From Alphaproteobacteria bacterium (lineage in GTDB: Bacteria; Pseudomonadota; Alphaproteobacteria; Elsterales; Elsteraceae), in contig RDXE01000049.1 in the NCBI GenBank assembly GCA_004292755.1, positions 1 through 48,431 of the forward strand: DNA of 48,431 nucleotides, in the 5' to 3' direction. The translations under genes were made by a program, and so were the position numbers. Shown one piece after another: positions 1-48,431 of this stretch. Positions within the stretch are counted from its first letter, which is position 1; each line of letters opens with the position of its first letter. Under the pieces are notes generated by a model, which saw only the letters and a program-made list of their open reading frames with translations, made no database searches and was not told the DNA's origin.

Positions 1-74
1 GTGGCGGCGAAGGTCGTCGGCGTAAGGTGGCCGAACGCGGAATGAGGACGGCTTCGATTTCAGCCTGCACGCGC

Positions 75-1469
75 TTATCCAATTTCTGGCTTCAGGATAG
101 AAAATCGATATGCTCGATAAATCTCCTCACGCTCGTGGAGGACTGTGCCAGCAGTCTCTGATGACAATACAGACCATTTGTCATTGCCGCAGTATACTGT
201 GGCATCAGAGAAACCTGAGATCACTGGTTCTCCAAGCTGGGACATCGCTGCCAAGAATGACTTTACCTCGGTGCGGTCCATGGTAAGGAGTTCTGCTGTG
301 ACATGATCAAGCCAAAAACGACTATCTGTATTCAGTAATAATCCACGAACGGCGTTTGATATCCGTCGCATTGGATTTTGTCTCAAGTACATTGAGGCGC
401 CTTCGAGAATAACCAGTGTCGATTTGTGAGGATCGTATCCAGCCTCTCGGATCTTTGTGGGCCAGTTATCAAGCCGTAGGTCAACAGGTATGTTAACCAC
501 GTGTGGTGATGATTGCCCTAGCTCGGTCAGGCGCCGATCACGCTCGCGCAGCATGTCTTCCAAGTCACAAATGAACCACATTTGGTGTGTACCGGCGAAT
601 TCAAGCGGCTTAGCGTCAAACCCGACACCGAGGACCAGAACTTGCGTGTGCTCGGCCCCTAGAGTGTTGAGGTAGGTGCGCAGATGCTTGGTGCGGGCCG
701 CCACCATATGCGGCAACTGCGGTGACGCGCGTGAGATCCGCAAGCCGATGGCGAGTCCTTGATCGCCAGCCAGACTGCGAGACAGTGCATCTCCCCGAAG
801 GCCAGCCAGACTGCGCGACAGCGAATCTCCACGAAGCGCAGCAATGATCAAGGCGGATGTTTTTCTCCGTTCGAGCTGCACTGCTGTTACATGATCTTCC
901 TGAGTGCGTAAGTGATCCGCATACAGCTCCATCTCGTGCTCTGCTATAGCAACGAGGTCAGTGCCCTGATAAATGCGGACCTTATCCTTCAGTTCGCATC
1001 GCCCTTGAGTGGCCAGTTGCTTGCGCATCTCGATCACGCGAGCCGGTTCAATGGAAAGCTCGCTTCTCAGTGTGCCAGTTCCTGCGCGTAAGTGTTCAAC
1101 CCGTCCAGATTTTAGCCAGAATTGAACCGGCAACGCATTGCATAGATCGTGAATTCCCACAACATAACATCCCGGCAATGTCGCAAACATGCCAATACCC
1201 AACGTGTAGTCTGCGATCAGATAAAAGATGGTAGCCTGATGAGTTCCATTCAGATTCATTGATGTTTCGAGCAACGGAACTGATAAGATGGTTTTCTCAG
1301 GTGTGATCTGTTCGGCCTGGAACCCAACAAATCTCAACAAAGGCACCAGCTCGCGAAGCTTCTCAGTCACACGCGACGGATCGCAGAGGTCTCGATGCAA
1401 ACGAAGCGTACCGTCATCCGGTTTCAGGGCTAGTTTATCCCCCGCTCCGCCGCCATTGGTGTCAATCAT
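75..1469 (-). CDS. Hotdog thioesterase-like domain fused to LCM-family O-methyltransferase
   Basis: Two enzyme-like halves lie on one 464-residue chain. Residues about 35-200 resemble the DUF4442/PaaI hotdog-fold thioesterases. The C-terminal half (about 245-464) resembles the leucine carboxyl methyltransferase family, the SAM-dependent O-methyltransferases seen in polyketide and lipid tailoring. It has the SAM-loop motif VLVLGVGFDAK and the acidic ICDLEDM segment that follows. A 12-residue tandem duplication lies in the linker. The start at 1469 is preferred over the ATG at 1475 because an AGAGG ribosome site sits 6 bases before it. No signal peptide or membrane segment is visible. The fusion suggests an acyl substrate that is both hydrolysed or presented and methyl-esterified, but the substrate is unknown. 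Assignment of the second half is firmer than the first. Confidence 0.8.
   Translation of the reverse strand: MIDTNGGGAGDKLALKPDDGTLRLHRDLCDPSRVTEKLRELVPLLRFVGFQAEQITPEKTILSVPLLETSMNLNGTHQATIFYLIADYTLGIGMFATLPGCYVVGIHDLCNALPVQFWLKSGRVEHLRAGTGTLRSELSIEPARVIEMRKQLATQGRCELKDKVRIYQGTDLVAIAEHEMELYADHLRTQEDHVTAVQLERRKTSALIIAALRGDSLSRSLAGLRGDALSRSLAGDQGLAIGLRISRASPQLPHMVAARTKHLRTYLNTLGAEHTQVLVLGVGFDAKPLEFAGTHQMWFICDLEDMLRERDRRLTELGQSSPHVVNIPVDLRLDNWPTKIREAGYDPHKSTLVILEGASMYLRQNPMRRISNAVRGLLLNTDSRFWLDHVTAELLTMDRTEVKSFLAAMSQLGEPVISGFSDATVYCGNDKWSVLSSETAGTVLHEREEIYRAYRFSILKPEIG
765..836. repeat. 36-bp tandem duplication inside a coding region
   Basis: Two adjacent 36-base units (765-800 and 801-836) begin with the same 15 bases and differ at only a few positions. 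On the minus strand they encode the 12-residue repeats LRGDSLSRSLAG and LRGDALSRSLAG in the linker between the thioesterase-like and methyltransferase domains. The length is a multiple of three, so the reading frame is kept. Confidence 0.9.
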
Positions 1470-1615
1470 GGCCATCCTCTTTCTTCATTGAAATGAACCC
1501 CTTGGTCTTTTTTCAAGACGCGGCCGCGCAGACCAAGGAAAACCCAAAATACCATGGGGTTTCGGCCAACTGACCGAGCCCCCTGGTCTGGGTCGTCCTG
1601 CCTGTCCGGGCGGTG

Positions 1616-3085
1616 TCAGAATCGAAAGCTGACCTCCGCCTTCACGTAGGTTGCATCGCGGCCACCAGACGCAGTCAGCGCAGGGCCGGCCATGAGGTGG
1701 ACAGCCTCAAAGACAAGATCGGTCCCGCGGGCCAGAGTGGTCTCGACACGCACCTGGCCGTAGCTTCCGATCCGCAAGCCGCCGCTATTGCCTGCAGTGC
1801 CAGCGACTGGTGCAAGCGGCTGGGCGTAGACTGCGTCCTGCGCCGTTTGTCGCCACAACCAGCCCGCGCCGAGGTGGACGCGGGTGTTGGTGTATGGTGT
1901 CAGCGTCAGGTTGGGCTTGAGGTGAATCAGGTTCGCGAAGCCAGTGTAGCCAGCATCGGTGAAATAGCCGCCGCGGGGAAACAGTGGATTGAAGGTCGCA
2001 AGACGGCCGTCGCGTGGGTTGTCATCGCCGGAGGCGGCGTCAAACTGAAGGCCCAGGCGAGGGTTCCAGGGCAGTGCGGTCAGGCGCCAGCCCGCGGTGC
2101 TGCCGATCGCCCAGGCCCGCACCTCCCGGCCAGCGAAACGACCGCCCTGCAGCACAGCCTCGAGATCGGCGTCGAGCCCGCCATCCGCCCAGGTCACGCG
2201 TGCCCCAAGCACATCGCGGGTCTCATCCGCGCGCACGCCGCCGAAGCGCGCGCCATCGCGGTCATACCGGTAGCCGTAAAGGGCTGCGCCAAGGGCGGTG
2301 TTCGCAACTCGCGTCGCCTCGGCGCGCAAACCGATGAAGCGGATGTCGGCGTCGCCTTGATCGTCGAAGCCGCGTCGATCCCGGTTCTCAACCGGCTGAA
2401 CCGCAAAGGCTGTCAAGCGTGTGCTCGGCGCGGTCCAGTCGGCGCGCAGGCCGTCGAAGGCCTGGCGGACATTGGGCCCATTGCGCACCGTCACAAACCG
2501 CTGCGCATCAAAGCCAAGCTCCTGGCGGCCAAGACGGACCGTCACCGTACCTGTGCCCAGTGGGCCACGTACGTCGGCAAAGGCTTGCTGCAGATCGAGT
2601 TGGTTCTCGTCAGATGGCGCGAGCGGTTTGCGCTTGCCAGCCACCCCATGGCTGCCGAGTTCAAGAAAGACGCGGGCGTGCTCGCCAAGGCGCAGATCGC
2701 CGTGCAGCAGCAGCCGTGTGAGCAGGGCATCGTCGGCGTGCCGACGCGGCGCGAAGGGCAAGCCGCGCCGCTCATAGGTTGCACGCGCCTGCGCACCGAA
2801 GGAAAGACTAATGCCGTCAGCAAGTTCGAGGTGCTTGAGCCGGGCGATGGGGTCGCCTGCTGCCGCCCGCGCGGCGAGGCTGCGATAGTCCTCTTCCCAC
2901 CGAAACAGACGCGGCGGCGGTAGGTCCGTCGCAAGGATGGGGCTCGGCGCGAGCATCATGCCAATTGCGACTGCAAACCCCAGGACTCGAGGGCTGGTGA
3001 GGGCCGACGGCGCTCGCACGCAACCCGATGGAACGGTTGCGCGGGTCCTTCCGCCAACTCTCGTGACGCGATGCCTTGCCTGCAT
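1616..3085 (-). CDS. Alginate-export-family outer-membrane porin
   Basis: This is a predicted outer-membrane beta-barrel of the alginate export (AlgE-like) family. These proteins let anionic polysaccharides or other small solutes cross the outer membrane; many relatives are not alginate-specific. A hydrophobic stretch ending in an ILA-TD cleavage-like site lies near residues 33-53. Alternating hydrophobic/polar strands, many Gly/Arg/Asp turns and motifs such as RLGRQELGFDAQRF follow, and the protein ends in Phe as outer-membrane barrels do. The start is uncertain: ATG at 3085 gives a long basic leader, and GTG at 3019 would give a more usual signal peptide. The gene stands alone, so context does not identify a substrate. 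Confidence 0.8.
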   Translation of the reverse strand: MQARHRVTRVGGRTRATVPSGCVRAPSALTSPRVLGFAVAIGMMLAPSPILATDLPPPRLFRWEEDYRSLAARAAAGDPIARLKHLELADGISLSFGAQARATYERRGLPFAPRRHADDALLTRLLLHGDLRLGEHARVFLELGSHGVAGKRKPLAPSDENQLDLQQAFADVRGPLGTGTVTVRLGRQELGFDAQRFVTVRNGPNVRQAFDGLRADWTAPSTRLTAFAVQPVENRDRRGFDDQGDADIRFIGLRAEATRVANTALGAALYGYRYDRDGARFGGVRADETRDVLGARVTWADGGLDADLEAVLQGGRFAGREVRAWAIGSTAGWRLTALPWNPRLGLQFDAASGDDNPRDGRLATFNPLFPRGGYFTDAGYTGFANLIHLKPNLTLTPYTNTRVHLGAGWLWRQTAQDAVYAQPLAPVAGTAGNSGGLRIGSYGQVRVETTLARGTDLVFEAVHLMAGPALTASGGRDATYVKAEVSFRF

Positions 3086-3245
3086 ACCCTAACCCCATAC
3101 CCGTTGATGGCGACGACAGGACCGGCCAGCAGCGCCCCAGTGCGGGTGAAAGTGCCTGTTGCTCTCCGGCACACAGTGAGCGGTGCGATTGAACGCAGGC
3201 GCGGCTGCCAGCCGGGTCACCAACACTGGCAAAGCTGTGGCGATA

Positions 3246-3293
3246 CAGACCGCCCAGGCGGTTTGGTCCAGGCGTTTTGGCCCAGGCGGTCTG
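3246..3293 (-). terminator. Inverted repeat, possible terminator after the hydrolase gene
   Basis: CAGACCGCC (3246-3254) and GGCGGTCTG (3285-3293) form a 9-bp perfect stem. The loop itself holds repeated CCAGGCG-type motifs. It lies 12 bases past the stop of the hydrolase ending at 3305. No T tract follows, so Rho-independent function is uncertain. Confidence 0.4.
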
Positions 3294-3304
3294 CGGACAA
3301 GCGA

Positions 3305-3943
3305 CTAGGCTGCGCGCGACATGCCGCCAGCATCCTGCGCGGTGTATCCAAACAGATGTTCGTTGAACACCGATTGGATCGGTTCCTTGTACGGGCCCAG
3401 GTGATCATGCAGCAGCTCAGCGGCCACAGACACCCACGTGGTCATGATGCAGCCCGCATTGTTCATGCGCAAAATGCAGGCATCCTCGGCGCGCTTGCTC
3501 CAAGCACCAGAGGCATCCAGCACACAATAGACCTCAAAGCCTTCACGGACCGCCTGCACGGCGGGAAACACCAGACAGACATCGGTTGTGAGGGCTGACA
3601 TAATCAACTTTTTGCGGCCGGTCGCCTTTACTGCCGCGACATAGGCTGGGTCTTCCCAGCAGTTCACCATGTGGCGGTTGATCACGGACAGGTCTGGGAA
3701 CAGTGCGGTGATTTCCGGCATCAGCGCACCGTTGATGCCTTGCGCGAACGACGAGGTTAGCACCGTCGGCATCCCGGTGCGGGCTGCCAGCTTTGCTGTC
3801 GCGATGATGTTGTTGCGCAGATCAGCTGTCTCAATCGACTTGATACCCGGAAAAAAACCTTCCTGGTGGTCGATCAGCAGCATGGCAGCGTTCTCAACTG
3901 ACAGCCGGGTGCGGAAAGGGTCAAGGCGGGGGTCGAGGCTCAT
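3305..3943 (-). CDS. Isochorismatase-family cysteine hydrolase (YcaC-like)
   Basis: Cytoplasmic cysteine hydrolase of the isochorismatase superfamily, closest in style to YcaC-type proteins; the natural substrate of that subgroup is not known. The 212-residue product carries the strand ending in catalytic Asp (LLIDHQ, D25) and the nucleophile motif TTDVC (C123) followed by the cis-peptide-type LVFPA segment. Start at 3943 was chosen because a GGAGAG ribosome site lies 6 bases upstream; the longer reading frame to 3991 has no such site. It is monocistronic, with a palindrome about 48 bases upstream. Two relatives occur in this window, at 25364 and 40177. Confidence 0.88.
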   Translation of the reverse strand: MSLDPRLDPFRTRLSVENAAMLLIDHQEGFFPGIKSIETADLRNNIIATAKLAARTGMPTVLTSSFAQGINGALMPEITALFPDLSVINRHMVNCWEDPAYVAAVKATGRKKLIMSALTTDVCLVFPAVQAVREGFEVYCVLDASGAWSKRAEDACILRMNNAGCIMTTWVSVAAELLHDHLGPYKEPIQSVFNEHLFGYTAQDAGGMSRAA

Positions 3944-4282
3944 CCGTCGCTCTCCAAACAAAGACGGCGCACTACTGCGCGGGTGTTCCAAGTAGATGAG
4001 GCGCCTCTACTCAAATTCTTTCATTGATTCGCTGGCTTTTGCCGATGCTTGCGGACCCTGTTGCAGAGTCGACTGGCCTCAGGTGGAATTGCCTGATTGG
4101 GAGAGGTGAAAGGCTTCACCCAACGCACAGGGATTGAGCCTGACGGCGCGTTGCACCAGAGCGGCTTCGCCGCGCATGTCATCGGCGATGTTGGAACAGA
4201 CGGCTTGGCCTTGCCACGGCCAGCCTCACCTCAAGGCCCCGCACCGGGCGGATCAGGTGTTTGGGCTTTCCGCAGCCGCCAG
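3944..4282. other. Intergenic region between hydrolase and methyltransferase operon
   Basis: No convincing gene on either strand. It holds the palindrome at 3991-4011 and a short hairpin, GGTGAA-AGGC-TTCACC, at 4105-4120. That hairpin lies downstream of the glycosylation operon (stop at 4283) and could help end its transcript, but it has no T tract. Confidence 0.5.
3991..4011. promoter_or_regulatory. Operator-like palindrome upstream of the hydrolase
   Basis: AGTAGA (3991-3996) and TCTACT (4006-4011) are perfect inverted repeats. They flank a centre that contains the 10-base palindrome GAGGCGCCTC (3998-4007). The site is about 48 bases before the hydrolase start at 3943, where an operator or activator site would be expected. 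The regulator is unknown. Confidence 0.4.
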
Positions 4283-7039
4283 TCAGCTCGGGATGGTCTT
4301 CTTGCGCAGGATCACCAAGTCCTGTCCACAAGCAAGACCTGGCAGGATGTCCAAGACGGCAAAGTTTGTTGTGAGCTGAGTGCGAATATAGTCAGTCGAG
4401 CGCAGAATGCGGCCACTCGCATTGTGCAAGCCTGTCTGCTGGGCAGACCGTAAATCCGCCTCGGATGTTTGATAAAGACAGGATTGCGCAAAGCCCTGAA
4501 CAGATAGGAGCAACAATCCATCAGGTTCCAGAAGGCGTTCCATTTCCCTCAACCACGCTTGCTCCGCTGCGTGATCCAGGTTGGTTACTGCGGAGAGGGC
4601 GATGATCAAGTCCACCTGCTGATCTGGATAGTCGAGGCTGGCCGGACCCGCCAGCTGCAAAACCTCCACCCCTGGTGTCGGGGACTGGGTGAAACTGGTC
4701 CGGCAATAGGTGACGAAATCGTCGTCGGACTCGGCACACACAAGATCGCTGACAAAGCGGATCAGGTATCGGGTGAGTTGTCCCGCCCGACAGCCCCATT
4801 CCAGCACGCGGCGAAAGTCACTCAAACCCCGACCGACCAAGGCTCGCAGGCAGCCATCAATCCGGTGGGCATTCGTGGCACCGCCCAGGCGAAAGGCCAC
4901 GGCATCAGGACTGCCGATGCTGCGGGTGAGGAGGTCTATGGGGGGCAGGGGTGCTTCGAGAGCTGGGTCCAGGAGATACCACGCGGTCCGATACGATGGC
5001 TGACTGTGCGGTCCAGCAAACCGAACATCCAGTGTCGCAACGCCATTGGGAAACAGGCTGCCATCCGGTGGACAGGCATGATGGATCTGGAACCGCGCCG
5101 AGCCCGCCTGCGGCAGCAGCCCAAAAAACGTCGTCAAGTCGGGCGATGGCAGCGGCCACTCCACGTGCGTGGCAGGAGCATCATTGACGACGAAGGTAAC
5201 GGTGGCCGGGTCTTCCCACACCGTCAGCAGCCATCCGCTCACGGTCAATCCAGCGTCGCTGAGCGACAGCGTGTGCGGCAGCCATCGAAGGTCACGCACG
5301 ACGGCCAACTGCATCTCTGCCTGTTCGGCACTGATCGGTGCCGGGGGCTGGTTGGATGGCGGACGGTGCTGGGTGAAGCCCTCTGCTGGTGGCGTGCGGT
5401 GGGCCACCACGGTGCACATCGGTACGGCCATACCATCCTCGACGCGCAGTTGAGAATGGTAACTGACCTCGGCATGCGGAAATCCAAGACACTCCAAGGC
5501 GCGCACCAGGAAGGCTGGAGAGAATGACCACCAAGTGTCGAACGCTGGCGCCTCCAGACCGGGCAGCAGCCGAATGACGGGTAGGGACCCAAGCGTTAGG
5601 TCAAACAGTTCTGTCACAATGATGGTGTTTCGCACCCGTGCAGCCACTCCCTCCAGGACTGAGAACGGGGAGCGTGTGTGCAAAAGAACCGCCGCAAACA
5701 ACCCGACATCAAAATCACCAAGCGTGGCCGGAAGGGTTTCTGGATCGGCTTCAATCAATGAGACCTTCGATTCATACAGGTGATGCAGATACCAGAAGCT
5801 GTTTCTGACGGCGATGATGTGCTGTTCATGGGTTTGGCGCCAGCGCTCACGATCCTGACCGCTTAGGGGAACACTGTCCCACAGGCGCTCCATGGAGGGC
5901 TCGATAGCAGTCACCGTTGCACCGGCCCGCTCCATGTGAAAGGAGAGATAGCCGCTGGCCGGGCCAACCTCCAGCACCGAGCAACCATCCAAAGAAATCC
6001 CCCCCAAATAGGCGGCTACGTTCGGTCGCAGGTCCCATTGCCCCTCGGTCGGCCCCTCGGGTAGGTCGACCCGGTGGTAGAAGCGGCACTCCTCTCGCAG
6101 GGGAGCGGGCTTGTGGATCCGCCGGAAGCTGCCGCGCCCGCCGGGGCGCACTGCTCGGCCACTGGGATCGCCCTTGCGCCACGCGACCCCAGTCCAATCC
6201 ACTTGGTCCAGTGGCGCGGTGATCCCATGGCGCGATCGGAAGGTGTCCACGGCTTCACGGCAAGGCGGGAGGGCGCCATAGTCATCAACAATAATGAAGC
6301 CGCCGGGGACAACCTTCTCATATAGGGCGACCAATGCGTCCATAGTCGATTCGTATAGATCACCATCTAGACGCAGCAATGCCAATTGCGTGATTGGGGC
6401 TGTTGGCAAGGTATCGCGAAACCACCCAGCCAAAAAGCAGACCTGATCGTCAAGCAGATCGTAGCGGTCAAACAGGTCCTGCACCCGTTCCAATCTAACC
6501 GCCAGGATCGGCTGATAGCGCGCACTCAGATCATAGGCGATGTCCTGACGGGCGGACGGTTCTGGCAGACCCTGAAAGGAGTCAGCCACCCACACCCGTC
6601 GGTGGGTCACCGCATGCGCAGCGAGATGCGCGCGCATGAAGATGGTTGCGCCGCCGCGCCAGACCCCGGTTTCAATGAAGTCACCTGGCAGACCCTCGTC
6701 ATGGATGATGTCGAGGCAGCGATGAAGGTGGTCCAACCGGCGGCGACCGATCATGGTGTGGCTGTGCTCCGCGAGATTGCGGGGGTCGAACAGCTCCCCG
6801 GTCGCTAGCTGCCAGTACACCATTTGGCCTTCGGCGCGCTGGGCGGCAAGATGGGCCACAATATCGGGTCGACCATCCGTGATGTTCCGAACAATCTCAG
6901 GATTTGGGCGCTCACCTGCTCGCTCACATAGCAGGATGTAGTGAAGAATTGCCTCAAGGTCTAAATAAAATTCGTTGAGCAGGGATTTTTTGACCAATCC
7001 AAGATAGCGCTCGGCAGCAGTGCGGTCTGCGGCTGTCAT
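4283..7039 (-). CDS. Three-part SAM methyltransferase (TylF-like plus two class I domains)
   Basis: A 918-residue protein with three separate methyltransferase-like regions. Residues about 60-290 match the TylF/macrocin sugar O-methyltransferase family: FIETGVWRGGATIFMR, then LRLDGDLYEST and GGFIIVDDYG, which hold the family's metal/SAM acidic residues. A second class I domain starts near 318 (VLEVGPASGYLSF at about 352). A beta-rich linker follows at about 585-690. A third domain (about 720-915) has the glycine motif VLEWGCRAGQ and an LLEPDGLLLLS strand. It overlaps the preceding gene by ATGA (7036-7039), so it is the last gene of the long minus-strand operon. The likely role is methylation of sugars added by the glycosyltransferases upstream. 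Whether all three sites are active cannot be told from sequence. Confidence 0.85.
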   Translation of the reverse strand: MTAADRTAAERYLGLVKKSLLNEFYLDLEAILHYILLCERAGERPNPEIVRNITDGRPDIVAHLAAQRAEGQMVYWQLATGELFDPRNLAEHSHTMIGRRRLDHLHRCLDIIHDEGLPGDFIETGVWRGGATIFMRAHLAAHAVTHRRVWVADSFQGLPEPSARQDIAYDLSARYQPILAVRLERVQDLFDRYDLLDDQVCFLAGWFRDTLPTAPITQLALLRLDGDLYESTMDALVALYEKVVPGGFIIVDDYGALPPCREAVDTFRSRHGITAPLDQVDWTGVAWRKGDPSGRAVRPGGRGSFRRIHKPAPLREECRFYHRVDLPEGPTEGQWDLRPNVAAYLGGISLDGCSVLEVGPASGYLSFHMERAGATVTAIEPSMERLWDSVPLSGQDRERWRQTHEQHIIAVRNSFWYLHHLYESKVSLIEADPETLPATLGDFDVGLFAAVLLHTRSPFSVLEGVAARVRNTIIVTELFDLTLGSLPVIRLLPGLEAPAFDTWWSFSPAFLVRALECLGFPHAEVSYHSQLRVEDGMAVPMCTVVAHRTPPAEGFTQHRPPSNQPPAPISAEQAEMQLAVVRDLRWLPHTLSLSDAGLTVSGWLLTVWEDPATVTFVVNDAPATHVEWPLPSPDLTTFFGLLPQAGSARFQIHHACPPDGSLFPNGVATLDVRFAGPHSQPSYRTAWYLLDPALEAPLPPIDLLTRSIGSPDAVAFRLGGATNAHRIDGCLRALVGRGLSDFRRVLEWGCRAGQLTRYLIRFVSDLVCAESDDDFVTYCRTSFTQSPTPGVEVLQLAGPASLDYPDQQVDLIIALSAVTNLDHAAEQAWLREMERLLEPDGLLLLSVQGFAQSCLYQTSEADLRSAQQTGLHNASGRILRSTDYIRTQLTTNFAVLDILPGLACGQDLVILRKKTIPS

Positions 7040-8085
7040 GATCCCGTGTCCTGTGTCGGCAGCGACCGGCTTGGCAGTACACCAGCCTGGTCGAGGGGAG
7101 GGGGCATCTGCGCACCGTTTGGGGCAGCTGCACCCGCGGGGTGACGGGAACGCTCTGGACCGGCGTCAAACCCATCGACGGATGCGCGCATCGACATGGT
7201 TTCCCCAACGCTGGCTGCGCGACCACAGCATTGAGTGTGCCACGCCAGCAGCGGCTCCAGCGCAGCGTCGGTGTTCGCCGTCAGGGCCAACTGCTGTTCC
7301 ACAGCAGCGCTATAGGGAAGATCGGCATAGGCAGCCAGCACGGCAGCTTGGCGCTGCTGCAGCACCCGCGAGGTGCGATCAAGACCAGTTACGACGGTCA
7401 AACCCGTTGGTGGCGCTGCCAGGGTGAGTATTTGCAAGTCTGGCCGCAGTGCCCTCAGACAGGGAACCAGCTTCCAAACATCGCCGGTGTAGAACCCGGT
7501 GGCGCGCTCTGGCTGGGCCGTGTGCTGGCTCAACGGCCAGGTGTCGTGCAGAACGATCACCCCCCCTGGCGTCATGCGTGCTTCCAGGGCAATGAAATCG
7601 TGCAATGCGGAGGCAAAGCAATGGTCGCCATCAATGAACGCCAGATCGATGCGCTGGGTGGCTTGCTGGAGCGCTGCAGGCAGGGTTGGCAGGACAGAAG
7701 CAAAGAACTCTTCACTCGTGACGCGGTAAACCTGCCCCTTGACGGGCAGCCGCGGCACATCGGCTGCGGGATCGATGCCGATAGCTAACGTGTCGGCCTG
7801 CACGAGGCCGAAGGTGCGGCCCGCCTCCACGCCGATCTCCACATAAACGCCCGGCTTGAGGGCGATGTGCAGGCGCGCCAGCCACGCCCGATAGTCTGGT
7901 CCTGGACGGCGCGCCAAGGACAGGCCGACATGTGCTTCAGGGATGTTTGGCTCCACCGCCAAGGCCTCGGTAAACCAGTGATCGGCTGCAGCGCGATCTC
8001 CGCGTAGCAAGGCGCGCCGACCTTCCAGCACCAACCGCCGCAGAGGCGCGGGCCAGGCAACGGTCAGCGCCAGATGCTCCTTCAC
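7036..8085 (-). CDS. TylF/Methyltransf_24-like SAM methyltransferase
   Basis: A 349-residue class I methyltransferase. A short TPR-like helix pair (about residues 15-60) precedes the catalytic region. The SAM loop is YVEIGVEAGRTFG (about 80), the acidic site LAFIDGDHC (about 150) and the HDTWP motif is near 180; this pattern is shared by sugar O-methyltransferases. The GTG start at 8085 is chosen because it overlaps the upstream stop as GTGA (8082-8085) and a GGAGGTG ribosome site lies 6 bases before it. The frame open to 8292 is only read-back into the neighbouring gene. Tight coupling to the giant glycosyltransferase gene suggests it modifies the same glycan. The C-terminal about 80 residues are low in complexity and rich in Pro/Ala. 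Confidence 0.82.
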   Translation of the reverse strand: MKEHLALTVAWPAPLRRLVLEGRRALLRGDRAAADHWFTEALAVEPNIPEAHVGLSLARRPGPDYRAWLARLHIALKPGVYVEIGVEAGRTFGLVQADTLAIGIDPAADVPRLPVKGQVYRVTSEEFFASVLPTLPAALQQATQRIDLAFIDGDHCFASALHDFIALEARMTPGGVIVLHDTWPLSQHTAQPERATGFYTGDVWKLVPCLRALRPDLQILTLAAPPTGLTVVTGLDRTSRVLQQRQAAVLAAYADLPYSAAVEQQLALTANTDAALEPLLAWHTQCCGRAASVGETMSMRASVDGFDAGPERSRHPAGAAAPNGAQMPPPLDQAGVLPSRSLPTQDTGS

Positions 8086-11000
8086 GATGGCACCTCCATC
8101 GCCAGCGGGTCCAAGCCGACGACGCGGCGCAACGTGCGCGCGAACTGGCTTGGGGTGTACTGCTGGGCGGCCCGCTGCAGCGCAGCGCTCTGCACTCTCT
8201 CCCAGCAGTCCCGCCGCTGGTAGAGCGTCGCCATTGCAGCAGCGAAGCCATCGGCGTCGTTGGCAACCAGAAGCTCCCGCCCCGGCATCCACCCCAACTG
8301 CCGCACCAGCAGATTGGTCGCGACAGCAGGAACACCCGCACAGGCCGCTTCAATCACTTTCAACGGCACGCCTGCGCCAAACCGCGTCGGCGCCAGGAAC
8401 ACCCGCGACCGGTCATACCATGGCGTCAGGTCGTCCACGCGCCCAACCAAAGTCACCTGCTTGGAGGCGAGGGCAGCGATTTGGCGTGACTTGCATTCAC
8501 CAACAATGGCAAGCGGGATTGTGGATCCCAGTGTCTCCTCAAGGCGTGGCAATACGTGGCGACACAGCCACAGCAACCCGTCCTCGTTTGGGCTGCCAGG
8601 CGTCAATGCTCCAACAAACAAGAACCCTGTGCGCGCATCGAAGGCGGGTGGCTGCGGGTTGGTCGCCATCGCATGGCACAACACATGAACCGATCGTGCT
8701 CCACCGCGAGCGAACAGCTCGGCTTCCCGTTCGGACACTGCCAGAACGCAATCGGCAGCAGCGGCCAACTCAAGCTCCGCAGTCACCAACTCCTGAGCGG
8801 CGTTCCGCCCCAGTGGCGCACCACGAACAGCAGCCGCACCAATGTCACGCAAGGCAAACAAGGCCTCTGCATCATAGATGACCGATAGGCCCTGAAACAG
8901 AAACGGTCGTCGGCGCCGAATATCCGCCACCAGCGCCATGTTTGGCGGCCGACTGACGATCATGATGTCATAGATGCCCCGGCGTTGCTCAAGGAACGCT
9001 TCCAGAGTGGTGGCGTGCTGGCCAAGCATGACTTCCGTGGTTTCGGGAACAGTGGCGTACACCTCCTCCCACGGCTCCTCACCGCCCCACAGCGGAAAGT
9101 ACGTCAAGTGGCAGCCAACCAGCGAGTGCAGCATCAGCCGCGTGCGTGGATTGCCAGCCCCAACCGCTTGGTGGGGAACGGTGTTGTCCAGCATCAGCAC
9201 CCGTGGTGCTGCGAGTGATGCCCAGCGGTCGCGCAGCGGCAGGGCCGCGGCAGGTGCTACCCGCTGGGTGAGAGTGGCGCGATGTCGGTCTCTAAACCGA
9301 TCCTGGTTCGCCCGCGTCATCGCCGCGGCGGCACCAGAGGAGACCGCGCTGCCACCTTCCAGGTGGGTCACCACCACAGCGGGATCATAGACGACGCGAA
9401 ATCCAGCCCGGCGTGCCCGCAGGCACAGGTCGGCATCTTCGTAATAGGCTGGCGCAAAGGCTTGATCAAACCCGCCAAGGCAGTCCCACACTGGTCGGCG
9501 GATCAGCAGGAACGCACCTGAGACATACTCGGCATCGCGCACGAACTGGAACTCTGGCTGGTCAGGATGACCACCCCGCCCGTACCCGGCGGCGGAGCCA
9601 TCCCGGTAGATCAGGCACCCAGCCTCCTGCAGTGTTCCATCCATCTGGATGATCCGGCCACCGACCACGCCAATCGACGGATCCTGCGTTAACCGCTTGG
9701 TCGCTGCGGCCAGTGCCCCGGCATGGGGCAGCGCGTCATTGTTCAAGAACAGGATGAAGCGTCCGCGTGCCAGTGCCGCTCCTTGATTGGCCGCCAGCAC
9801 AAACCCAACGTTTTCCTCATTGCGCAGAACGCTAGCGCCACGCACCCGCTTCAGCACGGCAGAGGTTTGGTCGGTGGATGCATTATCAACCACTATGGTC
9901 TCGAAGCTGACCCCCCGCTGATCTGCGAGGGCGCGCAGGGTCTGCAGCGTTAACCCCGCTTGATTGAACAGCACCAGAACGACCGACACCTCAGGTGGAT
10001 CCGATGACACTGGCAGCGCCAGATCCCCCTGATCGGCCAGCCAACGCGTTGCGGTGTGCTGTGCCAGCAGGCGGTACTGGGATTTCAAATCGCCTGCTGC
10101 GGCCACCGCCCGGATCACCGGCAGCCAGTCCATCCAGGCCTCTTCCAGCTGTGCTGTGATGCGGCGGGCATCCAACAGAGGCGATGCCGCAAGCCGGGCC
10201 CGCAGCCCGTGGCGCAACAGTGATAGCGCTGCCAGATCAGACGCGGTCGCGACTGCGACGCGGACATACTCTGCCGGGTCGTTCGCGATCCACGCCTCAA
10301 GCCCAGCGGCCGACAGAAGAGCGGCACCCTGCCTCGCGGCCATGCCTTTACCGGCCAGGGTGACCACCGGGACACCCATCCACAGCAGGTCCGCCAAACC
10401 GAGGCCGCCATTGGCGGGCACGGTGTCCAGGGCAATGTCGATATCATGGAACAGCGCAAAGTGCGCCCCGTAGGGCTTGTGCTGCCGGTACACCACACGA
10501 GCCTGCGGGATGTTCGCCGCAGCAAGGGCCGCCGCCACGCGGTGCCGAAACTCCCAATCCCGCCCATGACGGCCAATGATCACAAGGCGGGACATCGGTA
10601 CGGCGGCGAGTATCTGCACCCACAGGTCCAGGCTTTCGGTTCCAATCCGAAACCCGCGAACCACGCAGCCGAAGGTGATTTGGCCGGTGGTGGTCGCGAG
10701 GGAGGCGCGAACCGTGGGGGCGCCCAGCGGGGGTAGCCACGCCCATTGCCCGCCCCTCAGCGGCAGCACGGCCTCGCTGTAGAGCGAGCGTTCATCTGCA
10801 GGCAGAGCAACGCCGTCGCTGATCAACAGATCATAGACGCCCGCACCCGTGCACCACGCCCCGATCCAGCCACACTGCAGTGGTGCAAGGCGCCGACGCA
10901 GTGCCTGCAACACCAGCGCCTGGCCGTGGAATGGGTGCGGCCCCACAGTATCGACCACAACATCCATACCGTTGGCCGCGCAGGACGCCGCGAGATCATG

Positions 11001-13610
11001 GCCTGTCAACGGGTGCACCACCACGCGCTGGCGCAGATCGGCCGGCAAGGGTGCCGGATCATCGGTGTAGAGATGCAGTTGCACCACGGCTGGATCGTGG
11101 GCAGCCAGCACTGGCAGCAGCAGCCCATGATGGACATGGGTGGCAAAGTACGCCACGCGCAGACGCGCCTCCGGTCGACCAGTCAGTTGGTCAGATGCGA
11201 CGTCCAACGCGCGCTGGTGGGTCTGGCCGAACGTGCGGGCATGGGTCAGCCCCCAGTGGCGCATGCGGCGGGCAGTGGTCTCCGCGTCATCACGCCCGGC
11301 CATGGCGGAAAGGTAGATGGCGGCCAGCACAATATCGGGATCGCCTGGGAAAGCTGCCTCGGCAGCGTCGGCAACGCGCGCGGCCTCCTCCGCGTTGGCG
11401 AAGGCAGGCAACCATTCCAGCACAATTCGATACATCGCGCGGCGGCGGGCGAGCGGGATCAACCGAACGACGTCAGCGGCTGCACCATGCCCGGCCGCGT
11501 GAAGGCGGATAGCCACCACAGCAGCATCGTGGTTTTGGCGATCCGACAGCAATACCGCTCTGGCGCGCTGGGTGGCATCCTGCCACTGGGGGGATGGATC
11601 GCGCCCGTCTGCAGCCTCCACTGCGCCTGCGACCAACAACAGCCGCGCGGCTAGGGTTTGGACCCGATCTGAGGCGGGCTGTAGCACCGGTGCTTGGTCG
11701 AGACAGGCGATCGCCTCCCCCAAGCGACCCGTCAGGGCAAGGATTTCCGCATGCTCAATCCACCGATCCGGGTGATTGGGCGTTAAGGCAATCGCCTCAC
11801 GGGTTGCCGCCTCAGCCTCAATCAGCCGGTCGTCTGCGGCCAAAACCCAAGCGAGCTGACCCAGCACATCGCTGCGGCGTGGTGCAAGGCCGCGTGCCGT
11901 TCGCAAGGCTGCTTCGGCCTCGCTCAGCCGTTGTTGATTGTGGCGTAGGTGCGCGAGGCAGCGCCAACTCTCCGCCTCCTGGGGGGCGAGCGTCACCGCC
12001 AGCTCAGCGTGCGGCTCCGCCTCCGCCAGTCGGCCCTGTGCCTGCAGGGCAAAGCTGACCAGACTGCGCACTGCCGCTTGGTTGGGATCGAGCGTCAATA
12101 GGCGCTGACAAAGCGCCTCGGTCTCAGAGGCGGCACCCGCCTCCAGCGCCAGCACAGCGCTGTGACGCAGGGCGTCTGTGTTGTTTGGAGCAAGCCTGCG
12201 CACCCGCTGCGCCAGCAAGCGCGCGCTCCGCGCTCGACCCAGCTGGTGCAGGGCCACGGACAAGAACAACAAGACATCGGGATTGGCGCGGTCCGTCCGC
12301 AACAGCCTGTGCAGATGGGGGCGGGCGTCGCGGCCCTTATGCTGACCGATCAATGCCCAGGCCAGTTGGCGCCGTGCCAGTGCGTGATCGGGTGCTTGAG
12401 CCAGCACGCACTCCATCAGCCACGCTGCGTCGGCAGCTTGCCCCAGGTGCAGCAACACTTGAGAGCGCGCGATGACCGCCGGGATCAGCGCCGGGTCACG
12501 GGCGTGGGCAACAGTGAAGCAGTGAAGAGCTTCGCGCATCGCCCCGACGGCGCGGTTCAGCTCCCCCAGAGCATACCAACCCTCAGCCCAGGCGCCCCAG
12601 CGCTGCACCACCGCATTGGCAACCACAAATGCCTGGGGCAGCGAGCCGAGTGTTCGCAAGACCAGCACGTGGGCGACCTGCAGACCAGGATCGTCTGGAT
12701 GTTGCGCCACGCCTGCCTCCAGCAGCGCAGACGCTTCTTCGACCCGACCGGCTCGGCACAGTGCCGTCACCAATCGACGCCGCGTAGACGCGTTGCGCGG
12801 TTCGCTGGTGAGGGCATGCTGCAGCAGGGTGATCGCCGCCTCGAGCATGCCCTGCTCGCTGAGCAGGTGGCCCAGCTGGGCAATCCGATGGGGGAGAGGG
12901 GCGCGGCGCGCGATGGTGTGCGCCAAGTCGATCGCATCCCCCAACCGTCCCATATCCGCCAACACCCATGCCAGCGAAACGGCTGCTTCATCAAGTGCGG
13001 GGTCGAGCACCAGAGCGCGATTCAACAGCGCTGCTGCGGCATCCAAGTCCCCGCTGCGCGCACGCACGTGGCCGAGATACCAGGTCAGAGTTGCGTCATT
13101 GGGATGACGGATCAGGGCCTCGGTGAGGGTGGCTGCTGCTTGTTTCAAATCGGTTTGGGCCTGGAACCAGCCCAGTGCGGCCGCGACCGCGCTCACATCG
13201 CCATGATGGCGGTGAGCATAACCAGCGTGATGAAGGGCAGAGGCGAGATCGTCAGCTCGAAACGCGGCCCAAGCCAGGGCAAGGCGGGCGTCTACATTGC
13301 TGTCGTCTACCGTCAGCACAGCGCGAAACAGGGCCTGCGCAAGGTCGGCGCGGCCAAGGGTCTGTGCCTCCTGGGCCCGGGTCAGCAGGCGTTCCGCGAT
13401 CGTTGGCACCTGACGCAGCACGGTGAGCAGGTCATAATCCGGGATCAAGTCGGCCGGGTCGCAATCGGGAACAAACTGGGCGTGCGGTGCTGCCAACGCC
13501 AACAGCAAGGGCGCGTTGGTGGCCCTATCCTCCGCCACGGCAGTGGCCAGCGCTGACCAATCCCCAGCGTTAAGGCAATCCCTCACAAGCTGAAGGTCTG
13601 GATGCATCAT
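8082..13610 (-). CDS. Giant TPR, OGT-like (SPINDLY), GT2 and GT4 multi-glycosyltransferase
   Basis: An 1842-residue cytoplasmic protein with four parts. Residues about 1-700 are tetratricopeptide repeats. Residues about 760-1170 resemble the bacterial O-GlcNAc-transferase/SPINDLY (GT41) catalytic region: RLRVAYFATHVHHG, an ITFGC strand, DIALDTVPANGG and LWMGVPVVTLAG. Residues about 1205-1430 form a GT2 (WbbL-like) domain with VVDNAST, FLNNDA and the YYEDADLCLRARRAGF segment. Residues about 1450-1842 form a GT4/GT1 domain with FVGALTPGSPNEDG and GAGVPLKVIEAACAGVP. GT41 enzymes attach a sugar to Ser/Thr of proteins, with the TPR superhelix holding the substrate. The GT2 and GT4 parts could extend the glycan. 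It starts 40 bases after a stand-alone GT4 gene and is coupled to two methyltransferases. Domain calls are strong; the acceptor is unknown. Confidence 0.9.
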   Translation of the reverse strand: MMHPDLQLVRDCLNAGDWSALATAVAEDRATNAPLLLALAAPHAQFVPDCDPADLIPDYDLLTVLRQVPTIAERLLTRAQEAQTLGRADLAQALFRAVLTVDDSNVDARLALAWAAFRADDLASALHHAGYAHRHHGDVSAVAAALGWFQAQTDLKQAAATLTEALIRHPNDATLTWYLGHVRARSGDLDAAAALLNRALVLDPALDEAAVSLAWVLADMGRLGDAIDLAHTIARRAPLPHRIAQLGHLLSEQGMLEAAITLLQHALTSEPRNASTRRRLVTALCRAGRVEEASALLEAGVAQHPDDPGLQVAHVLVLRTLGSLPQAFVVANAVVQRWGAWAEGWYALGELNRAVGAMREALHCFTVAHARDPALIPAVIARSQVLLHLGQAADAAWLMECVLAQAPDHALARRQLAWALIGQHKGRDARPHLHRLLRTDRANPDVLLFLSVALHQLGRARSARLLAQRVRRLAPNNTDALRHSAVLALEAGAASETEALCQRLLTLDPNQAAVRSLVSFALQAQGRLAEAEPHAELAVTLAPQEAESWRCLAHLRHNQQRLSEAEAALRTARGLAPRRSDVLGQLAWVLAADDRLIEAEAATREAIALTPNHPDRWIEHAEILALTGRLGEAIACLDQAPVLQPASDRVQTLAARLLLVAGAVEAADGRDPSPQWQDATQRARAVLLSDRQNHDAAVVAIRLHAAGHGAAADVVRLIPLARRRAMYRIVLEWLPAFANAEEAARVADAAEAAFPGDPDIVLAAIYLSAMAGRDDAETTARRMRHWGLTHARTFGQTHQRALDVASDQLTGRPEARLRVAYFATHVHHGLLLPVLAAHDPAVVQLHLYTDDPAPLPADLRQRVVVHPLTGHDLAASCAANGMDVVVDTVGPHPFHGQALVLQALRRRLAPLQCGWIGAWCTGAGVYDLLISDGVALPADERSLYSEAVLPLRGGQWAWLPPLGAPTVRASLATTTGQITFGCVVRGFRIGTESLDLWVQILAAVPMSRLVIIGRHGRDWEFRHRVAAALAAANIPQARVVYRQHKPYGAHFALFHDIDIALDTVPANGGLGLADLLWMGVPVVTLAGKGMAARQGAALLSAAGLEAWIANDPAEYVRVAVATASDLAALSLLRHGLRARLAASPLLDARRITAQLEEAWMDWLPVIRAVAAAGDLKSQYRLLAQHTATRWLADQGDLALPVSSDPPEVSVVLVLFNQAGLTLQTLRALADQRGVSFETIVVDNASTDQTSAVLKRVRGASVLRNEENVGFVLAANQGAALARGRFILFLNNDALPHAGALAAATKRLTQDPSIGVVGGRIIQMDGTLQEAGCLIYRDGSAAGYGRGGHPDQPEFQFVRDAEYVSGAFLLIRRPVWDCLGGFDQAFAPAYYEDADLCLRARRAGFRVVYDPAVVVTHLEGGSAVSSGAAAAMTRANQDRFRDRHRATLTQRVAPAAALPLRDRWASLAAPRVLMLDNTVPHQAVGAGNPRTRLMLHSLVGCHLTYFPLWGGEEPWEEVYATVPETTEVMLGQHATTLEAFLEQRRGIYDIMIVSRPPNMALVADIRRRRPFLFQGLSVIYDAEALFALRDIGAAAVRGAPLGRNAAQELVTAELELAAAADCVLAVSEREAELFARGGARSVHVLCHAMATNPQPPAFDARTGFLFVGALTPGSPNEDGLLWLCRHVLPRLEETLGSTIPLAIVGECKSRQIAALASKQVTLVGRVDDLTPWYDRSRVFLAPTRFGAGVPLKVIEAACAGVPAVATNLLVRQLGWMPGRELLVANDADGFAAAMATLYQRRDCWERVQSAALQRAAQQYTPSQFARTLRRVVGLDPLAMEVPS

Positions 13611-13649
13611 GGGAGGCCTCTGGCGAGCAAGGACGGGGTGACCGCGCGG

Positions 13650-14672
13650 TCAGACGCGGCAGCGCGCAACATGGGCGTGGATCTGCTCCAGCGCGCCGAT
13701 CAGCGCCTGCTCGCCCAGGCTGAGACGGTGGGCTGCATTGGCGAGGGCAGCTGCAGAGAGCCGCGCCCAATGCGCCACATCGAAATAGAGTTGGCGCAAG
13801 GCGGAACTCCAATCGCTGTCTGCGGCGTCCAAGTCCAGAATCACTCCTCCCTCCCCAACAGCTTCAGGTAGACCGCCACGACGGCTGGTTATACACGGCA
13901 CACCACTTAGCTGCGCTTCAATTACGGTGCGGCCAAACGCTTCTTCCCAAACACTCGGCATGAGCAGGATACGACTGTTGGCGTACAGGGCTGGCATGTC
14001 GTCGGTGGCAACCCGCCACTCGACATTCGCGAGCGCACCGAAGCGTTGGAACAGCCAGCGTCGCCAATCGAGGTCCGTTGTCCAACTTTCCACAATCACA
14101 AACGGCAGATCGGGGTTGGCCGCGGCCAGTCGCATGACCCGCTCCAAACCCTTCTCGGGGATTGGATTGACAAAGAGAATCCGATCCCCAGAGGAGGTGC
14201 CGCGATACCGGTCCCCCCGAATGACGGGGGGCAACACGACGCACTGAATGCCAAAAAAATTCCACCACCGCTCAGCAGTGAACCGAGAATTGGCAAAATA
14301 CAGAATGCGCGGGTCCGGCGGCAGAATACCGCCAATTCGATGAAGTTCGACATTGTGAAGATAAACCGCCGTGGGTCGGCCAGTCTCCACGGCGTCTGCC
14401 AAAAGATTGGCGACAGATCGCCCACTTTGGATCAGTACCAGGGCCGCATTCACATCGCGTGCGAGGGGCGCCAGCTGATGGTCTGGGTGTTGGGCGCGCA
14501 CGATGGAAACGCCGGACAAGACCTCTCGACAGTCGGATTTGTCCGTTCCGCACAGCAGAGTGACGCCATACCCGCGCGCGGAGAGCGCATGGCACAGGTC
14601 GTCGGTGCTGGTCTGCAATCCCCCCCGCGTTTCCGGAAGATGCGGGTGGGAGGAGCAAACCAGGATGTGCAT
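13650..14672 (-). CDS. GT4-family glycosyltransferase
   Basis: A 340-residue retaining glycosyltransferase with two Rossmann-like halves. The N-terminal half begins MHILVCSSHPHLPETRGG, a usual glycine-rich donor/acceptor loop. The C-terminal half contains LFVNPIPEKGLE and the E-x7-E region EEAFGRTVIEAQLSGVP, which binds the nucleotide-sugar diphosphate. No membrane segment is seen. It starts 7 bases after the FecR-domain gene ends and lies 40 bases before the giant glycosyltransferase gene, so it belongs to the same transcript. It probably adds one sugar of the glycan; donor and acceptor are not predictable. Confidence 0.88.
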   Translation of the reverse strand: MHILVCSSHPHLPETRGGLQTSTDDLCHALSARGYGVTLLCGTDKSDCREVLSGVSIVRAQHPDHQLAPLARDVNAALVLIQSGRSVANLLADAVETGRPTAVYLHNVELHRIGGILPPDPRILYFANSRFTAERWWNFFGIQCVVLPPVIRGDRYRGTSSGDRILFVNPIPEKGLERVMRLAAANPDLPFVIVESWTTDLDWRRWLFQRFGALANVEWRVATDDMPALYANSRILLMPSVWEEAFGRTVIEAQLSGVPCITSRRGGLPEAVGEGGVILDLDAADSDWSSALRQLYFDVAHWARLSAAALANAAHRLSLGEQALIGALEQIHAHVARCRV

Positions 14673-14679
14673 CGCCCTG

Positions 14680-15573
14680 CTACGAGGAGACTTGAACAGT
14701 CTGGGTGCGAACTGTCGTTGCTAAGGTTTGCCGTTCGGTGGTGCCAATCGAGTCCGACCGGGTGCTGGAGATTGTGCTGCCAACCAAGGTTGACGTGCTG
14801 GAACTCAAGCGATCATTGGCAATTGCCGATGGGGAACTAGCGGGCTGATTGCTGCCGCGGTCACTGGTTGCAATCAAGGGGGTGGTTGGTCCCGGTGTTG
14901 AGACTGGTGATCCGGTATTTCCGGGTCCGGGATTGGCCTCAAACCGGCTGCTAATCTGGGTCAACTGCTGAGGCGGGATTCGCTGTGGGCTGGTTGGGCC
15001 GCCGTTGTTGGTCGACACACTGAATCCCGGCCGCACCACGGACTGAGTGCTGCCGTTCGAGCCAGACACGCTCATCTGTTGACCAAATAAGAATGTCGCT
15101 GTGGTTTGAGTTGGGGTGGACTGCACCATCGTGATGCCACCCAAAATCTCAACAGTTGCATCACTGGTGCGAATGCGCGTGGGGTTGGTTTTGCTGTTCA
15201 GGCCACCGACGACACGCACGCTGCCGGCGCTCAACATCAAGCCGATCTGCCCGGATCGGCTCTGAGGGTCGTGGGTGAACTGGTCGACGGACAACACGGA
15301 GTCCGGGCCAATCGTGATGGACGATTGGTCCAAGAACAGGATGTGAATCACACCCTCCGGCCCAGTGCGAAACGACGCGCCGACGCGCACGACGTCACCC
15401 AACACAACCGACACTTGGTTGGTCTGATCCGCTGGATTGGCTTGTGTGGAGGCCAACACGCCCGTCACGACGCCTGCCTGATCACTCGCCGAGGCAGCCA
15501 TCGGGGTGGTCGTCATCGCGCTGGTGAGGGCCACGGCTGCGAAGAGCCAATCTTTGGAGTCTGCTGGTGCCAT
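14680..15573 (-). CDS. Exported FecR-domain protein with Ser/Thr-rich tail
   Basis: A 297-residue protein with a signal-peptide-like N-terminus ending near SASA (residues about 26-29). A FecR domain follows (about 50-150), with the typical GDVVRVGASFRTG and LFLDQSSITIGPDS segments. The final hundred residues are low in complexity, mostly Ser, Thr, Pro and Asn, with no hydrophobic anchor. FecR domains of this exported type occur with outer-membrane and CHAT-type proteins and are thought to be periplasmic or surface structural modules rather than iron regulators. It sits between the TPR/barrel gene (57 bases) and a glycosyltransferase gene (7 bases). The tail is therefore a plausible glycan acceptor, which is inference. 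Confidence 0.85.
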   Translation of the reverse strand: MAPADSKDWLFAAVALTSAMTTTPMAASASDQAGVVTGVLASTQANPADQTNQVSVVLGDVVRVGASFRTGPEGVIHILFLDQSSITIGPDSVLSVDQFTHDPQSRSGQIGLMLSAGSVRVVGGLNSKTNPTRIRTSDATVEILGGITMVQSTPTQTTATFLFGQQMSVSGSNGSTQSVVRPGFSVSTNNGGPTSPQRIPPQQLTQISSRFEANPGPGNTGSPVSTPGPTTPLIATSDRGSNQPASSPSAIANDRLSSSTSTLVGSTISSTRSDSIGTTERQTLATTVRTQTVQVSS

Positions 15574-15630
15574 GGTCGTGCCGTCCAGTCTAGGTGGTGG
15601 GAGACTGTGTGCGCTGGCGAGGCGACTGGG

Positions 15631-17007
15631 CTAGAACGTCCATAGCAGCCCTCCCCAAGCGCGCACGTTCCGATAGGCGTAGTTGGCTACGTTCGAGTGG
15701 GTGTCCTGGTATTCAACGCTGAAAATCGCAGAAACGCGGTCCAGCAATGGAATGACCTGACTGGCCCCAATCGCCCATTCGGTGTCAGCGCGCGTTGTGC
15801 CTGGCTTCACCGACGGGTCCGGTCCGGCATAGGTCCGCTGCCCGATGACTGTGTAGAGACTGGTACCCCACACCCGGTCGCCACCACCAAACGGGTTGGT
15901 GAAGTTAAAATTGTAGCTGACCCTCAATTCAGGGCCGAGGAAGGAGAAATAATCGCGTTCAGTGCTGCGATGACGCACGGTAAGATCGGTGGTTAAGGCT
16001 TGTAGCGCAGTCACCTCCAGGATCATACGCAAACGTAGAAACTGCTCATAACCACTTTGCTTTTCGGACTCTGTCGTGTCCGAACGCTTGGCAAAAACAG
16101 TGCGACGGACGTCATAGGTTGTACCGATGACAAAGCCGCCATTCTCAACCCGGTAGTTTAAATCCACACCGCCACCGGCGGCCGCCATGTACTGACGTCC
16201 GTCCAACAGCAATTCGGAGCCACCAAGATAAGGCCGCAGAGTGAGGTTCGGTAGATCAAGCGGTGCAGGTCGGAAACGAACGCCTGTGGTAAAGCTGCCC
16301 GCAGCCAAATCACGGGGGTCTGTTTTGATCCGCGTGCTGTCGTAATCAGCCCCGTTCTGATAGCGATTGACGAAGAAGCTGCCCGTTGTGACCAGGGTCG
16401 CGCTATCTTGGGACTGAAAGTCCAGTTCATGCAGGGCTTCGGCACTGAAGAACACATCAGCGCTCGGCTTGCGGCCTTGATTGGCGGGTCGGGTGTAGGG
16501 GACGCCCGCTGCCAACAACCGCTCGCTGTTGGCAGCAGCTGTCGGGTTGGATTGACCGCGCAGGCCAATCGTCAACGAGCCCGTGAAGAGGCTGCCGCTC
16601 GCCGTGCGTCGCGCCACATCTTCCAGCAAGCGCCCGGCGACGTCGCGCAACTCCCCGGTCAGGCGCGGATCGGCGAGCGCTCGGCGCAGATGCACCTCCG
16701 CCATCTGGTAGGAGGCGACGCGATAATAGAGCACGCCCAACTCCAGCCGAACCGATGGCGGCACGGTTGGGTCCAACAGCAGGCGCTCCATCGCGGCAAT
16801 ACCGCCTTCGAAGTTACCCGCTGCCACCAACAACCGTGCATAGGTCTGACCGATGGCCAAGTTCCCAGGGTTGCGCAGAACCTCCTGGAACGCCGCATCA
16901 ATTTGGGCAGAGGTGTTCGCAGTTGCTGGCACCTGCGCCGCACAGGGCACACCAGAGAGACCGAGGATGCTGATGACCAAAGCGAAGGTCGGAGCGCGTG
17001 AAGTCAT
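15631..17007 (-). CDS. TPR plus outer-membrane beta-barrel protein (SLAM/DUF560-like)
   Basis: A 458-residue exported protein. The signal peptide ends near PCAAQ (about residues 20-25). A helical TPR-like region covers about 30-140, with LGVLYYRVASYQMAEVHL as a clear repeat. From about 140 to the end come beta strands of a barrel closing with Trp-Thr-Phe, the C-terminal aromatic usual for outer-membrane proteins. This architecture is that of surface lipoprotein assembly modulators and related TPR barrels, which move partner proteins to the cell surface. It is the first gene of the operon. Its immediate partner is the FecR-domain protein, which would be the natural client. Family membership is by architecture only. 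Confidence 0.78.
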   Translation of the reverse strand: MTSRAPTFALVISILGLSGVPCAAQVPATANTSAQIDAAFQEVLRNPGNLAIGQTYARLLVAAGNFEGGIAAMERLLLDPTVPPSVRLELGVLYYRVASYQMAEVHLRRALADPRLTGELRDVAGRLLEDVARRTASGSLFTGSLTIGLRGQSNPTAAANSERLLAAGVPYTRPANQGRKPSADVFFSAEALHELDFQSQDSATLVTTGSFFVNRYQNGADYDSTRIKTDPRDLAAGSFTTGVRFRPAPLDLPNLTLRPYLGGSELLLDGRQYMAAAGGGVDLNYRVENGGFVIGTTYDVRRTVFAKRSDTTESEKQSGYEQFLRLRMILEVTALQALTTDLTVRHRSTERDYFSFLGPELRVSYNFNFTNPFGGGDRVWGTSLYTVIGQRTYAGPDPSVKPGTTRADTEWAIGASQVIPLLDRVSAIFSVEYQDTHSNVANYAYRNVRAWGGLLWTF

Positions 17008-17404
17008 TGGCCTGATCTACACAGCACAGCACCAGTTGTCTAGGAAAATTACACTACAGTAATGGACTATGAATAGCTGAATGGAACAGTTACACTGAGT
17101 TCGAGATTGGGGCTTATTGAGAGCCTCGTTCCCTATGGTGCAGAATGCTGTTGTAGACAAGCAGCCGATCGATCCATCTATTGAAGGAATCAAGATTTTT
17201 TTGCATTTCAGAGCGATAACGGGATGAAGGTCTGTTGCTGACGACGCAATGTTCTAAGCGGCTGAGGAGTGCCCGGTGGGATAATCTGCCACGGACAGAC
17301 CTATGGGCCCGACATAATCGCCTCACAGGCACTAGGGTTTGGGTCGAAGAGTGGCCAAGTGATCCGATCAATACAATACAGAACGACGAGAAAGGAGCGA
17401 TAGT
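17008..17404. other. AT-richer intergenic region, no gene seen
   Basis: About 400 bases between the start of the barrel gene and the stop of the dehydratase gene. Base composition is visibly more AT-rich than the flanks. The open frames here (for example 17114-17371 minus) lack ribosome sites and recognisable motifs. The promoter of the long minus-strand operon should lie in its left part, but no clear -35/-10 pair stands out. Confidence 0.5.
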
Positions 17405-18400
17405 CTATCCTGCAAACCGGCGTCGCTCTAGTTCTGCTTCGATAAGTCTTGAGACTAGAGAGTCAAATTTGGTCTCTGCGCTCCAATCTAGCACTTCACG
17501 AGCTCGCCCAGGGTTAGCTGCGCTATAATATATGTCTGAGGGTCTTTGTAATGTCTTGTTGATCTCGATGTGATTTTCCCATTGAAGATTGACTTTCGAG
17601 AACACCTTTTTTACGAACTCCTCCAGCGTATGGGTCTCTCCTGTTGCGATGATCAGATCCTCTGGGGAACTCGATTGAAGCATCCGTGCCATTGCGTCGA
17701 CATAATCAGGTGCCCATCCCCAGTCACGCGCAATTGACAGTGTCCCCAGTGTCAACTTCTGATATTTGTTATCAGCAATATCCAGTGCGCCACGAACAAT
17801 CTTCTGGGTCACGTAGCGAGCTGGACGCAGGGGCGACTCATGATTGAACAAAATGCCTGAACACGCGTACAGCCCATAGGCTGCGCGATAGTTCGCAACG
17901 GCCCAAAACGCCGCGGCTTTGCCCACTCCGTAAGGGCTGCGGGGCTGAAACGGTGTGGCTTCGGTGGCTGGTCCAGCCTCGGTATTGCCATAGCATTCGC
18001 TGGAGGCCGCATTATAAAAGCGCGTCTCAATCTTCAAAAAACGTATTGCCTCCAAGATGTTGAGAGTGCCGACGATACCGCCATTGATCGTATCAACGGG
18101 CTGATCAAACGATAGTGCAACGGAAGATTGACCGGCAAGGTTGTATATTTCATCTGGCTGCACATGTTGGATCACCTCAATCACACTCCGAAAGTCCGTC
18201 AAGACTGCAGAATGCAGCGTGATGGAGGGAAAGAGATTCAGGTGATGTAGGTTTGCAAAGCTTGTTATCTCCTTATCGCGGGATGTACCATGAACAAGGT
18301 AGCCGTGATTCAATAAAAGCTGCGCAAGATAGGCCCCATCCTGACCAGAGATGCCAAAAATCAACGCTATTTTGGCAGTTGCAATCTTTTTGGATGACAT
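17405..18400 (-). CDS. gmd: GDP-mannose 4,6-dehydratase
   Basis: An NAD(P)-dependent short-chain dehydrogenase that converts GDP-mannose to GDP-4-keto-6-deoxymannose, the entry to fucose, rhamnose and perosamine-type sugars. The nucleotide-binding motif is FGISGQDGAYLAQLL near residue 14. The catalytic region has SSECYG, then SPYGVGKAAAF, and the diagnostic ILFNHESPLR follows. At 331 residues it is slightly shorter than the usual 345-375. The start at 18400 puts the Rossmann strand at the normal distance; the frame open to 18493 adds an unrelated leader. Codons are clearly more A/T-ending than in neighbours, suggesting separate acquisition. It probably supplies the deoxysugar for the nearby glycosyltransferases. 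Confidence 0.88.
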   Translation of the reverse strand: MSSKKIATAKIALIFGISGQDGAYLAQLLLNHGYLVHGTSRDKEITSFANLHHLNLFPSITLHSAVLTDFRSVIEVIQHVQPDEIYNLAGQSSVALSFDQPVDTINGGIVGTLNILEAIRFLKIETRFYNAASSECYGNTEAGPATEATPFQPRSPYGVGKAAAFWAVANYRAAYGLYACSGILFNHESPLRPARYVTQKIVRGALDIADNKYQKLTLGTLSIARDWGWAPDYVDAMARMLQSSSPEDLIIATGETHTLEEFVKKVFSKVNLQWENHIEINKTLQRPSDIYYSAANPGRAREVLDWSAETKFDSLVSRLIEAELERRRFAG

Positions 18401-18533
18401 GATGATCAAGTCCCAATGGCCGCAGGGTCCTCTGTGCGAGCTTGGTATCTCACCACTGTTTTTGTCTCTTCGGCAATGGCATCCGCCTGACATTGCCGTG
18501 GACTAACGTTACGCTCACGGACAGGAGGTCTCG

Positions 18534-19463
18534 ATGACGGATCAAGCGACAGCGGTCACCGGTTTTACGACTGCCGTTGATGCTGCCTGGGGCGACCCAG
18601 CGGTGTGGACTGCCCATGGGCAGCAATGGACCCATCTCGACCGCGTGCGCCAAACGATCAACCGTCGGGTCACGGGTGACCCGCACGTTGCTCCACTGAC
18701 ATGGTTTTTTCGCGCGGTGGACCAGGAGCACGGCCTTCCCCTGACGCGCGTGCTGGTGCTGGGCTGCGGGTCCATGGGCATTGAGACGGAGATTGCCCTC
18801 GCCGGCTGGGCACAGGACATCATCGCCATCGACCTGTCACCGCGTGCCCTCGCCATTGCTGCGGCCAAGAGCCAAGCCGCCGGACTAACCTCGGTCACCC
18901 ATATGCAGGCGGATATGAATGCCCTGCCGCTCGGCGCACATGGCTTTGAGCCTGGCAGCTTCGATGCCATCATCAGTATTTCGGGAGTTCATCACTGCGC
19001 AAATCTAGAAGGGTTGTATGCCGCGTGTGCAAAGTTGTTGAAACCACAGGGTTGGTTTTACCTGGATGAATTTGTGGGTCCCAGCCGCTTTCAGTGGCCT
19101 GAGGTTCAAGTCGGTTTGATCAACGGGTTCCTGGCGGCCTTGCCAGAGGCGTATCTGCGAACTGCCCACGGCCACATTCGTCGGGGCTATCTGCGACCGA
19201 CTGTTGATCAAGTGATCGCCGTCGACCCAAGTGAGGCTGTGCGCTCCACGGATCTGTTGCCTCTCCTGTCCTTGTGGTTTTCCGTTCACGTGGTGCGTGG
19301 GTATGGCGGGAATCTGCTGCATCTGGCCTTGGCAGAGATCGCTCAGAATTTTCATACGGATCAGGATGGCTACCTCGAACGGTTGATCGACTTGGAGGGT
19401 TGGTGCTTGGCCGAGCGTCTGCTGGTGGATGATTTCGCTGTGATTATGGCACGGAATCGATAG
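18534..19463 (+). CDS. Class I SAM-dependent methyltransferase
   Basis: A 309-residue methyltransferase with the SAM loop VLVLGCGSMGIETE (about residues 72-85), an acidic IAIDLS strand and the ISISGVHHC motif 4 region. A C-terminal half of about 130 residues may recognise substrate. A strong AGGAGG ribosome site precedes the ATG. It is divergent from the GDP-mannose dehydratase gene and lies 58 bases upstream of the WcbI-like gene, with which it probably forms an operon. Substrate is likely a sugar or polysaccharide end, from context only. Confidence 0.85.
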   Translation: MTDQATAVTGFTTAVDAAWGDPAVWTAHGQQWTHLDRVRQTINRRVTGDPHVAPLTWFFRAVDQEHGLPLTRVLVLGCGSMGIETEIALAGWAQDIIAIDLSPRALAIAAAKSQAAGLTSVTHMQADMNALPLGAHGFEPGSFDAIISISGVHHCANLEGLYAACAKLLKPQGWFYLDEFVGPSRFQWPEVQVGLINGFLAALPEAYLRTAHGHIRRGYLRPTVDQVIAVDPSEAVRSTDLLPLLSLWFSVHVVRGYGGNLLHLALAEIAQNFHTDQDGYLERLIDLEGWCLAERLLVDDFAVIMARNR

Positions 19464-19521
19464 GGAGATTTTCGTCATTGGCCAGGCGACCCTACGTCGT
19501 CGGCCGCAGGGAGGCTGCCGG

Positions 19522-20430
19522 ATGATCTACGGGAACCCAGCACCGAGCGCGGATTTGGTGATTGTCTATGGCAACTGCCAAGTCCCGGTGCTCGCGCGTC
19601 TGTTGGCTGCAGCGTTCCCCAACTATGGCTTCGTCTGCGCCCTCAACCACGCACCCCTTGGCCAAGAACCAGAGACACCGTCGGCCGATCACCTCCGTCG
19701 CTGCCGTCTGTATCTGGAGCAGTATGATAGCCAGCCGGACCTTCCGATTTCCGGCACGGTGCCGGATGGCACAGCGTATGGGCTGCCGTTGCGGCGGTTC
19801 TTGCGGCTCGGTCTTCCTGCCACCTGCCCTACTCTGGTGTTTCCAAGCTTTGTGATGACCTGTTTGTGGCCGTTCGCCAGCTTGGGCGATCCCCGCAACA
19901 CGCCCGAGCCCGGCTATGTCTGGGGGCGCTACCCCCATGGCAATCGGTTGGCCCTTGAGGTGTTGGCGCGCGGACTGAGCGGTCCTGCAGCGCTGGACGC
20001 CTACCACCGGCTCTCGGCCGAGCGTCGGCCCGATCCAGCGTCCGCCTTGCTGAAGGCGCGCGCCAAGTTGGTCCGACGTGATGATCGCTGCGACATCAAG
20101 ATCGCCGATTATGTGTGGGCTAACTTTCAGGACTGCGCGATCTTTCAAGCCTACGCCCATGTGCGCGCAGAGGCAGTCGGGGAGCTTGTGCGGCGCCTGG
20201 CGACCGCGATGGAAGGCCAGCTCAGCTGTACCTCGGATAGCGCGGCCTTGGCGGATGCCCTTGCTGACACGCCTGACATGACAACCGTTGAAGAGCCCAT
20301 CGAACCAGCTGTCGCTGCCGAGTTGGGTTTGCGATTCTATTCCCCCGGCATGCGCTTTCGCTGGTACACCCAATCCTGGACGTTTGATGACTATATGTCC
20401 CGCTACTTGAGCTTTGACTGTTCCTGGTAG
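19522..20430 (+). CDS. WcbI-like polysaccharide biosynthesis protein
   Basis: A 302-residue protein beginning with the strand VIVYGNCQVPVLARLL. That GNCQ signature marks the WcbI family, capsule enzymes first described in Burkholderia that adopt an SGNH/acetyltransferase-like fold. Conserved-looking PSFVMTCLWPF and YPHGNRLALE segments support this. A GGGAGG ribosome site precedes the start at a good distance. With the methyltransferase upstream and the dehydratase divergent, it fits a capsule or O-antigen modification step. Exact chemistry is not established even for the family. Confidence 0.75.
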   Translation: MIYGNPAPSADLVIVYGNCQVPVLARLLAAAFPNYGFVCALNHAPLGQEPETPSADHLRRCRLYLEQYDSQPDLPISGTVPDGTAYGLPLRRFLRLGLPATCPTLVFPSFVMTCLWPFASLGDPRNTPEPGYVWGRYPHGNRLALEVLARGLSGPAALDAYHRLSAERRPDPASALLKARAKLVRRDDRCDIKIADYVWANFQDCAIFQAYAHVRAEAVGELVRRLATAMEGQLSCTSDSAALADALADTPDMTTVEEPIEPAVAAELGLRFYSPGMRFRWYTQSWTFDDYMSRYLSFDCSW

Positions 20431-20461
20431 GAGGCAGATGGGAGCCCGCGCCGGCCCAACA

Positions 20462-21022
20462 TCAGCGCTCAGCCCGTAGATACTGGTACAAAGTCTCCCG
20501 GCTGATACCGAACTCGCGGGCGAGCTGGGCTTTCTTTTCTCCCAGGGCGGCACGGCGGCGTAACTCCGAGACACGGTCGGGGGTGAGAGCCTTCTTGCGA
20601 CCGCGATAGGCGCCGCGCTGCTTGGCCAGTGCGATTCCCTCCCGCTGGCGCTCGCGGATCAAGGCGCGTTCAAACTCGGCGAAGGCCCCCATGACCGAAA
20701 GCATGAGGGTCGCCATCGGCGAATCCTCGCCGGTGAAGATCAAGTGTTCCTTCACGAACTCAATGCGCACGCTGCGCTGGGTGAGCCCCTGTACCAAACG
20801 GCGCAGGTCGTCGAGGTTGCGCGCGAGGCGGTCCATGCTGTGCACCACCACGGTGTCGCCCTCGCGCACGAACGCCAGCAAGGCATCCAACTGCGGGCGC
20901 TGGGTGTCTTTGCCCGAGGCGCGATCGGTAAACACCTTGTCGACTTGGGTGTGCTCCAACTGCCGCTCCGGGTTCTGGTCGAAGCTGCTGACGCGGACGT
21001 ATCCGATGCGATGTCCCAGCAC
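20462..21022 (-). CDS. Serine recombinase, Tn3-type resolvase
   Basis: A 186-residue site-specific recombinase. The catalytic Ser is in YVRVSS (S12). The family motifs VVVHSMDRLARNLDDL and FAEFERALIRERQREG follow, and a C-terminal helix-turn-helix (about 145-186) ends the protein. The length is that of Tn3-family TnpR resolvases. The start is GTG with a GGGGATG ribosome site. No transposase, terminal inverted repeats or other Tn3 parts are visible, so it is either a transposon remnant or a stand-alone resolvase. It is convergent with the WcbI-like gene. Confidence 0.9.
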   Translation of the reverse strand: MLGHRIGYVRVSSFDQNPERQLEHTQVDKVFTDRASGKDTQRPQLDALLAFVREGDTVVVHSMDRLARNLDDLRRLVQGLTQRSVRIEFVKEHLIFTGEDSPMATLMLSVMGAFAEFERALIRERQREGIALAKQRGAYRGRKKALTPDRVSELRRRAALGEKKAQLAREFGISRETLYQYLRAER

Positions 21023-21079
21023 GATGCATCCCCGGAGCGTGAACTGTCAGGGAGAAATCTATGGCCCTGGGCGGCATCT

Positions 21080-21112
21080 GTCAAGAAAATCGAAATTGAC
21101 GTCTATTCTGAC
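21080..21112. promoter_or_regulatory. Candidate resolvase binding (res) region
   Basis: Between the resolvase and the toxin-antitoxin genes lies an AT-rich block. It has GTCAA (21080-21084) and TTGAC (21096-21100) inverted around an 11-base centre, then the palindrome GACGTC (21098-21103) and GTC-N6-GAC (21101-21112). Resolvases act at such upstream dyads, but the match to known res sites was not tested. Confidence 0.35.
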
Positions 21113-21281
21113 GGATTTGGGCGATAGGGCCTGACATCCGGTTAGGGTATACCTTATCTGGACAGAATCGCCAAGAGTGTCAGTCACACCGATGTGAAGC
21201 GCAGCGAATCGCAGTAGACCGATGCGATCCGATACAGTATGAATCGGCAAGAGCCACCGCGACACGCGTAGGAGCGAAGCG

Positions 21282-21548
21282 ATGACGATCAGAACCAAGG
21301 TGTTGACGGCCCACGTCCCGCTCGCCCTGGCGGACAAGGTTGATCAAATCGCAGTACGGCTGGATCGCTCGCGCGGTTGGGTGATGAAGCAGGCGCTGTC
21401 GGCCTGGATCGCCCAGGAGGAGGAGCGTGATCGACTAACCCAGGAGGCGTTGGCGGATGTCGACGCCGGTCAAGTCGTTCCGCATCAGGCGGTGCAGGCC
21501 TGGGCAGATAGTCTTGACACTGATCAGCCGCTGCCGGTACCGCGCTGA
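21282..21548 (+). CDS. Ribbon-helix-helix antitoxin (ParD/CopG-like)
   Basis: An 88-residue protein with an N-terminal ribbon-helix-helix: strand TKVLTAHVPLAL, helix DKVDQIAVRL and the second-helix motif RSRGWVMKQAL. A charged C-terminal tail would wrap the toxin. Its stop overlaps the start of the RelE/ParE-like gene by one base, the usual antitoxin-first order. The dyad CCGAT-N9-ATCGG near 21229 upstream may be its operator. It should repress its own operon and neutralise the toxin. Confidence 0.85.
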   Translation: MTIRTKVLTAHVPLALADKVDQIAVRLDRSRGWVMKQALSAWIAQEEERDRLTQEALADVDAGQVVPHQAVQAWADSLDTDQPLPVPR

Positions 21549-21823
21549 TGGACCTTCAGTGGACCAGAAAGGCAGTCTCCGACTTGGCCCGCCTGTATGA
21601 TTTCCTCGCCCCTGCTAACGTCGAGGCGGCTGCGCGCACAGTCCAAGCCCTGGCCAAAGCCCCGACCATCCTGCTGACCAATCCCCGCATCGGGGAGCAA
21701 CTGTTCCAGTTTGAACCCCGCGAGGTGCGCCGACTCCTCGTCCGCGACTATGAGATCCGCTACGAGCTTCAGGGGCCTGTCATCTCTGTCCTTCGGCTAT
21801 GGCACACCCGCGAGGATCGCTGA
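21548..21823 (+). CDS. RelE/ParE-family toxin
   Basis: A 91-residue basic protein of the RelE/ParE fold. It begins with MDLQWTRKAVSDLARLYDFL, has the central REVRRLLVRDYEIRYEL strands and ends VLRLWHTREDR. ParE members poison gyrase and RelE members cut ribosome-bound mRNA. The C-terminal HTREDR resembles ParE more, so ParE is favoured without certainty. It is translationally coupled to the antitoxin. Confidence 0.85.
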   Translation: MDLQWTRKAVSDLARLYDFLAPANVEAAARTVQALAKAPTILLTNPRIGEQLFQFEPREVRRLLVRDYEIRYELQGPVISVLRLWHTREDR

Positions 21824-22008
21824 GCCGCCTTGGCGCAATCGCGGCGCGCCACGATCGTCGCCGGTTGGCGTAGGCAGAGGTGTTGGTGGTAAAATCTGGC
21901 TGTGGACAGATGATCAGCCCCACTCGCAGTTGGTCGGTAATTGAACGTGTTGCCGCGGGGCCATGATACTTAGTGATGTATGACCATGCTTGACCAGCGT
22001 TGAAGGAA

Positions 22009-23760
22009 TTATTGACGTCCGGCGTCACCAACCAAGACGAAAGGCGCCCAGAAAATTGGATGCGCATAGCTGAATACCGTGCGCCCCGTTGAGGGATCAG
22101 TCAATCCGCCTTCGGTGATCATAGCAACCAGGGTCTCACGCATCGCCTCGGCCCTTGATGGTGATTCCGCAGCCGCTTGTCGACGAAATAAATCAGTGGT
22201 CAGTTCGCGTGCGCTCGTTGTTTCCACTGGCCAGTTTGAGACCAGCAATGCACGCGTACCCGCGTAGAAGAATGCGCGACCAAGGCCCGAGATCGCTTCC
22301 GCACCATCGCCATTGCCAGATGCGGTGTTGCAGGCAGACAGCACCACCCAGTCCGCATCCATTCGCAAAGCAAACACTTCATCCATTGTCAGCAATCCAT
22401 CGTCACCGACGTCACTTGAGTGCGGATTTGCCATCGCAAGTGCAGGCAGGGTCAAGCCATCCAGGTCGCCGGGTACCAGCCCATGGGTGGCAAACATGAT
22501 CACCTTTCGTCGCATGAGGTCAGCGTCACGCACAGAACGCTCGCTGGCGGCAGTTCCGAGGCGAACATCGTTGACCGGATCGGCGCCAAGCGCCTGGGCG
22601 ATCGAGCGCACTTCCTCTGCTGTGTCAGGCAGCGGAGGAAGCGATGCCAATTGCGCTGTCGATAGACCGCTTGTCGCGGGCACGTTGCGTCTCACAAGGC
22701 GGGCAGCGCGCGTCGCCACCGATACGCCCCCTCGCGCCACCACCGTGTCTTGGGCGACTGTCGGTACCAACGCTGCCGTACCGAACACTGGATCGCCAAA
22801 GCCCAGGAACGCTTGTCGGCTCGCAGAGGCGGGCGGTATCCGGCGCAGCATCGGTAACGCTGCTGCAGCGGGAAGCTGTGCCAGAGCCACGTCTCGTGCG
22901 AGCCAAGACACTGCGCGGTAGGGAGAGAAGAGCGGACGCCCTTCGATCTCACGTCCAAGAACAGAGGGTCGTGAAACCAGGACAGCAAAAGGGACCTGAG
23001 CAAGCGGACCATGCGGCACAACAAACATCGAGCGCGCACCGCTCCAGCCAGATTCTACTGGTCGCAGCAACATCTCGTGAAGTTCATGCGCAAGGGCGAC
23101 ATTGAATTCTGGAATGTCGCCAAGGAACTGAACTTGTGGGTCAAGAGCAGCGCGCAGTTGCCCAGCAATACGTTGTGCTTCCGAAGATGGCAGGGAGATA
23201 GCCGCAAACGCCGTGGGGCGACCAGGTGAAACCGCCCAGACGAACGTCTCCCGCTCGCCGGTATAGTATGCAACCAGTGTTTCGCCGGGAGCGAGAGCGG
23301 CGCGGACCTCATTTGCCGCTACGGGGCCGGGTGACAGCAGCTTTGCGTAATCGGGAAAGCTGGCCTGGATCTCCCCGTGCAGGACTTGTCGTGCGGTGCG
23401 CAGGGCATCGGCCTCAGCACGCAGGCGTTCGATGGCCGCGTCATCGCGCTGGCTCGGAGCCAGCGACAAGGCGGCTGCCAATGAACCAAACAGTCCGGAA
23501 ATGCGTCGATCGATGTCTTGCTCTTGGCGGACAATGGCTGAGAGTTGGCTATCGCGGGCAGCTGCGCGCGTCGCAGATGCTGCCAGCGCCCGCTGCACGC
23601 CCTGGCCGCGCAAAGCTTCACCAACAGAGAATGACTCATCTGCGCGGCCCGCTCCATCGGCTCCACCAGCGCCGCGGTGTGTGGACAGAACACGCAGATA
23701 GGTCTCGAGCACCAAGCGATGTCGCCGGAGGAGAAGCGGTATGGATACAGACCAGACCAA
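22009..23760 (-). CDS. CHAT-domain protease-like protein, N-terminally truncated
   Basis: The C-terminal part is a complete CHAT (caspase-like) domain with catalytic His in FATHG (about residue 426) and Cys in LSACNTASG (about 477). Relatives are larger exported proteins in which TPRs precede the segment seen here as GVQRALAASATRAAARDS. In this gene the reading frame opens abruptly at 23784 after a stop codon at 23785-23787. It has no signal peptide and no TPRs, and its start (TTG 23760 or a later GTG/TTG) lacks a good ribosome site. Upstream DNA to 24002 is AT-rich with no coding look, so the 5' half was probably lost. It may be a decaying gene. In relatives CHAT genes pair with FecR/TPR barrels like those at 14680-17007. 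Confidence 0.75.
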   Translation of the reverse strand: MVWSVSIPLLLRRHRLVLETYLRVLSTHRGAGGADGAGRADESFSVGEALRGQGVQRALAASATRAAARDSQLSAIVRQEQDIDRRISGLFGSLAAALSLAPSQRDDAAIERLRAEADALRTARQVLHGEIQASFPDYAKLLSPGPVAANEVRAALAPGETLVAYYTGERETFVWAVSPGRPTAFAAISLPSSEAQRIAGQLRAALDPQVQFLGDIPEFNVALAHELHEMLLRPVESGWSGARSMFVVPHGPLAQVPFAVLVSRPSVLGREIEGRPLFSPYRAVSWLARDVALAQLPAAAALPMLRRIPPASASRQAFLGFGDPVFGTAALVPTVAQDTVVARGGVSVATRAARLVRRNVPATSGLSTAQLASLPPLPDTAEEVRSIAQALGADPVNDVRLGTAASERSVRDADLMRRKVIMFATHGLVPGDLDGLTLPALAMANPHSSDVGDDGLLTMDEVFALRMDADWVVLSACNTASGNGDGAEAISGLGRAFFYAGTRALLVSNWPVETTSARELTTDLFRRQAAAESPSRAEAMRETLVAMITEGGLTDPSTGRTVFSYAHPIFWAPFVLVGDAGRQ

Positions 23761-24002
23761 GGTCCAGTCGTAGCAAGATACTGTCTAACTGTACCGTGAA
23801 CTACCTACACGCGCTGCTTGATTTAATCAAGCAACGCAAAACATGATTGCCTATACTGTTTTCATTTATGGAGAATATTGGGGCGGACCCCTATCAAGTA
23901 ATCTGCTCGCGGGATTCTGCTCAAACAGATCGACAAGTGGGGTGTCCGATCCTCCCGCTACATTCCTCGGAAAGGCCCGCGCCACAGCGTTCTTGTGTCG
24001 GC

Positions 24003-24830
24003 TTATGAGTCGGCATCCTCATCGGAGTTGATCCACCCAAACAGTCCGGCAGCATATCGCCGTTCCGCATCCAGGAGAGCGGCCTCGCTCGCCATTGCCA
24101 AAGGGCCGCGCATGACCACCGGTTGATCAAGAGGCAGGCCTGAGAACAGCGCCAAGCGTGCATGCCCGGTGCCTTCAAGGCGCATTCTGTCCCTGCGATC
24201 GATGGTGAGGGCCGTACCTGCCACAGCCTCAACACCTTCGGCACGGACGACGCCATCAATCACCAACATAAACGTCGACACGTCGTCGGCAGCCAGTTCG
24301 AAAGTACCGGCGGCATCAAAGGTAACGATCGCAAGACTTGCCGTTGTCGGGAGGCGAGCCGGACCGGTCATACCGAATGCTTCCCCAAAGACCAGGAGAA
24401 TCTTGACATCGCCAGTCTGGATGACGGGTAGGTCAGCGCGATTTGCATGGATGGCGTAGCCAGGTTCGGCTTGGAGGCTTTCGGGCAAATTCAGGAAAAT
24501 CTGCAGACCATGGGCCACACGTCCAGCATCAATTGGTGTCTCCTCATGGATCATCCCGCGTCCTGCCACTGTGCCGTGAAGATCACCCGGTCCGATGATC
24601 ATACTGTCGCCGTTGGAGTCGCGATTGAGAAAACCCGTCTGTGCATCTTCGAACATATAGGTGATTGCGGCGAACCCAGCATGGGGATGGGCCGGGAACG
24701 TCGGCTCAGACATCCAGAAATGATCCACCATCAGGAACGGATTCAAAGCCGATGTAGGTCCTGAAACCCGGATCGCGCGAAATCCTGACCCACGTCCAGC
24801 CGTTTGAGTTCTCAAAGGTGTCACACGCAT
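24003..24830 (-). CDS. Pirin-family cupin protein
   Basis: A 275-residue two-cupin protein of the pirin family. The first cupin shows the metal ligands in FPAHPHAGF (two His) and later GRGMIHEETP (His and Glu). The YMFEDAQTGFLNRDSNG region is typical of pirins. Bacterial pirins can act as quercetin 2,3-dioxygenases or as redox-sensing partners of enzymes. Two ATG codons lie side by side; the second (24830) is 6 bases from an AGGAG site and is preferred. It neighbours a YcaC-like hydrolase, DoxX and a dioxygenase, a set often found together in oxidative or quinone stress loci. Confidence 0.9.
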   Translation of the reverse strand: MRVTPLRTQTAGRGSGFRAIRVSGPTSALNPFLMVDHFWMSEPTFPAHPHAGFAAITYMFEDAQTGFLNRDSNGDSMIIGPGDLHGTVAGRGMIHEETPIDAGRVAHGLQIFLNLPESLQAEPGYAIHANRADLPVIQTGDVKILLVFGEAFGMTGPARLPTTASLAIVTFDAAGTFELAADDVSTFMLVIDGVVRAEGVEAVAGTALTIDRRDRMRLEGTGHARLALFSGLPLDQPVVMRGPLAMASEAALLDAERRYAAGLFGWINSDEDADS

Positions 24831-24833
24831 CAT

Positions 24834-25363
24834 TGGCTCCTGAGGCAGAGTGGTGAGTGTCGTGGCCTAGATGGTCGCGTTGCCGTCCGAAGACTATACT
24901 GGGAGGCGATCACCGGGCGCCATTTTTAGACATAAATCCAATGTATTCAGCAAGAACATTAAATCACCGTAGTGCCAAAAAATGAATACAACGGCCCGCT
25001 ACGAAAAGATGCTAGTCACAGCTAGCAGTCATGTGAGATCGATTAGCTCTCCTCTCCCAGTGTTCGCTCTCGATATCGGTCTCTTGGGTGTAGTGTTAGC
25101 AGCTGCGCCCGGTATCTGGAATATGGAATCCACGCAAGACCCTTCGATCAGGGCAAGGGTGCGCAATCAGTACCTCGATCCTGGAATACCCTGGAATGCT
25201 GTTTGTGGCCGATTATCGGCAAGACCAACGCGCCCCTCTCTCTCGGGTCGATCATGGCGGCACTGCCAAGTATCGCGTGATGCAGTGCAGCGAATGACCA
25301 ACTAGGTGCTGCAGAGATAGCGAACCAAACCCGAGGTAGCCTGCTCTGAGAAAGGAAACTCAC
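24834..25363. other. 530-bp divergent intergenic region
   Basis: This separates pirin (minus) from the second YcaC-like hydrolase (plus). Part is AT-rich (24920-25020). A weak 6-bp hairpin, ACCCTT/AAGGGT, lies at 25139-25160. The frame 24982-25305 has no ribosome site and no family resemblance, so I do not call it. Promoters for both flanking genes are expected here. TATACT near 24894 may be a -10 element. Confidence 0.5.
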
Positions 25364-26011
25364 ATGACTGACAAGACTGCGATGGTTTCCCCGAAAGATA
25401 CCGCGCTGGTGTTGATTGACTATCAGCCGGCAATGTTCCAGGGGGTTCAGAGCCATGATCGGCTTGAAGTTGTGCATAATGTCCAAATATTGGGAAAGGC
25501 AGCGAAAATGTTTAATCTGCCGACAGTGATTTCAACTGTTGCGAAGGACAGTTTCTCCGGCCCATTTATGCCAGAGGTGACCGATCTGTTTCCAACGGTC
25601 GACGTCGTCGATCGCACGTCGATCAACTCCTGGATTGATGCCAACTTCCGCCGCGCGGTGGAGGCGACAGGCCGGAAGCGGATCATCCTCGCTGGTCTCT
25701 GGACAGAGGCGTGCGTCATGTTCCCGACGCTGGACATGATCAAAGCTGGCTATGATGTCCATGTCCCGACCGACGCCTGCGGCGATGTCTCGAAAGAAGC
25801 CCATGAGCGCGCCGTTCAGCGCCTCGTTCAAGCGGGCGCCGTGCCGATGACATCGCTTCAAGTCGTGTTCGAGCTGCAGCAGGATTGGGCGCGCGGTGAG
25901 ACCTATGACGGCGTCATGGATATCCTGAAGGCCCACACGCCGTACGGTATTCAAGTGCGCTTCTCGAAATGGGCACTGGGCGAGCATGCCTCTGAGGCTG
26001 GCGCCGCCTAA
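25364..26011 (+). CDS. Isochorismatase-family cysteine hydrolase (YcaC-like)
   Basis: A 215-residue hydrolase with catalytic Asp in LVLIDYQPAM (D19) and nucleophile Cys in WTEACVMFP (C117). SGPFMPEVTDLFP and TSINSW are typical of the YcaC subgroup. An AAGGAA ribosome site precedes the ATG. A GC-rich nested hairpin follows at 26017-26071, then XapX and an amidohydrolase. It differs in sequence from the other two copies at 3305 and 40177, so it is not a recent duplicate of them. Confidence 0.9.
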   Translation: MTDKTAMVSPKDTALVLIDYQPAMFQGVQSHDRLEVVHNVQILGKAAKMFNLPTVISTVAKDSFSGPFMPEVTDLFPTVDVVDRTSINSWIDANFRRAVEATGRKRIILAGLWTEACVMFPTLDMIKAGYDVHVPTDACGDVSKEAHERAVQRLVQAGAVPMTSLQVVFELQQDWARGETYDGVMDILKAHTPYGIQVRFSKWALGEHASEAGAA

Positions 26012-26016
26012 GCCAG

Positions 26017-26071
26017 CAGCAGGCCGGGCGGAGGGCGTTTCAACGACCAACCGCCCGCCACGCGCCTGCTG
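26017..26071 (+). terminator. Nested GC-rich hairpin
   Basis: CAGCAGGC (26017-26024) pairs with GCCTGCTG (26064-26071). Inside it, GGGCGG (26026-26031) pairs with CCGCCC (26051-26056). It is placed just after the hydrolase stop, with no T tract. It may attenuate rather than end transcription into XapX. Confidence 0.45.
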
Positions 26072-26107
26072 GCCCGCCTTGGTCATCCGAGTCAAAGGTT
26101 CAGGGCC

Positions 26108-26401
26108 ATGAAACCCTATCTGCTTGCGCTCAGCGCTGGTCTTTTGGTTGGCATCATTTATGCGCTGCTCAATGTGCGCTCACCAGCGCCACCGGTGGTG
26201 GCTTTGGTTGGCCTGCTTGGGATTCTGTTGGGCGAGCAGATACCTCCGCTGGCGAAGCGTTTGTTTGCCAGTGGGACCATTTCGGTGTCGGCGCTCCGCG
26301 ATCAATGCTCGAACCACGTCTTCGGTGCGCTGCCGATCCAGGATCGGATCAGGTCTCAGCCCACGGCTGAAAGCGGGTCCAAGACGACGGATAAGGCCTA
26401 G
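26108..26401 (+). CDS. XapX-domain small membrane protein
   Basis: A 97-residue protein whose first 53 residues are the XapX domain: two short hydrophobic helices (about 4-20 and 27-43) joined by a RSPAPP turn, followed by GEQIPPL. The domain is known only as a small conserved membrane module with no assigned activity. The remaining 45 residues are polar and divergent. It lies between a YcaC-like hydrolase and an amidohydrolase. It may assist uptake or membrane placement of their substrate, but this is a guess. Confidence 0.82.
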   Translation: MKPYLLALSAGLLVGIIYALLNVRSPAPPVVALVGLLGILLGEQIPPLAKRLFASGTISVSALRDQCSNHVFGALPIQDRIRSQPTAESGSKTTDKA

Positions 26402-26469
26402 CCGGGCTGCCGCCACGCCCACCCGCCCCAGGGTGTCCACACCGCATCATTCTCATTTGAGGCCTCGCC

Positions 26470-28365
26470 ATGCGCCGGACCGAAGCGCCCGACCTTATTG
26501 TCCACAATGCGCGGATCACCACCCTGGACCGCGCAAATCCCGAAGCCGAGGCGATTGCTGTCAAGGGTTCGATCTTTCAGGCGGTCGGTTCGCGCGCGGA
26601 CATCATGCCGCTCGCTGATGGTGAGACCCGTGTCATCGACGCTGGTCGCCGTCGAATGGTCGCAGGCCTGAACGACAGCCACACCCACCTGATCCGTGGC
26701 GGGCTCAACTACAATATGGAGCTGCGCTGGGAAGGTGTTGAGAGCGTCCACGAGGCACTCGCGCTGCTCAAGGCGCAGGCTGCCGTGACGCCGCCACCGC
26801 AATGGGTGCGGGTCGTCGGTTCATTCTCAATGTTCCAGTTCAAGGAACAGCGCCTGCCAACAGTCGAGGAAATCAATGCCGTCGCGCCGGACACGCCCGT
26901 CTTCATTCTGCATCTGTATGACCGCGCGCTGCTCAATCGCGCAGCGCTGCGGGCAGTCGGCTATGACCGGCTGACGCCAGATCCTCCTGGCGGCGAGATT
27001 GTGCGCGACAGTTCGGGCGAGCCGACTGGACTGCTGCTTGCTAAGCCCAACGCCCACATTCTCTATGCGACGCTCGCGAAGGGACCACGGCTTGAGCCGC
27101 AAGACCAAATCAATTCCACGCGGCACTTCATGCGGGAATTGAACCGTCTCGGCGTCACCAGCGTGATCGATGCTGGGGGTGGGTTTCAGAACTATCCTGA
27201 GGACTATGCGATCATCCAGCAACTGGCGAATGATGACCAGTTGACAGTTCGCATCGCCTACAACTTGTTCACCCAACGCAGCGGCAAAGAAAAAGAAGAT
27301 TTTGTCCAATGGGCAAAGCTCGTCAAACCGGGTGAGGGATCAGATTGGTTCCGGCACAATGGCGCTGGTGAGATGCTGGTGTTCAGTGCAGCAGATTTTG
27401 AAGATTTCTTCCAACCGCGCCCAGATTTGCCTGAGCACATGAAGCCTGAGTTGGAGCAGGTGGTGCGCGTGCTAGTGTCCAACCGCTGGCCATTCCGCCT
27501 GCACGCGACCTATGACGAGAGCATCTCCGCAGCGCTCGACGTGTTTGAGGCAGTTAACCGCGAGATTCCGTTCGACGGTCTGCACTGGTTGTTCGATCAC
27601 TGCGAAACGATCAGCGACCGCAACATTGAGCGCGTGCGCGCCCTGGGTGGCGGTATTGCCATTCAGCATCGCATGGCCTTCCAGGGCGAGGCATTCATAA
27701 ATCGATACGGCGCCAAGGCGGCCGAACGGACACCCCCGATCGGTCGGATGCGCGAACTGGGCGTGCCAGTCGGGGCGGGGACCGACGCAACCCGTGTTGC
27801 AAGCTATAACCCCTGGACGTCGATCTGGTGGCTGGTCAGCGGCAAAACGCTTGGCGGCGTGCGCCTGTATCCGATGGCGAACCGTCCCGACCGCCACGAC
27901 GCGCTGCGGCTGTGGACAGAGGGATCGGCCTGGTTCTCCACCGAACAGGGCAAGAAAGGCCTGATCAAAGCGGGGCAGCTGGCCGATTTCGCCCTGCTCA
28001 GTGCCGACTATTTCTCGGTCGCGGAGGATGACATCAAAGCGCTTGAGAGCGTGTTGACTGTTGTCGGTGGTCGGGTTGTCTACGCGGCCGACGAATTCAA
28101 GACGTTGGCCCCACCCCTGCCGCCGGTGTCGCCCGACTGGGCACCCACCAAGCGCTTTGCTCTGGAGCATCGACGCGAACGGGCGGCTGTGTTGCGGGCT
28201 GAAGCCATCGACAGCGCACTCATGGGCTCAATCGGCTGCTGCAACAGCCCCTGCGCAGTGCATGGCCATGGCCACGCCAAGGTCCGGGCGAGCGGCGTGC
28301 CCGTGCAGAAGGGGGACCTCGCCGGTTTCTGGGGGGCGCTCGGCTGTGCCTGCTTTGCCTTCTGA
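26470..28365 (+). CDS. YtcJ-like metal-dependent amidohydrolase
   Basis: A 631-residue amidohydrolase-superfamily enzyme. It has an N-terminal composite beta domain (LIVHNARITTLD, then IDAGRRRMVAGLNDSHTHL with the first metal-binding His pair). A TIM-barrel core carries WLFDHCETI and the late VGAGTDATR motif, which holds the catalytic Asp. A C-terminal beta part includes VVGGRVVYA. Substrates of YtcJ relatives are amides, imides and cyclic amides. The last 45 residues form an unusual Cys/His-rich tail (CCNSPCAVHGHGH and GCACF). No signal peptide is seen. Co-directional with XapX, 68 bases upstream. Confidence 0.87.
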   Translation: MRRTEAPDLIVHNARITTLDRANPEAEAIAVKGSIFQAVGSRADIMPLADGETRVIDAGRRRMVAGLNDSHTHLIRGGLNYNMELRWEGVESVHEALALLKAQAAVTPPPQWVRVVGSFSMFQFKEQRLPTVEEINAVAPDTPVFILHLYDRALLNRAALRAVGYDRLTPDPPGGEIVRDSSGEPTGLLLAKPNAHILYATLAKGPRLEPQDQINSTRHFMRELNRLGVTSVIDAGGGFQNYPEDYAIIQQLANDDQLTVRIAYNLFTQRSGKEKEDFVQWAKLVKPGEGSDWFRHNGAGEMLVFSAADFEDFFQPRPDLPEHMKPELEQVVRVLVSNRWPFRLHATYDESISAALDVFEAVNREIPFDGLHWLFDHCETISDRNIERVRALGGGIAIQHRMAFQGEAFINRYGAKAAERTPPIGRMRELGVPVGAGTDATRVASYNPWTSIWWLVSGKTLGGVRLYPMANRPDRHDALRLWTEGSAWFSTEQGKKGLIKAGQLADFALLSADYFSVAEDDIKALESVLTVVGGRVVYAADEFKTLAPPLPPVSPDWAPTKRFALEHRRERAAVLRAEAIDSALMGSIGCCNSPCAVHGHGHAKVRASGVPVQKGDLAGFWGALGCACFAF

Positions 28366-28482
28366 GGCACAGGTGCCGGGGCCTTTTGGCAAGGGCCGTG
28401 CGACGACGACCCACCAGCGGACTCTCTAAGGTTTCCGCGGTGTTTCCAGGGCTCTGGCAATCGTTAGCGCCATGAGGTGCCT

Positions 28483-30090
28483 ATGACCACGACACAGCAG
28501 CAGCCCGCCGCGACGCCCTCTGCAGGCGCGTTCGCACCATTCAGGTCGCGCGCATTTCGGGTGATTTGGACGGCAACGCTGATCTCAAACATCGGGATGT
28601 GGATGAAGGACGTGGCCAGCGGCTGGCTGATGACCGAGCTATCGCCGTCGCCCTTGATGGTCGCCCTGGTCCAGGCAGCGCTGACCCTGCCAATCTTCTT
28701 GCTCGCGTTGCCAGCTGGAGCAGTGGCCGACATCGTTGATCGTCGTCGGTTGCTGGTCGCTGTTCAAAGCCTGATTGCACTTGTGGCAGTTGCCTTGGCG
28801 CTCGCCGTGGTGGCGGACGTGATGGCGCCGTGGGTGCTGCTGGCCCTAACGTTCCTCGGCGGCGTTGGTGCAGCCTTGGCAGCGCCGGCGTTTCAAGCCG
28901 CGGTGCCCGATCTTGTCGACAAGGCGACGTTGCGCTCAGCCGTGGCGTTGAACTCGATGGGCATCAACGTCGCGCGCGCCATCGGCCCGGCTCTGGGCGG
29001 GTTGGTGCTGGCGACTGCCGGGGTGGCCGCGGCCTATGCCCTGGATGCGCTGTCAACACTGGTGGTGGTCGCAGCGTTTCTCTGGTGGCGACCGCCCCTC
29101 CGGCAAACCGCACTGCCGCCGGAAAGCTTAGGGTCTGCAATAGCGACTGGCGTTCGCTACGCTGCTGCGTCGCCGGAATTGAAGGCCGTGCTGCTGCGCG
29201 CGGGTGTGTTTTTCCTGTTCGCGTCGGCCTATTGGGCACTCCTGCCGCTGATCGCGCGCGACCAGCTCGGCGGTGGGTCGACCTATTACGGCTTTTTGCT
29301 GACGGCACTGGGGGCGGGCGCGGTGACCGGCGCGCTCTCGCTGCCGCACCTTGCCAAACGGGCATCCCCGGACGTGTTGGTCACTGTCGGCACGCTGCTG
29401 ACAGCCAGTGTGACCGCCGTGCTTGGCCTAGTACCGAACAAGGCACTGGCGCCAATCTTGTTGTTCCTTGCGGGTGCCGCGTGGATCGCGGTGCTGACAA
29501 ACTTGAATGTTGCCGCACAATCGATCTTGCCGAACTGGGTACGGGCTCGCGGACTGGCGATCTATCTGACGGTGTTCTACGGCGCGATGACGCTTGGCTC
29601 GGCAATCTGGGGCCAGATCGCCAGCATGCTGTCGCTTTCGGCTGCTTTGGTCATCGCCGCGGCTTGCGCCACCGTGATTGGGGGTATCGCGACGCTGGTT
29701 CGGCTGCCGAAGGGCGAGGCCGATCTCACACCCTCGCTACACTGGCCTGAACTTGCTCACAGCGCCGTCGAGGACCATCGCGGACCTGTCCTGATCGAAA
29801 TCACCTATACAGTTCCAGCGGAACTGCGCGATGCGTTCATACCGGCAGCAGTGGCGTTTTCCCGCCGCCGTCGCCGGGACGGTGCATTCGGCTGGCGGCT
29901 GCTGGAAGACCCGAATGAACCCGGCCGCTTCCTTGAGGTCTTTTTCGCCGCATCCTGGCTGGAGCACCTGCGCCAGCACAGCCGCGTGACCAAGAGCGAT
30001 GCCGAGGCCCAGGCCGCGCTGGCTGGCTTTCATCGCAGTGCCACGCCTCCTGAGGTGCGTCACTGGGTCGGGATGTCCCACCCGCATTGA
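28483..30090 (+). CDS. MFS transporter (EntS/MFS_3-like) fused to a monooxygenase-like domain
   Basis: A 535-residue protein. Residues about 15-410 contain about 11-12 hydrophobic helices of the MFS_3 family, which includes the enterobactin exporter. The loop motifs GAVADIVDRRRLL and AFQAAVPDLV are visible. After a soluble linker, residues about 430-530 resemble the dimeric alpha-beta barrel of antibiotic biosynthesis monooxygenase-type proteins, with VLIEITYTV, RFLEVFFAASWLEHLRQHSR and repeated HH/SHP ends. The start at 28483 is chosen over GTG 28477 because GAGG lies 5 bases upstream. It may export and modify a small aromatic or quinone. Convergent with the LysR gene, 24 bases apart. Confidence 0.87.
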   Translation: MTTTQQQPAATPSAGAFAPFRSRAFRVIWTATLISNIGMWMKDVASGWLMTELSPSPLMVALVQAALTLPIFLLALPAGAVADIVDRRRLLVAVQSLIALVAVALALAVVADVMAPWVLLALTFLGGVGAALAAPAFQAAVPDLVDKATLRSAVALNSMGINVARAIGPALGGLVLATAGVAAAYALDALSTLVVVAAFLWWRPPLRQTALPPESLGSAIATGVRYAAASPELKAVLLRAGVFFLFASAYWALLPLIARDQLGGGSTYYGFLLTALGAGAVTGALSLPHLAKRASPDVLVTVGTLLTASVTAVLGLVPNKALAPILLFLAGAAWIAVLTNLNVAAQSILPNWVRARGLAIYLTVFYGAMTLGSAIWGQIASMLSLSAALVIAAACATVIGGIATLVRLPKGEADLTPSLHWPELAHSAVEDHRGPVLIEITYTVPAELRDAFIPAAVAFSRRRRRDGAFGWRLLEDPNEPGRFLEVFFAASWLEHLRQHSRVTKSDAEAQAALAGFHRSATPPEVRHWVGMSHPH

Positions 30091-30114
30091 TTGCCCAGCC
30101 GCCATCGGCGTTGA

Positions 30115-31005
30115 TCAGCCAGGATTGAGGCGGGGGGCCGCTGCCTGGAGCGTTTCCGCGAGATGATCCAGCACGACACGAATGCGCGGAGATTGCCGCG
30201 TGTCGCGGTGCACGCCCACCCAAATCTCCCGCGATGGCGGTGCTGTTGGCACAGACAGCAGGACCAACTCGGCCCTCAGATCCGCAAGGTACCGGGGCAG
30301 ACAGGCTAAGCCCAAGCCAGCCATGGTCGCTTGCACCTGTGCCTCTCGACTGTTCGTGCGCAAGGCAACACCTGCAGCGTGGGCAAAATCAGTCATCCAA
30401 CGTGCCTCAGGGGTATGCATCAGCGTGTCCTGAAGTGTTACGACACGATGGCCAAGGCAGCCGCCAGGGGTCGGCTCGCCAAAGGCCATGAGGTAACTGG
30501 GAGCAGCGTAGAGCCCAAACGCCATCGCCCCAGCCTTCCGAACAATCGCCTCGTGCTGTTCGAACGCTGCCAATCGGATGGCGATGTCGGCTTCGCGGCG
30601 CGACAGCGACAGCGCCCGTGTGTCGACATCGATCTCAACGCTTAAACCTGGGTATTGGCTCAGCAGCATCGGTAGCGATGGCGCAAGGATGTGGGACGCA
30701 AAGGCCTCCACGCTGGTGATGCGAACCTCGCCTTCCAGCCGGGCATCCTCGCCAGTGATGGCGCGCTCGACGGCGAGCGCTTCCGCCTCCATCCGCTCCA
30801 CGTTGGCAAGAACGCGCTCGCCAGCAGGCGTCAACTGATAACCCTGCGGCGTTTTCTGCAGCAGTTTCGCGCCAGACCGCTCGTGCAAGGCCTCCAGGCG
30901 TCGCCCCATGGTTGTTTGGGTCACCGATAATGCCCGGGCCGCAGCAGACAAGCTGCCGTGACGGCTGATTGCAAGAAATGTTCTCAAGTCGTCCCAATGA
31001 AGCAT
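30115..31005 (-). CDS. LysR-family transcriptional regulator
   Basis: A 296-residue regulator. The N-terminal winged helix-turn-helix is typical (LRTFLAISRHGSLSAAARAL, then TQTTMGRRLEAL), and a periplasmic-binding-like effector domain covers about 90-290. The start at 31005 places this domain at the usual distance; ATG 31020 is a possible alternative, and the frame back to 31551 is not coding. It is divergent from the extradiol dioxygenase/esterase operon, so it most likely controls that pair and itself. Effector unknown. Confidence 0.88.
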   Translation of the reverse strand: MLHWDDLRTFLAISRHGSLSAAARALSVTQTTMGRRLEALHERSGAKLLQKTPQGYQLTPAGERVLANVERMEAEALAVERAITGEDARLEGEVRITSVEAFASHILAPSLPMLLSQYPGLSVEIDVDTRALSLSRREADIAIRLAAFEQHEAIVRKAGAMAFGLYAAPSYLMAFGEPTPGGCLGHRVVTLQDTLMHTPEARWMTDFAHAAGVALRTNSREAQVQATMAGLGLACLPRYLADLRAELVLLSVPTAPPSREIWVGVHRDTRQSPRIRVVLDHLAETLQAAAPRLNPG

Positions 31006-31486
31006 GGCCACCCAGTCCATAACAGCTGGACCAGCGCATAGGAACAAAGGGGGACGCCAATCAAAATCCACCAATCGACCTAGACGCAGCGTGGTTGAGT
31101 GTGCCGTACCTACCGATAGCTTCAAGTCAATTTTGGCAAAGGTATCTCGGTCTGCCATCGCCACCGCATCAGTAGCCGTCTCTACAATGGCAGCCGCACA
31201 AATGCCGACACAGCACCAGCCGCTGATCGAACGCTGGCGGCACCGTCGCGAGACGCCTGTGCATGAACGCATATGCAGTCGGCAAAACCGTTGAGTTCCG
31301 TCCGACACAGTTGCCCCTACCTTCACCGTATCGACCAGCGGAGATGACACATGGCAACCGTCAATTCCTGATCGGCGAGGGCACATCGCGCGCATCCCGC
31401 AAAACACCGGCCTTGATCTTGGAAGAGCGATTCGAGGCGGCTGAGTAATCCCAACAAAATGGTCGCAATGACCTGAAGAGATCACC
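31006..31486. other. LysR/dioxygenase divergent intergenic region
   Basis: 481 bases, long for a LysR divergent promoter. A 61-codon plus-strand frame (31263-31448) ends 36 bases before the dioxygenase operon and has coding-like third positions in its second half. It lacks a clear ribosome site and shows no family match. It could be a small protein, but support is weak. No clear T-N11-A operator could be singled out. Confidence 0.4.
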
Positions 31487-32281
31487 ATGCTACCAGCAAT
31501 CTTCGTTTCCCATGGCGCTCCAGACCTTGTTCTTACGGACGCCCCTGCCAAGGTGTTCTTGGAGAACCTGCTGTCTCATCTGGCGGAGACACCAAAGGCT
31601 ATCCTTGTTGCCTCCGCTCACTGGGAGACCGGCAAGCCGTCGATCAGTGCGCCAGTCGTCAATGACACCATTTACGACTTTGGCGGTTTCTCAGAGGCGC
31701 TGTATCGGATGCGCTACCCGGCGCCAGGCTCAGCGGATCTGGCTGAGCGCGCTGCAGCGCTGCTGACCGACCAGGGCATGTCGGTGACACTTGATCGCCG
31801 ACGCGGTCTGGATCACGGCGCCTGGGTGCCGCTCACGCTGATGCGCCCGCAGGCGGACATCCCCGTGGCACAGATATCGCTGCAGACACGGCTGGGGCCG
31901 GCGCACCATATGGCGATTGGGGCCGCCTTGGCTCCTCTGCGTCAGGAGGGCGTGCTTGTCCTGGGCTCCGGCTCCTTTACGCACGATCTCTCGGAGTACA
32001 TGGCCTATCGGCGCGTTCTTGCGGCGCCCGAACCGCAATGGGTGAGCGACTTCGCAGATTGGTTCGACGCAGCCTTGCAGCGCGGCGCAACGGAAGACGT
32101 ACTCGATTACCGTCGGCTGGCACCATTCGCTGCGAAAAACCACCCGACGGAAGAACACCTGCTTCCGCTTTATGTCGCGATGGGTGCCGCTGGCACGAAT
32201 GCCAAACCCCGTCGTCTGCATGCCAGCACAACCCATGGCGTGCTGCGCATGGATGTTTATGCGTTTGGAGATGATCAATGA
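31487..32281 (+). CDS. Class III extradiol dioxygenase, DODA-type
   Basis: A 264-residue member of the LigB/DODA (YgiD) family, metal-dependent dioxygenases that open catechol-type rings such as DOPA. The metal and catalytic His residues are in FVSHGAPD (H9), ASAHWE (H45), LDHGAW and GSFTHDL. The ending STTHGVLRMDVYAF is family-typical. The start follows an AAGAGA site. Its stop overlaps the next gene by ATGA (32278-32281), so it is translationally coupled to the esterase. Likely in the cytoplasm, acting on a catecholic substrate controlled by the divergent LysR. Confidence 0.9.
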   Translation: MLPAIFVSHGAPDLVLTDAPAKVFLENLLSHLAETPKAILVASAHWETGKPSISAPVVNDTIYDFGGFSEALYRMRYPAPGSADLAERAAALLTDQGMSVTLDRRRGLDHGAWVPLTLMRPQADIPVAQISLQTRLGPAHHMAIGAALAPLRQEGVLVLGSGSFTHDLSEYMAYRRVLAAPEPQWVSDFADWFDAALQRGATEDVLDYRRLAPFAAKNHPTEEHLLPLYVAMGAAGTNAKPRRLHASTTHGVLRMDVYAFGDDQ

Positions 32282-32898
32282 CCACCCGCCCGAGCGCCCT
32301 GATCGTAGCCCTTCATGGCGTTGGATCATCCGCCCTCGCAATGGAGCCCGTGGTCGCGCGACTGCGCACTGGGTTGCCGAGTGTTGCTGTGATCGCCCTT
32401 GATGCCCCGCACCCGTTCGATCAGGGGGGATTGGGACGGCAATGGTTCAGCATTGCCGGCGTGACCGAGGCCAACCGTGCCGGTCGCATCGCAACGGCAC
32501 TGCCAGCGCTGTGGTCACGCGTCGATGCTCACCTGGCGGAGTTGCATCTTGACCGCAGTCAGCTTGGCCTGTTCGGCTTCAGCCAGGGCGCGATGATGGC
32601 CCTTGCAGCTGGATTGGACGAGCGTCCACCCGCGGTGGTCGCCGCGATCGCTGGGCGATTGGCAGTGGCGGGGCCGTTGCCGACAGGTACGTCTCCAGCA
32701 CTGTACATTGGTGGCGGCTCCGATGATCGTATCGTGCCGCCACAGTGTGCACGCGAGGCAGCGGACCGGCTGAGGGAGTCTGGACGCAAGGTCACCCTCT
32801 CCGTGGTCGACGGGTTGGAGCATGCAATTGCGCCATCCCAACTGCGGGAGGCGATTGCGCTGTTCCAACAGTCGTTCTTGTCGGCAGCGGCCGCTTGA
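32278..32898 (+). CDS. Alpha/beta hydrolase of the carboxylesterase/phospholipase family
   Basis: A 206-residue serine hydrolase of the YpfH/carboxylesterase type. The oxyanion region is LIVALHGVGSS, the nucleophile elbow is GFSQG (S102), the acid is in GGSDDRIVP (D149 or D150) and the base is in LEHAI (H182). It is coupled to the dioxygenase and probably hydrolyses an ester of the same pathway. A very strong hairpin follows its stop. Confidence 0.88.
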   Translation: MTTRPSALIVALHGVGSSALAMEPVVARLRTGLPSVAVIALDAPHPFDQGGLGRQWFSIAGVTEANRAGRIATALPALWSRVDAHLAELHLDRSQLGLFGFSQGAMMALAAGLDERPPAVVAAIAGRLAVAGPLPTGTSPALYIGGGSDDRIVPPQCAREAADRLRESGRKVTLSVVDGLEHAIAPSQLREAIALFQQSFLSAAAA

Positions 32899-32908
32899 CG
32901 ATGGGGTC

Positions 32909-32950
32909 CACCCGCCGCGCGCAGATCACAGTGTGATCGCGCGGCGGGTG
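32909..32950. terminator. Strong bidirectional hairpin between convergent genes
   Basis: CACCCGCCGCGCG (32909-32921) pairs perfectly with CGCGCGGCGGGTG (32938-32950). The interior GATCACA-G-TGTGATC (32924-32938) extends the stem almost to its tip. It lies between the esterase (plus) and DoxX (minus). The position and stability fit a shared terminator, although no T tract is present. Confidence 0.7.
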
Positions 32951-33040
32951 CTGAGCCAAGGCGCCTGCCCAATCCACCCCTTGCCGGAACCGCGGTATCA
33001 ACCAGCTCCGGCGGCCGCGCCGAGCGGACTCAACGGCCCG

Positions 33041-33469
33041 TCAGCTGTTCTTGCGCAGGGGCACGGCCACTCGACCAGGACCGGCGGCGATCAGAAGCAG
33101 CAAGCCGCCGATCAATCCCACATTCTTGAAGAAGTGGATGAACTGAGCGTCACGCGCCGCGCCCTCAAAGGACCAAAAATTGTGAAACAGCACTGTTGCG
33201 AGGGCCGTGAACAGGATCAGCGCCACGGCTGCGCGGCGTGCCTGCACCCCTAGAATGATCGCCAGAGCTGCCCCGATCTCGACAAGCGCCCCAATCCAGG
33301 CCGCAACCAGCGGCAGGGGCAATCCCTTGCTGGCCAGTGCTTGGGAGATGCCGTCGATCTGGCCCAGCTTTTGAAAACCGCTGATGGCAAACAGGGCGAC
33401 CAGCAGCAGTCGACCGCTGAACAAGAACCAGTCGTGGCCGACGAATGCGGCCGCCTTAGGAGTGGTCAT
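33041..33469 (-). CDS. DoxX-family membrane protein
   Basis: A 142-residue protein with four hydrophobic helices. It has the DoxX signature ALFAISGFQKLGQ in the first helix, a central GALVEIGAALAIILGV and FHNFW before the last helices. DoxX proteins are inner-membrane components linked to thiol or quinone redox balance. The start at 33469 has a GGAGAC site 7 bases upstream; the longer frame to 33715 is not coding. It lies downstream of katG on the same strand across about 200 bases that contain a hairpin. Confidence 0.88.
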   Translation of the reverse strand: MTTPKAAAFVGHDWFLFSGRLLLVALFAISGFQKLGQIDGISQALASKGLPLPLVAAWIGALVEIGAALAIILGVQARRAAVALILFTALATVLFHNFWSFEGAARDAQFIHFFKNVGLIGGLLLLIAAGPGRVAVPLRKNS

Positions 33470-33546
33470 CGATAGTCTCCGTCGCAGAGAGCGGGTCGGC
33501 GACGATGCCAACGGCAGCGCCGATCCCAAGGGTAAGCCAGAAAGGT

Positions 33547-33589
33547 GCTCCGCCCGGCTTTGGGGAGCGCGGACAGAACCGGGCGGAGC
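33547..33589 (-). terminator. Inverted repeat downstream of katG
   Basis: GCTCCGCCCGG (33547-33557) and CCGGGCGGAGC (33579-33589) form an 11-bp perfect stem, located 84 bases past the katG stop and before DoxX. It is a probable terminator or attenuator, without a T tract. Confidence 0.55.
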
Positions 33590-33672
33590 GCGGCGTGAAC
33601 AGGACGACCGCCAGTCCTGCCCGCCGTAACACACTGAGTGATGGCGATTGGATACGAACCGTCGCGCGGCGA

Positions 33673-35856
33673 TCAGTGGTGGTCGAACCGGTCGGCCATC
33701 ATCACGCGCGTCCATGCGGCGATGAAATCGCGTATGAACGCCGCCTCGCCGTCGGCAGCGGCATAGACTTCTGCCAAGCCGCGCAGTTCCGAGTTGGAGC
33801 CAAACACCAGATCAACCCGCGTTGCCGTCCAGCGCAGCGCGCCGCTGGCCCGATCGCGGCCCTCGTAAATGCCAGCCTGGTCAACCGATGGGGTCCAGAC
33901 AGTCGACATATCCAGCAGATTGACGAACACGTCGCGCGTCAGGTGGCCTGGACGACTGGTCAGCACACCATGGCGCCGATTGTCGTAAGTAACACCGATT
34001 GCGCGCAATCCCCCCATCAGGGCTGTCATCTCAGTCGCGTTCAGGCCCAGCAGTTGCGCGCGATCAATCATCAGATGCTCGACTGGCTGGGATACGCTTG
34101 CCGCGCTGTAGTTCCGAAACGCGTCCGCCATCGGCTCGAGCACGGCGAAGGAAGCGGCATCGGTCATCTCGTCGGTCGCATCACCCCGCCCCGGGACGAA
34201 CGGAACTTCCAGGTCCACGCCAGTTGCACGCGCTGCCTCTTCGATGCCCACGGCACCCGCCAGCACGATCAGATCGGCCAGGGTGACCCTGATGGCTGGT
34301 GCAACAGCCTGTTGCACAGCTTCAAGGCTTGCGAGCAGCCGCTGTAGCCGTGCTGGCTCGTTCACGTCCCAGCGGTTTTGCGGTGCGAGGCGGATGCGGG
34401 CACCGTTGGCGCCCCCGCGCTTGTCCGAGCCGCGGAAGGTGGACGCTGACGCCCAGGCGAGCCAAACCATGTCGACGGCGGCAATCCCCAACCCCCGCAG
34501 ACGGGTTTTCAGCGCAGCGATCGCCTGGGTGTCCGGTAGCGGCTCTGGTGGTGCTGGAATCGGGTCCTGCCAGATCAGCGGTTCTGCTGGAACCAATGGC
34601 CCAAGCAACCGGTTGCGCGGTCCCATCTCACGGTGGGTCAGCTTGTACCAAGCCCGCGCGAAGGCATCGGCAAACGCTTGCGGATCAGCGAGATAGCGAC
34701 GCGAAACCGCCTCATAGGCCGGGTCCATGCGCAGCGCCAGATCAGCCGTGGTCATCATGATCGGCACGGGCTTGGAGGCATCTTCAGCATCGGGTGCCAT
34801 GTCTGCCGCTGCCAAGTTTTTGGCTGCCCACTGCCACGCCCCAGCGGGGCTTTTCACCAATTCCCAGTCATAGCGGAACAGCACCTCGAGATAGCTGTGA
34901 TCCCAGCGCGTCGGCGTTGGTGTCCATGAGCCCTCCAGGCCGCTGGTGATGGCATCAGCACCCTTGCCGGACCGGAACGTGCTGATCCATCCGAGACCTT
35001 GGGCCGTGATGTCAGCGCCTTCTGGTTCCCGGCCGACATGTGTTTCTGGCCCGGCGCCGTGGCATTTGCCAAAGGTGTGGCCGCCCGCGATCAGTGCGAC
35101 TGTTTCGGCATCGTCCATTGCCATGCGGGCAAATGTCTCGCGAATGTCCCGGGCCGACTCCAACGGGTCAGGGTTGCCGTTCGGACCCTGGGGATTCACG
35201 TAGATCAGGCCCATCTGGACGGCCGCCAGCGGTTGATCCAACTGGCGATTGCCGCGATACCGCTGATCGCCAAGCCACTGGGTCTCTGGTCCCCAGTAGA
35301 CATCTTGCTCCGGATCCGCGCGATCAAGACGACCACCGCCAAAGCCGAAGGTTGGCCCGCCCATCGACTCAATTGCCACCATGCCGGTCAGGATCAGCAG
35401 ATCGCCCCAAGACAGGGCCGCACCGTACTTCTGTTTGATCGGCCACAAGAGGCGGCGTGCCTTATCCAGATTGGCGTTGTCCGGCCAACTGTTCAAAGGC
35501 GCCAAGCGCTGGGCGCCGGTACCAGCGCCGCCGCGCCCGTCGGTCACCCGGTAGGTCCCAGCGGCGTGCCACGCCATCCGGATGAACAGCGGGCCGTAGT
35601 GGCCATAGTCGGCTGGCCACCAAGGCTGGCTCGCGGTCATCAAGGCCTTGAGGTCGGCGCGCACCGCTGCCAAATCGAGCGTCGCGAACAGTGCTGCATA
35701 CTCAGCTGCGGTCGGCAGGCACGACGCTGCCGCGGCGCTGCGATCAAGCATGCGCAGATTCAGTTGGTCCGGCCACCAATCGCGATTGGAGCGAGCACCC
35801 TGCGCCGTATGCATCATCGGGCATTTCGGTTCCGCACGGGAGCGAAGATCATCCAT
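33673..35856 (-). CDS. katG: Catalase-peroxidase KatG
   Basis: A 727-residue haem enzyme that breaks down hydrogen peroxide, the normal length for KatG. The distal site is [11 protein letters not shown] (R93, W96, H97) and the proximal haem ligand is in AGGHTFG (H260). The Trp-Tyr-Met adduct typical of KatG is present as W96, Y219 and M245 with the usual 26-residue Tyr-Met spacing. The second, non-haem half begins near 420. The start at 35856 is preceded by AGGAGG at 5 bases; the frame to 35970 is not coding. It stands alone with DoxX downstream, in a locus rich in redox genes. Confidence 0.97.
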
Positions 35857-36563
35857 TGCATCCTCCTGACCGCAACGGCGGCGGTCCTGACGGTGACGAG
35901 TGGCAACGGTGCCGTCACTCCGGCGAGACACCGCGACCGGTTCCCAAGTTCGACAACGATCCGCCCACACGCGAAATTCAGATCAGCCGCCTGGTATTTG
36001 TCGCATGTTCCAGTTGTAACCAAGGTTCGAGGTTAGCATCTGGCAATCGACAGAGTTACAGCGCCTCAGACTAGGCAGGGATAGGCTGTTAGAGTTCCTA
36101 CGGTGTTCAGAAATGGGCCAATCGATGATGATCAGCGACACGGCACCTTTGTCTCCCCTAGGTTTCACCATACTGTTCAGCTCGGCGTCTCATCCACGAT
36201 TGCGCGTGTTATCGGTGCTTGCTGGAGAAAGCCAGGGCACCGCCGATCAGCGCCAAAACGCGGGACCCTGCACAGTGCGGGAGAGTGCGCCACTCTGCCC
36301 GTGCGGGGCACAAGCCGCCAAACCAGTGTCGGACAGAGGTCGATTGCACAAATTTGCTATGCTCAAGATGCTGCCGGTTCAAATCTCTCCAAAAACTCTC
36401 ACAATTCCTGTGTGATTATCGGTGTCAGGGTTCGCCGCCTCGCAGTGGCGTCCTCAGACCCGATGTCGGGACGGATTGAGGGCGTGCGAGACAGGTCACA
36501 GGCTTGTGACAGGCCGGTTGAGTGTTTCGCCAAGCCCAGAACTGGTCGGCAGGAGCGGCAGCG
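35857..36563. other. Divergent region between katG and the AraC array
   Basis: 707 bases without a supportable gene. It should hold the katG promoter near 35870-36060 and the AraC promoter near 36340-36430. A compact hairpin, GGGAGAGTG-CGC-CACTCTGCCC, is at 36279-36300. The 48-base leader element at 36381 recurs before the next AraC gene. Confidence 0.5.
36381..36428 (+). repeat. Conserved leader element, copy 1
   Basis: A 48-base block starting AAATCTCTCCAAAAACTCTC and ending TTATCGGTGTCAG, 136 bases before the first AraC-family start. It recurs with about three changes at 37536-37583, before the second AraC gene. TTGCTATGCTC precedes both copies. It is probably part of the promoter or regulator-binding region duplicated with the gene. 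Confidence 0.8.
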
Positions 36564-37448
36564 ATGACCTTGCGAACCAATATCCCCGATTTTGATAAAG
36601 CAGACTGGGGAAATCACCAGCCAAATGTCAGCAATGTTGTTGCCATGGCAGAATTTGGCGTACTGCGACAAGGTTTCTCCTACGATAGCGGCCGCTTCGA
36701 AATCTCTGTTCCGCCAATCGAGCAGCACGCTTTGGTGCATGTCATTGGGCAAACACCAGGTGAGTATGAAGTATTACTAGACCGTCTGCCGGATAGTTCC
36801 CCTGGCAAGAGATTGCGAAATGCGTACCTGTTGCCGGTTGGCGTGACATCAAGGTGGCGCGGGCCGGTCTCCCGGCTGCATCAAGTTCTTCATTTCCACT
36901 TCTCCTCTCAGTGGTTGGTGCGGGTAGCGGAGGAAAGCGAGATTCCGGCAACGGCGACCCAGCTTAACCTACTGGCAGGCGTTGACGATCCACCCCTGGA
37001 CGGATTGCTTCGCGCCATCACCGCTGTCGGTGACGACCTGACGACGTGCTATGCGGAGCATTGGTCGGTGCTGGTCGGGCTGCGGTTGCTGCGCACAGCA
37101 CCGCGCAGTCGTCGGCTCTCGATCGCCCCCTGGCGGTTGGCGCGGGCGCTCGCCCTGGCAGAGGCGCGGTTGGACCACGATGTAAGCCTGAGCGACTTGG
37201 CCGCTGCTGCCGGGTTGTCACGCTTTCACTTCTCGCGGGCGTTTCGTGAGGCGATGGGCGAACCGCCCCATGCCCATGTCAGGCGTCTGCGGTGCGAGCG
37301 GGCAGCGACTATGATGACGAACACCCAAATGACGCTGGCAGAGGTGGCCCAGGCCTGCGGCTTTGCCCACCAAGCCCATTTCACCACGGCGTTTCGCCGC
37401 GTGTATGGCACAACGCCCGGACGGTGGCGGGCGGATCGCTCCTCCTGA
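36564..37448 (+). CDS. AraC-family regulator, tandem copy 1
   Basis: A 294-residue regulator. The N-terminal sensing region (1-190) begins with IPDFDKADWGNHQP. The C-terminal double helix-turn-helix (about 195-294) has the classic AraC segments VSLSDLAAAAGLSRFHFSRAF and ACGFAHQAHFTTAFRRVYG. The start at 36564 follows AGGAG by 8 bases. It is near-identical in the DNA-binding half to the next gene but less similar in the sensor. A 10-bp hairpin follows. The ligand is unknown; this style of sensor resembles cupin-like AraC regulators of the AraC_binding_2 type. Confidence 0.88.
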   Translation: MTLRTNIPDFDKADWGNHQPNVSNVVAMAEFGVLRQGFSYDSGRFEISVPPIEQHALVHVIGQTPGEYEVLLDRLPDSSPGKRLRNAYLLPVGVTSRWRGPVSRLHQVLHFHFSSQWLVRVAEESEIPATATQLNLLAGVDDPPLDGLLRAITAVGDDLTTCYAEHWSVLVGLRLLRTAPRSRRLSIAPWRLARALALAEARLDHDVSLSDLAAAAGLSRFHFSRAFREAMGEPPHAHVRRLRCERAATMMTNTQMTLAEVAQACGFAHQAHFTTAFRRVYGTTPGRWRADRSS

Positions 37449-37459
37449 CCAAACGCACT

Positions 37460-37493
37460 GCTGATCGACCCGCCCTGCGCGCAGTCGATCAGC
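37460..37493 (+). terminator. Hairpin between the tandem AraC genes
   Basis: GCTGATCGAC (37460-37469) and GTCGATCAGC (37484-37493) make a perfect 10-bp stem with a 14-base loop, starting 12 bases after the first AraC stop. It indicates that the two AraC genes are transcribed separately, in keeping with the second leader copy downstream. Confidence 0.6.
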
Positions 37494-37535
37494 ACGGCTT
37501 GCAGGAGATTGCTATGCTCGCGCCTGTGACCATAC

Positions 37536-37583
37536 AAATCTCTCCAAAAACTCTCATAATTGCTGTGTGATTATCGGTGTCAG
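37536..37583 (+). repeat. Conserved leader element, copy 2
   Basis: Second copy of the 48-base leader element, 1155 bases after the first. The gene starts are 1154 bases apart, so leader and gene were duplicated as a unit. Sequence between this element and the start is less conserved but shares CCCGATGTCGGGA and GAACTGGTCGGCAGGAGC. Confidence 0.8.
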
Positions 37584-37717
37584 CGGTCGCGGCCCTGCGG
37601 CTTCGCCTCTGACCCGATGTCGGGATGGATTGCTGGCGCGCAGGACGGTCCGCAGGCTTCAGGCAGGCTGATCGTCTGGGTCGCCGAGCCCGGAACTGGT
37701 CGGCAGGAGCACTGGTC

Positions 37718-38602
37718 ATGAGCTTGCGAACCAATCTCCCAGATTTTGATAACGCGAGTTGGGGAAACCATCAACCAGACGCTAGCAACATTGTTGTGCA
37801 GAAGGATTTTGGCGTCCTACGCCAGAGTTTTTCTAATGATACTGGTCGCTTTGACGTATCAGTACCCCCGCTAGAGCAACATGTTCTTGTGCATTTCATT
37901 GGTCAGACCCCAGGCGAATATGAGGTATCACTTGATCGTGTCCCGGACGATGCTCCTGGCAAGAGATTGCGCAATACCTACGTTTTGCCGGTTGGCGTGA
38001 CATCAAGGTGGCGCGGTCCAGTCTCCCGGCAGCATCAATGCCTCCACTTCCACTTCTCATCCCAGTGGCTCGTGCAGGTGGCGGAAGAAAGTGAGATTGC
38101 AACATCGGCCTCCCAGCTTGGCATACAGGCAGGCACGGATGATCCCCCGTTGGACGGGTTGCTGCGCGCGATAACAGCCGTTGGCGATGACCTGACAACC
38201 TGCTACGCAGAGCATTGGTCGGTTCTCGTCGGGCTGCGGTTGCTGCGAACCGCGCCGCGCAGTCGTCGGCTATCCATGGCACCGTGGCGGCTGGCCCGGG
38301 CTCTGGCCCTCGCAGAGGCCCACCTCGATCAGGATGTGAGCCTCAGCGATCTCGCTGCAGCAGCGGGCTTGTCACGCTTCCACTTTTCCCGTGCGTTTCG
38401 CGAGGCGATGGGCGAACCGCCCCATGCCCATGTCAGACGCCTGCGGTGCGAACGGGCCGCTGCCATGATGATGAACACCACGATGACACTGGCGGAGGTG
38501 GCCCAGGCCTGCGGCTTTGCCCACCAAGCGCATTTCACCACGGCATTTCGCCGCGTCTATGGCACAACGCCAGGACGGTGGCGAGCGGACCGCATGTCAT
38601 GA
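37718..38602 (+). CDS. AraC-family regulator, tandem copy 2
   Basis: A 294-residue paralogue of the gene at 36564 with the same length, start context (AGGAG 8 bases upstream) and layout. The helix-turn-helix half is almost identical (SLSDLAAAAGLSRFHFSRAF kept exactly). The sensor half carries many substitutions, for example QKDFGVLRQSFSND against MAEFGVLRQGFSYD. Both proteins therefore probably bind the same DNA but may answer different signals. Its stop overlaps the next AraC gene by ATGA (38599-38602). Confidence 0.88.
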   Translation: MSLRTNLPDFDNASWGNHQPDASNIVVQKDFGVLRQSFSNDTGRFDVSVPPLEQHVLVHFIGQTPGEYEVSLDRVPDDAPGKRLRNTYVLPVGVTSRWRGPVSRQHQCLHFHFSSQWLVQVAEESEIATSASQLGIQAGTDDPPLDGLLRAITAVGDDLTTCYAEHWSVLVGLRLLRTAPRSRRLSMAPWRLARALALAEAHLDQDVSLSDLAAAAGLSRFHFSRAFREAMGEPPHAHVRRLRCERAAAMMMNTTMTLAEVAQACGFAHQAHFTTAFRRVYGTTPGRWRADRMS

Positions 38603-39486
38603 CGCCGCGCGATCAGACAACCGGTGTCACCGCCTTCGATGCCGTGCGATGGCGCAATCCGCCGCCGATGGTCAGCGCGTTGGCCCTGCCGTCCGGCCCG
38701 AAGCTGGTCAAGATCGACCCACTTGATTGCCGGCCACGCAGTTGGGAGGCGGAGATCGACCCAGCACCGGATCACCTGCTGATGTGGCGGCGAGGCGCTA
38801 GGTCCGCTGTTGAGGTTGCCATTGGCGATCATCGTCGTGTGGCCGATGCGCGGCGGCGCTGGAACGGGTTCATGATCCCCGCGGGTATGCCGTCGTCCTG
38901 GGCCGGGCGGGCCATGGAGCCAAGCCTAGCGCTGCACATCCATATTCCAGTCGGCTGGCTGCAGCGTCTGGTCGAGGAAGGAGGATCGCCTGGGCGAACT
39001 CCTAGCTTTCGGCCGCTGATCGGCCTGAAGGATCGTCGCGTCCAGATGGTTTTGGATGGAATCCTGGATGCTTGGCACAACGATGATCCGCCGCTGACGG
39101 CATTGCTCGAGCATTGGGTTCTGCTGCTTGGGTGCGCGCTGATGCAAGGGCCAAGCCCTCAGCGCGTGTACAGCCTGGATGCCAGCGCGATTGCACGCGT
39201 CCGCGCCTATTTGGCGGACAATCTCCACCGAGACATCGGCCTTGCCGATTTGGCAATGGTTGTGGAGATGCCAGTCCGATCCTTCGTCGCGGCATTTCAG
39301 CGGGCAACCGGCGAGACGCCGCAGGCGGCGCTGACCCGGATGCGGCTGGAACGCGCAACAACGCTCATCGCCGCGGCATCCCTGCCGCCGGAGGATGTCG
39401 CGTTGTTGTCGGGATTCCGGGATGCTCGGCATCTGCGCAAAATCTTGGGCAAGTCCAGACCTCCCGCACTGGGATTAACGCGATGA
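38599..39486 (+). CDS. AraC-family regulator, divergent third member
   Basis: A 295-residue protein with the same plan. The N-terminal sensor begins with the related VTAFDAVRWRNPPP, and the C-terminal helix-turn-helix (about 195-290) includes IGLADLAMVVEMPVRSFVAAF and ALLSGFRDARHLRKILG. The DNA-recognition helices differ strongly from copies 1 and 2. It is coupled to the genes on both sides by ATGA overlaps (38599-38602 and 39483-39486), so it is co-translated with copy 2 and with the HTH-less protein. Confidence 0.85.
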   Translation: MTPRDQTTGVTAFDAVRWRNPPPMVSALALPSGPKLVKIDPLDCRPRSWEAEIDPAPDHLLMWRRGARSAVEVAIGDHRRVADARRRWNGFMIPAGMPSSWAGRAMEPSLALHIHIPVGWLQRLVEEGGSPGRTPSFRPLIGLKDRRVQMVLDGILDAWHNDDPPLTALLEHWVLLLGCALMQGPSPQRVYSLDASAIARVRAYLADNLHRDIGLADLAMVVEMPVRSFVAAFQRATGETPQAALTRMRLERATTLIAAASLPPEDVALLSGFRDARHLRKILGKSRPPALGLTR

Positions 39487-40130
39487 CCGCGAATGACAGC
39501 ATTCTGCTGCAACAGAGCACTGGACTGCCCGACTACGACATGGCGCGCTGGAGCAGCTTACCCCCCGTGCGCGGTGTGCTGCGCGGCGAGGGCGGTTGGG
39601 GCGTGCTGCTGCAGGATCCCGACATCGGACCCGACGGGGTCCGCCCGGTCGAAGTCAGAGTTCCTGAGTTAGAGAGCGTCGTCCTCATTTTGGGATTGGC
39701 TGCGGGCAAAAATCAGGGCCTCGTGTCCGGGACCGGCGGCGTGACGCCGACCCTCGTGTCTCTCAAGCGCGGTGGCAAGCTGCTGCTGCCGCCGGCAGTC
39801 TCTTCCATCTGGCACAGCAACACCGGGCAAGAGCGGGTGTTGCACGTTCATCTGCCAGTCTCGTTCCTAACCGCTGTTGGAGAGATCGGCGGCATGGTTG
39901 CCCGCCCCGATCTGCTACCGGTCGGTGCGCTGCGCGCCGATGCGACATTGGACTCGTTGCTGCGGCACGTTGTGCGGCAAATGACTCGCCGTGAACCGGG
40001 TTGGCGGATGGCGATCAACAGCGCGATCACACTCGTGGCAGCCCGCCTGCTAGAACCAGCAGCACCGCGGCAGCAAAGAGGCGCAAGCAGCCGCCTTCTT
40101 CGGAAAGCCCTGCTCCAGACGAAACTCTAA
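39483..40130 (+). CDS. AraC-type sensor domain without helix-turn-helix
   Basis: A 215-residue protein that aligns by eye with the sensor half of the preceding AraC genes: it starts with LPDYDMARWSSLPPV and has HVHLPVSFL where they have HFHFSSQWL. It ends at SSRLLRKALL, the point where the DNA-binding domain begins in the others. The next gene starts 46 bases later, so the HTH is absent rather than hidden by a frameshift. It might bind ligand or heterodimerise with the co-translated regulators. Activity is unknown. Confidence 0.75.
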   Translation: MTANDSILLQQSTGLPDYDMARWSSLPPVRGVLRGEGGWGVLLQDPDIGPDGVRPVEVRVPELESVVLILGLAAGKNQGLVSGTGGVTPTLVSLKRGGKLLLPPAVSSIWHSNTGQERVLHVHLPVSFLTAVGEIGGMVARPDLLPVGALRADATLDSLLRHVVRQMTRREPGWRMAINSAITLVAARLLEPAAPRQQRGASSRLLRKALLQTKL

Positions 40131-40176
40131 TCTGTTGACAAGCGCGGCTGTAGCGCTTGAACGGACAGGAGATTCC

Positions 40177-40785
40177 ATGCTCACGACGTCTGCGCCCTTC
40201 CTTCCGGAGGACACGGCCCTCTTGCTGATTGATCACCAAGTCGGCACGATGCAGTTGATCAAGAATATTCCTGTGGCGACGGTGCGCGCGAATACTTTGG
40301 CCTTGGCCAAGGCTGCAAAGATCCTGAACATGCCAGTGATATTGACGAGCAGCCAGGAGGAGCGGCTACAGGGTCCGCTGATGCCGGAACTGAAGCAATT
40401 GCTGCCCGATGCTTTCGAGGCACGAATCAGACGGGAGGGGTTAGTCAATGCCTGGACCGATGACGCGTTCCGGTCTGCGACCATTGCAACGGGTCGGCGC
40501 AATCTGGCGATGGCCGGTGTCACGACCGACGTGTGCTTGGTGTTTCCGGCGTTGAGCGCTGTGGCGGAGGGGTTCCGCGTCCAGGCGATCATGGATGCCT
40601 CGGGGTCACCGTTTGAGCTGTCGGAGGATATGTCGCGACGGCGGATGCAGGATGGTGGGGTGGTCTTGACGGCAACCAACACGCTGATCGCGGAGCTGGC
40701 GCAAAACTGGTCTACCCCCGCTGGCAGCCAGTTGATCCAGCTTCTGTTCACCGATGTGCTGCCACCGGTGACGCCTGCTGGTTAG
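40177..40785 (+). CDS. Isochorismatase-family cysteine hydrolase (YcaC-like)
   Basis: A 202-residue hydrolase with catalytic Asp in LLLIDHQVG (D19) and nucleophile Cys in VTTDVCLVFPA (C120). LQGPLMPELKQLLPDAF and LVNAW are family-typical. The start at 40177 follows an AGGAGA site; the frame back to 40135 starts with TTG and is less likely. TTDVCLVFPA is shared with the copy at 3305. It is probably transcribed with the AraC array and may be the gene they control. Confidence 0.9.
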   Translation: MLTTSAPFLPEDTALLLIDHQVGTMQLIKNIPVATVRANTLALAKAAKILNMPVILTSSQEERLQGPLMPELKQLLPDAFEARIRREGLVNAWTDDAFRSATIATGRRNLAMAGVTTDVCLVFPALSAVAEGFRVQAIMDASGSPFELSEDMSRRRMQDGGVVLTATNTLIAELAQNWSTPAGSQLIQLLFTDVLPPVTPAG

Positions 40786-41075
40786 GTTGGTTGGCCGAAA
40801 TCCGCCATGGCGATCCTGGATCGATCAACACCACCGGGATCGCACGCGCACCGCCAGTCCCAACAGCCTGACCTGGCGCCGCTGCTATCGGCGGGGCGGA
40901 GTTTCTGCTGCTGCCCCAGGTCAGGCGGCAGTGCCCCCGGAGAGTTGTGCCTAACCGCGGCCATTGCACTGGGTCGCGGAAGAACAGCCTGAATTCTGCG
41001 CCGAGCGCGCCCAAGCCCTCGCGAAACGCCGTGATCGGATCAGCCATAGGGCCAAGCCACACGAAAGACAAACCA

Positions 41076-41975
41076 ATGCGTCTCTTCCTCACTGGAGTAA
41101 CCGGGTATGTTGGCCGTCGGGTCGCCGAGGAACTGGTCGGCGACGGCCATGAGTTGGCTGTGCTGGTGCGCACCAGCAGTGATGACACGGCCGCGCGCGA
41201 GTTGGGCGCTTGGCCGATCAAGGCACAGCTGACTGATACCGAGCGCCTCGCCTCTGTCGCAGCGGATGTCGACGGCATCGCCCACTGCGCGGCCAGCGAT
41301 GATCCCGCATTCCTGGCCACCAATCGCGCCGCGGTTGAAGCGATGATGGCGGCATTGGCACCGGGCGCCGCCTTTGTGATGCATGGCGGCAGCTTGGTGT
41401 TTGGCGATACGGGCGCCCAAAGGTTCACAGGTGTTGAGCCGTTCGATCCGCCGCCCTTCCTGGCTGGGCGGGCTGACCTCGACCAGTTGGTCTTGGCGAT
41501 CGGGCAGAAGCGCCGACTGCGCGCGTCGATCGTGCATGCCTCAATGGTCTATGGCGAGGGGCGGGGCGCTGTGATCCCATCAGCATTGGTGGCTGCTGCC
41601 CTGCGGACTGGCTTTGCCGCATATCCTGGGTCTGGCACCAACCAATGGTCGACCCTCCATGTCCGGGACTGGGCGCGTCTGGTGATGGCAGCGCTGCTCA
41701 ACGCGCCAGTTGGCGGCACTCTATATCCAGCCGGCGGACCTCCGATCAGCATGCTGGATCTGGCTGCGCTGATTGCGGAGGAAGGCCGCCTTCCTCCACC
41801 TCGATCGGTGCCCGTCGCGGAAGCGCAGAGTCTGTGGGGTCCGCTGGGTGCCGCACTGACGACCAACCAGCTGTTCTCGTCCGAACAGGCCGAGATGGCA
41901 TTGGGCTGGACCTCTGAGCGCAACGGGCTGCCAGAGGAAATCAGGTTCCTAATCCAGGCCTTGCGGGCGAACTAG
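41076..41975 (+). CDS. NAD(P)-dependent epimerase/dehydratase-like protein
   Basis: A 299-residue extended short-chain dehydrogenase. The nucleotide-binding motif LFLTGVTGYVGRRVAEEL is at the N-terminus, followed by HGGSLVFGD and HASMVYGEGRG, where the family's catalytic Ser and Tyr region lies. The usual YxxxK is not clearly present: the position reads RADLDQLVLA. It may therefore be an atypical reductase or NmrA-like binder. The start at 41076 places the glycine motif at residue 7; the ribosome site is weak. A hairpin at 41975-42014 overlaps its stop. Confidence 0.8.
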   Translation: MRLFLTGVTGYVGRRVAEELVGDGHELAVLVRTSSDDTAARELGAWPIKAQLTDTERLASVAADVDGIAHCAASDDPAFLATNRAAVEAMMAALAPGAAFVMHGGSLVFGDTGAQRFTGVEPFDPPPFLAGRADLDQLVLAIGQKRRLRASIVHASMVYGEGRGAVIPSALVAAALRTGFAAYPGSGTNQWSTLHVRDWARLVMAALLNAPVGGTLYPAGGPPISMLDLAALIAEEGRLPPPRSVPVAEAQSLWGPLGAALTTNQLFSSEQAEMALGWTSERNGLPEEIRFLIQALRAN

Positions 41976-42014
41976 GCCACAAGTCCCGCGCCCGCTGCAG
42001 ACAAGCTTGTGGCC
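41975..42014. terminator. Hairpin between convergent genes
   Basis: GGCCACAAG (41975-41983) pairs with CTTGTGGCC (42006-42014), directly at the epimerase stop and facing the Bug-type gene that ends at 42098. It is a likely shared terminator. Confidence 0.55.
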
Positions 42015-42097
42015 GCGCGTTCCACCGATGTGTCCAATGCGGTCTCGCCCGCGCCACGTGTTGTCATTTGCGTGGTTAGCGGGCGCCCGGCCTGCCG

Positions 42098-43072
42098 CTA
42101 CTCCAGAGCAATCGCGAACCGCTTCACTAGGTCTGCGTAGAGTGCCTCTTCGCGGGCGAACAGCGCCCCGAACTGCTCGGCTGGCCCGCCCGCAGCTTGC
42201 ATGCCTTGACGGCGGAGCAGAGCGGCAGTGTCTGGTTCACGCACGATCCGGCTGATCTCCTGGTTGAGCCGCGCCACGATCGCTGGCGGAGTTCCCGTCG
42301 GCACCGCGGTGCCGAACCATTGGCCGAGGTCGATGTCGGCAAAACCGCTCTCTACCAGGGTTGGCACCTCTGACAACTCGGGGAAGCGCTGGGCCGTGGT
42401 TACGGCATAGGCACGCACGGTGCCTGCCTGAATGTGCGGCAACAGCGGACCCGCACCAACCACGGCGAGCGACAGGCGCCCGGCCAGCAGATCTTGAACC
42501 AGCGGACCGCCGCCCCCGCGGTAGGGAATGTGCTGGATGCGGGTGCCTGCACGTTCATTCAACAGTTCGCCCGCGATGTGATGCGAGCTGCCAACACCGG
42601 CCGTCCCAAAATTCCACTTGTCCGGCTCCCGCTTGGCCTGCTCGATCACCTGAGCAAGGGTGGTGAGGCCCATCGCCGCGGGCCCGGCGATCACCATCGG
42701 GCCCAGCGCCAGCAGCGTGACCGGCGTGAGGCCCCTGCCGGGCCCAGGCACCGCTTGCGGATAGAGGATTGGCCCCGGCAGGCTGATCAGCGTGTAGCCA
42801 TCGGGGGCGGCTTGGGCGACCGCACGGGCTGCGATCGCACCGGAGGCGCCGGTGCGGTTCTCCACCACCACCTGCTGGCCAATGGCACGGGAGAGCTTTT
42901 CCGCCACCACGCGGGTGGTTGCATCAAGCGCCCCCCCAGGCGCAAAGCCGAGCACCCATTGGATTGGCCTGCGCTGCGGCCAGGCTGCGTCTTGTGCTGA
43001 GGCCGTTCCCGCCAGCAGGACCGCTGCTGGGATACCGCCCAGAATGGCGCGGCGCGTTGGGGTGATGGTCAT
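42098..43072 (-). CDS. Bug/TctC-family tripartite tricarboxylate transporter binding protein
   Basis: A 324-residue periplasmic solute-binding protein. The N-terminal signal contains a twin-Arg (TRRAILGG) and a TASA-QD cleavage-like site. Family motifs follow: VLGFAPGGALDATTR, QVVVENRTGASGAIAA, PDGYTL, GTAGVGSSHHIAGE, HIPYRGGG and TPPAIVARLNQEI. Bug proteins bind carboxylates and other small anions. It follows the sulfatase by 23 bases on the same strand and is likely co-transcribed with it. No TctA/TctB membrane genes are in the window. Confidence 0.92.
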   Translation of the reverse strand: MTITPTRRAILGGIPAAVLLAGTASAQDAAWPQRRPIQWVLGFAPGGALDATTRVVAEKLSRAIGQQVVVENRTGASGAIAARAVAQAAPDGYTLISLPGPILYPQAVPGPGRGLTPVTLLALGPMVIAGPAAMGLTTLAQVIEQAKREPDKWNFGTAGVGSSHHIAGELLNERAGTRIQHIPYRGGGGPLVQDLLAGRLSLAVVGAGPLLPHIQAGTVRAYAVTTAQRFPELSEVPTLVESGFADIDLGQWFGTAVPTGTPPAIVARLNQEISRIVREPDTAALLRRQGMQAAGGPAEQFGALFAREEALYADLVKRFAIALE

Positions 43073-43095
43073 GGCTCCCTCCCTCGTTTTCTTGG

Positions 43096-44520
43096 TTAGA
43101 TCGGTACGGGGCTTGCTCCTGGTGCGCCTAGGGTGAGTGCGCGCTCTGGCCCGCCGTAGTGCTCGATCATTTGGGCTTGATCGGCAAGCGCACGGGCGCT
43201 CACCGCCTCTGGATCAAGCCTTTGGTGCAGCGCCGCCGCCATCGCATCGCGAACCGCACGATAGGGTTCGTCGTCCGCAACAGACCGGGTCTCGCCTGGG
43301 TCCTGCTCCAGGTCGAACAACTCCGGTGGATGGCCGACATAGTGGATGTACTTGTACCGGGCATCCGCCAACAGGAAGGCACCCGTGCGGCTGCCCACGG
43401 CGTGGTATTCAGACAAAACGAGACGGGCTGGGTCGTCGGGGGCTGATGCCGCGGCGAACCAGTCACGGCCGTCAGGATCCGGCGCTTCGTCCACCACATC
43501 AAGTGCGGCCAGCAGGCTGGCCCGCGCATCGGTCAGGTTCATCGGCGTCGTTGAAACTCGGCCCGCTGGAACGCCAGGACCGGCGACAATCAGCGGCACG
43601 CGCGCGCTTTCCTCGTACAGCACGCATTTTCCCCACAGGCCGCGCGTGCCCATGTTGTCGCCATGGTCGCTCGAGTAGACGATCCGCGTGGTTTGGGCGT
43701 GGGGGCTCGCCGCCAACGCGTCCAGAATGCGGCCAACCTGATGGTCGAGGTAGCTCACGAGCCCCAGATAGCACGCCAAGGCAAGCTGGCGTTCCTCGTC
43801 ATTCAGGCTGTCATCAACCGGTTGGCTTACATGCATGTCCTCCACCCAGGGGTGGCGGCGATAGCCAGTGGACGGGTGCAGGCGGGGTCGGGGCAGTGTC
43901 TCCGGCGGATAGAGGGCAAGCCACTCCGGCGGCACGGTTAGGGGGAAGTGCGGGGCGACAAGGCCGACGAACAGCACGAAGGGTTGGTCCGTCGGGGCCT
44001 CGTTGAGCCATGCGATCGCCCGGTCCGCCACCGCCACGTCGTAGAGATTGTATTTCGATGTGCCGGGTCCGATCGGTCGCAGCATCCCAGCGGCCTGGCG
44101 CTGAAACACCGGCAGCGGATTGCGCACCAGGCCCCAGACCATGCCCTGGCCATTGACGATGTGCATGGCAAGGTGCTCGGCATCAAAGCCGGTCGGGTCT
44201 TCAGCCGCCCGGTAGTGCAGCTTGCCAATTGCCTCAACGCGCACGCCGTGATCCTGCAGCACATGACCCCAGCCGCGGACGCGACCATCATAGGCGTTGG
44301 CGTTGTCCCAATAGCCGATAGCGTGCACCGGCCGCCCGGTTGCAAACGCAGCCCGGGCTGGCACGCAAATCGGTGAAGGCGTATAGGCGCGCGTGAACCG
44401 GGTGCCACGCGCTGCGAGGCGATCAAGATTGGGCGTGCGGGCGACGCGATGCCCCTCAACACCAAGCACCTCAGCTGCGTGCTCGTCGGAGAGGATCACC
44501 ACAACATTGTGTCTGGGCAT
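43096..44520 (-). CDS. Sulfatase-family hydrolase
   Basis: A 474-residue enzyme of the alkaline-phosphatase superfamily. The formylglycine site is C52 in ICVPAR, within SPICVPARAAFATGR, matching the sulfatase CxPxR code. Metal ligands include D12/E13 in ILSDEH and YSSDHGDNMG. KYIHYVGHPPELFDLEQDPGE near the C-terminus is typical of sulfatases and phosphonate monoester hydrolases, so both sulfate esters and phosphodiesters are possible. No signal peptide is seen, suggesting a cytoplasmic enzyme. A 14-base palindromic site lies 23 bases before the start, with GATAAT next to it. The Bug-type gene follows in the same operon. Confidence 0.9.
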   Translation of the reverse strand: MPRHNVVVILSDEHAAEVLGVEGHRVARTPNLDRLAARGTRFTRAYTPSPICVPARAAFATGRPVHAIGYWDNANAYDGRVRGWGHVLQDHGVRVEAIGKLHYRAAEDPTGFDAEHLAMHIVNGQGMVWGLVRNPLPVFQRQAAGMLRPIGPGTSKYNLYDVAVADRAIAWLNEAPTDQPFVLFVGLVAPHFPLTVPPEWLALYPPETLPRPRLHPSTGYRRHPWVEDMHVSQPVDDSLNDEERQLALACYLGLVSYLDHQVGRILDALAASPHAQTTRIVYSSDHGDNMGTRGLWGKCVLYEESARVPLIVAGPGVPAGRVSTTPMNLTDARASLLAALDVVDEAPDPDGRDWFAAASAPDDPARLVLSEYHAVGSRTGAFLLADARYKYIHYVGHPPELFDLEQDPGETRSVADDEPYRAVRDAMAAALHQRLDPEAVSARALADQAQMIEHYGGPERALTLGAPGASPVPI

Positions 44521-44542
44521 CCTGGTCAGGTAGCAGATTTAA

Positions 44543-44556
44543 GATGCGTACGCAAC
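44543..44556. promoter_or_regulatory. Palindromic operator, sulfatase side
   Basis: GATGCGTACGCAAC, with the 10-base perfect palindrome TGCGTACGCA at its core. It sits between the MarR stop (44558) and the sulfatase start (44520). A GATAAT -10-like hexamer (44562-44557, minus strand) abuts it. The same 14 bases recur in opposite orientation at 45034-45047. Confidence 0.75.
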
Positions 44557-44557
44557 A

Positions 44558-44995
44558 TTATCTCAGCTGATCAGCCTGCCGATCCAGGCGCTCCAGCAGG
44601 CTGAACAGAAAGGCCCGCTCCGCGTCGGTCAGGCAGGCGAGCATGGCCTCGTTGCGGGCTCGGCTGCCAGTCGCCACCTCTGCGTAGACGTCCTCACCCG
44701 CTTGGGTCAGCGCAACCACCGACCGCCGACCATGGTTCGGGTCTTGGGTTCGTGTCACAAGATCGCGGTGTTCGAGGCGCGTCAACGCGCGGCTGATCCA
44801 GCTTTTATCGATGGCCGTGCGCTCTGCAATGCCAACCGCCGACATCGGTCCCGCTTCACCCAGCACCGCGAGCACGCGCCACTCCGTCAGCAGCAAGCCG
44901 TGGCTCGCCAGGACCCGCTGCGCTGCACGGCGCGCCAGTTTGTTCGACAACACGGCAACACGAAACGACAGCCAACCCGCGGGTCCGGTGGACAT
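44558..44995 (-). CDS. MarR-family transcriptional regulator
   Basis: A 145-residue winged-helix repressor with the MarR core TEWRVLAVLGEAGPMS, the recognition helix IDKSWISRALTRLEHRDLV and the wing RTQDPNHGRRSVVALT. The start at 44995 follows a GGAGTGATC site; the frame back to 45091 is not coding. It is divergent from the ComA-like gene and lies directly upstream of the sulfatase operon. Identical operator-like palindromes flank it, so it most likely represses both operons and itself. Confidence 0.92.
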   Translation of the reverse strand: MSTGPAGWLSFRVAVLSNKLARRAAQRVLASHGLLLTEWRVLAVLGEAGPMSAVGIAERTAIDKSWISRALTRLEHRDLVTRTQDPNHGRRSVVALTQAGEDVYAEVATGSRARNEAMLACLTDAERAFLFSLLERLDRQADQLR

Positions 44996-45033
44996 GATCA
45001 CTCCATTCTGGACATGGGTGCAGGGTGCGCTAA

Positions 45034-45047
45034 GTTGCGTACGCATC
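45034..45047. promoter_or_regulatory. Palindromic operator, ComA-like/MarR divergent promoter
   Basis: GTTGCGTACGCATC, the exact reverse complement of the site at 44543-44556. It is 15 bases before the ComA-like start (45063) and 38 bases before the MarR start (44995). A repressor bound here would cover both start regions. Confidence 0.75.
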
Positions 45048-45062
45048 ACAAGGGGCGCAACC

Positions 45063-45878
45063 ATGATCGACGTGACTGCGTTTTCGACCATCCCCGTACC
45101 GGAGCGTCAAGCCAAGCCGCGAACCCGCGGCATTTCGATGATGATCGACTGGGGTATGGGCCTCGCCCGCCAGCACGACGTCGTCGACAGCGCAGGGCTC
45201 TACATCGATCAAGCCAAGATCGCGGCTGGTATCCCACGGTTGATGCCGCGCGAGATGCTGGTTCAAAAGCTGCGGCACTATCAAAGTGCTGGCATTGCCA
45301 CCTCCCCCGGTGGGCTGTTCGCCGAGCTTGCCCTGAAGCAGGGAACATACACCGCGCTGTTGGAGGAGGCAGCCTCTGTCGGTTTCACCGGCATCGAGGT
45401 CTCAACCAACCTGCTCGACCTTGCTCCCGCGGACAAGGCGGCCGCGATCCGCGCCGCCAAGGCCATGGGTTTCACGGTCTATGGCGAAGTTGGGCGCAAG
45501 GAGGGTGTGATGTCCGACGACGATGTCGTCGCCGATTTTGACCTCTGCCTCGCCGCTGGGTCAGACGCCGTGTTCCTGGAAGCGTTCGAGCTTTTTCGCG
45601 ATGGCACACCACGGACCCAGTTGATTGACCGCCTGGGGCAGCACTCTGCGTTCGAGCGTGCAGTGTTTGAACTGCCGGTGGTGGTGCTGCCCGGTGTGAC
45701 GCGCGATTACAAACACAAGATCACCGCGCTGATGGTGCGCACCTTCGGCACCGAAGTAAACCTCGCCAACATTGAGTGGGACGAACTCTACCTGACCGAA
45801 TGCATCCGCCGCGGCATGGCAGGCGACACCTCGCACCCGCAAGGGGCCTATCGCTTGGCTGGCTTCTCCGCTGCGTAG
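45063..45878 (+). CDS. Phosphosulfolactate synthase-like protein (ComA family)
   Basis: A 271-residue TIM-barrel-like protein of the ComA family. In methanogens ComA adds sulfite to phosphoenolpyruvate to give phosphosulfolactate, the first step of coenzyme M synthesis; bacterial homologues have mostly unassigned roles. Family motifs seen are RTRGISMMIDWGMG, YIDQAKI with an acidic/Lys active-site region, SPGGLFAELALKQG, GFTGIEVS and GFTVYGEVGRKEG. ATG 45063 is chosen because it follows AGGGGC and the operator; the open frame back to 44811 crosses the MarR gene. MarR and sulfatase context hints at organosulfur metabolism. Confidence 0.85.
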   Translation: MIDVTAFSTIPVPERQAKPRTRGISMMIDWGMGLARQHDVVDSAGLYIDQAKIAAGIPRLMPREMLVQKLRHYQSAGIATSPGGLFAELALKQGTYTALLEEAASVGFTGIEVSTNLLDLAPADKAAAIRAAKAMGFTVYGEVGRKEGVMSDDDVVADFDLCLAAGSDAVFLEAFELFRDGTPRTQLIDRLGQHSAFERAVFELPVVVLPGVTRDYKHKITALMVRTFGTEVNLANIEWDELYLTECIRRGMAGDTSHPQGAYRLAGFSAA

Positions 45879-46032
45879 CGGGCGAGCCGAACGCGCCGAG
45901 GCGCAACCGTCTGTCGGCGCGATCGCCGAGTTGGGGCGGGAGCCCAGTTGAGGCGGGGGACAGGATGAGTGTCGCCCACAAGACCCTTGACGGGGTGACC
46001 ACCGGCAAACCCGCCGTCCCGCCCTCACCTGC

Positions 46033-46518
46033 TTAGGGAGCCGGTGCGCGGTGCGCTTGGGCCAGCGTCCGCCGCCCCTCGACCGACATCCGCGGGACGG
46101 CGTCGATCAGAATGCCTTCAAGCACCGGCCCAAACCGTTGACGCTGCTGGCGTGCCTCCACAATGGCCGCGCGGACAGCAGCTGGATCAACGGGATCGCG
46201 GGCAATCTCCACACGCGCACGTTCGATTGCCGCGGTAAACTCACGCCGGGCATTCAGGATTTCACCCAGCCGGGCACGGGTCGCGCCTTCCAGGATCGCT
46301 GCATCCTGGGGTGACAGACCGTGAAGGTAGTCTTGCAGCGTGCCTTCCGGGTCCTGAATCGCGCGCCCCTCGACCAAACTGGAGACTGGCAGGGACATGC
46401 GCTGCATGTGCAGCACGCGCCAGCGCTGTGCGCCCACGATGGCCAAAAGAAACAGGTTCAACGCGATCGATACAGTAAGGATGGCCCGCAGTCGGCTGGG
46501 CGTGAGGCGGGGTATCAT
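46033..46518 (-). CDS. CpxP/Spy-like periplasmic sensor (heavy-metal-resistance family)
   Basis: A 161-residue protein with one N-terminal membrane anchor (about residues 12-30) and a helical, Arg/Glu/Ala-rich periplasmic part. The latter resembles the Spy/CpxP-like heavy-metal resistance family, including the LSPQDAAIL and LEGILIDAVPRMSVEGRRTL segments. Its start overlaps the anti-sigma stop as ATGA (46515-46518), so it is the third gene of the sigma operon and may sense metal or envelope stress for it. Confidence 0.75.
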   Translation of the reverse strand: MIPRLTPSRLRAILTVSIALNLFLLAIVGAQRWRVLHMQRMSLPVSSLVEGRAIQDPEGTLQDYLHGLSPQDAAILEGATRARLGEILNARREFTAAIERARVEIARDPVDPAAVRAAIVEARQQRQRFGPVLEGILIDAVPRMSVEGRRTLAQAHRAPAP

Positions 46519-46922
46519 TGGAACAGATCCTCGAAATGGAGATGGGCGAGCACTTGATGAGGTATCGCACCATCGTTCATTTCCAGGCCGACCAGCCAGC
46601 CGGCAACGACGCTTGCCGCGAAGGCAGCAGCAACGGGCGGCGGAATCAGCCAGCGCCAATCCAGCAAAGGCTCCGCGCGCGATCGAATCCGCGCCATGGC
46701 GCCAGCGATGATCCGCGCCTGCCGTGCGGGATCCGGGGGTGGCGCCCTGCTGGCAACCAGCAGTGCATCCAGCCGCTTCGCCGCTATCCATTGCTCGCGC
46801 GCCGCTGTCGAGACATCGCAGAGCGCCTGCGCGGCGGCACGCTGTGCTGCGGGCCAGCGCTCAGCATCAGCGCCATAGGTATCCAGCAGCCGAGAAAAAT
46901 CCTGCGGTGTCATCGGTGTCAT
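46515..46922 (-). CDS. Probable anti-sigma factor with one membrane helix
   Basis: A 135-residue protein. A cytoplasmic N-terminal helical part (DFSRLLDTYGADAERWP, then RLDALLVAS) resembles short anti-sigma domains; the zinc HxxxCxxC motif is absent. One membrane helix at about 93-112 and a short periplasmic tail follow. It begins 3 bases after the sigma factor stop and is coupled to the CpxP/Spy-like gene. The assignment rests mainly on position and architecture. Confidence 0.72.
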   Translation of the reverse strand: MTPMTPQDFSRLLDTYGADAERWPAAQRAAAQALCDVSTAAREQWIAAKRLDALLVASRAPPPDPARQARIIAGAMARIRSRAEPLLDWRWLIPPPVAAAFAASVVAGWLVGLEMNDGAIPHQVLAHLHFEDLFQ

Positions 46923-46925
46923 CCG

Positions 46926-47498
46926 TCACATCCTTCCATCAAAGCCGACCAAGCGTTGCACCCGATGACGCAACGCTTGGCGCGCCCGTTCCAGCAATGA
47001 CCAAAAAGCACGCAAACTGAGGCCGAGTGTCTCAGCCGCCTCGGCGCCCGGCACCTCCTCCAGATAGAAGAGCGTGAGCGCGATGCGCTGTCGGTCCGGC
47101 AACGACGATAGCGCATCGCGCAAGACTTGCGCGTCACGCCGCGCCGACAGCGATTCGAAAGCACCAACGGCTGGATCCGCCACCTCCTCCGCCGCTTCGA
47201 TCGGCTCATGGCGGCGCTGGCGCAGGCGATCCACGCACAGACGCGCAACAATCGTGTGCACCCAGGTGCTGAGTTGACTGCGCGAGCTGTCCCAGCGCGC
47301 AGCATGTCGCCAAACACGGAGCAACGCCTCCTGCGCAACCTCATCTGCTTCAGCGCTCGAGCCCAGGATCGATTGGGCAAGCTGGAGCATTCGCCCGACA
47401 TGGCGCTCGGCAAACTGACGGAATGCCGTCTCGTCGCCAGCGACAATGCGCGTCATCAGGGCGGCGTCTTCTGTGACAGTGCGTGCCGCGTTTAGCAC
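46926..47498 (-). CDS. ECF-type RNA polymerase sigma factor
   Basis: A 190-residue sigma-70 family protein with only regions 2 and 4. Region 2 (about 25-95) holds AEADEVAQEALLRVWRHAARWD and the LSTWVHTIVARLCVDRLRQR segment. Region 4 (about 125-180) has LPDRQRIALTLFYLEEV and a helix-turn-helix. The start is GTG at 47498; ATG 47456 is an alternative but has no ribosome site. It leads a three-gene operon with an anti-sigma and a CpxP/Spy-like sensor and is divergent from a small exported protein that may be in its regulon. Confidence 0.92.
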   Translation of the reverse strand: MLNAARTVTEDAALMTRIVAGDETAFRQFAERHVGRMLQLAQSILGSSAEADEVAQEALLRVWRHAARWDSSRSQLSTWVHTIVARLCVDRLRQRRHEPIEAAEEVADPAVGAFESLSARRDAQVLRDALSSLPDRQRIALTLFYLEEVPGAEAAETLGLSLRAFWSLLERARQALRHRVQRLVGFDGRM

Positions 47499-47849
47499 GG
47501 AACGCTCAGAGCCATCGGGTGCATCACGGTCATGGTACGGGCTAGGCCGAGGGAATCCTCGCAGTCGGACGAGAAAGTTTTTTCACTGCGCCGCGAAGAC
47601 TCCGCCGACCTGGTCCGTATCAGCCTGCAATCACCGGGATGCCATGGGGCGTCTCGACGGGATGCTGAGACATGACGGCTTCGGCTCGCGCTTTGACCGA
47701 CGGGACCACATCGCGCGCCTGCCCACCGTGGCGGCGCAGATCACAGCGGGCATGACCGCTGCCCACACGGTCGTGCCAACCACCAGAGTCGGCGGCTGAT
47801 CACCTCCGCCTGCCCTTCCAATCCCCCGATCCCTGCAGGAGATGCGGCA
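47499..47849. other. Divergent intergenic region of the sigma operon
   Basis: 351 bases with no supported gene. A compact block around 47550-47585 contains GAGGGAATCCTC (a small dyad) followed on the plus strand by an A/T-rich AAAGTTTTTTC. Together these could supply ECF-type promoter elements for either direction. This is by eye only. Confidence 0.4.
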
Positions 47850-48101
47850 ATGACCCTTAGAGCAACAAACCGCTTTGGCTGTGTGACCTTGGCTGCGCTT
47901 GTCCTGTGCGCGGGCCCGGCATTTGCCCAGAACGTCCCGTCCCAGACGCAGCGTCAGGTCGCCCAGACCTGCATGCCCGACATCCGCGCGCATTGCTCCA
48001 CCGTGGAGCGTGGCGGTGGCCGCCTTGTTGCGTGCTTGCAGGAGAACAGCGAGCGGCTGTCGCCATCCTGTCGGCAGGCCTTGAACAGCTTGCCGCGCTG
48101 A
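47850..48101 (+). CDS. Small exported Cys-rich-repeat protein
   Basis: An 83-residue protein with a clear signal peptide ending PAFA-QN (residue 26). The mature part has four regularly placed cysteines in C-PDIRAHC, GGGRLVACL and LSPSC, the pattern of the Golgi-apparatus-protein-like cysteine-rich repeat found in small periplasmic proteobacterial proteins. GGAGATGCGGCA precedes the start. Function of such proteins is unknown; the divergent ECF operon may control it. Confidence 0.85.
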   Translation: MTLRATNRFGCVTLAALVLCAGPAFAQNVPSQTQRQVAQTCMPDIRAHCSTVERGGGRLVACLQENSERLSPSCRQALNSLPR

Positions 48102-48146
48102 CCCTCCCCCCCTCGGATGACTCATCCCACGTTGGAGACACTCAAG

Positions 48147-48431
48147 ATGCGCACGCTCACACTCATGACCGTAATGCTCGGCAGCCTTGCCCTCACCCCT
48201 GTGGCAGTTGCCGCGGACAGGCAAAGCAGCGTCACCGGTCCGCAGGGGCAGACGGCGACGCGGTCAGGATCAGCCAGTTGCAGTGGCGGCAACTGCACAG
48301 GGTCAAGCACGGTCACCGGTCCGCAGGGGCAGACGGCGACGCGGTCCGGATCGGCCAGTTGTGCTGATGGCAGTTGCACACGGTCAGGCTCCGTTACTGG
48401 CCCGCAAGGCCAAACGGCCACACGCAATCGC
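48147..48431 (+). CDS. Secreted tandem-repeat protein, cut by the window edge
   Basis: This is a 95-codon open frame still open at the window end. A signal peptide (about residues 1-23, PVAVAA-D) is followed by tandem 27-residue repeats containing VTGPQGQTATRSGSASC and a second Cys seven residues further at most. A GGAG site lies 10 bases before the ATG. Pairs of Cys, Gly/Ser/Thr richness and lack of hydrophobic stretches suggest a surface or periplasmic repeat protein, possibly disulfide linked. No function can be assigned. It lies 45 bases after the Cys-rich-repeat gene and may be in its operon. Confidence 0.75.
   Translation, partial: MRTLTLMTVMLGSLALTPVAVAADRQSSVTGPQGQTATRSGSASCSGGNCTGSSTVTGPQGQTATRSGSASCADGSCTRSGSVTGPQGQTATRNR
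48225..48431 (+). repeat. 81-bp in-frame tandem repeats
   Basis: Units at 48225-48305 and 48306-48386 are 81 bases each, and a third begins at 48387 and continues beyond the window. The first two share long identical stretches (GTCACCGGTCCGCAGGGGCA is exact). The third has drifted at third codon positions. Each unit encodes 27 residues with two cysteines. Confidence 0.88.

Follow-up and report, generated by a model that had tools for sequence, protein, structure and literature searches.

In the window, the whole 48,431-nucleotide stretch analysed here (an alphaproteobacterium of the Elsteraceae, contig RDXE01000049.1), six co-directional genes, P1 to P6, occupy positions 4283-17007 of the minus strand; open reading frames and Pfam matches (FecR, GT4, TPR-GT41-GT2-GT4, Methyltransf_24, TylF and further methyltransferase modules) confirm their number, direction and limits as originally predicted. 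The intergenic gaps P1/P2, P2/P3 and P3/P4 measure 57, 7 and 39 bases, the third having been put at 40; the overlaps described for P4/P5 (GTGA, 8085-8082) and P5/P6 (ATGA, 7039-7036) are present, the true start of P5 being the GTG at 8085 and a longer call of this reading frame being wrong. An operon limited to these six genes is too narrow a description, since a dehydratase and a divergent methyltransferase gene recur with the cluster, whose members are the following.

15631-17007, minus strand: P1, TPR and 14-strand barrel protein, 458 aa (AF2 model, structure matches, SlipAM in homologues)
14680-15573, minus strand: P2, FecR-domain protein with predicted export, 297 aa (Pfam FecR, structure match to 6ovk)
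13650-14672, minus strand: P3, GT4-type cytosolic glycosyltransferase, 340 aa (Pfam; EX7E motif in the sequence)
8082-13610, minus strand: P4, fused TPR-GT41-GT2-GT4 glycosyltransferase, 1842 aa (Pfam)
7036-8085, minus strand: P5, Methyltransf_24 methyltransferase, 349 aa, GTG start (Pfam; orthologue adjoins P4 in relatives)
4283-7039, minus strand: P6, TylF O-methyltransferase with two more methyltransferase modules in the same chain, 918 aa (Pfam)
17405-18493, minus strand: GDP-mannose 4,6-dehydratase (next to P4 in one relative)
18534-19463, plus strand: class I methyltransferase, divergently oriented and conserved with the cluster (11 loci, 265-319 bits)

The architecture of P1 comprises a signal peptide, about three TPRs and a 14-stranded outer-membrane beta barrel; in its AF2 model (pLDDT 84) six helices at 32-135 are followed by 14 long strands at 139-457, and the best structural matches are the 14-strand barrels CymA/OmpG (Z 20-22). 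The SlipAM profile (PF04575, cut-off 22) is matched by P1 homologues at 38.9, 29.1, 24.4, 23.6, 22.2 and 22.1 bits, the score of the P1 of the window lying below that cut-off, and on the model P1 is best described as a TPR and 14-strand barrel that is SlipAM-like, of the Slam/type XI secretion kind. Membership in the PgaA/BcsC family was rejected, Pfam and NCBIfam giving no such match. A PDB sequence search with P1 matched almost exclusively TPR proteins; Foldseek and VIA, run with the model, pointed to generic porins, and the matches listed include no Slam structure, an absence which decides nothing. The cluster-linked barrels form a single clade in a quick tree (SH-aLRT 99).

P2 consists of a FecR fold at residues 52-212 (Pfam PF04773, 34 bits against a cut-off of 24; structural match to the PupR periplasmic domain 6ovk, E 7.7e-8) and of a disordered, Ser/Thr-rich tail at 213-297, whose last residue is Ser. 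Unlike the FecR proteins of sigma/anti-sigma systems, it has a signal peptide at its N-terminus and no cytoplasmic anti-sigma domain, and the scan of neighbouring genes revealed no FecI-type sigma factor gene; the signal peptide is atypical, lacking a positively charged n-region, which counts against the predicted export, and no lipobox was found. Serine is the terminal residue in 25/25 cluster-linked FecR proteins and in 0/15 barrel-paired FecR proteins devoid of glycosyltransferases; in the linked proteins the tail preceding it is variable, with conserved T, P, R and S positions, and three different Ser codons are used. General Ser/Thr richness was discarded as the common feature of these tails, given that their Ser+Thr content ranges from 14 to 37% and that what they share is the terminal Ser; nor is this residue a by-product of an overlapping start (TCATGA), since none of these Ser codons is TCA and the following gene begins beyond the end of the FecR gene. 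Because the C-terminal Ser is both conserved in and specific to the cluster-linked FecR proteins, these are candidate acceptors; short of proof, the comparison of their sequences points to them as carriers of the glycan.

As to the enzymes, clear membrane helices are absent from all four, P3 to P6. The GT41 domain of P4 (PF13844, 78.8 bits against 25) follows N-terminal TPR repeats and matches TtOGT with an E of 2.6e-42. In relatives, the second methyltransferase module of P6 either stands alone as a gene or is joined to the P3 glycosyltransferase; four genomes carry a fusion of P3 with the P6 methyltransferase module. The dehydratase encoded at 17405-18493 likely supplies the donor sugar.

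Barrel, FecR and P3 genes are adjacent in 23 distinct loci, which belong to alphaproteobacteria, betaproteobacteria and one gammaproteobacterial MAG. The genes for the giant TPR-GT41-GT2-GT4 enzyme and for the methyltransferases nearly always adjoin them, the gene order taking at least four different forms. Such recurrence of the same neighbours in 23 distinct loci across classes is far beyond chance, and a fortuitous adjacency of the cluster genes can be dismissed. Exactly one P4-type GT41 is present in 15/19 genomes reached through P3; the four genomes devoid of it comprise two which also lack barrel and FecR beside P3 and two MAGs. Among 289, 200 and 398 genomes sampled evenly, none was seen to have a P4-type GT41 in the absence of barrel, FecR and P3. 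Two modules, barrel/FecR/GT4 on the one hand and dehydratase/TPR-GT41-GT2-GT4/methyltransferases on the other, are found together across classes, and in one relative (G005) both are present on different contigs. The co-occurrence check on relatives, set by the original prediction as its refutation test, found the FecR/barrel pair and the glycosyltransferases travelling together rather than independently, and so left the prediction unrefuted. The tree of P4 differs from those of P1 and P3; the locus is patchily distributed in scattered, distantly related bacteria and has probably spread horizontally.

The reading that we favour, at a probability of roughly one half, is that of a glycoprotein-display locus, in which a methylated sugar chain is built on a small exported FecR protein that is displayed via its own barrel. 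The TPR arm of P4 would bind the FecR protein in the cytoplasm, where the GT41, GT2 and GT4 domains, together with P3, would assemble a short glycan on the disordered tail of this protein, the likeliest attachment sites being the invariant Ser at the C-terminus and/or an L-[IL]-[SA]-T motif; the sugars would be capped by the TylF-type and other methyltransferases, and the FecR protein would then cross the inner membrane by means of its signal peptide, and the SlipAM-type barrel, with its TPRs and 14 strands, would hand it on to the surface. The want of clear membrane helices in P3 to P6 agrees with stepwise synthesis in the cytosol. Precedents are the glycosylation of flagellin by FlmG (PMC7591256) and HMW1C (PMC3983070), and this genome itself has GT41 paralogues on both sides of flagellin. 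The proposal of a methylated-glycan system acting on FecR is thus sustained by the linkage of the genes across classes and by the terminal Ser, which suggests an acceptor, and weakened by the atypical signal peptide, by a FecR protein devoid of the usual T11SS cargo barrel, by the resemblance of P1 to exopolysaccharide secretins and by a GT41 domain which departs from the canonical OGT residues. More tentative, and less likely than not, is its most specific form, whereby a cytosolic, lipid-independent complex of the GT41 type would attach an oligosaccharide with several methyl groups to the C-terminal Ser itself and the SlipAM-type barrel would display the protein; if this were true, the cluster would be a type XI-like system with a cargo signal other than the TbpB barrel and with the last residue as acceptor site.

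The departure of the GT41 domain concerns the donor site: in the P4 family an Arg is found where OGT, SPY and XcOGT carry the UDP-binding Lys, and [GCS]L replaces the Thr-Thr pair (Lys842 and Thr-Thr in human OGT, the canonical UDP-sugar-binding residues), whereas most of the other GT41 proteins of this genome keep Lys and T[ST]. Membership of P4 in the known family is, on these residues, partial, and its GT41 domain may therefore use another donor or serve as a binding module. A catalytically dead GT41 part that only binds the substrate, transfer being left to the GT2 and GT4 parts and to P3, would be compatible with glycoprotein display and agrees with replacements that are conserved throughout the P4 family; it is nevertheless rather unlikely, in that the replaced positions and their neighbouring residues are conserved across classes, suggesting a changed rather than a lost activity.

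Two further explanations, both unlikely, take the FecR protein out of the acceptor's role. According to the first, a methylated oligo- or polysaccharide made by the glycosyltransferases is exported through the TPR barrel, as by BcsC, PelB and PgaA, with FecR as a periplasmic adaptor; indeed, the top Foldseek matches of the P1 model are the exopolysaccharide secretins BcsC and PelBC, and TPR, barrel and several glycosyltransferases occur together. However, the recurrent genes include no recognisable inner-membrane synthase, flippase, polymerase or ABC transporter, the enzymes P3-P6 have no obvious membrane helices, the barrel is 14-stranded and matches SlipAM rather than the BcsC_C or PgaA families, and the cluster-specific C-terminal Ser is left unexplained. 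According to the second, another surface molecule (flagellin, pilin or LPS) is modified, and the linked barrel and FecR genes encode a sensor or a component of the envelope: most FecR domains receive signals in the periplasm, barrel/FecR pairs also occur elsewhere without glycosyltransferases, including in this genome (one such pair adjoins a CHASE2 cyclase), and flagellin is flanked here by the GT41 paralogues mentioned above; yet genes for flagellin, pilin or LPS were not observed to recur in the cluster loci, the scan of neighbouring genes found no sigma factor, and the linked FecR proteins have a conserved tail and terminus of their own.

Display of a glycosylated protein, the most likely function of the cluster, has until now been known only from systems of a different build. 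Among these, HMW1A/HMW1B/HMW1C of Haemophilus is the closest working analogue, in which a cytoplasmic GT41 modifies an exported protein before its export via its own outer-membrane beta barrel (PMC3983070); here too a secretory-type protein, an outer-membrane barrel and a GT41 are encoded in one locus. The parts differ: the barrel is TpsB with POTRA in HMW1A/B/C and TPR/14-strand SlipAM-like in the cluster, the cargo is a large TPS adhesin as opposed to a small FecR candidate, and simple hexoses on Asn stand against a four-part glycosyltransferase set with several methyltransferases. The original claim that no described system has this exact set was too strong, HMW1A/B/C following the same logic (PMC3983070). 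With type XI secretion (Slam/TbpB; SlipAM, DUF560) the cluster shares a TPR and 14-strand SlipAM-type barrel beside a predicted exported protein; unlike TbpB, P2 lacks a lipobox and, by Pfam and model, the C-terminal TbpB_B_D barrel usual in T11SS cargo, consisting of FecR domain and disordered tail only, while long FecR partners of related barrels give weak TbpB_B_D matches. Surveys of T11SS make no mention of FecR or of a glycosyltransferase partner (PMC8406197, PMC12282271), although possible glycosylation of T11SS cargo has been raised (PMC12282271), and a literature search for FecR in combination with SlipAM, or with glycosyltransferase and SPINDLY, turned up no description of such a system. 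FlmG of Caulobacter is a modular cytosolic glycosyltransferase, whose N-terminal domain binds the substrate and which modifies exported flagellin (PMC7591256); P4 is likewise modular, with an N-terminal putative substrate-binding domain, but carries three transferase domains, FlmG using pseudaminic acid as donor and flagellin as substrate. A C-terminal Ser is the acceptor in pilin O-glycosylation by TfpO/PilO, this modification being carried out by periplasmic oligosaccharyltransferases (PMC12645811), whereas in the cluster-linked FecR proteins it is a candidate site only; TfpO/PilO is a WaaL-like enzyme transferring en bloc from a lipid carrier in the periplasm, and no such enzyme was found in the cluster, nor a WaaL-like O-OTase among the window neighbours scanned, which counts against glycosylation of the C-terminal Ser.

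The cluster joins two poorly understood areas, namely the cargo of SlipAM/type XI systems outside host-associated bacteria and the targets of bacterial OGT-like enzymes. Its gene set is compact and is present in carriers available in culture (Methyloversatilis, Azospira, Parazoarcus, Magnetospirillum molischianum and Acidovorax), in which a methylated glycan is predicted on the tail or last Ser of one small protein, to be lost when the single giant glycosyltransferase is deleted; if true, the cluster would offer a glycosylation tag ready for use and would represent the HMW1A/B/C idea invented independently a second time.

The nearly complete 4.2 Mb genome from which the window (contig C58) derives, alphaproteobacterial by its relatives, carries the six genes of the original prediction, with coordinates and domains in agreement; the proposed spacing (57 and 7 bases, then GTGA and ATGA overlaps) also stands, save that the third gap measures 39 bases and not 40. 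The components of the cluster, including an additional methyltransferase that recurs in most P3 neighbourhoods, are the following.

Genes of the cluster (window coordinates, strand, product, basis)
15631-17007, minus: P1, TPRs and barrel (domain annotation and model)
14680-15573, minus: P2, FecR protein (Pfam domain)
13650-14672, minus: P3, GT4 glycosyltransferase (Pfam domain)
8082-13610, minus: P4, TPR-GT41-GT2-GT4 protein of 1842 aa (Pfam domains)
7036-8085, minus: P5, Methyltransf_24 protein (Pfam domain)
4283-7039, minus: P6, TylF and two further methyltransferase modules (Pfam domains)
18534-19463, plus: additional methyltransferase (recurrence beside P3)

A resolvase gene, possibly the trace of a mobile element, lies just past the cluster edge (20462-21022), and a protein whose sole Pfam domain is CHAT (caspase-like) is encoded at 22009-23760; downstream of the operon are an Alginate_exp-type porin and a neighbouring leucine carboxyl methyltransferase-type protein (75-3085), whose conservation alongside the cluster was not observed.

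The cluster genes are genetically linked well beyond this genome. Searching some 85,000 named genomes with the P3 family yielded 25 loci. Once their surroundings were annotated, P3 proved to be immediately preceded by the barrel and FecR genes in Magnetospirillum molischianum, a Rhodospirillum MAG, Delftia, Rhodoferax, Methyloversatilis, Hydrogenophaga, Acidovorax, Parazoarcus, Ramlibacter, Polaromonas, Azospira and others; the majority of these neighbourhoods also hold P4, P5, the modules of P6 and a methyltransferase of the 18534-19463 type. All cluster genes are co-directional in most betaproteobacteria; in Rhodospirillum, M. molischianum and the relative G003, P4 and the barrel gene diverge, and in one Rhodoferax P4 lies upstream; the middle module of P6 is a stand-alone gene in four loci and is joined to P3 in four others. 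That the genes are kept together despite this reshuffling argues for function, and their patchy distribution suggests horizontal spread.

Two modules, barrel-FecR-P3 and methyltransferase-GMD-P4-P5-P6 (GMD, GDP-mannose 4,6-dehydratase), keep company even where unlinked: in G005, a genome of the same family, they occupy separate contigs (C26 and C32), and the window resembles the C32 cluster with barrel-FecR-P3 placed between GMD and P4. In the P4 tree the window protein clusters with that of G005 (66% identity, SH-aLRT 90); in the P1 and P3 trees the window pairs with Rhodospirillum, with G005 outside that pair. P4-type GT41 domains are easily distinguished, scoring 510-627 bits against the family profile versus at most 275 for the next GT41 proteins, and are rare (2/289 genomes in a class sample; 1/200 in the order of an Acidovorax and 1/398 in a phylum sample, namely the query's and the window's own genomes); every positive genome of these samples also has the barrel module. 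Exactly one P4-type GT41 occurs in 15 of the 19 genomes reached via P3; of the remaining four, two are MAGs and the other two have no barrel or FecR next to P3 either. In the same-genus genome G001, FecR matches were unlinked paralogues only.

The fold of P2 matches the periplasmic domain of PupR, followed by a C-terminal tail of about 85 residues modelled as disordered; having no Cys, P2 is not a lipoprotein. FecR proteins linked to P3/P4-type glycosyltransferases have in common a conserved signal peptide with an A-x-A-type cleavage site and an unusual N-terminus, K/N-D-W-W-x-A-A-A (MxPxxxKDWWxAAA), whose n-region is devoid of positive charge; in their tails T236, P244, R255 and S297 (window numbering) are invariant or almost so. 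All 25 distinct linked proteins, which are related in sequence and so do not count as independent events, end in Ser, against none of 15 barrel-paired FecR proteins from loci devoid of glycosyltransferases and 2 of the 29 unlinked proteins in total. The codons of this Ser are TCC (19), TCT (3) and TCG (3), and the positions before it are variable. This tail and terminus, restricted to linked proteins, support FecR as the putative acceptor of the predicted glycan. In pilins, O-glycosylation at a C-terminal Ser is known, but the enzyme there is periplasmic (PMC12645811), unlike the cytosolic route proposed here.

The AlphaFold2 model of P1 (mean pLDDT 84) comprises helices (32-135) and 14 long strands (139-457), its best structural matches being the 14-strand barrels CymA and OmpG. 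Foldseek also places BcsC and PelBC high, so that by fold alone a role in glycan export is possible; by sequence, no polysaccharide-secretin family matched, and six P1 homologues exceed the SlipAM cut-off of 22 (best 38.9). When 59 barrels were placed in a tree, a single branch (SH-aLRT 99) separated the 23 glycosyltransferase-linked barrels from the rest. Related barrels in the absence of glycosyltransferases are common in Alphaproteobacteria, often adjoining FecR proteins, some of them about 950 aa long with a weak TbpB_B_D stretch at the C-terminus; the window's genome has a barrel/FecR pair of the kind that lacks glycosyltransferases (contig C18, L044:9416-12074), whose FecR ends in PTRP, not Ser. 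Long FecR proteins of other Alphaproteobacteria (about 900-970 aa; L057:6260-10466, L058:7542-11796, L054:9719-12400, L055:7581-10487) look like unrecognised type XI cargo: two directly adjoin a SlipAM-like barrel, two have a weak C-terminal TbpB_B_D match and one adjoins a CHASE2 adenylate cyclase.

P3, P4, P5 and P6 have no clear membrane helices. The P4 GT41 domain has Thermobaculum OGT as its nearest neighbour, followed by SPINDLY and XcOGT; since Arg occupies the donor-binding Lys position of most GT41 proteins, the Thr-Thr motif is altered and 14 members share many further invariant positions, the P4 family is, on sequence criteria, a distinct GT41 branch, and its donor probably differs from the usual one. 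In known pathways, sugars are the substrates of TylF-type methyltransferases, and the adjoining GDP-mannose dehydratase gene (17405-18493, minus strand) suggests 6-deoxyhexose donors for the glycosyltransferases. Elsewhere in this genome (L059, C2:215001-234000), a flagellin-like gene is flanked by GT41 proteins of 1023-1039 aa, two of which retain the canonical donor-site residues; this locus is likely a flagellin glycosylation island.

Closest in logic to the cluster is HMW1A/B/C (PMC3983070), of whose specific parts only the GT41 domain is found here. Most likely, a methylated glycan would be built stepwise on FecR in the cytosol, and the glycosylated protein would then be exported and displayed by its own barrel, P1, surface display being inferred from the barrel family.
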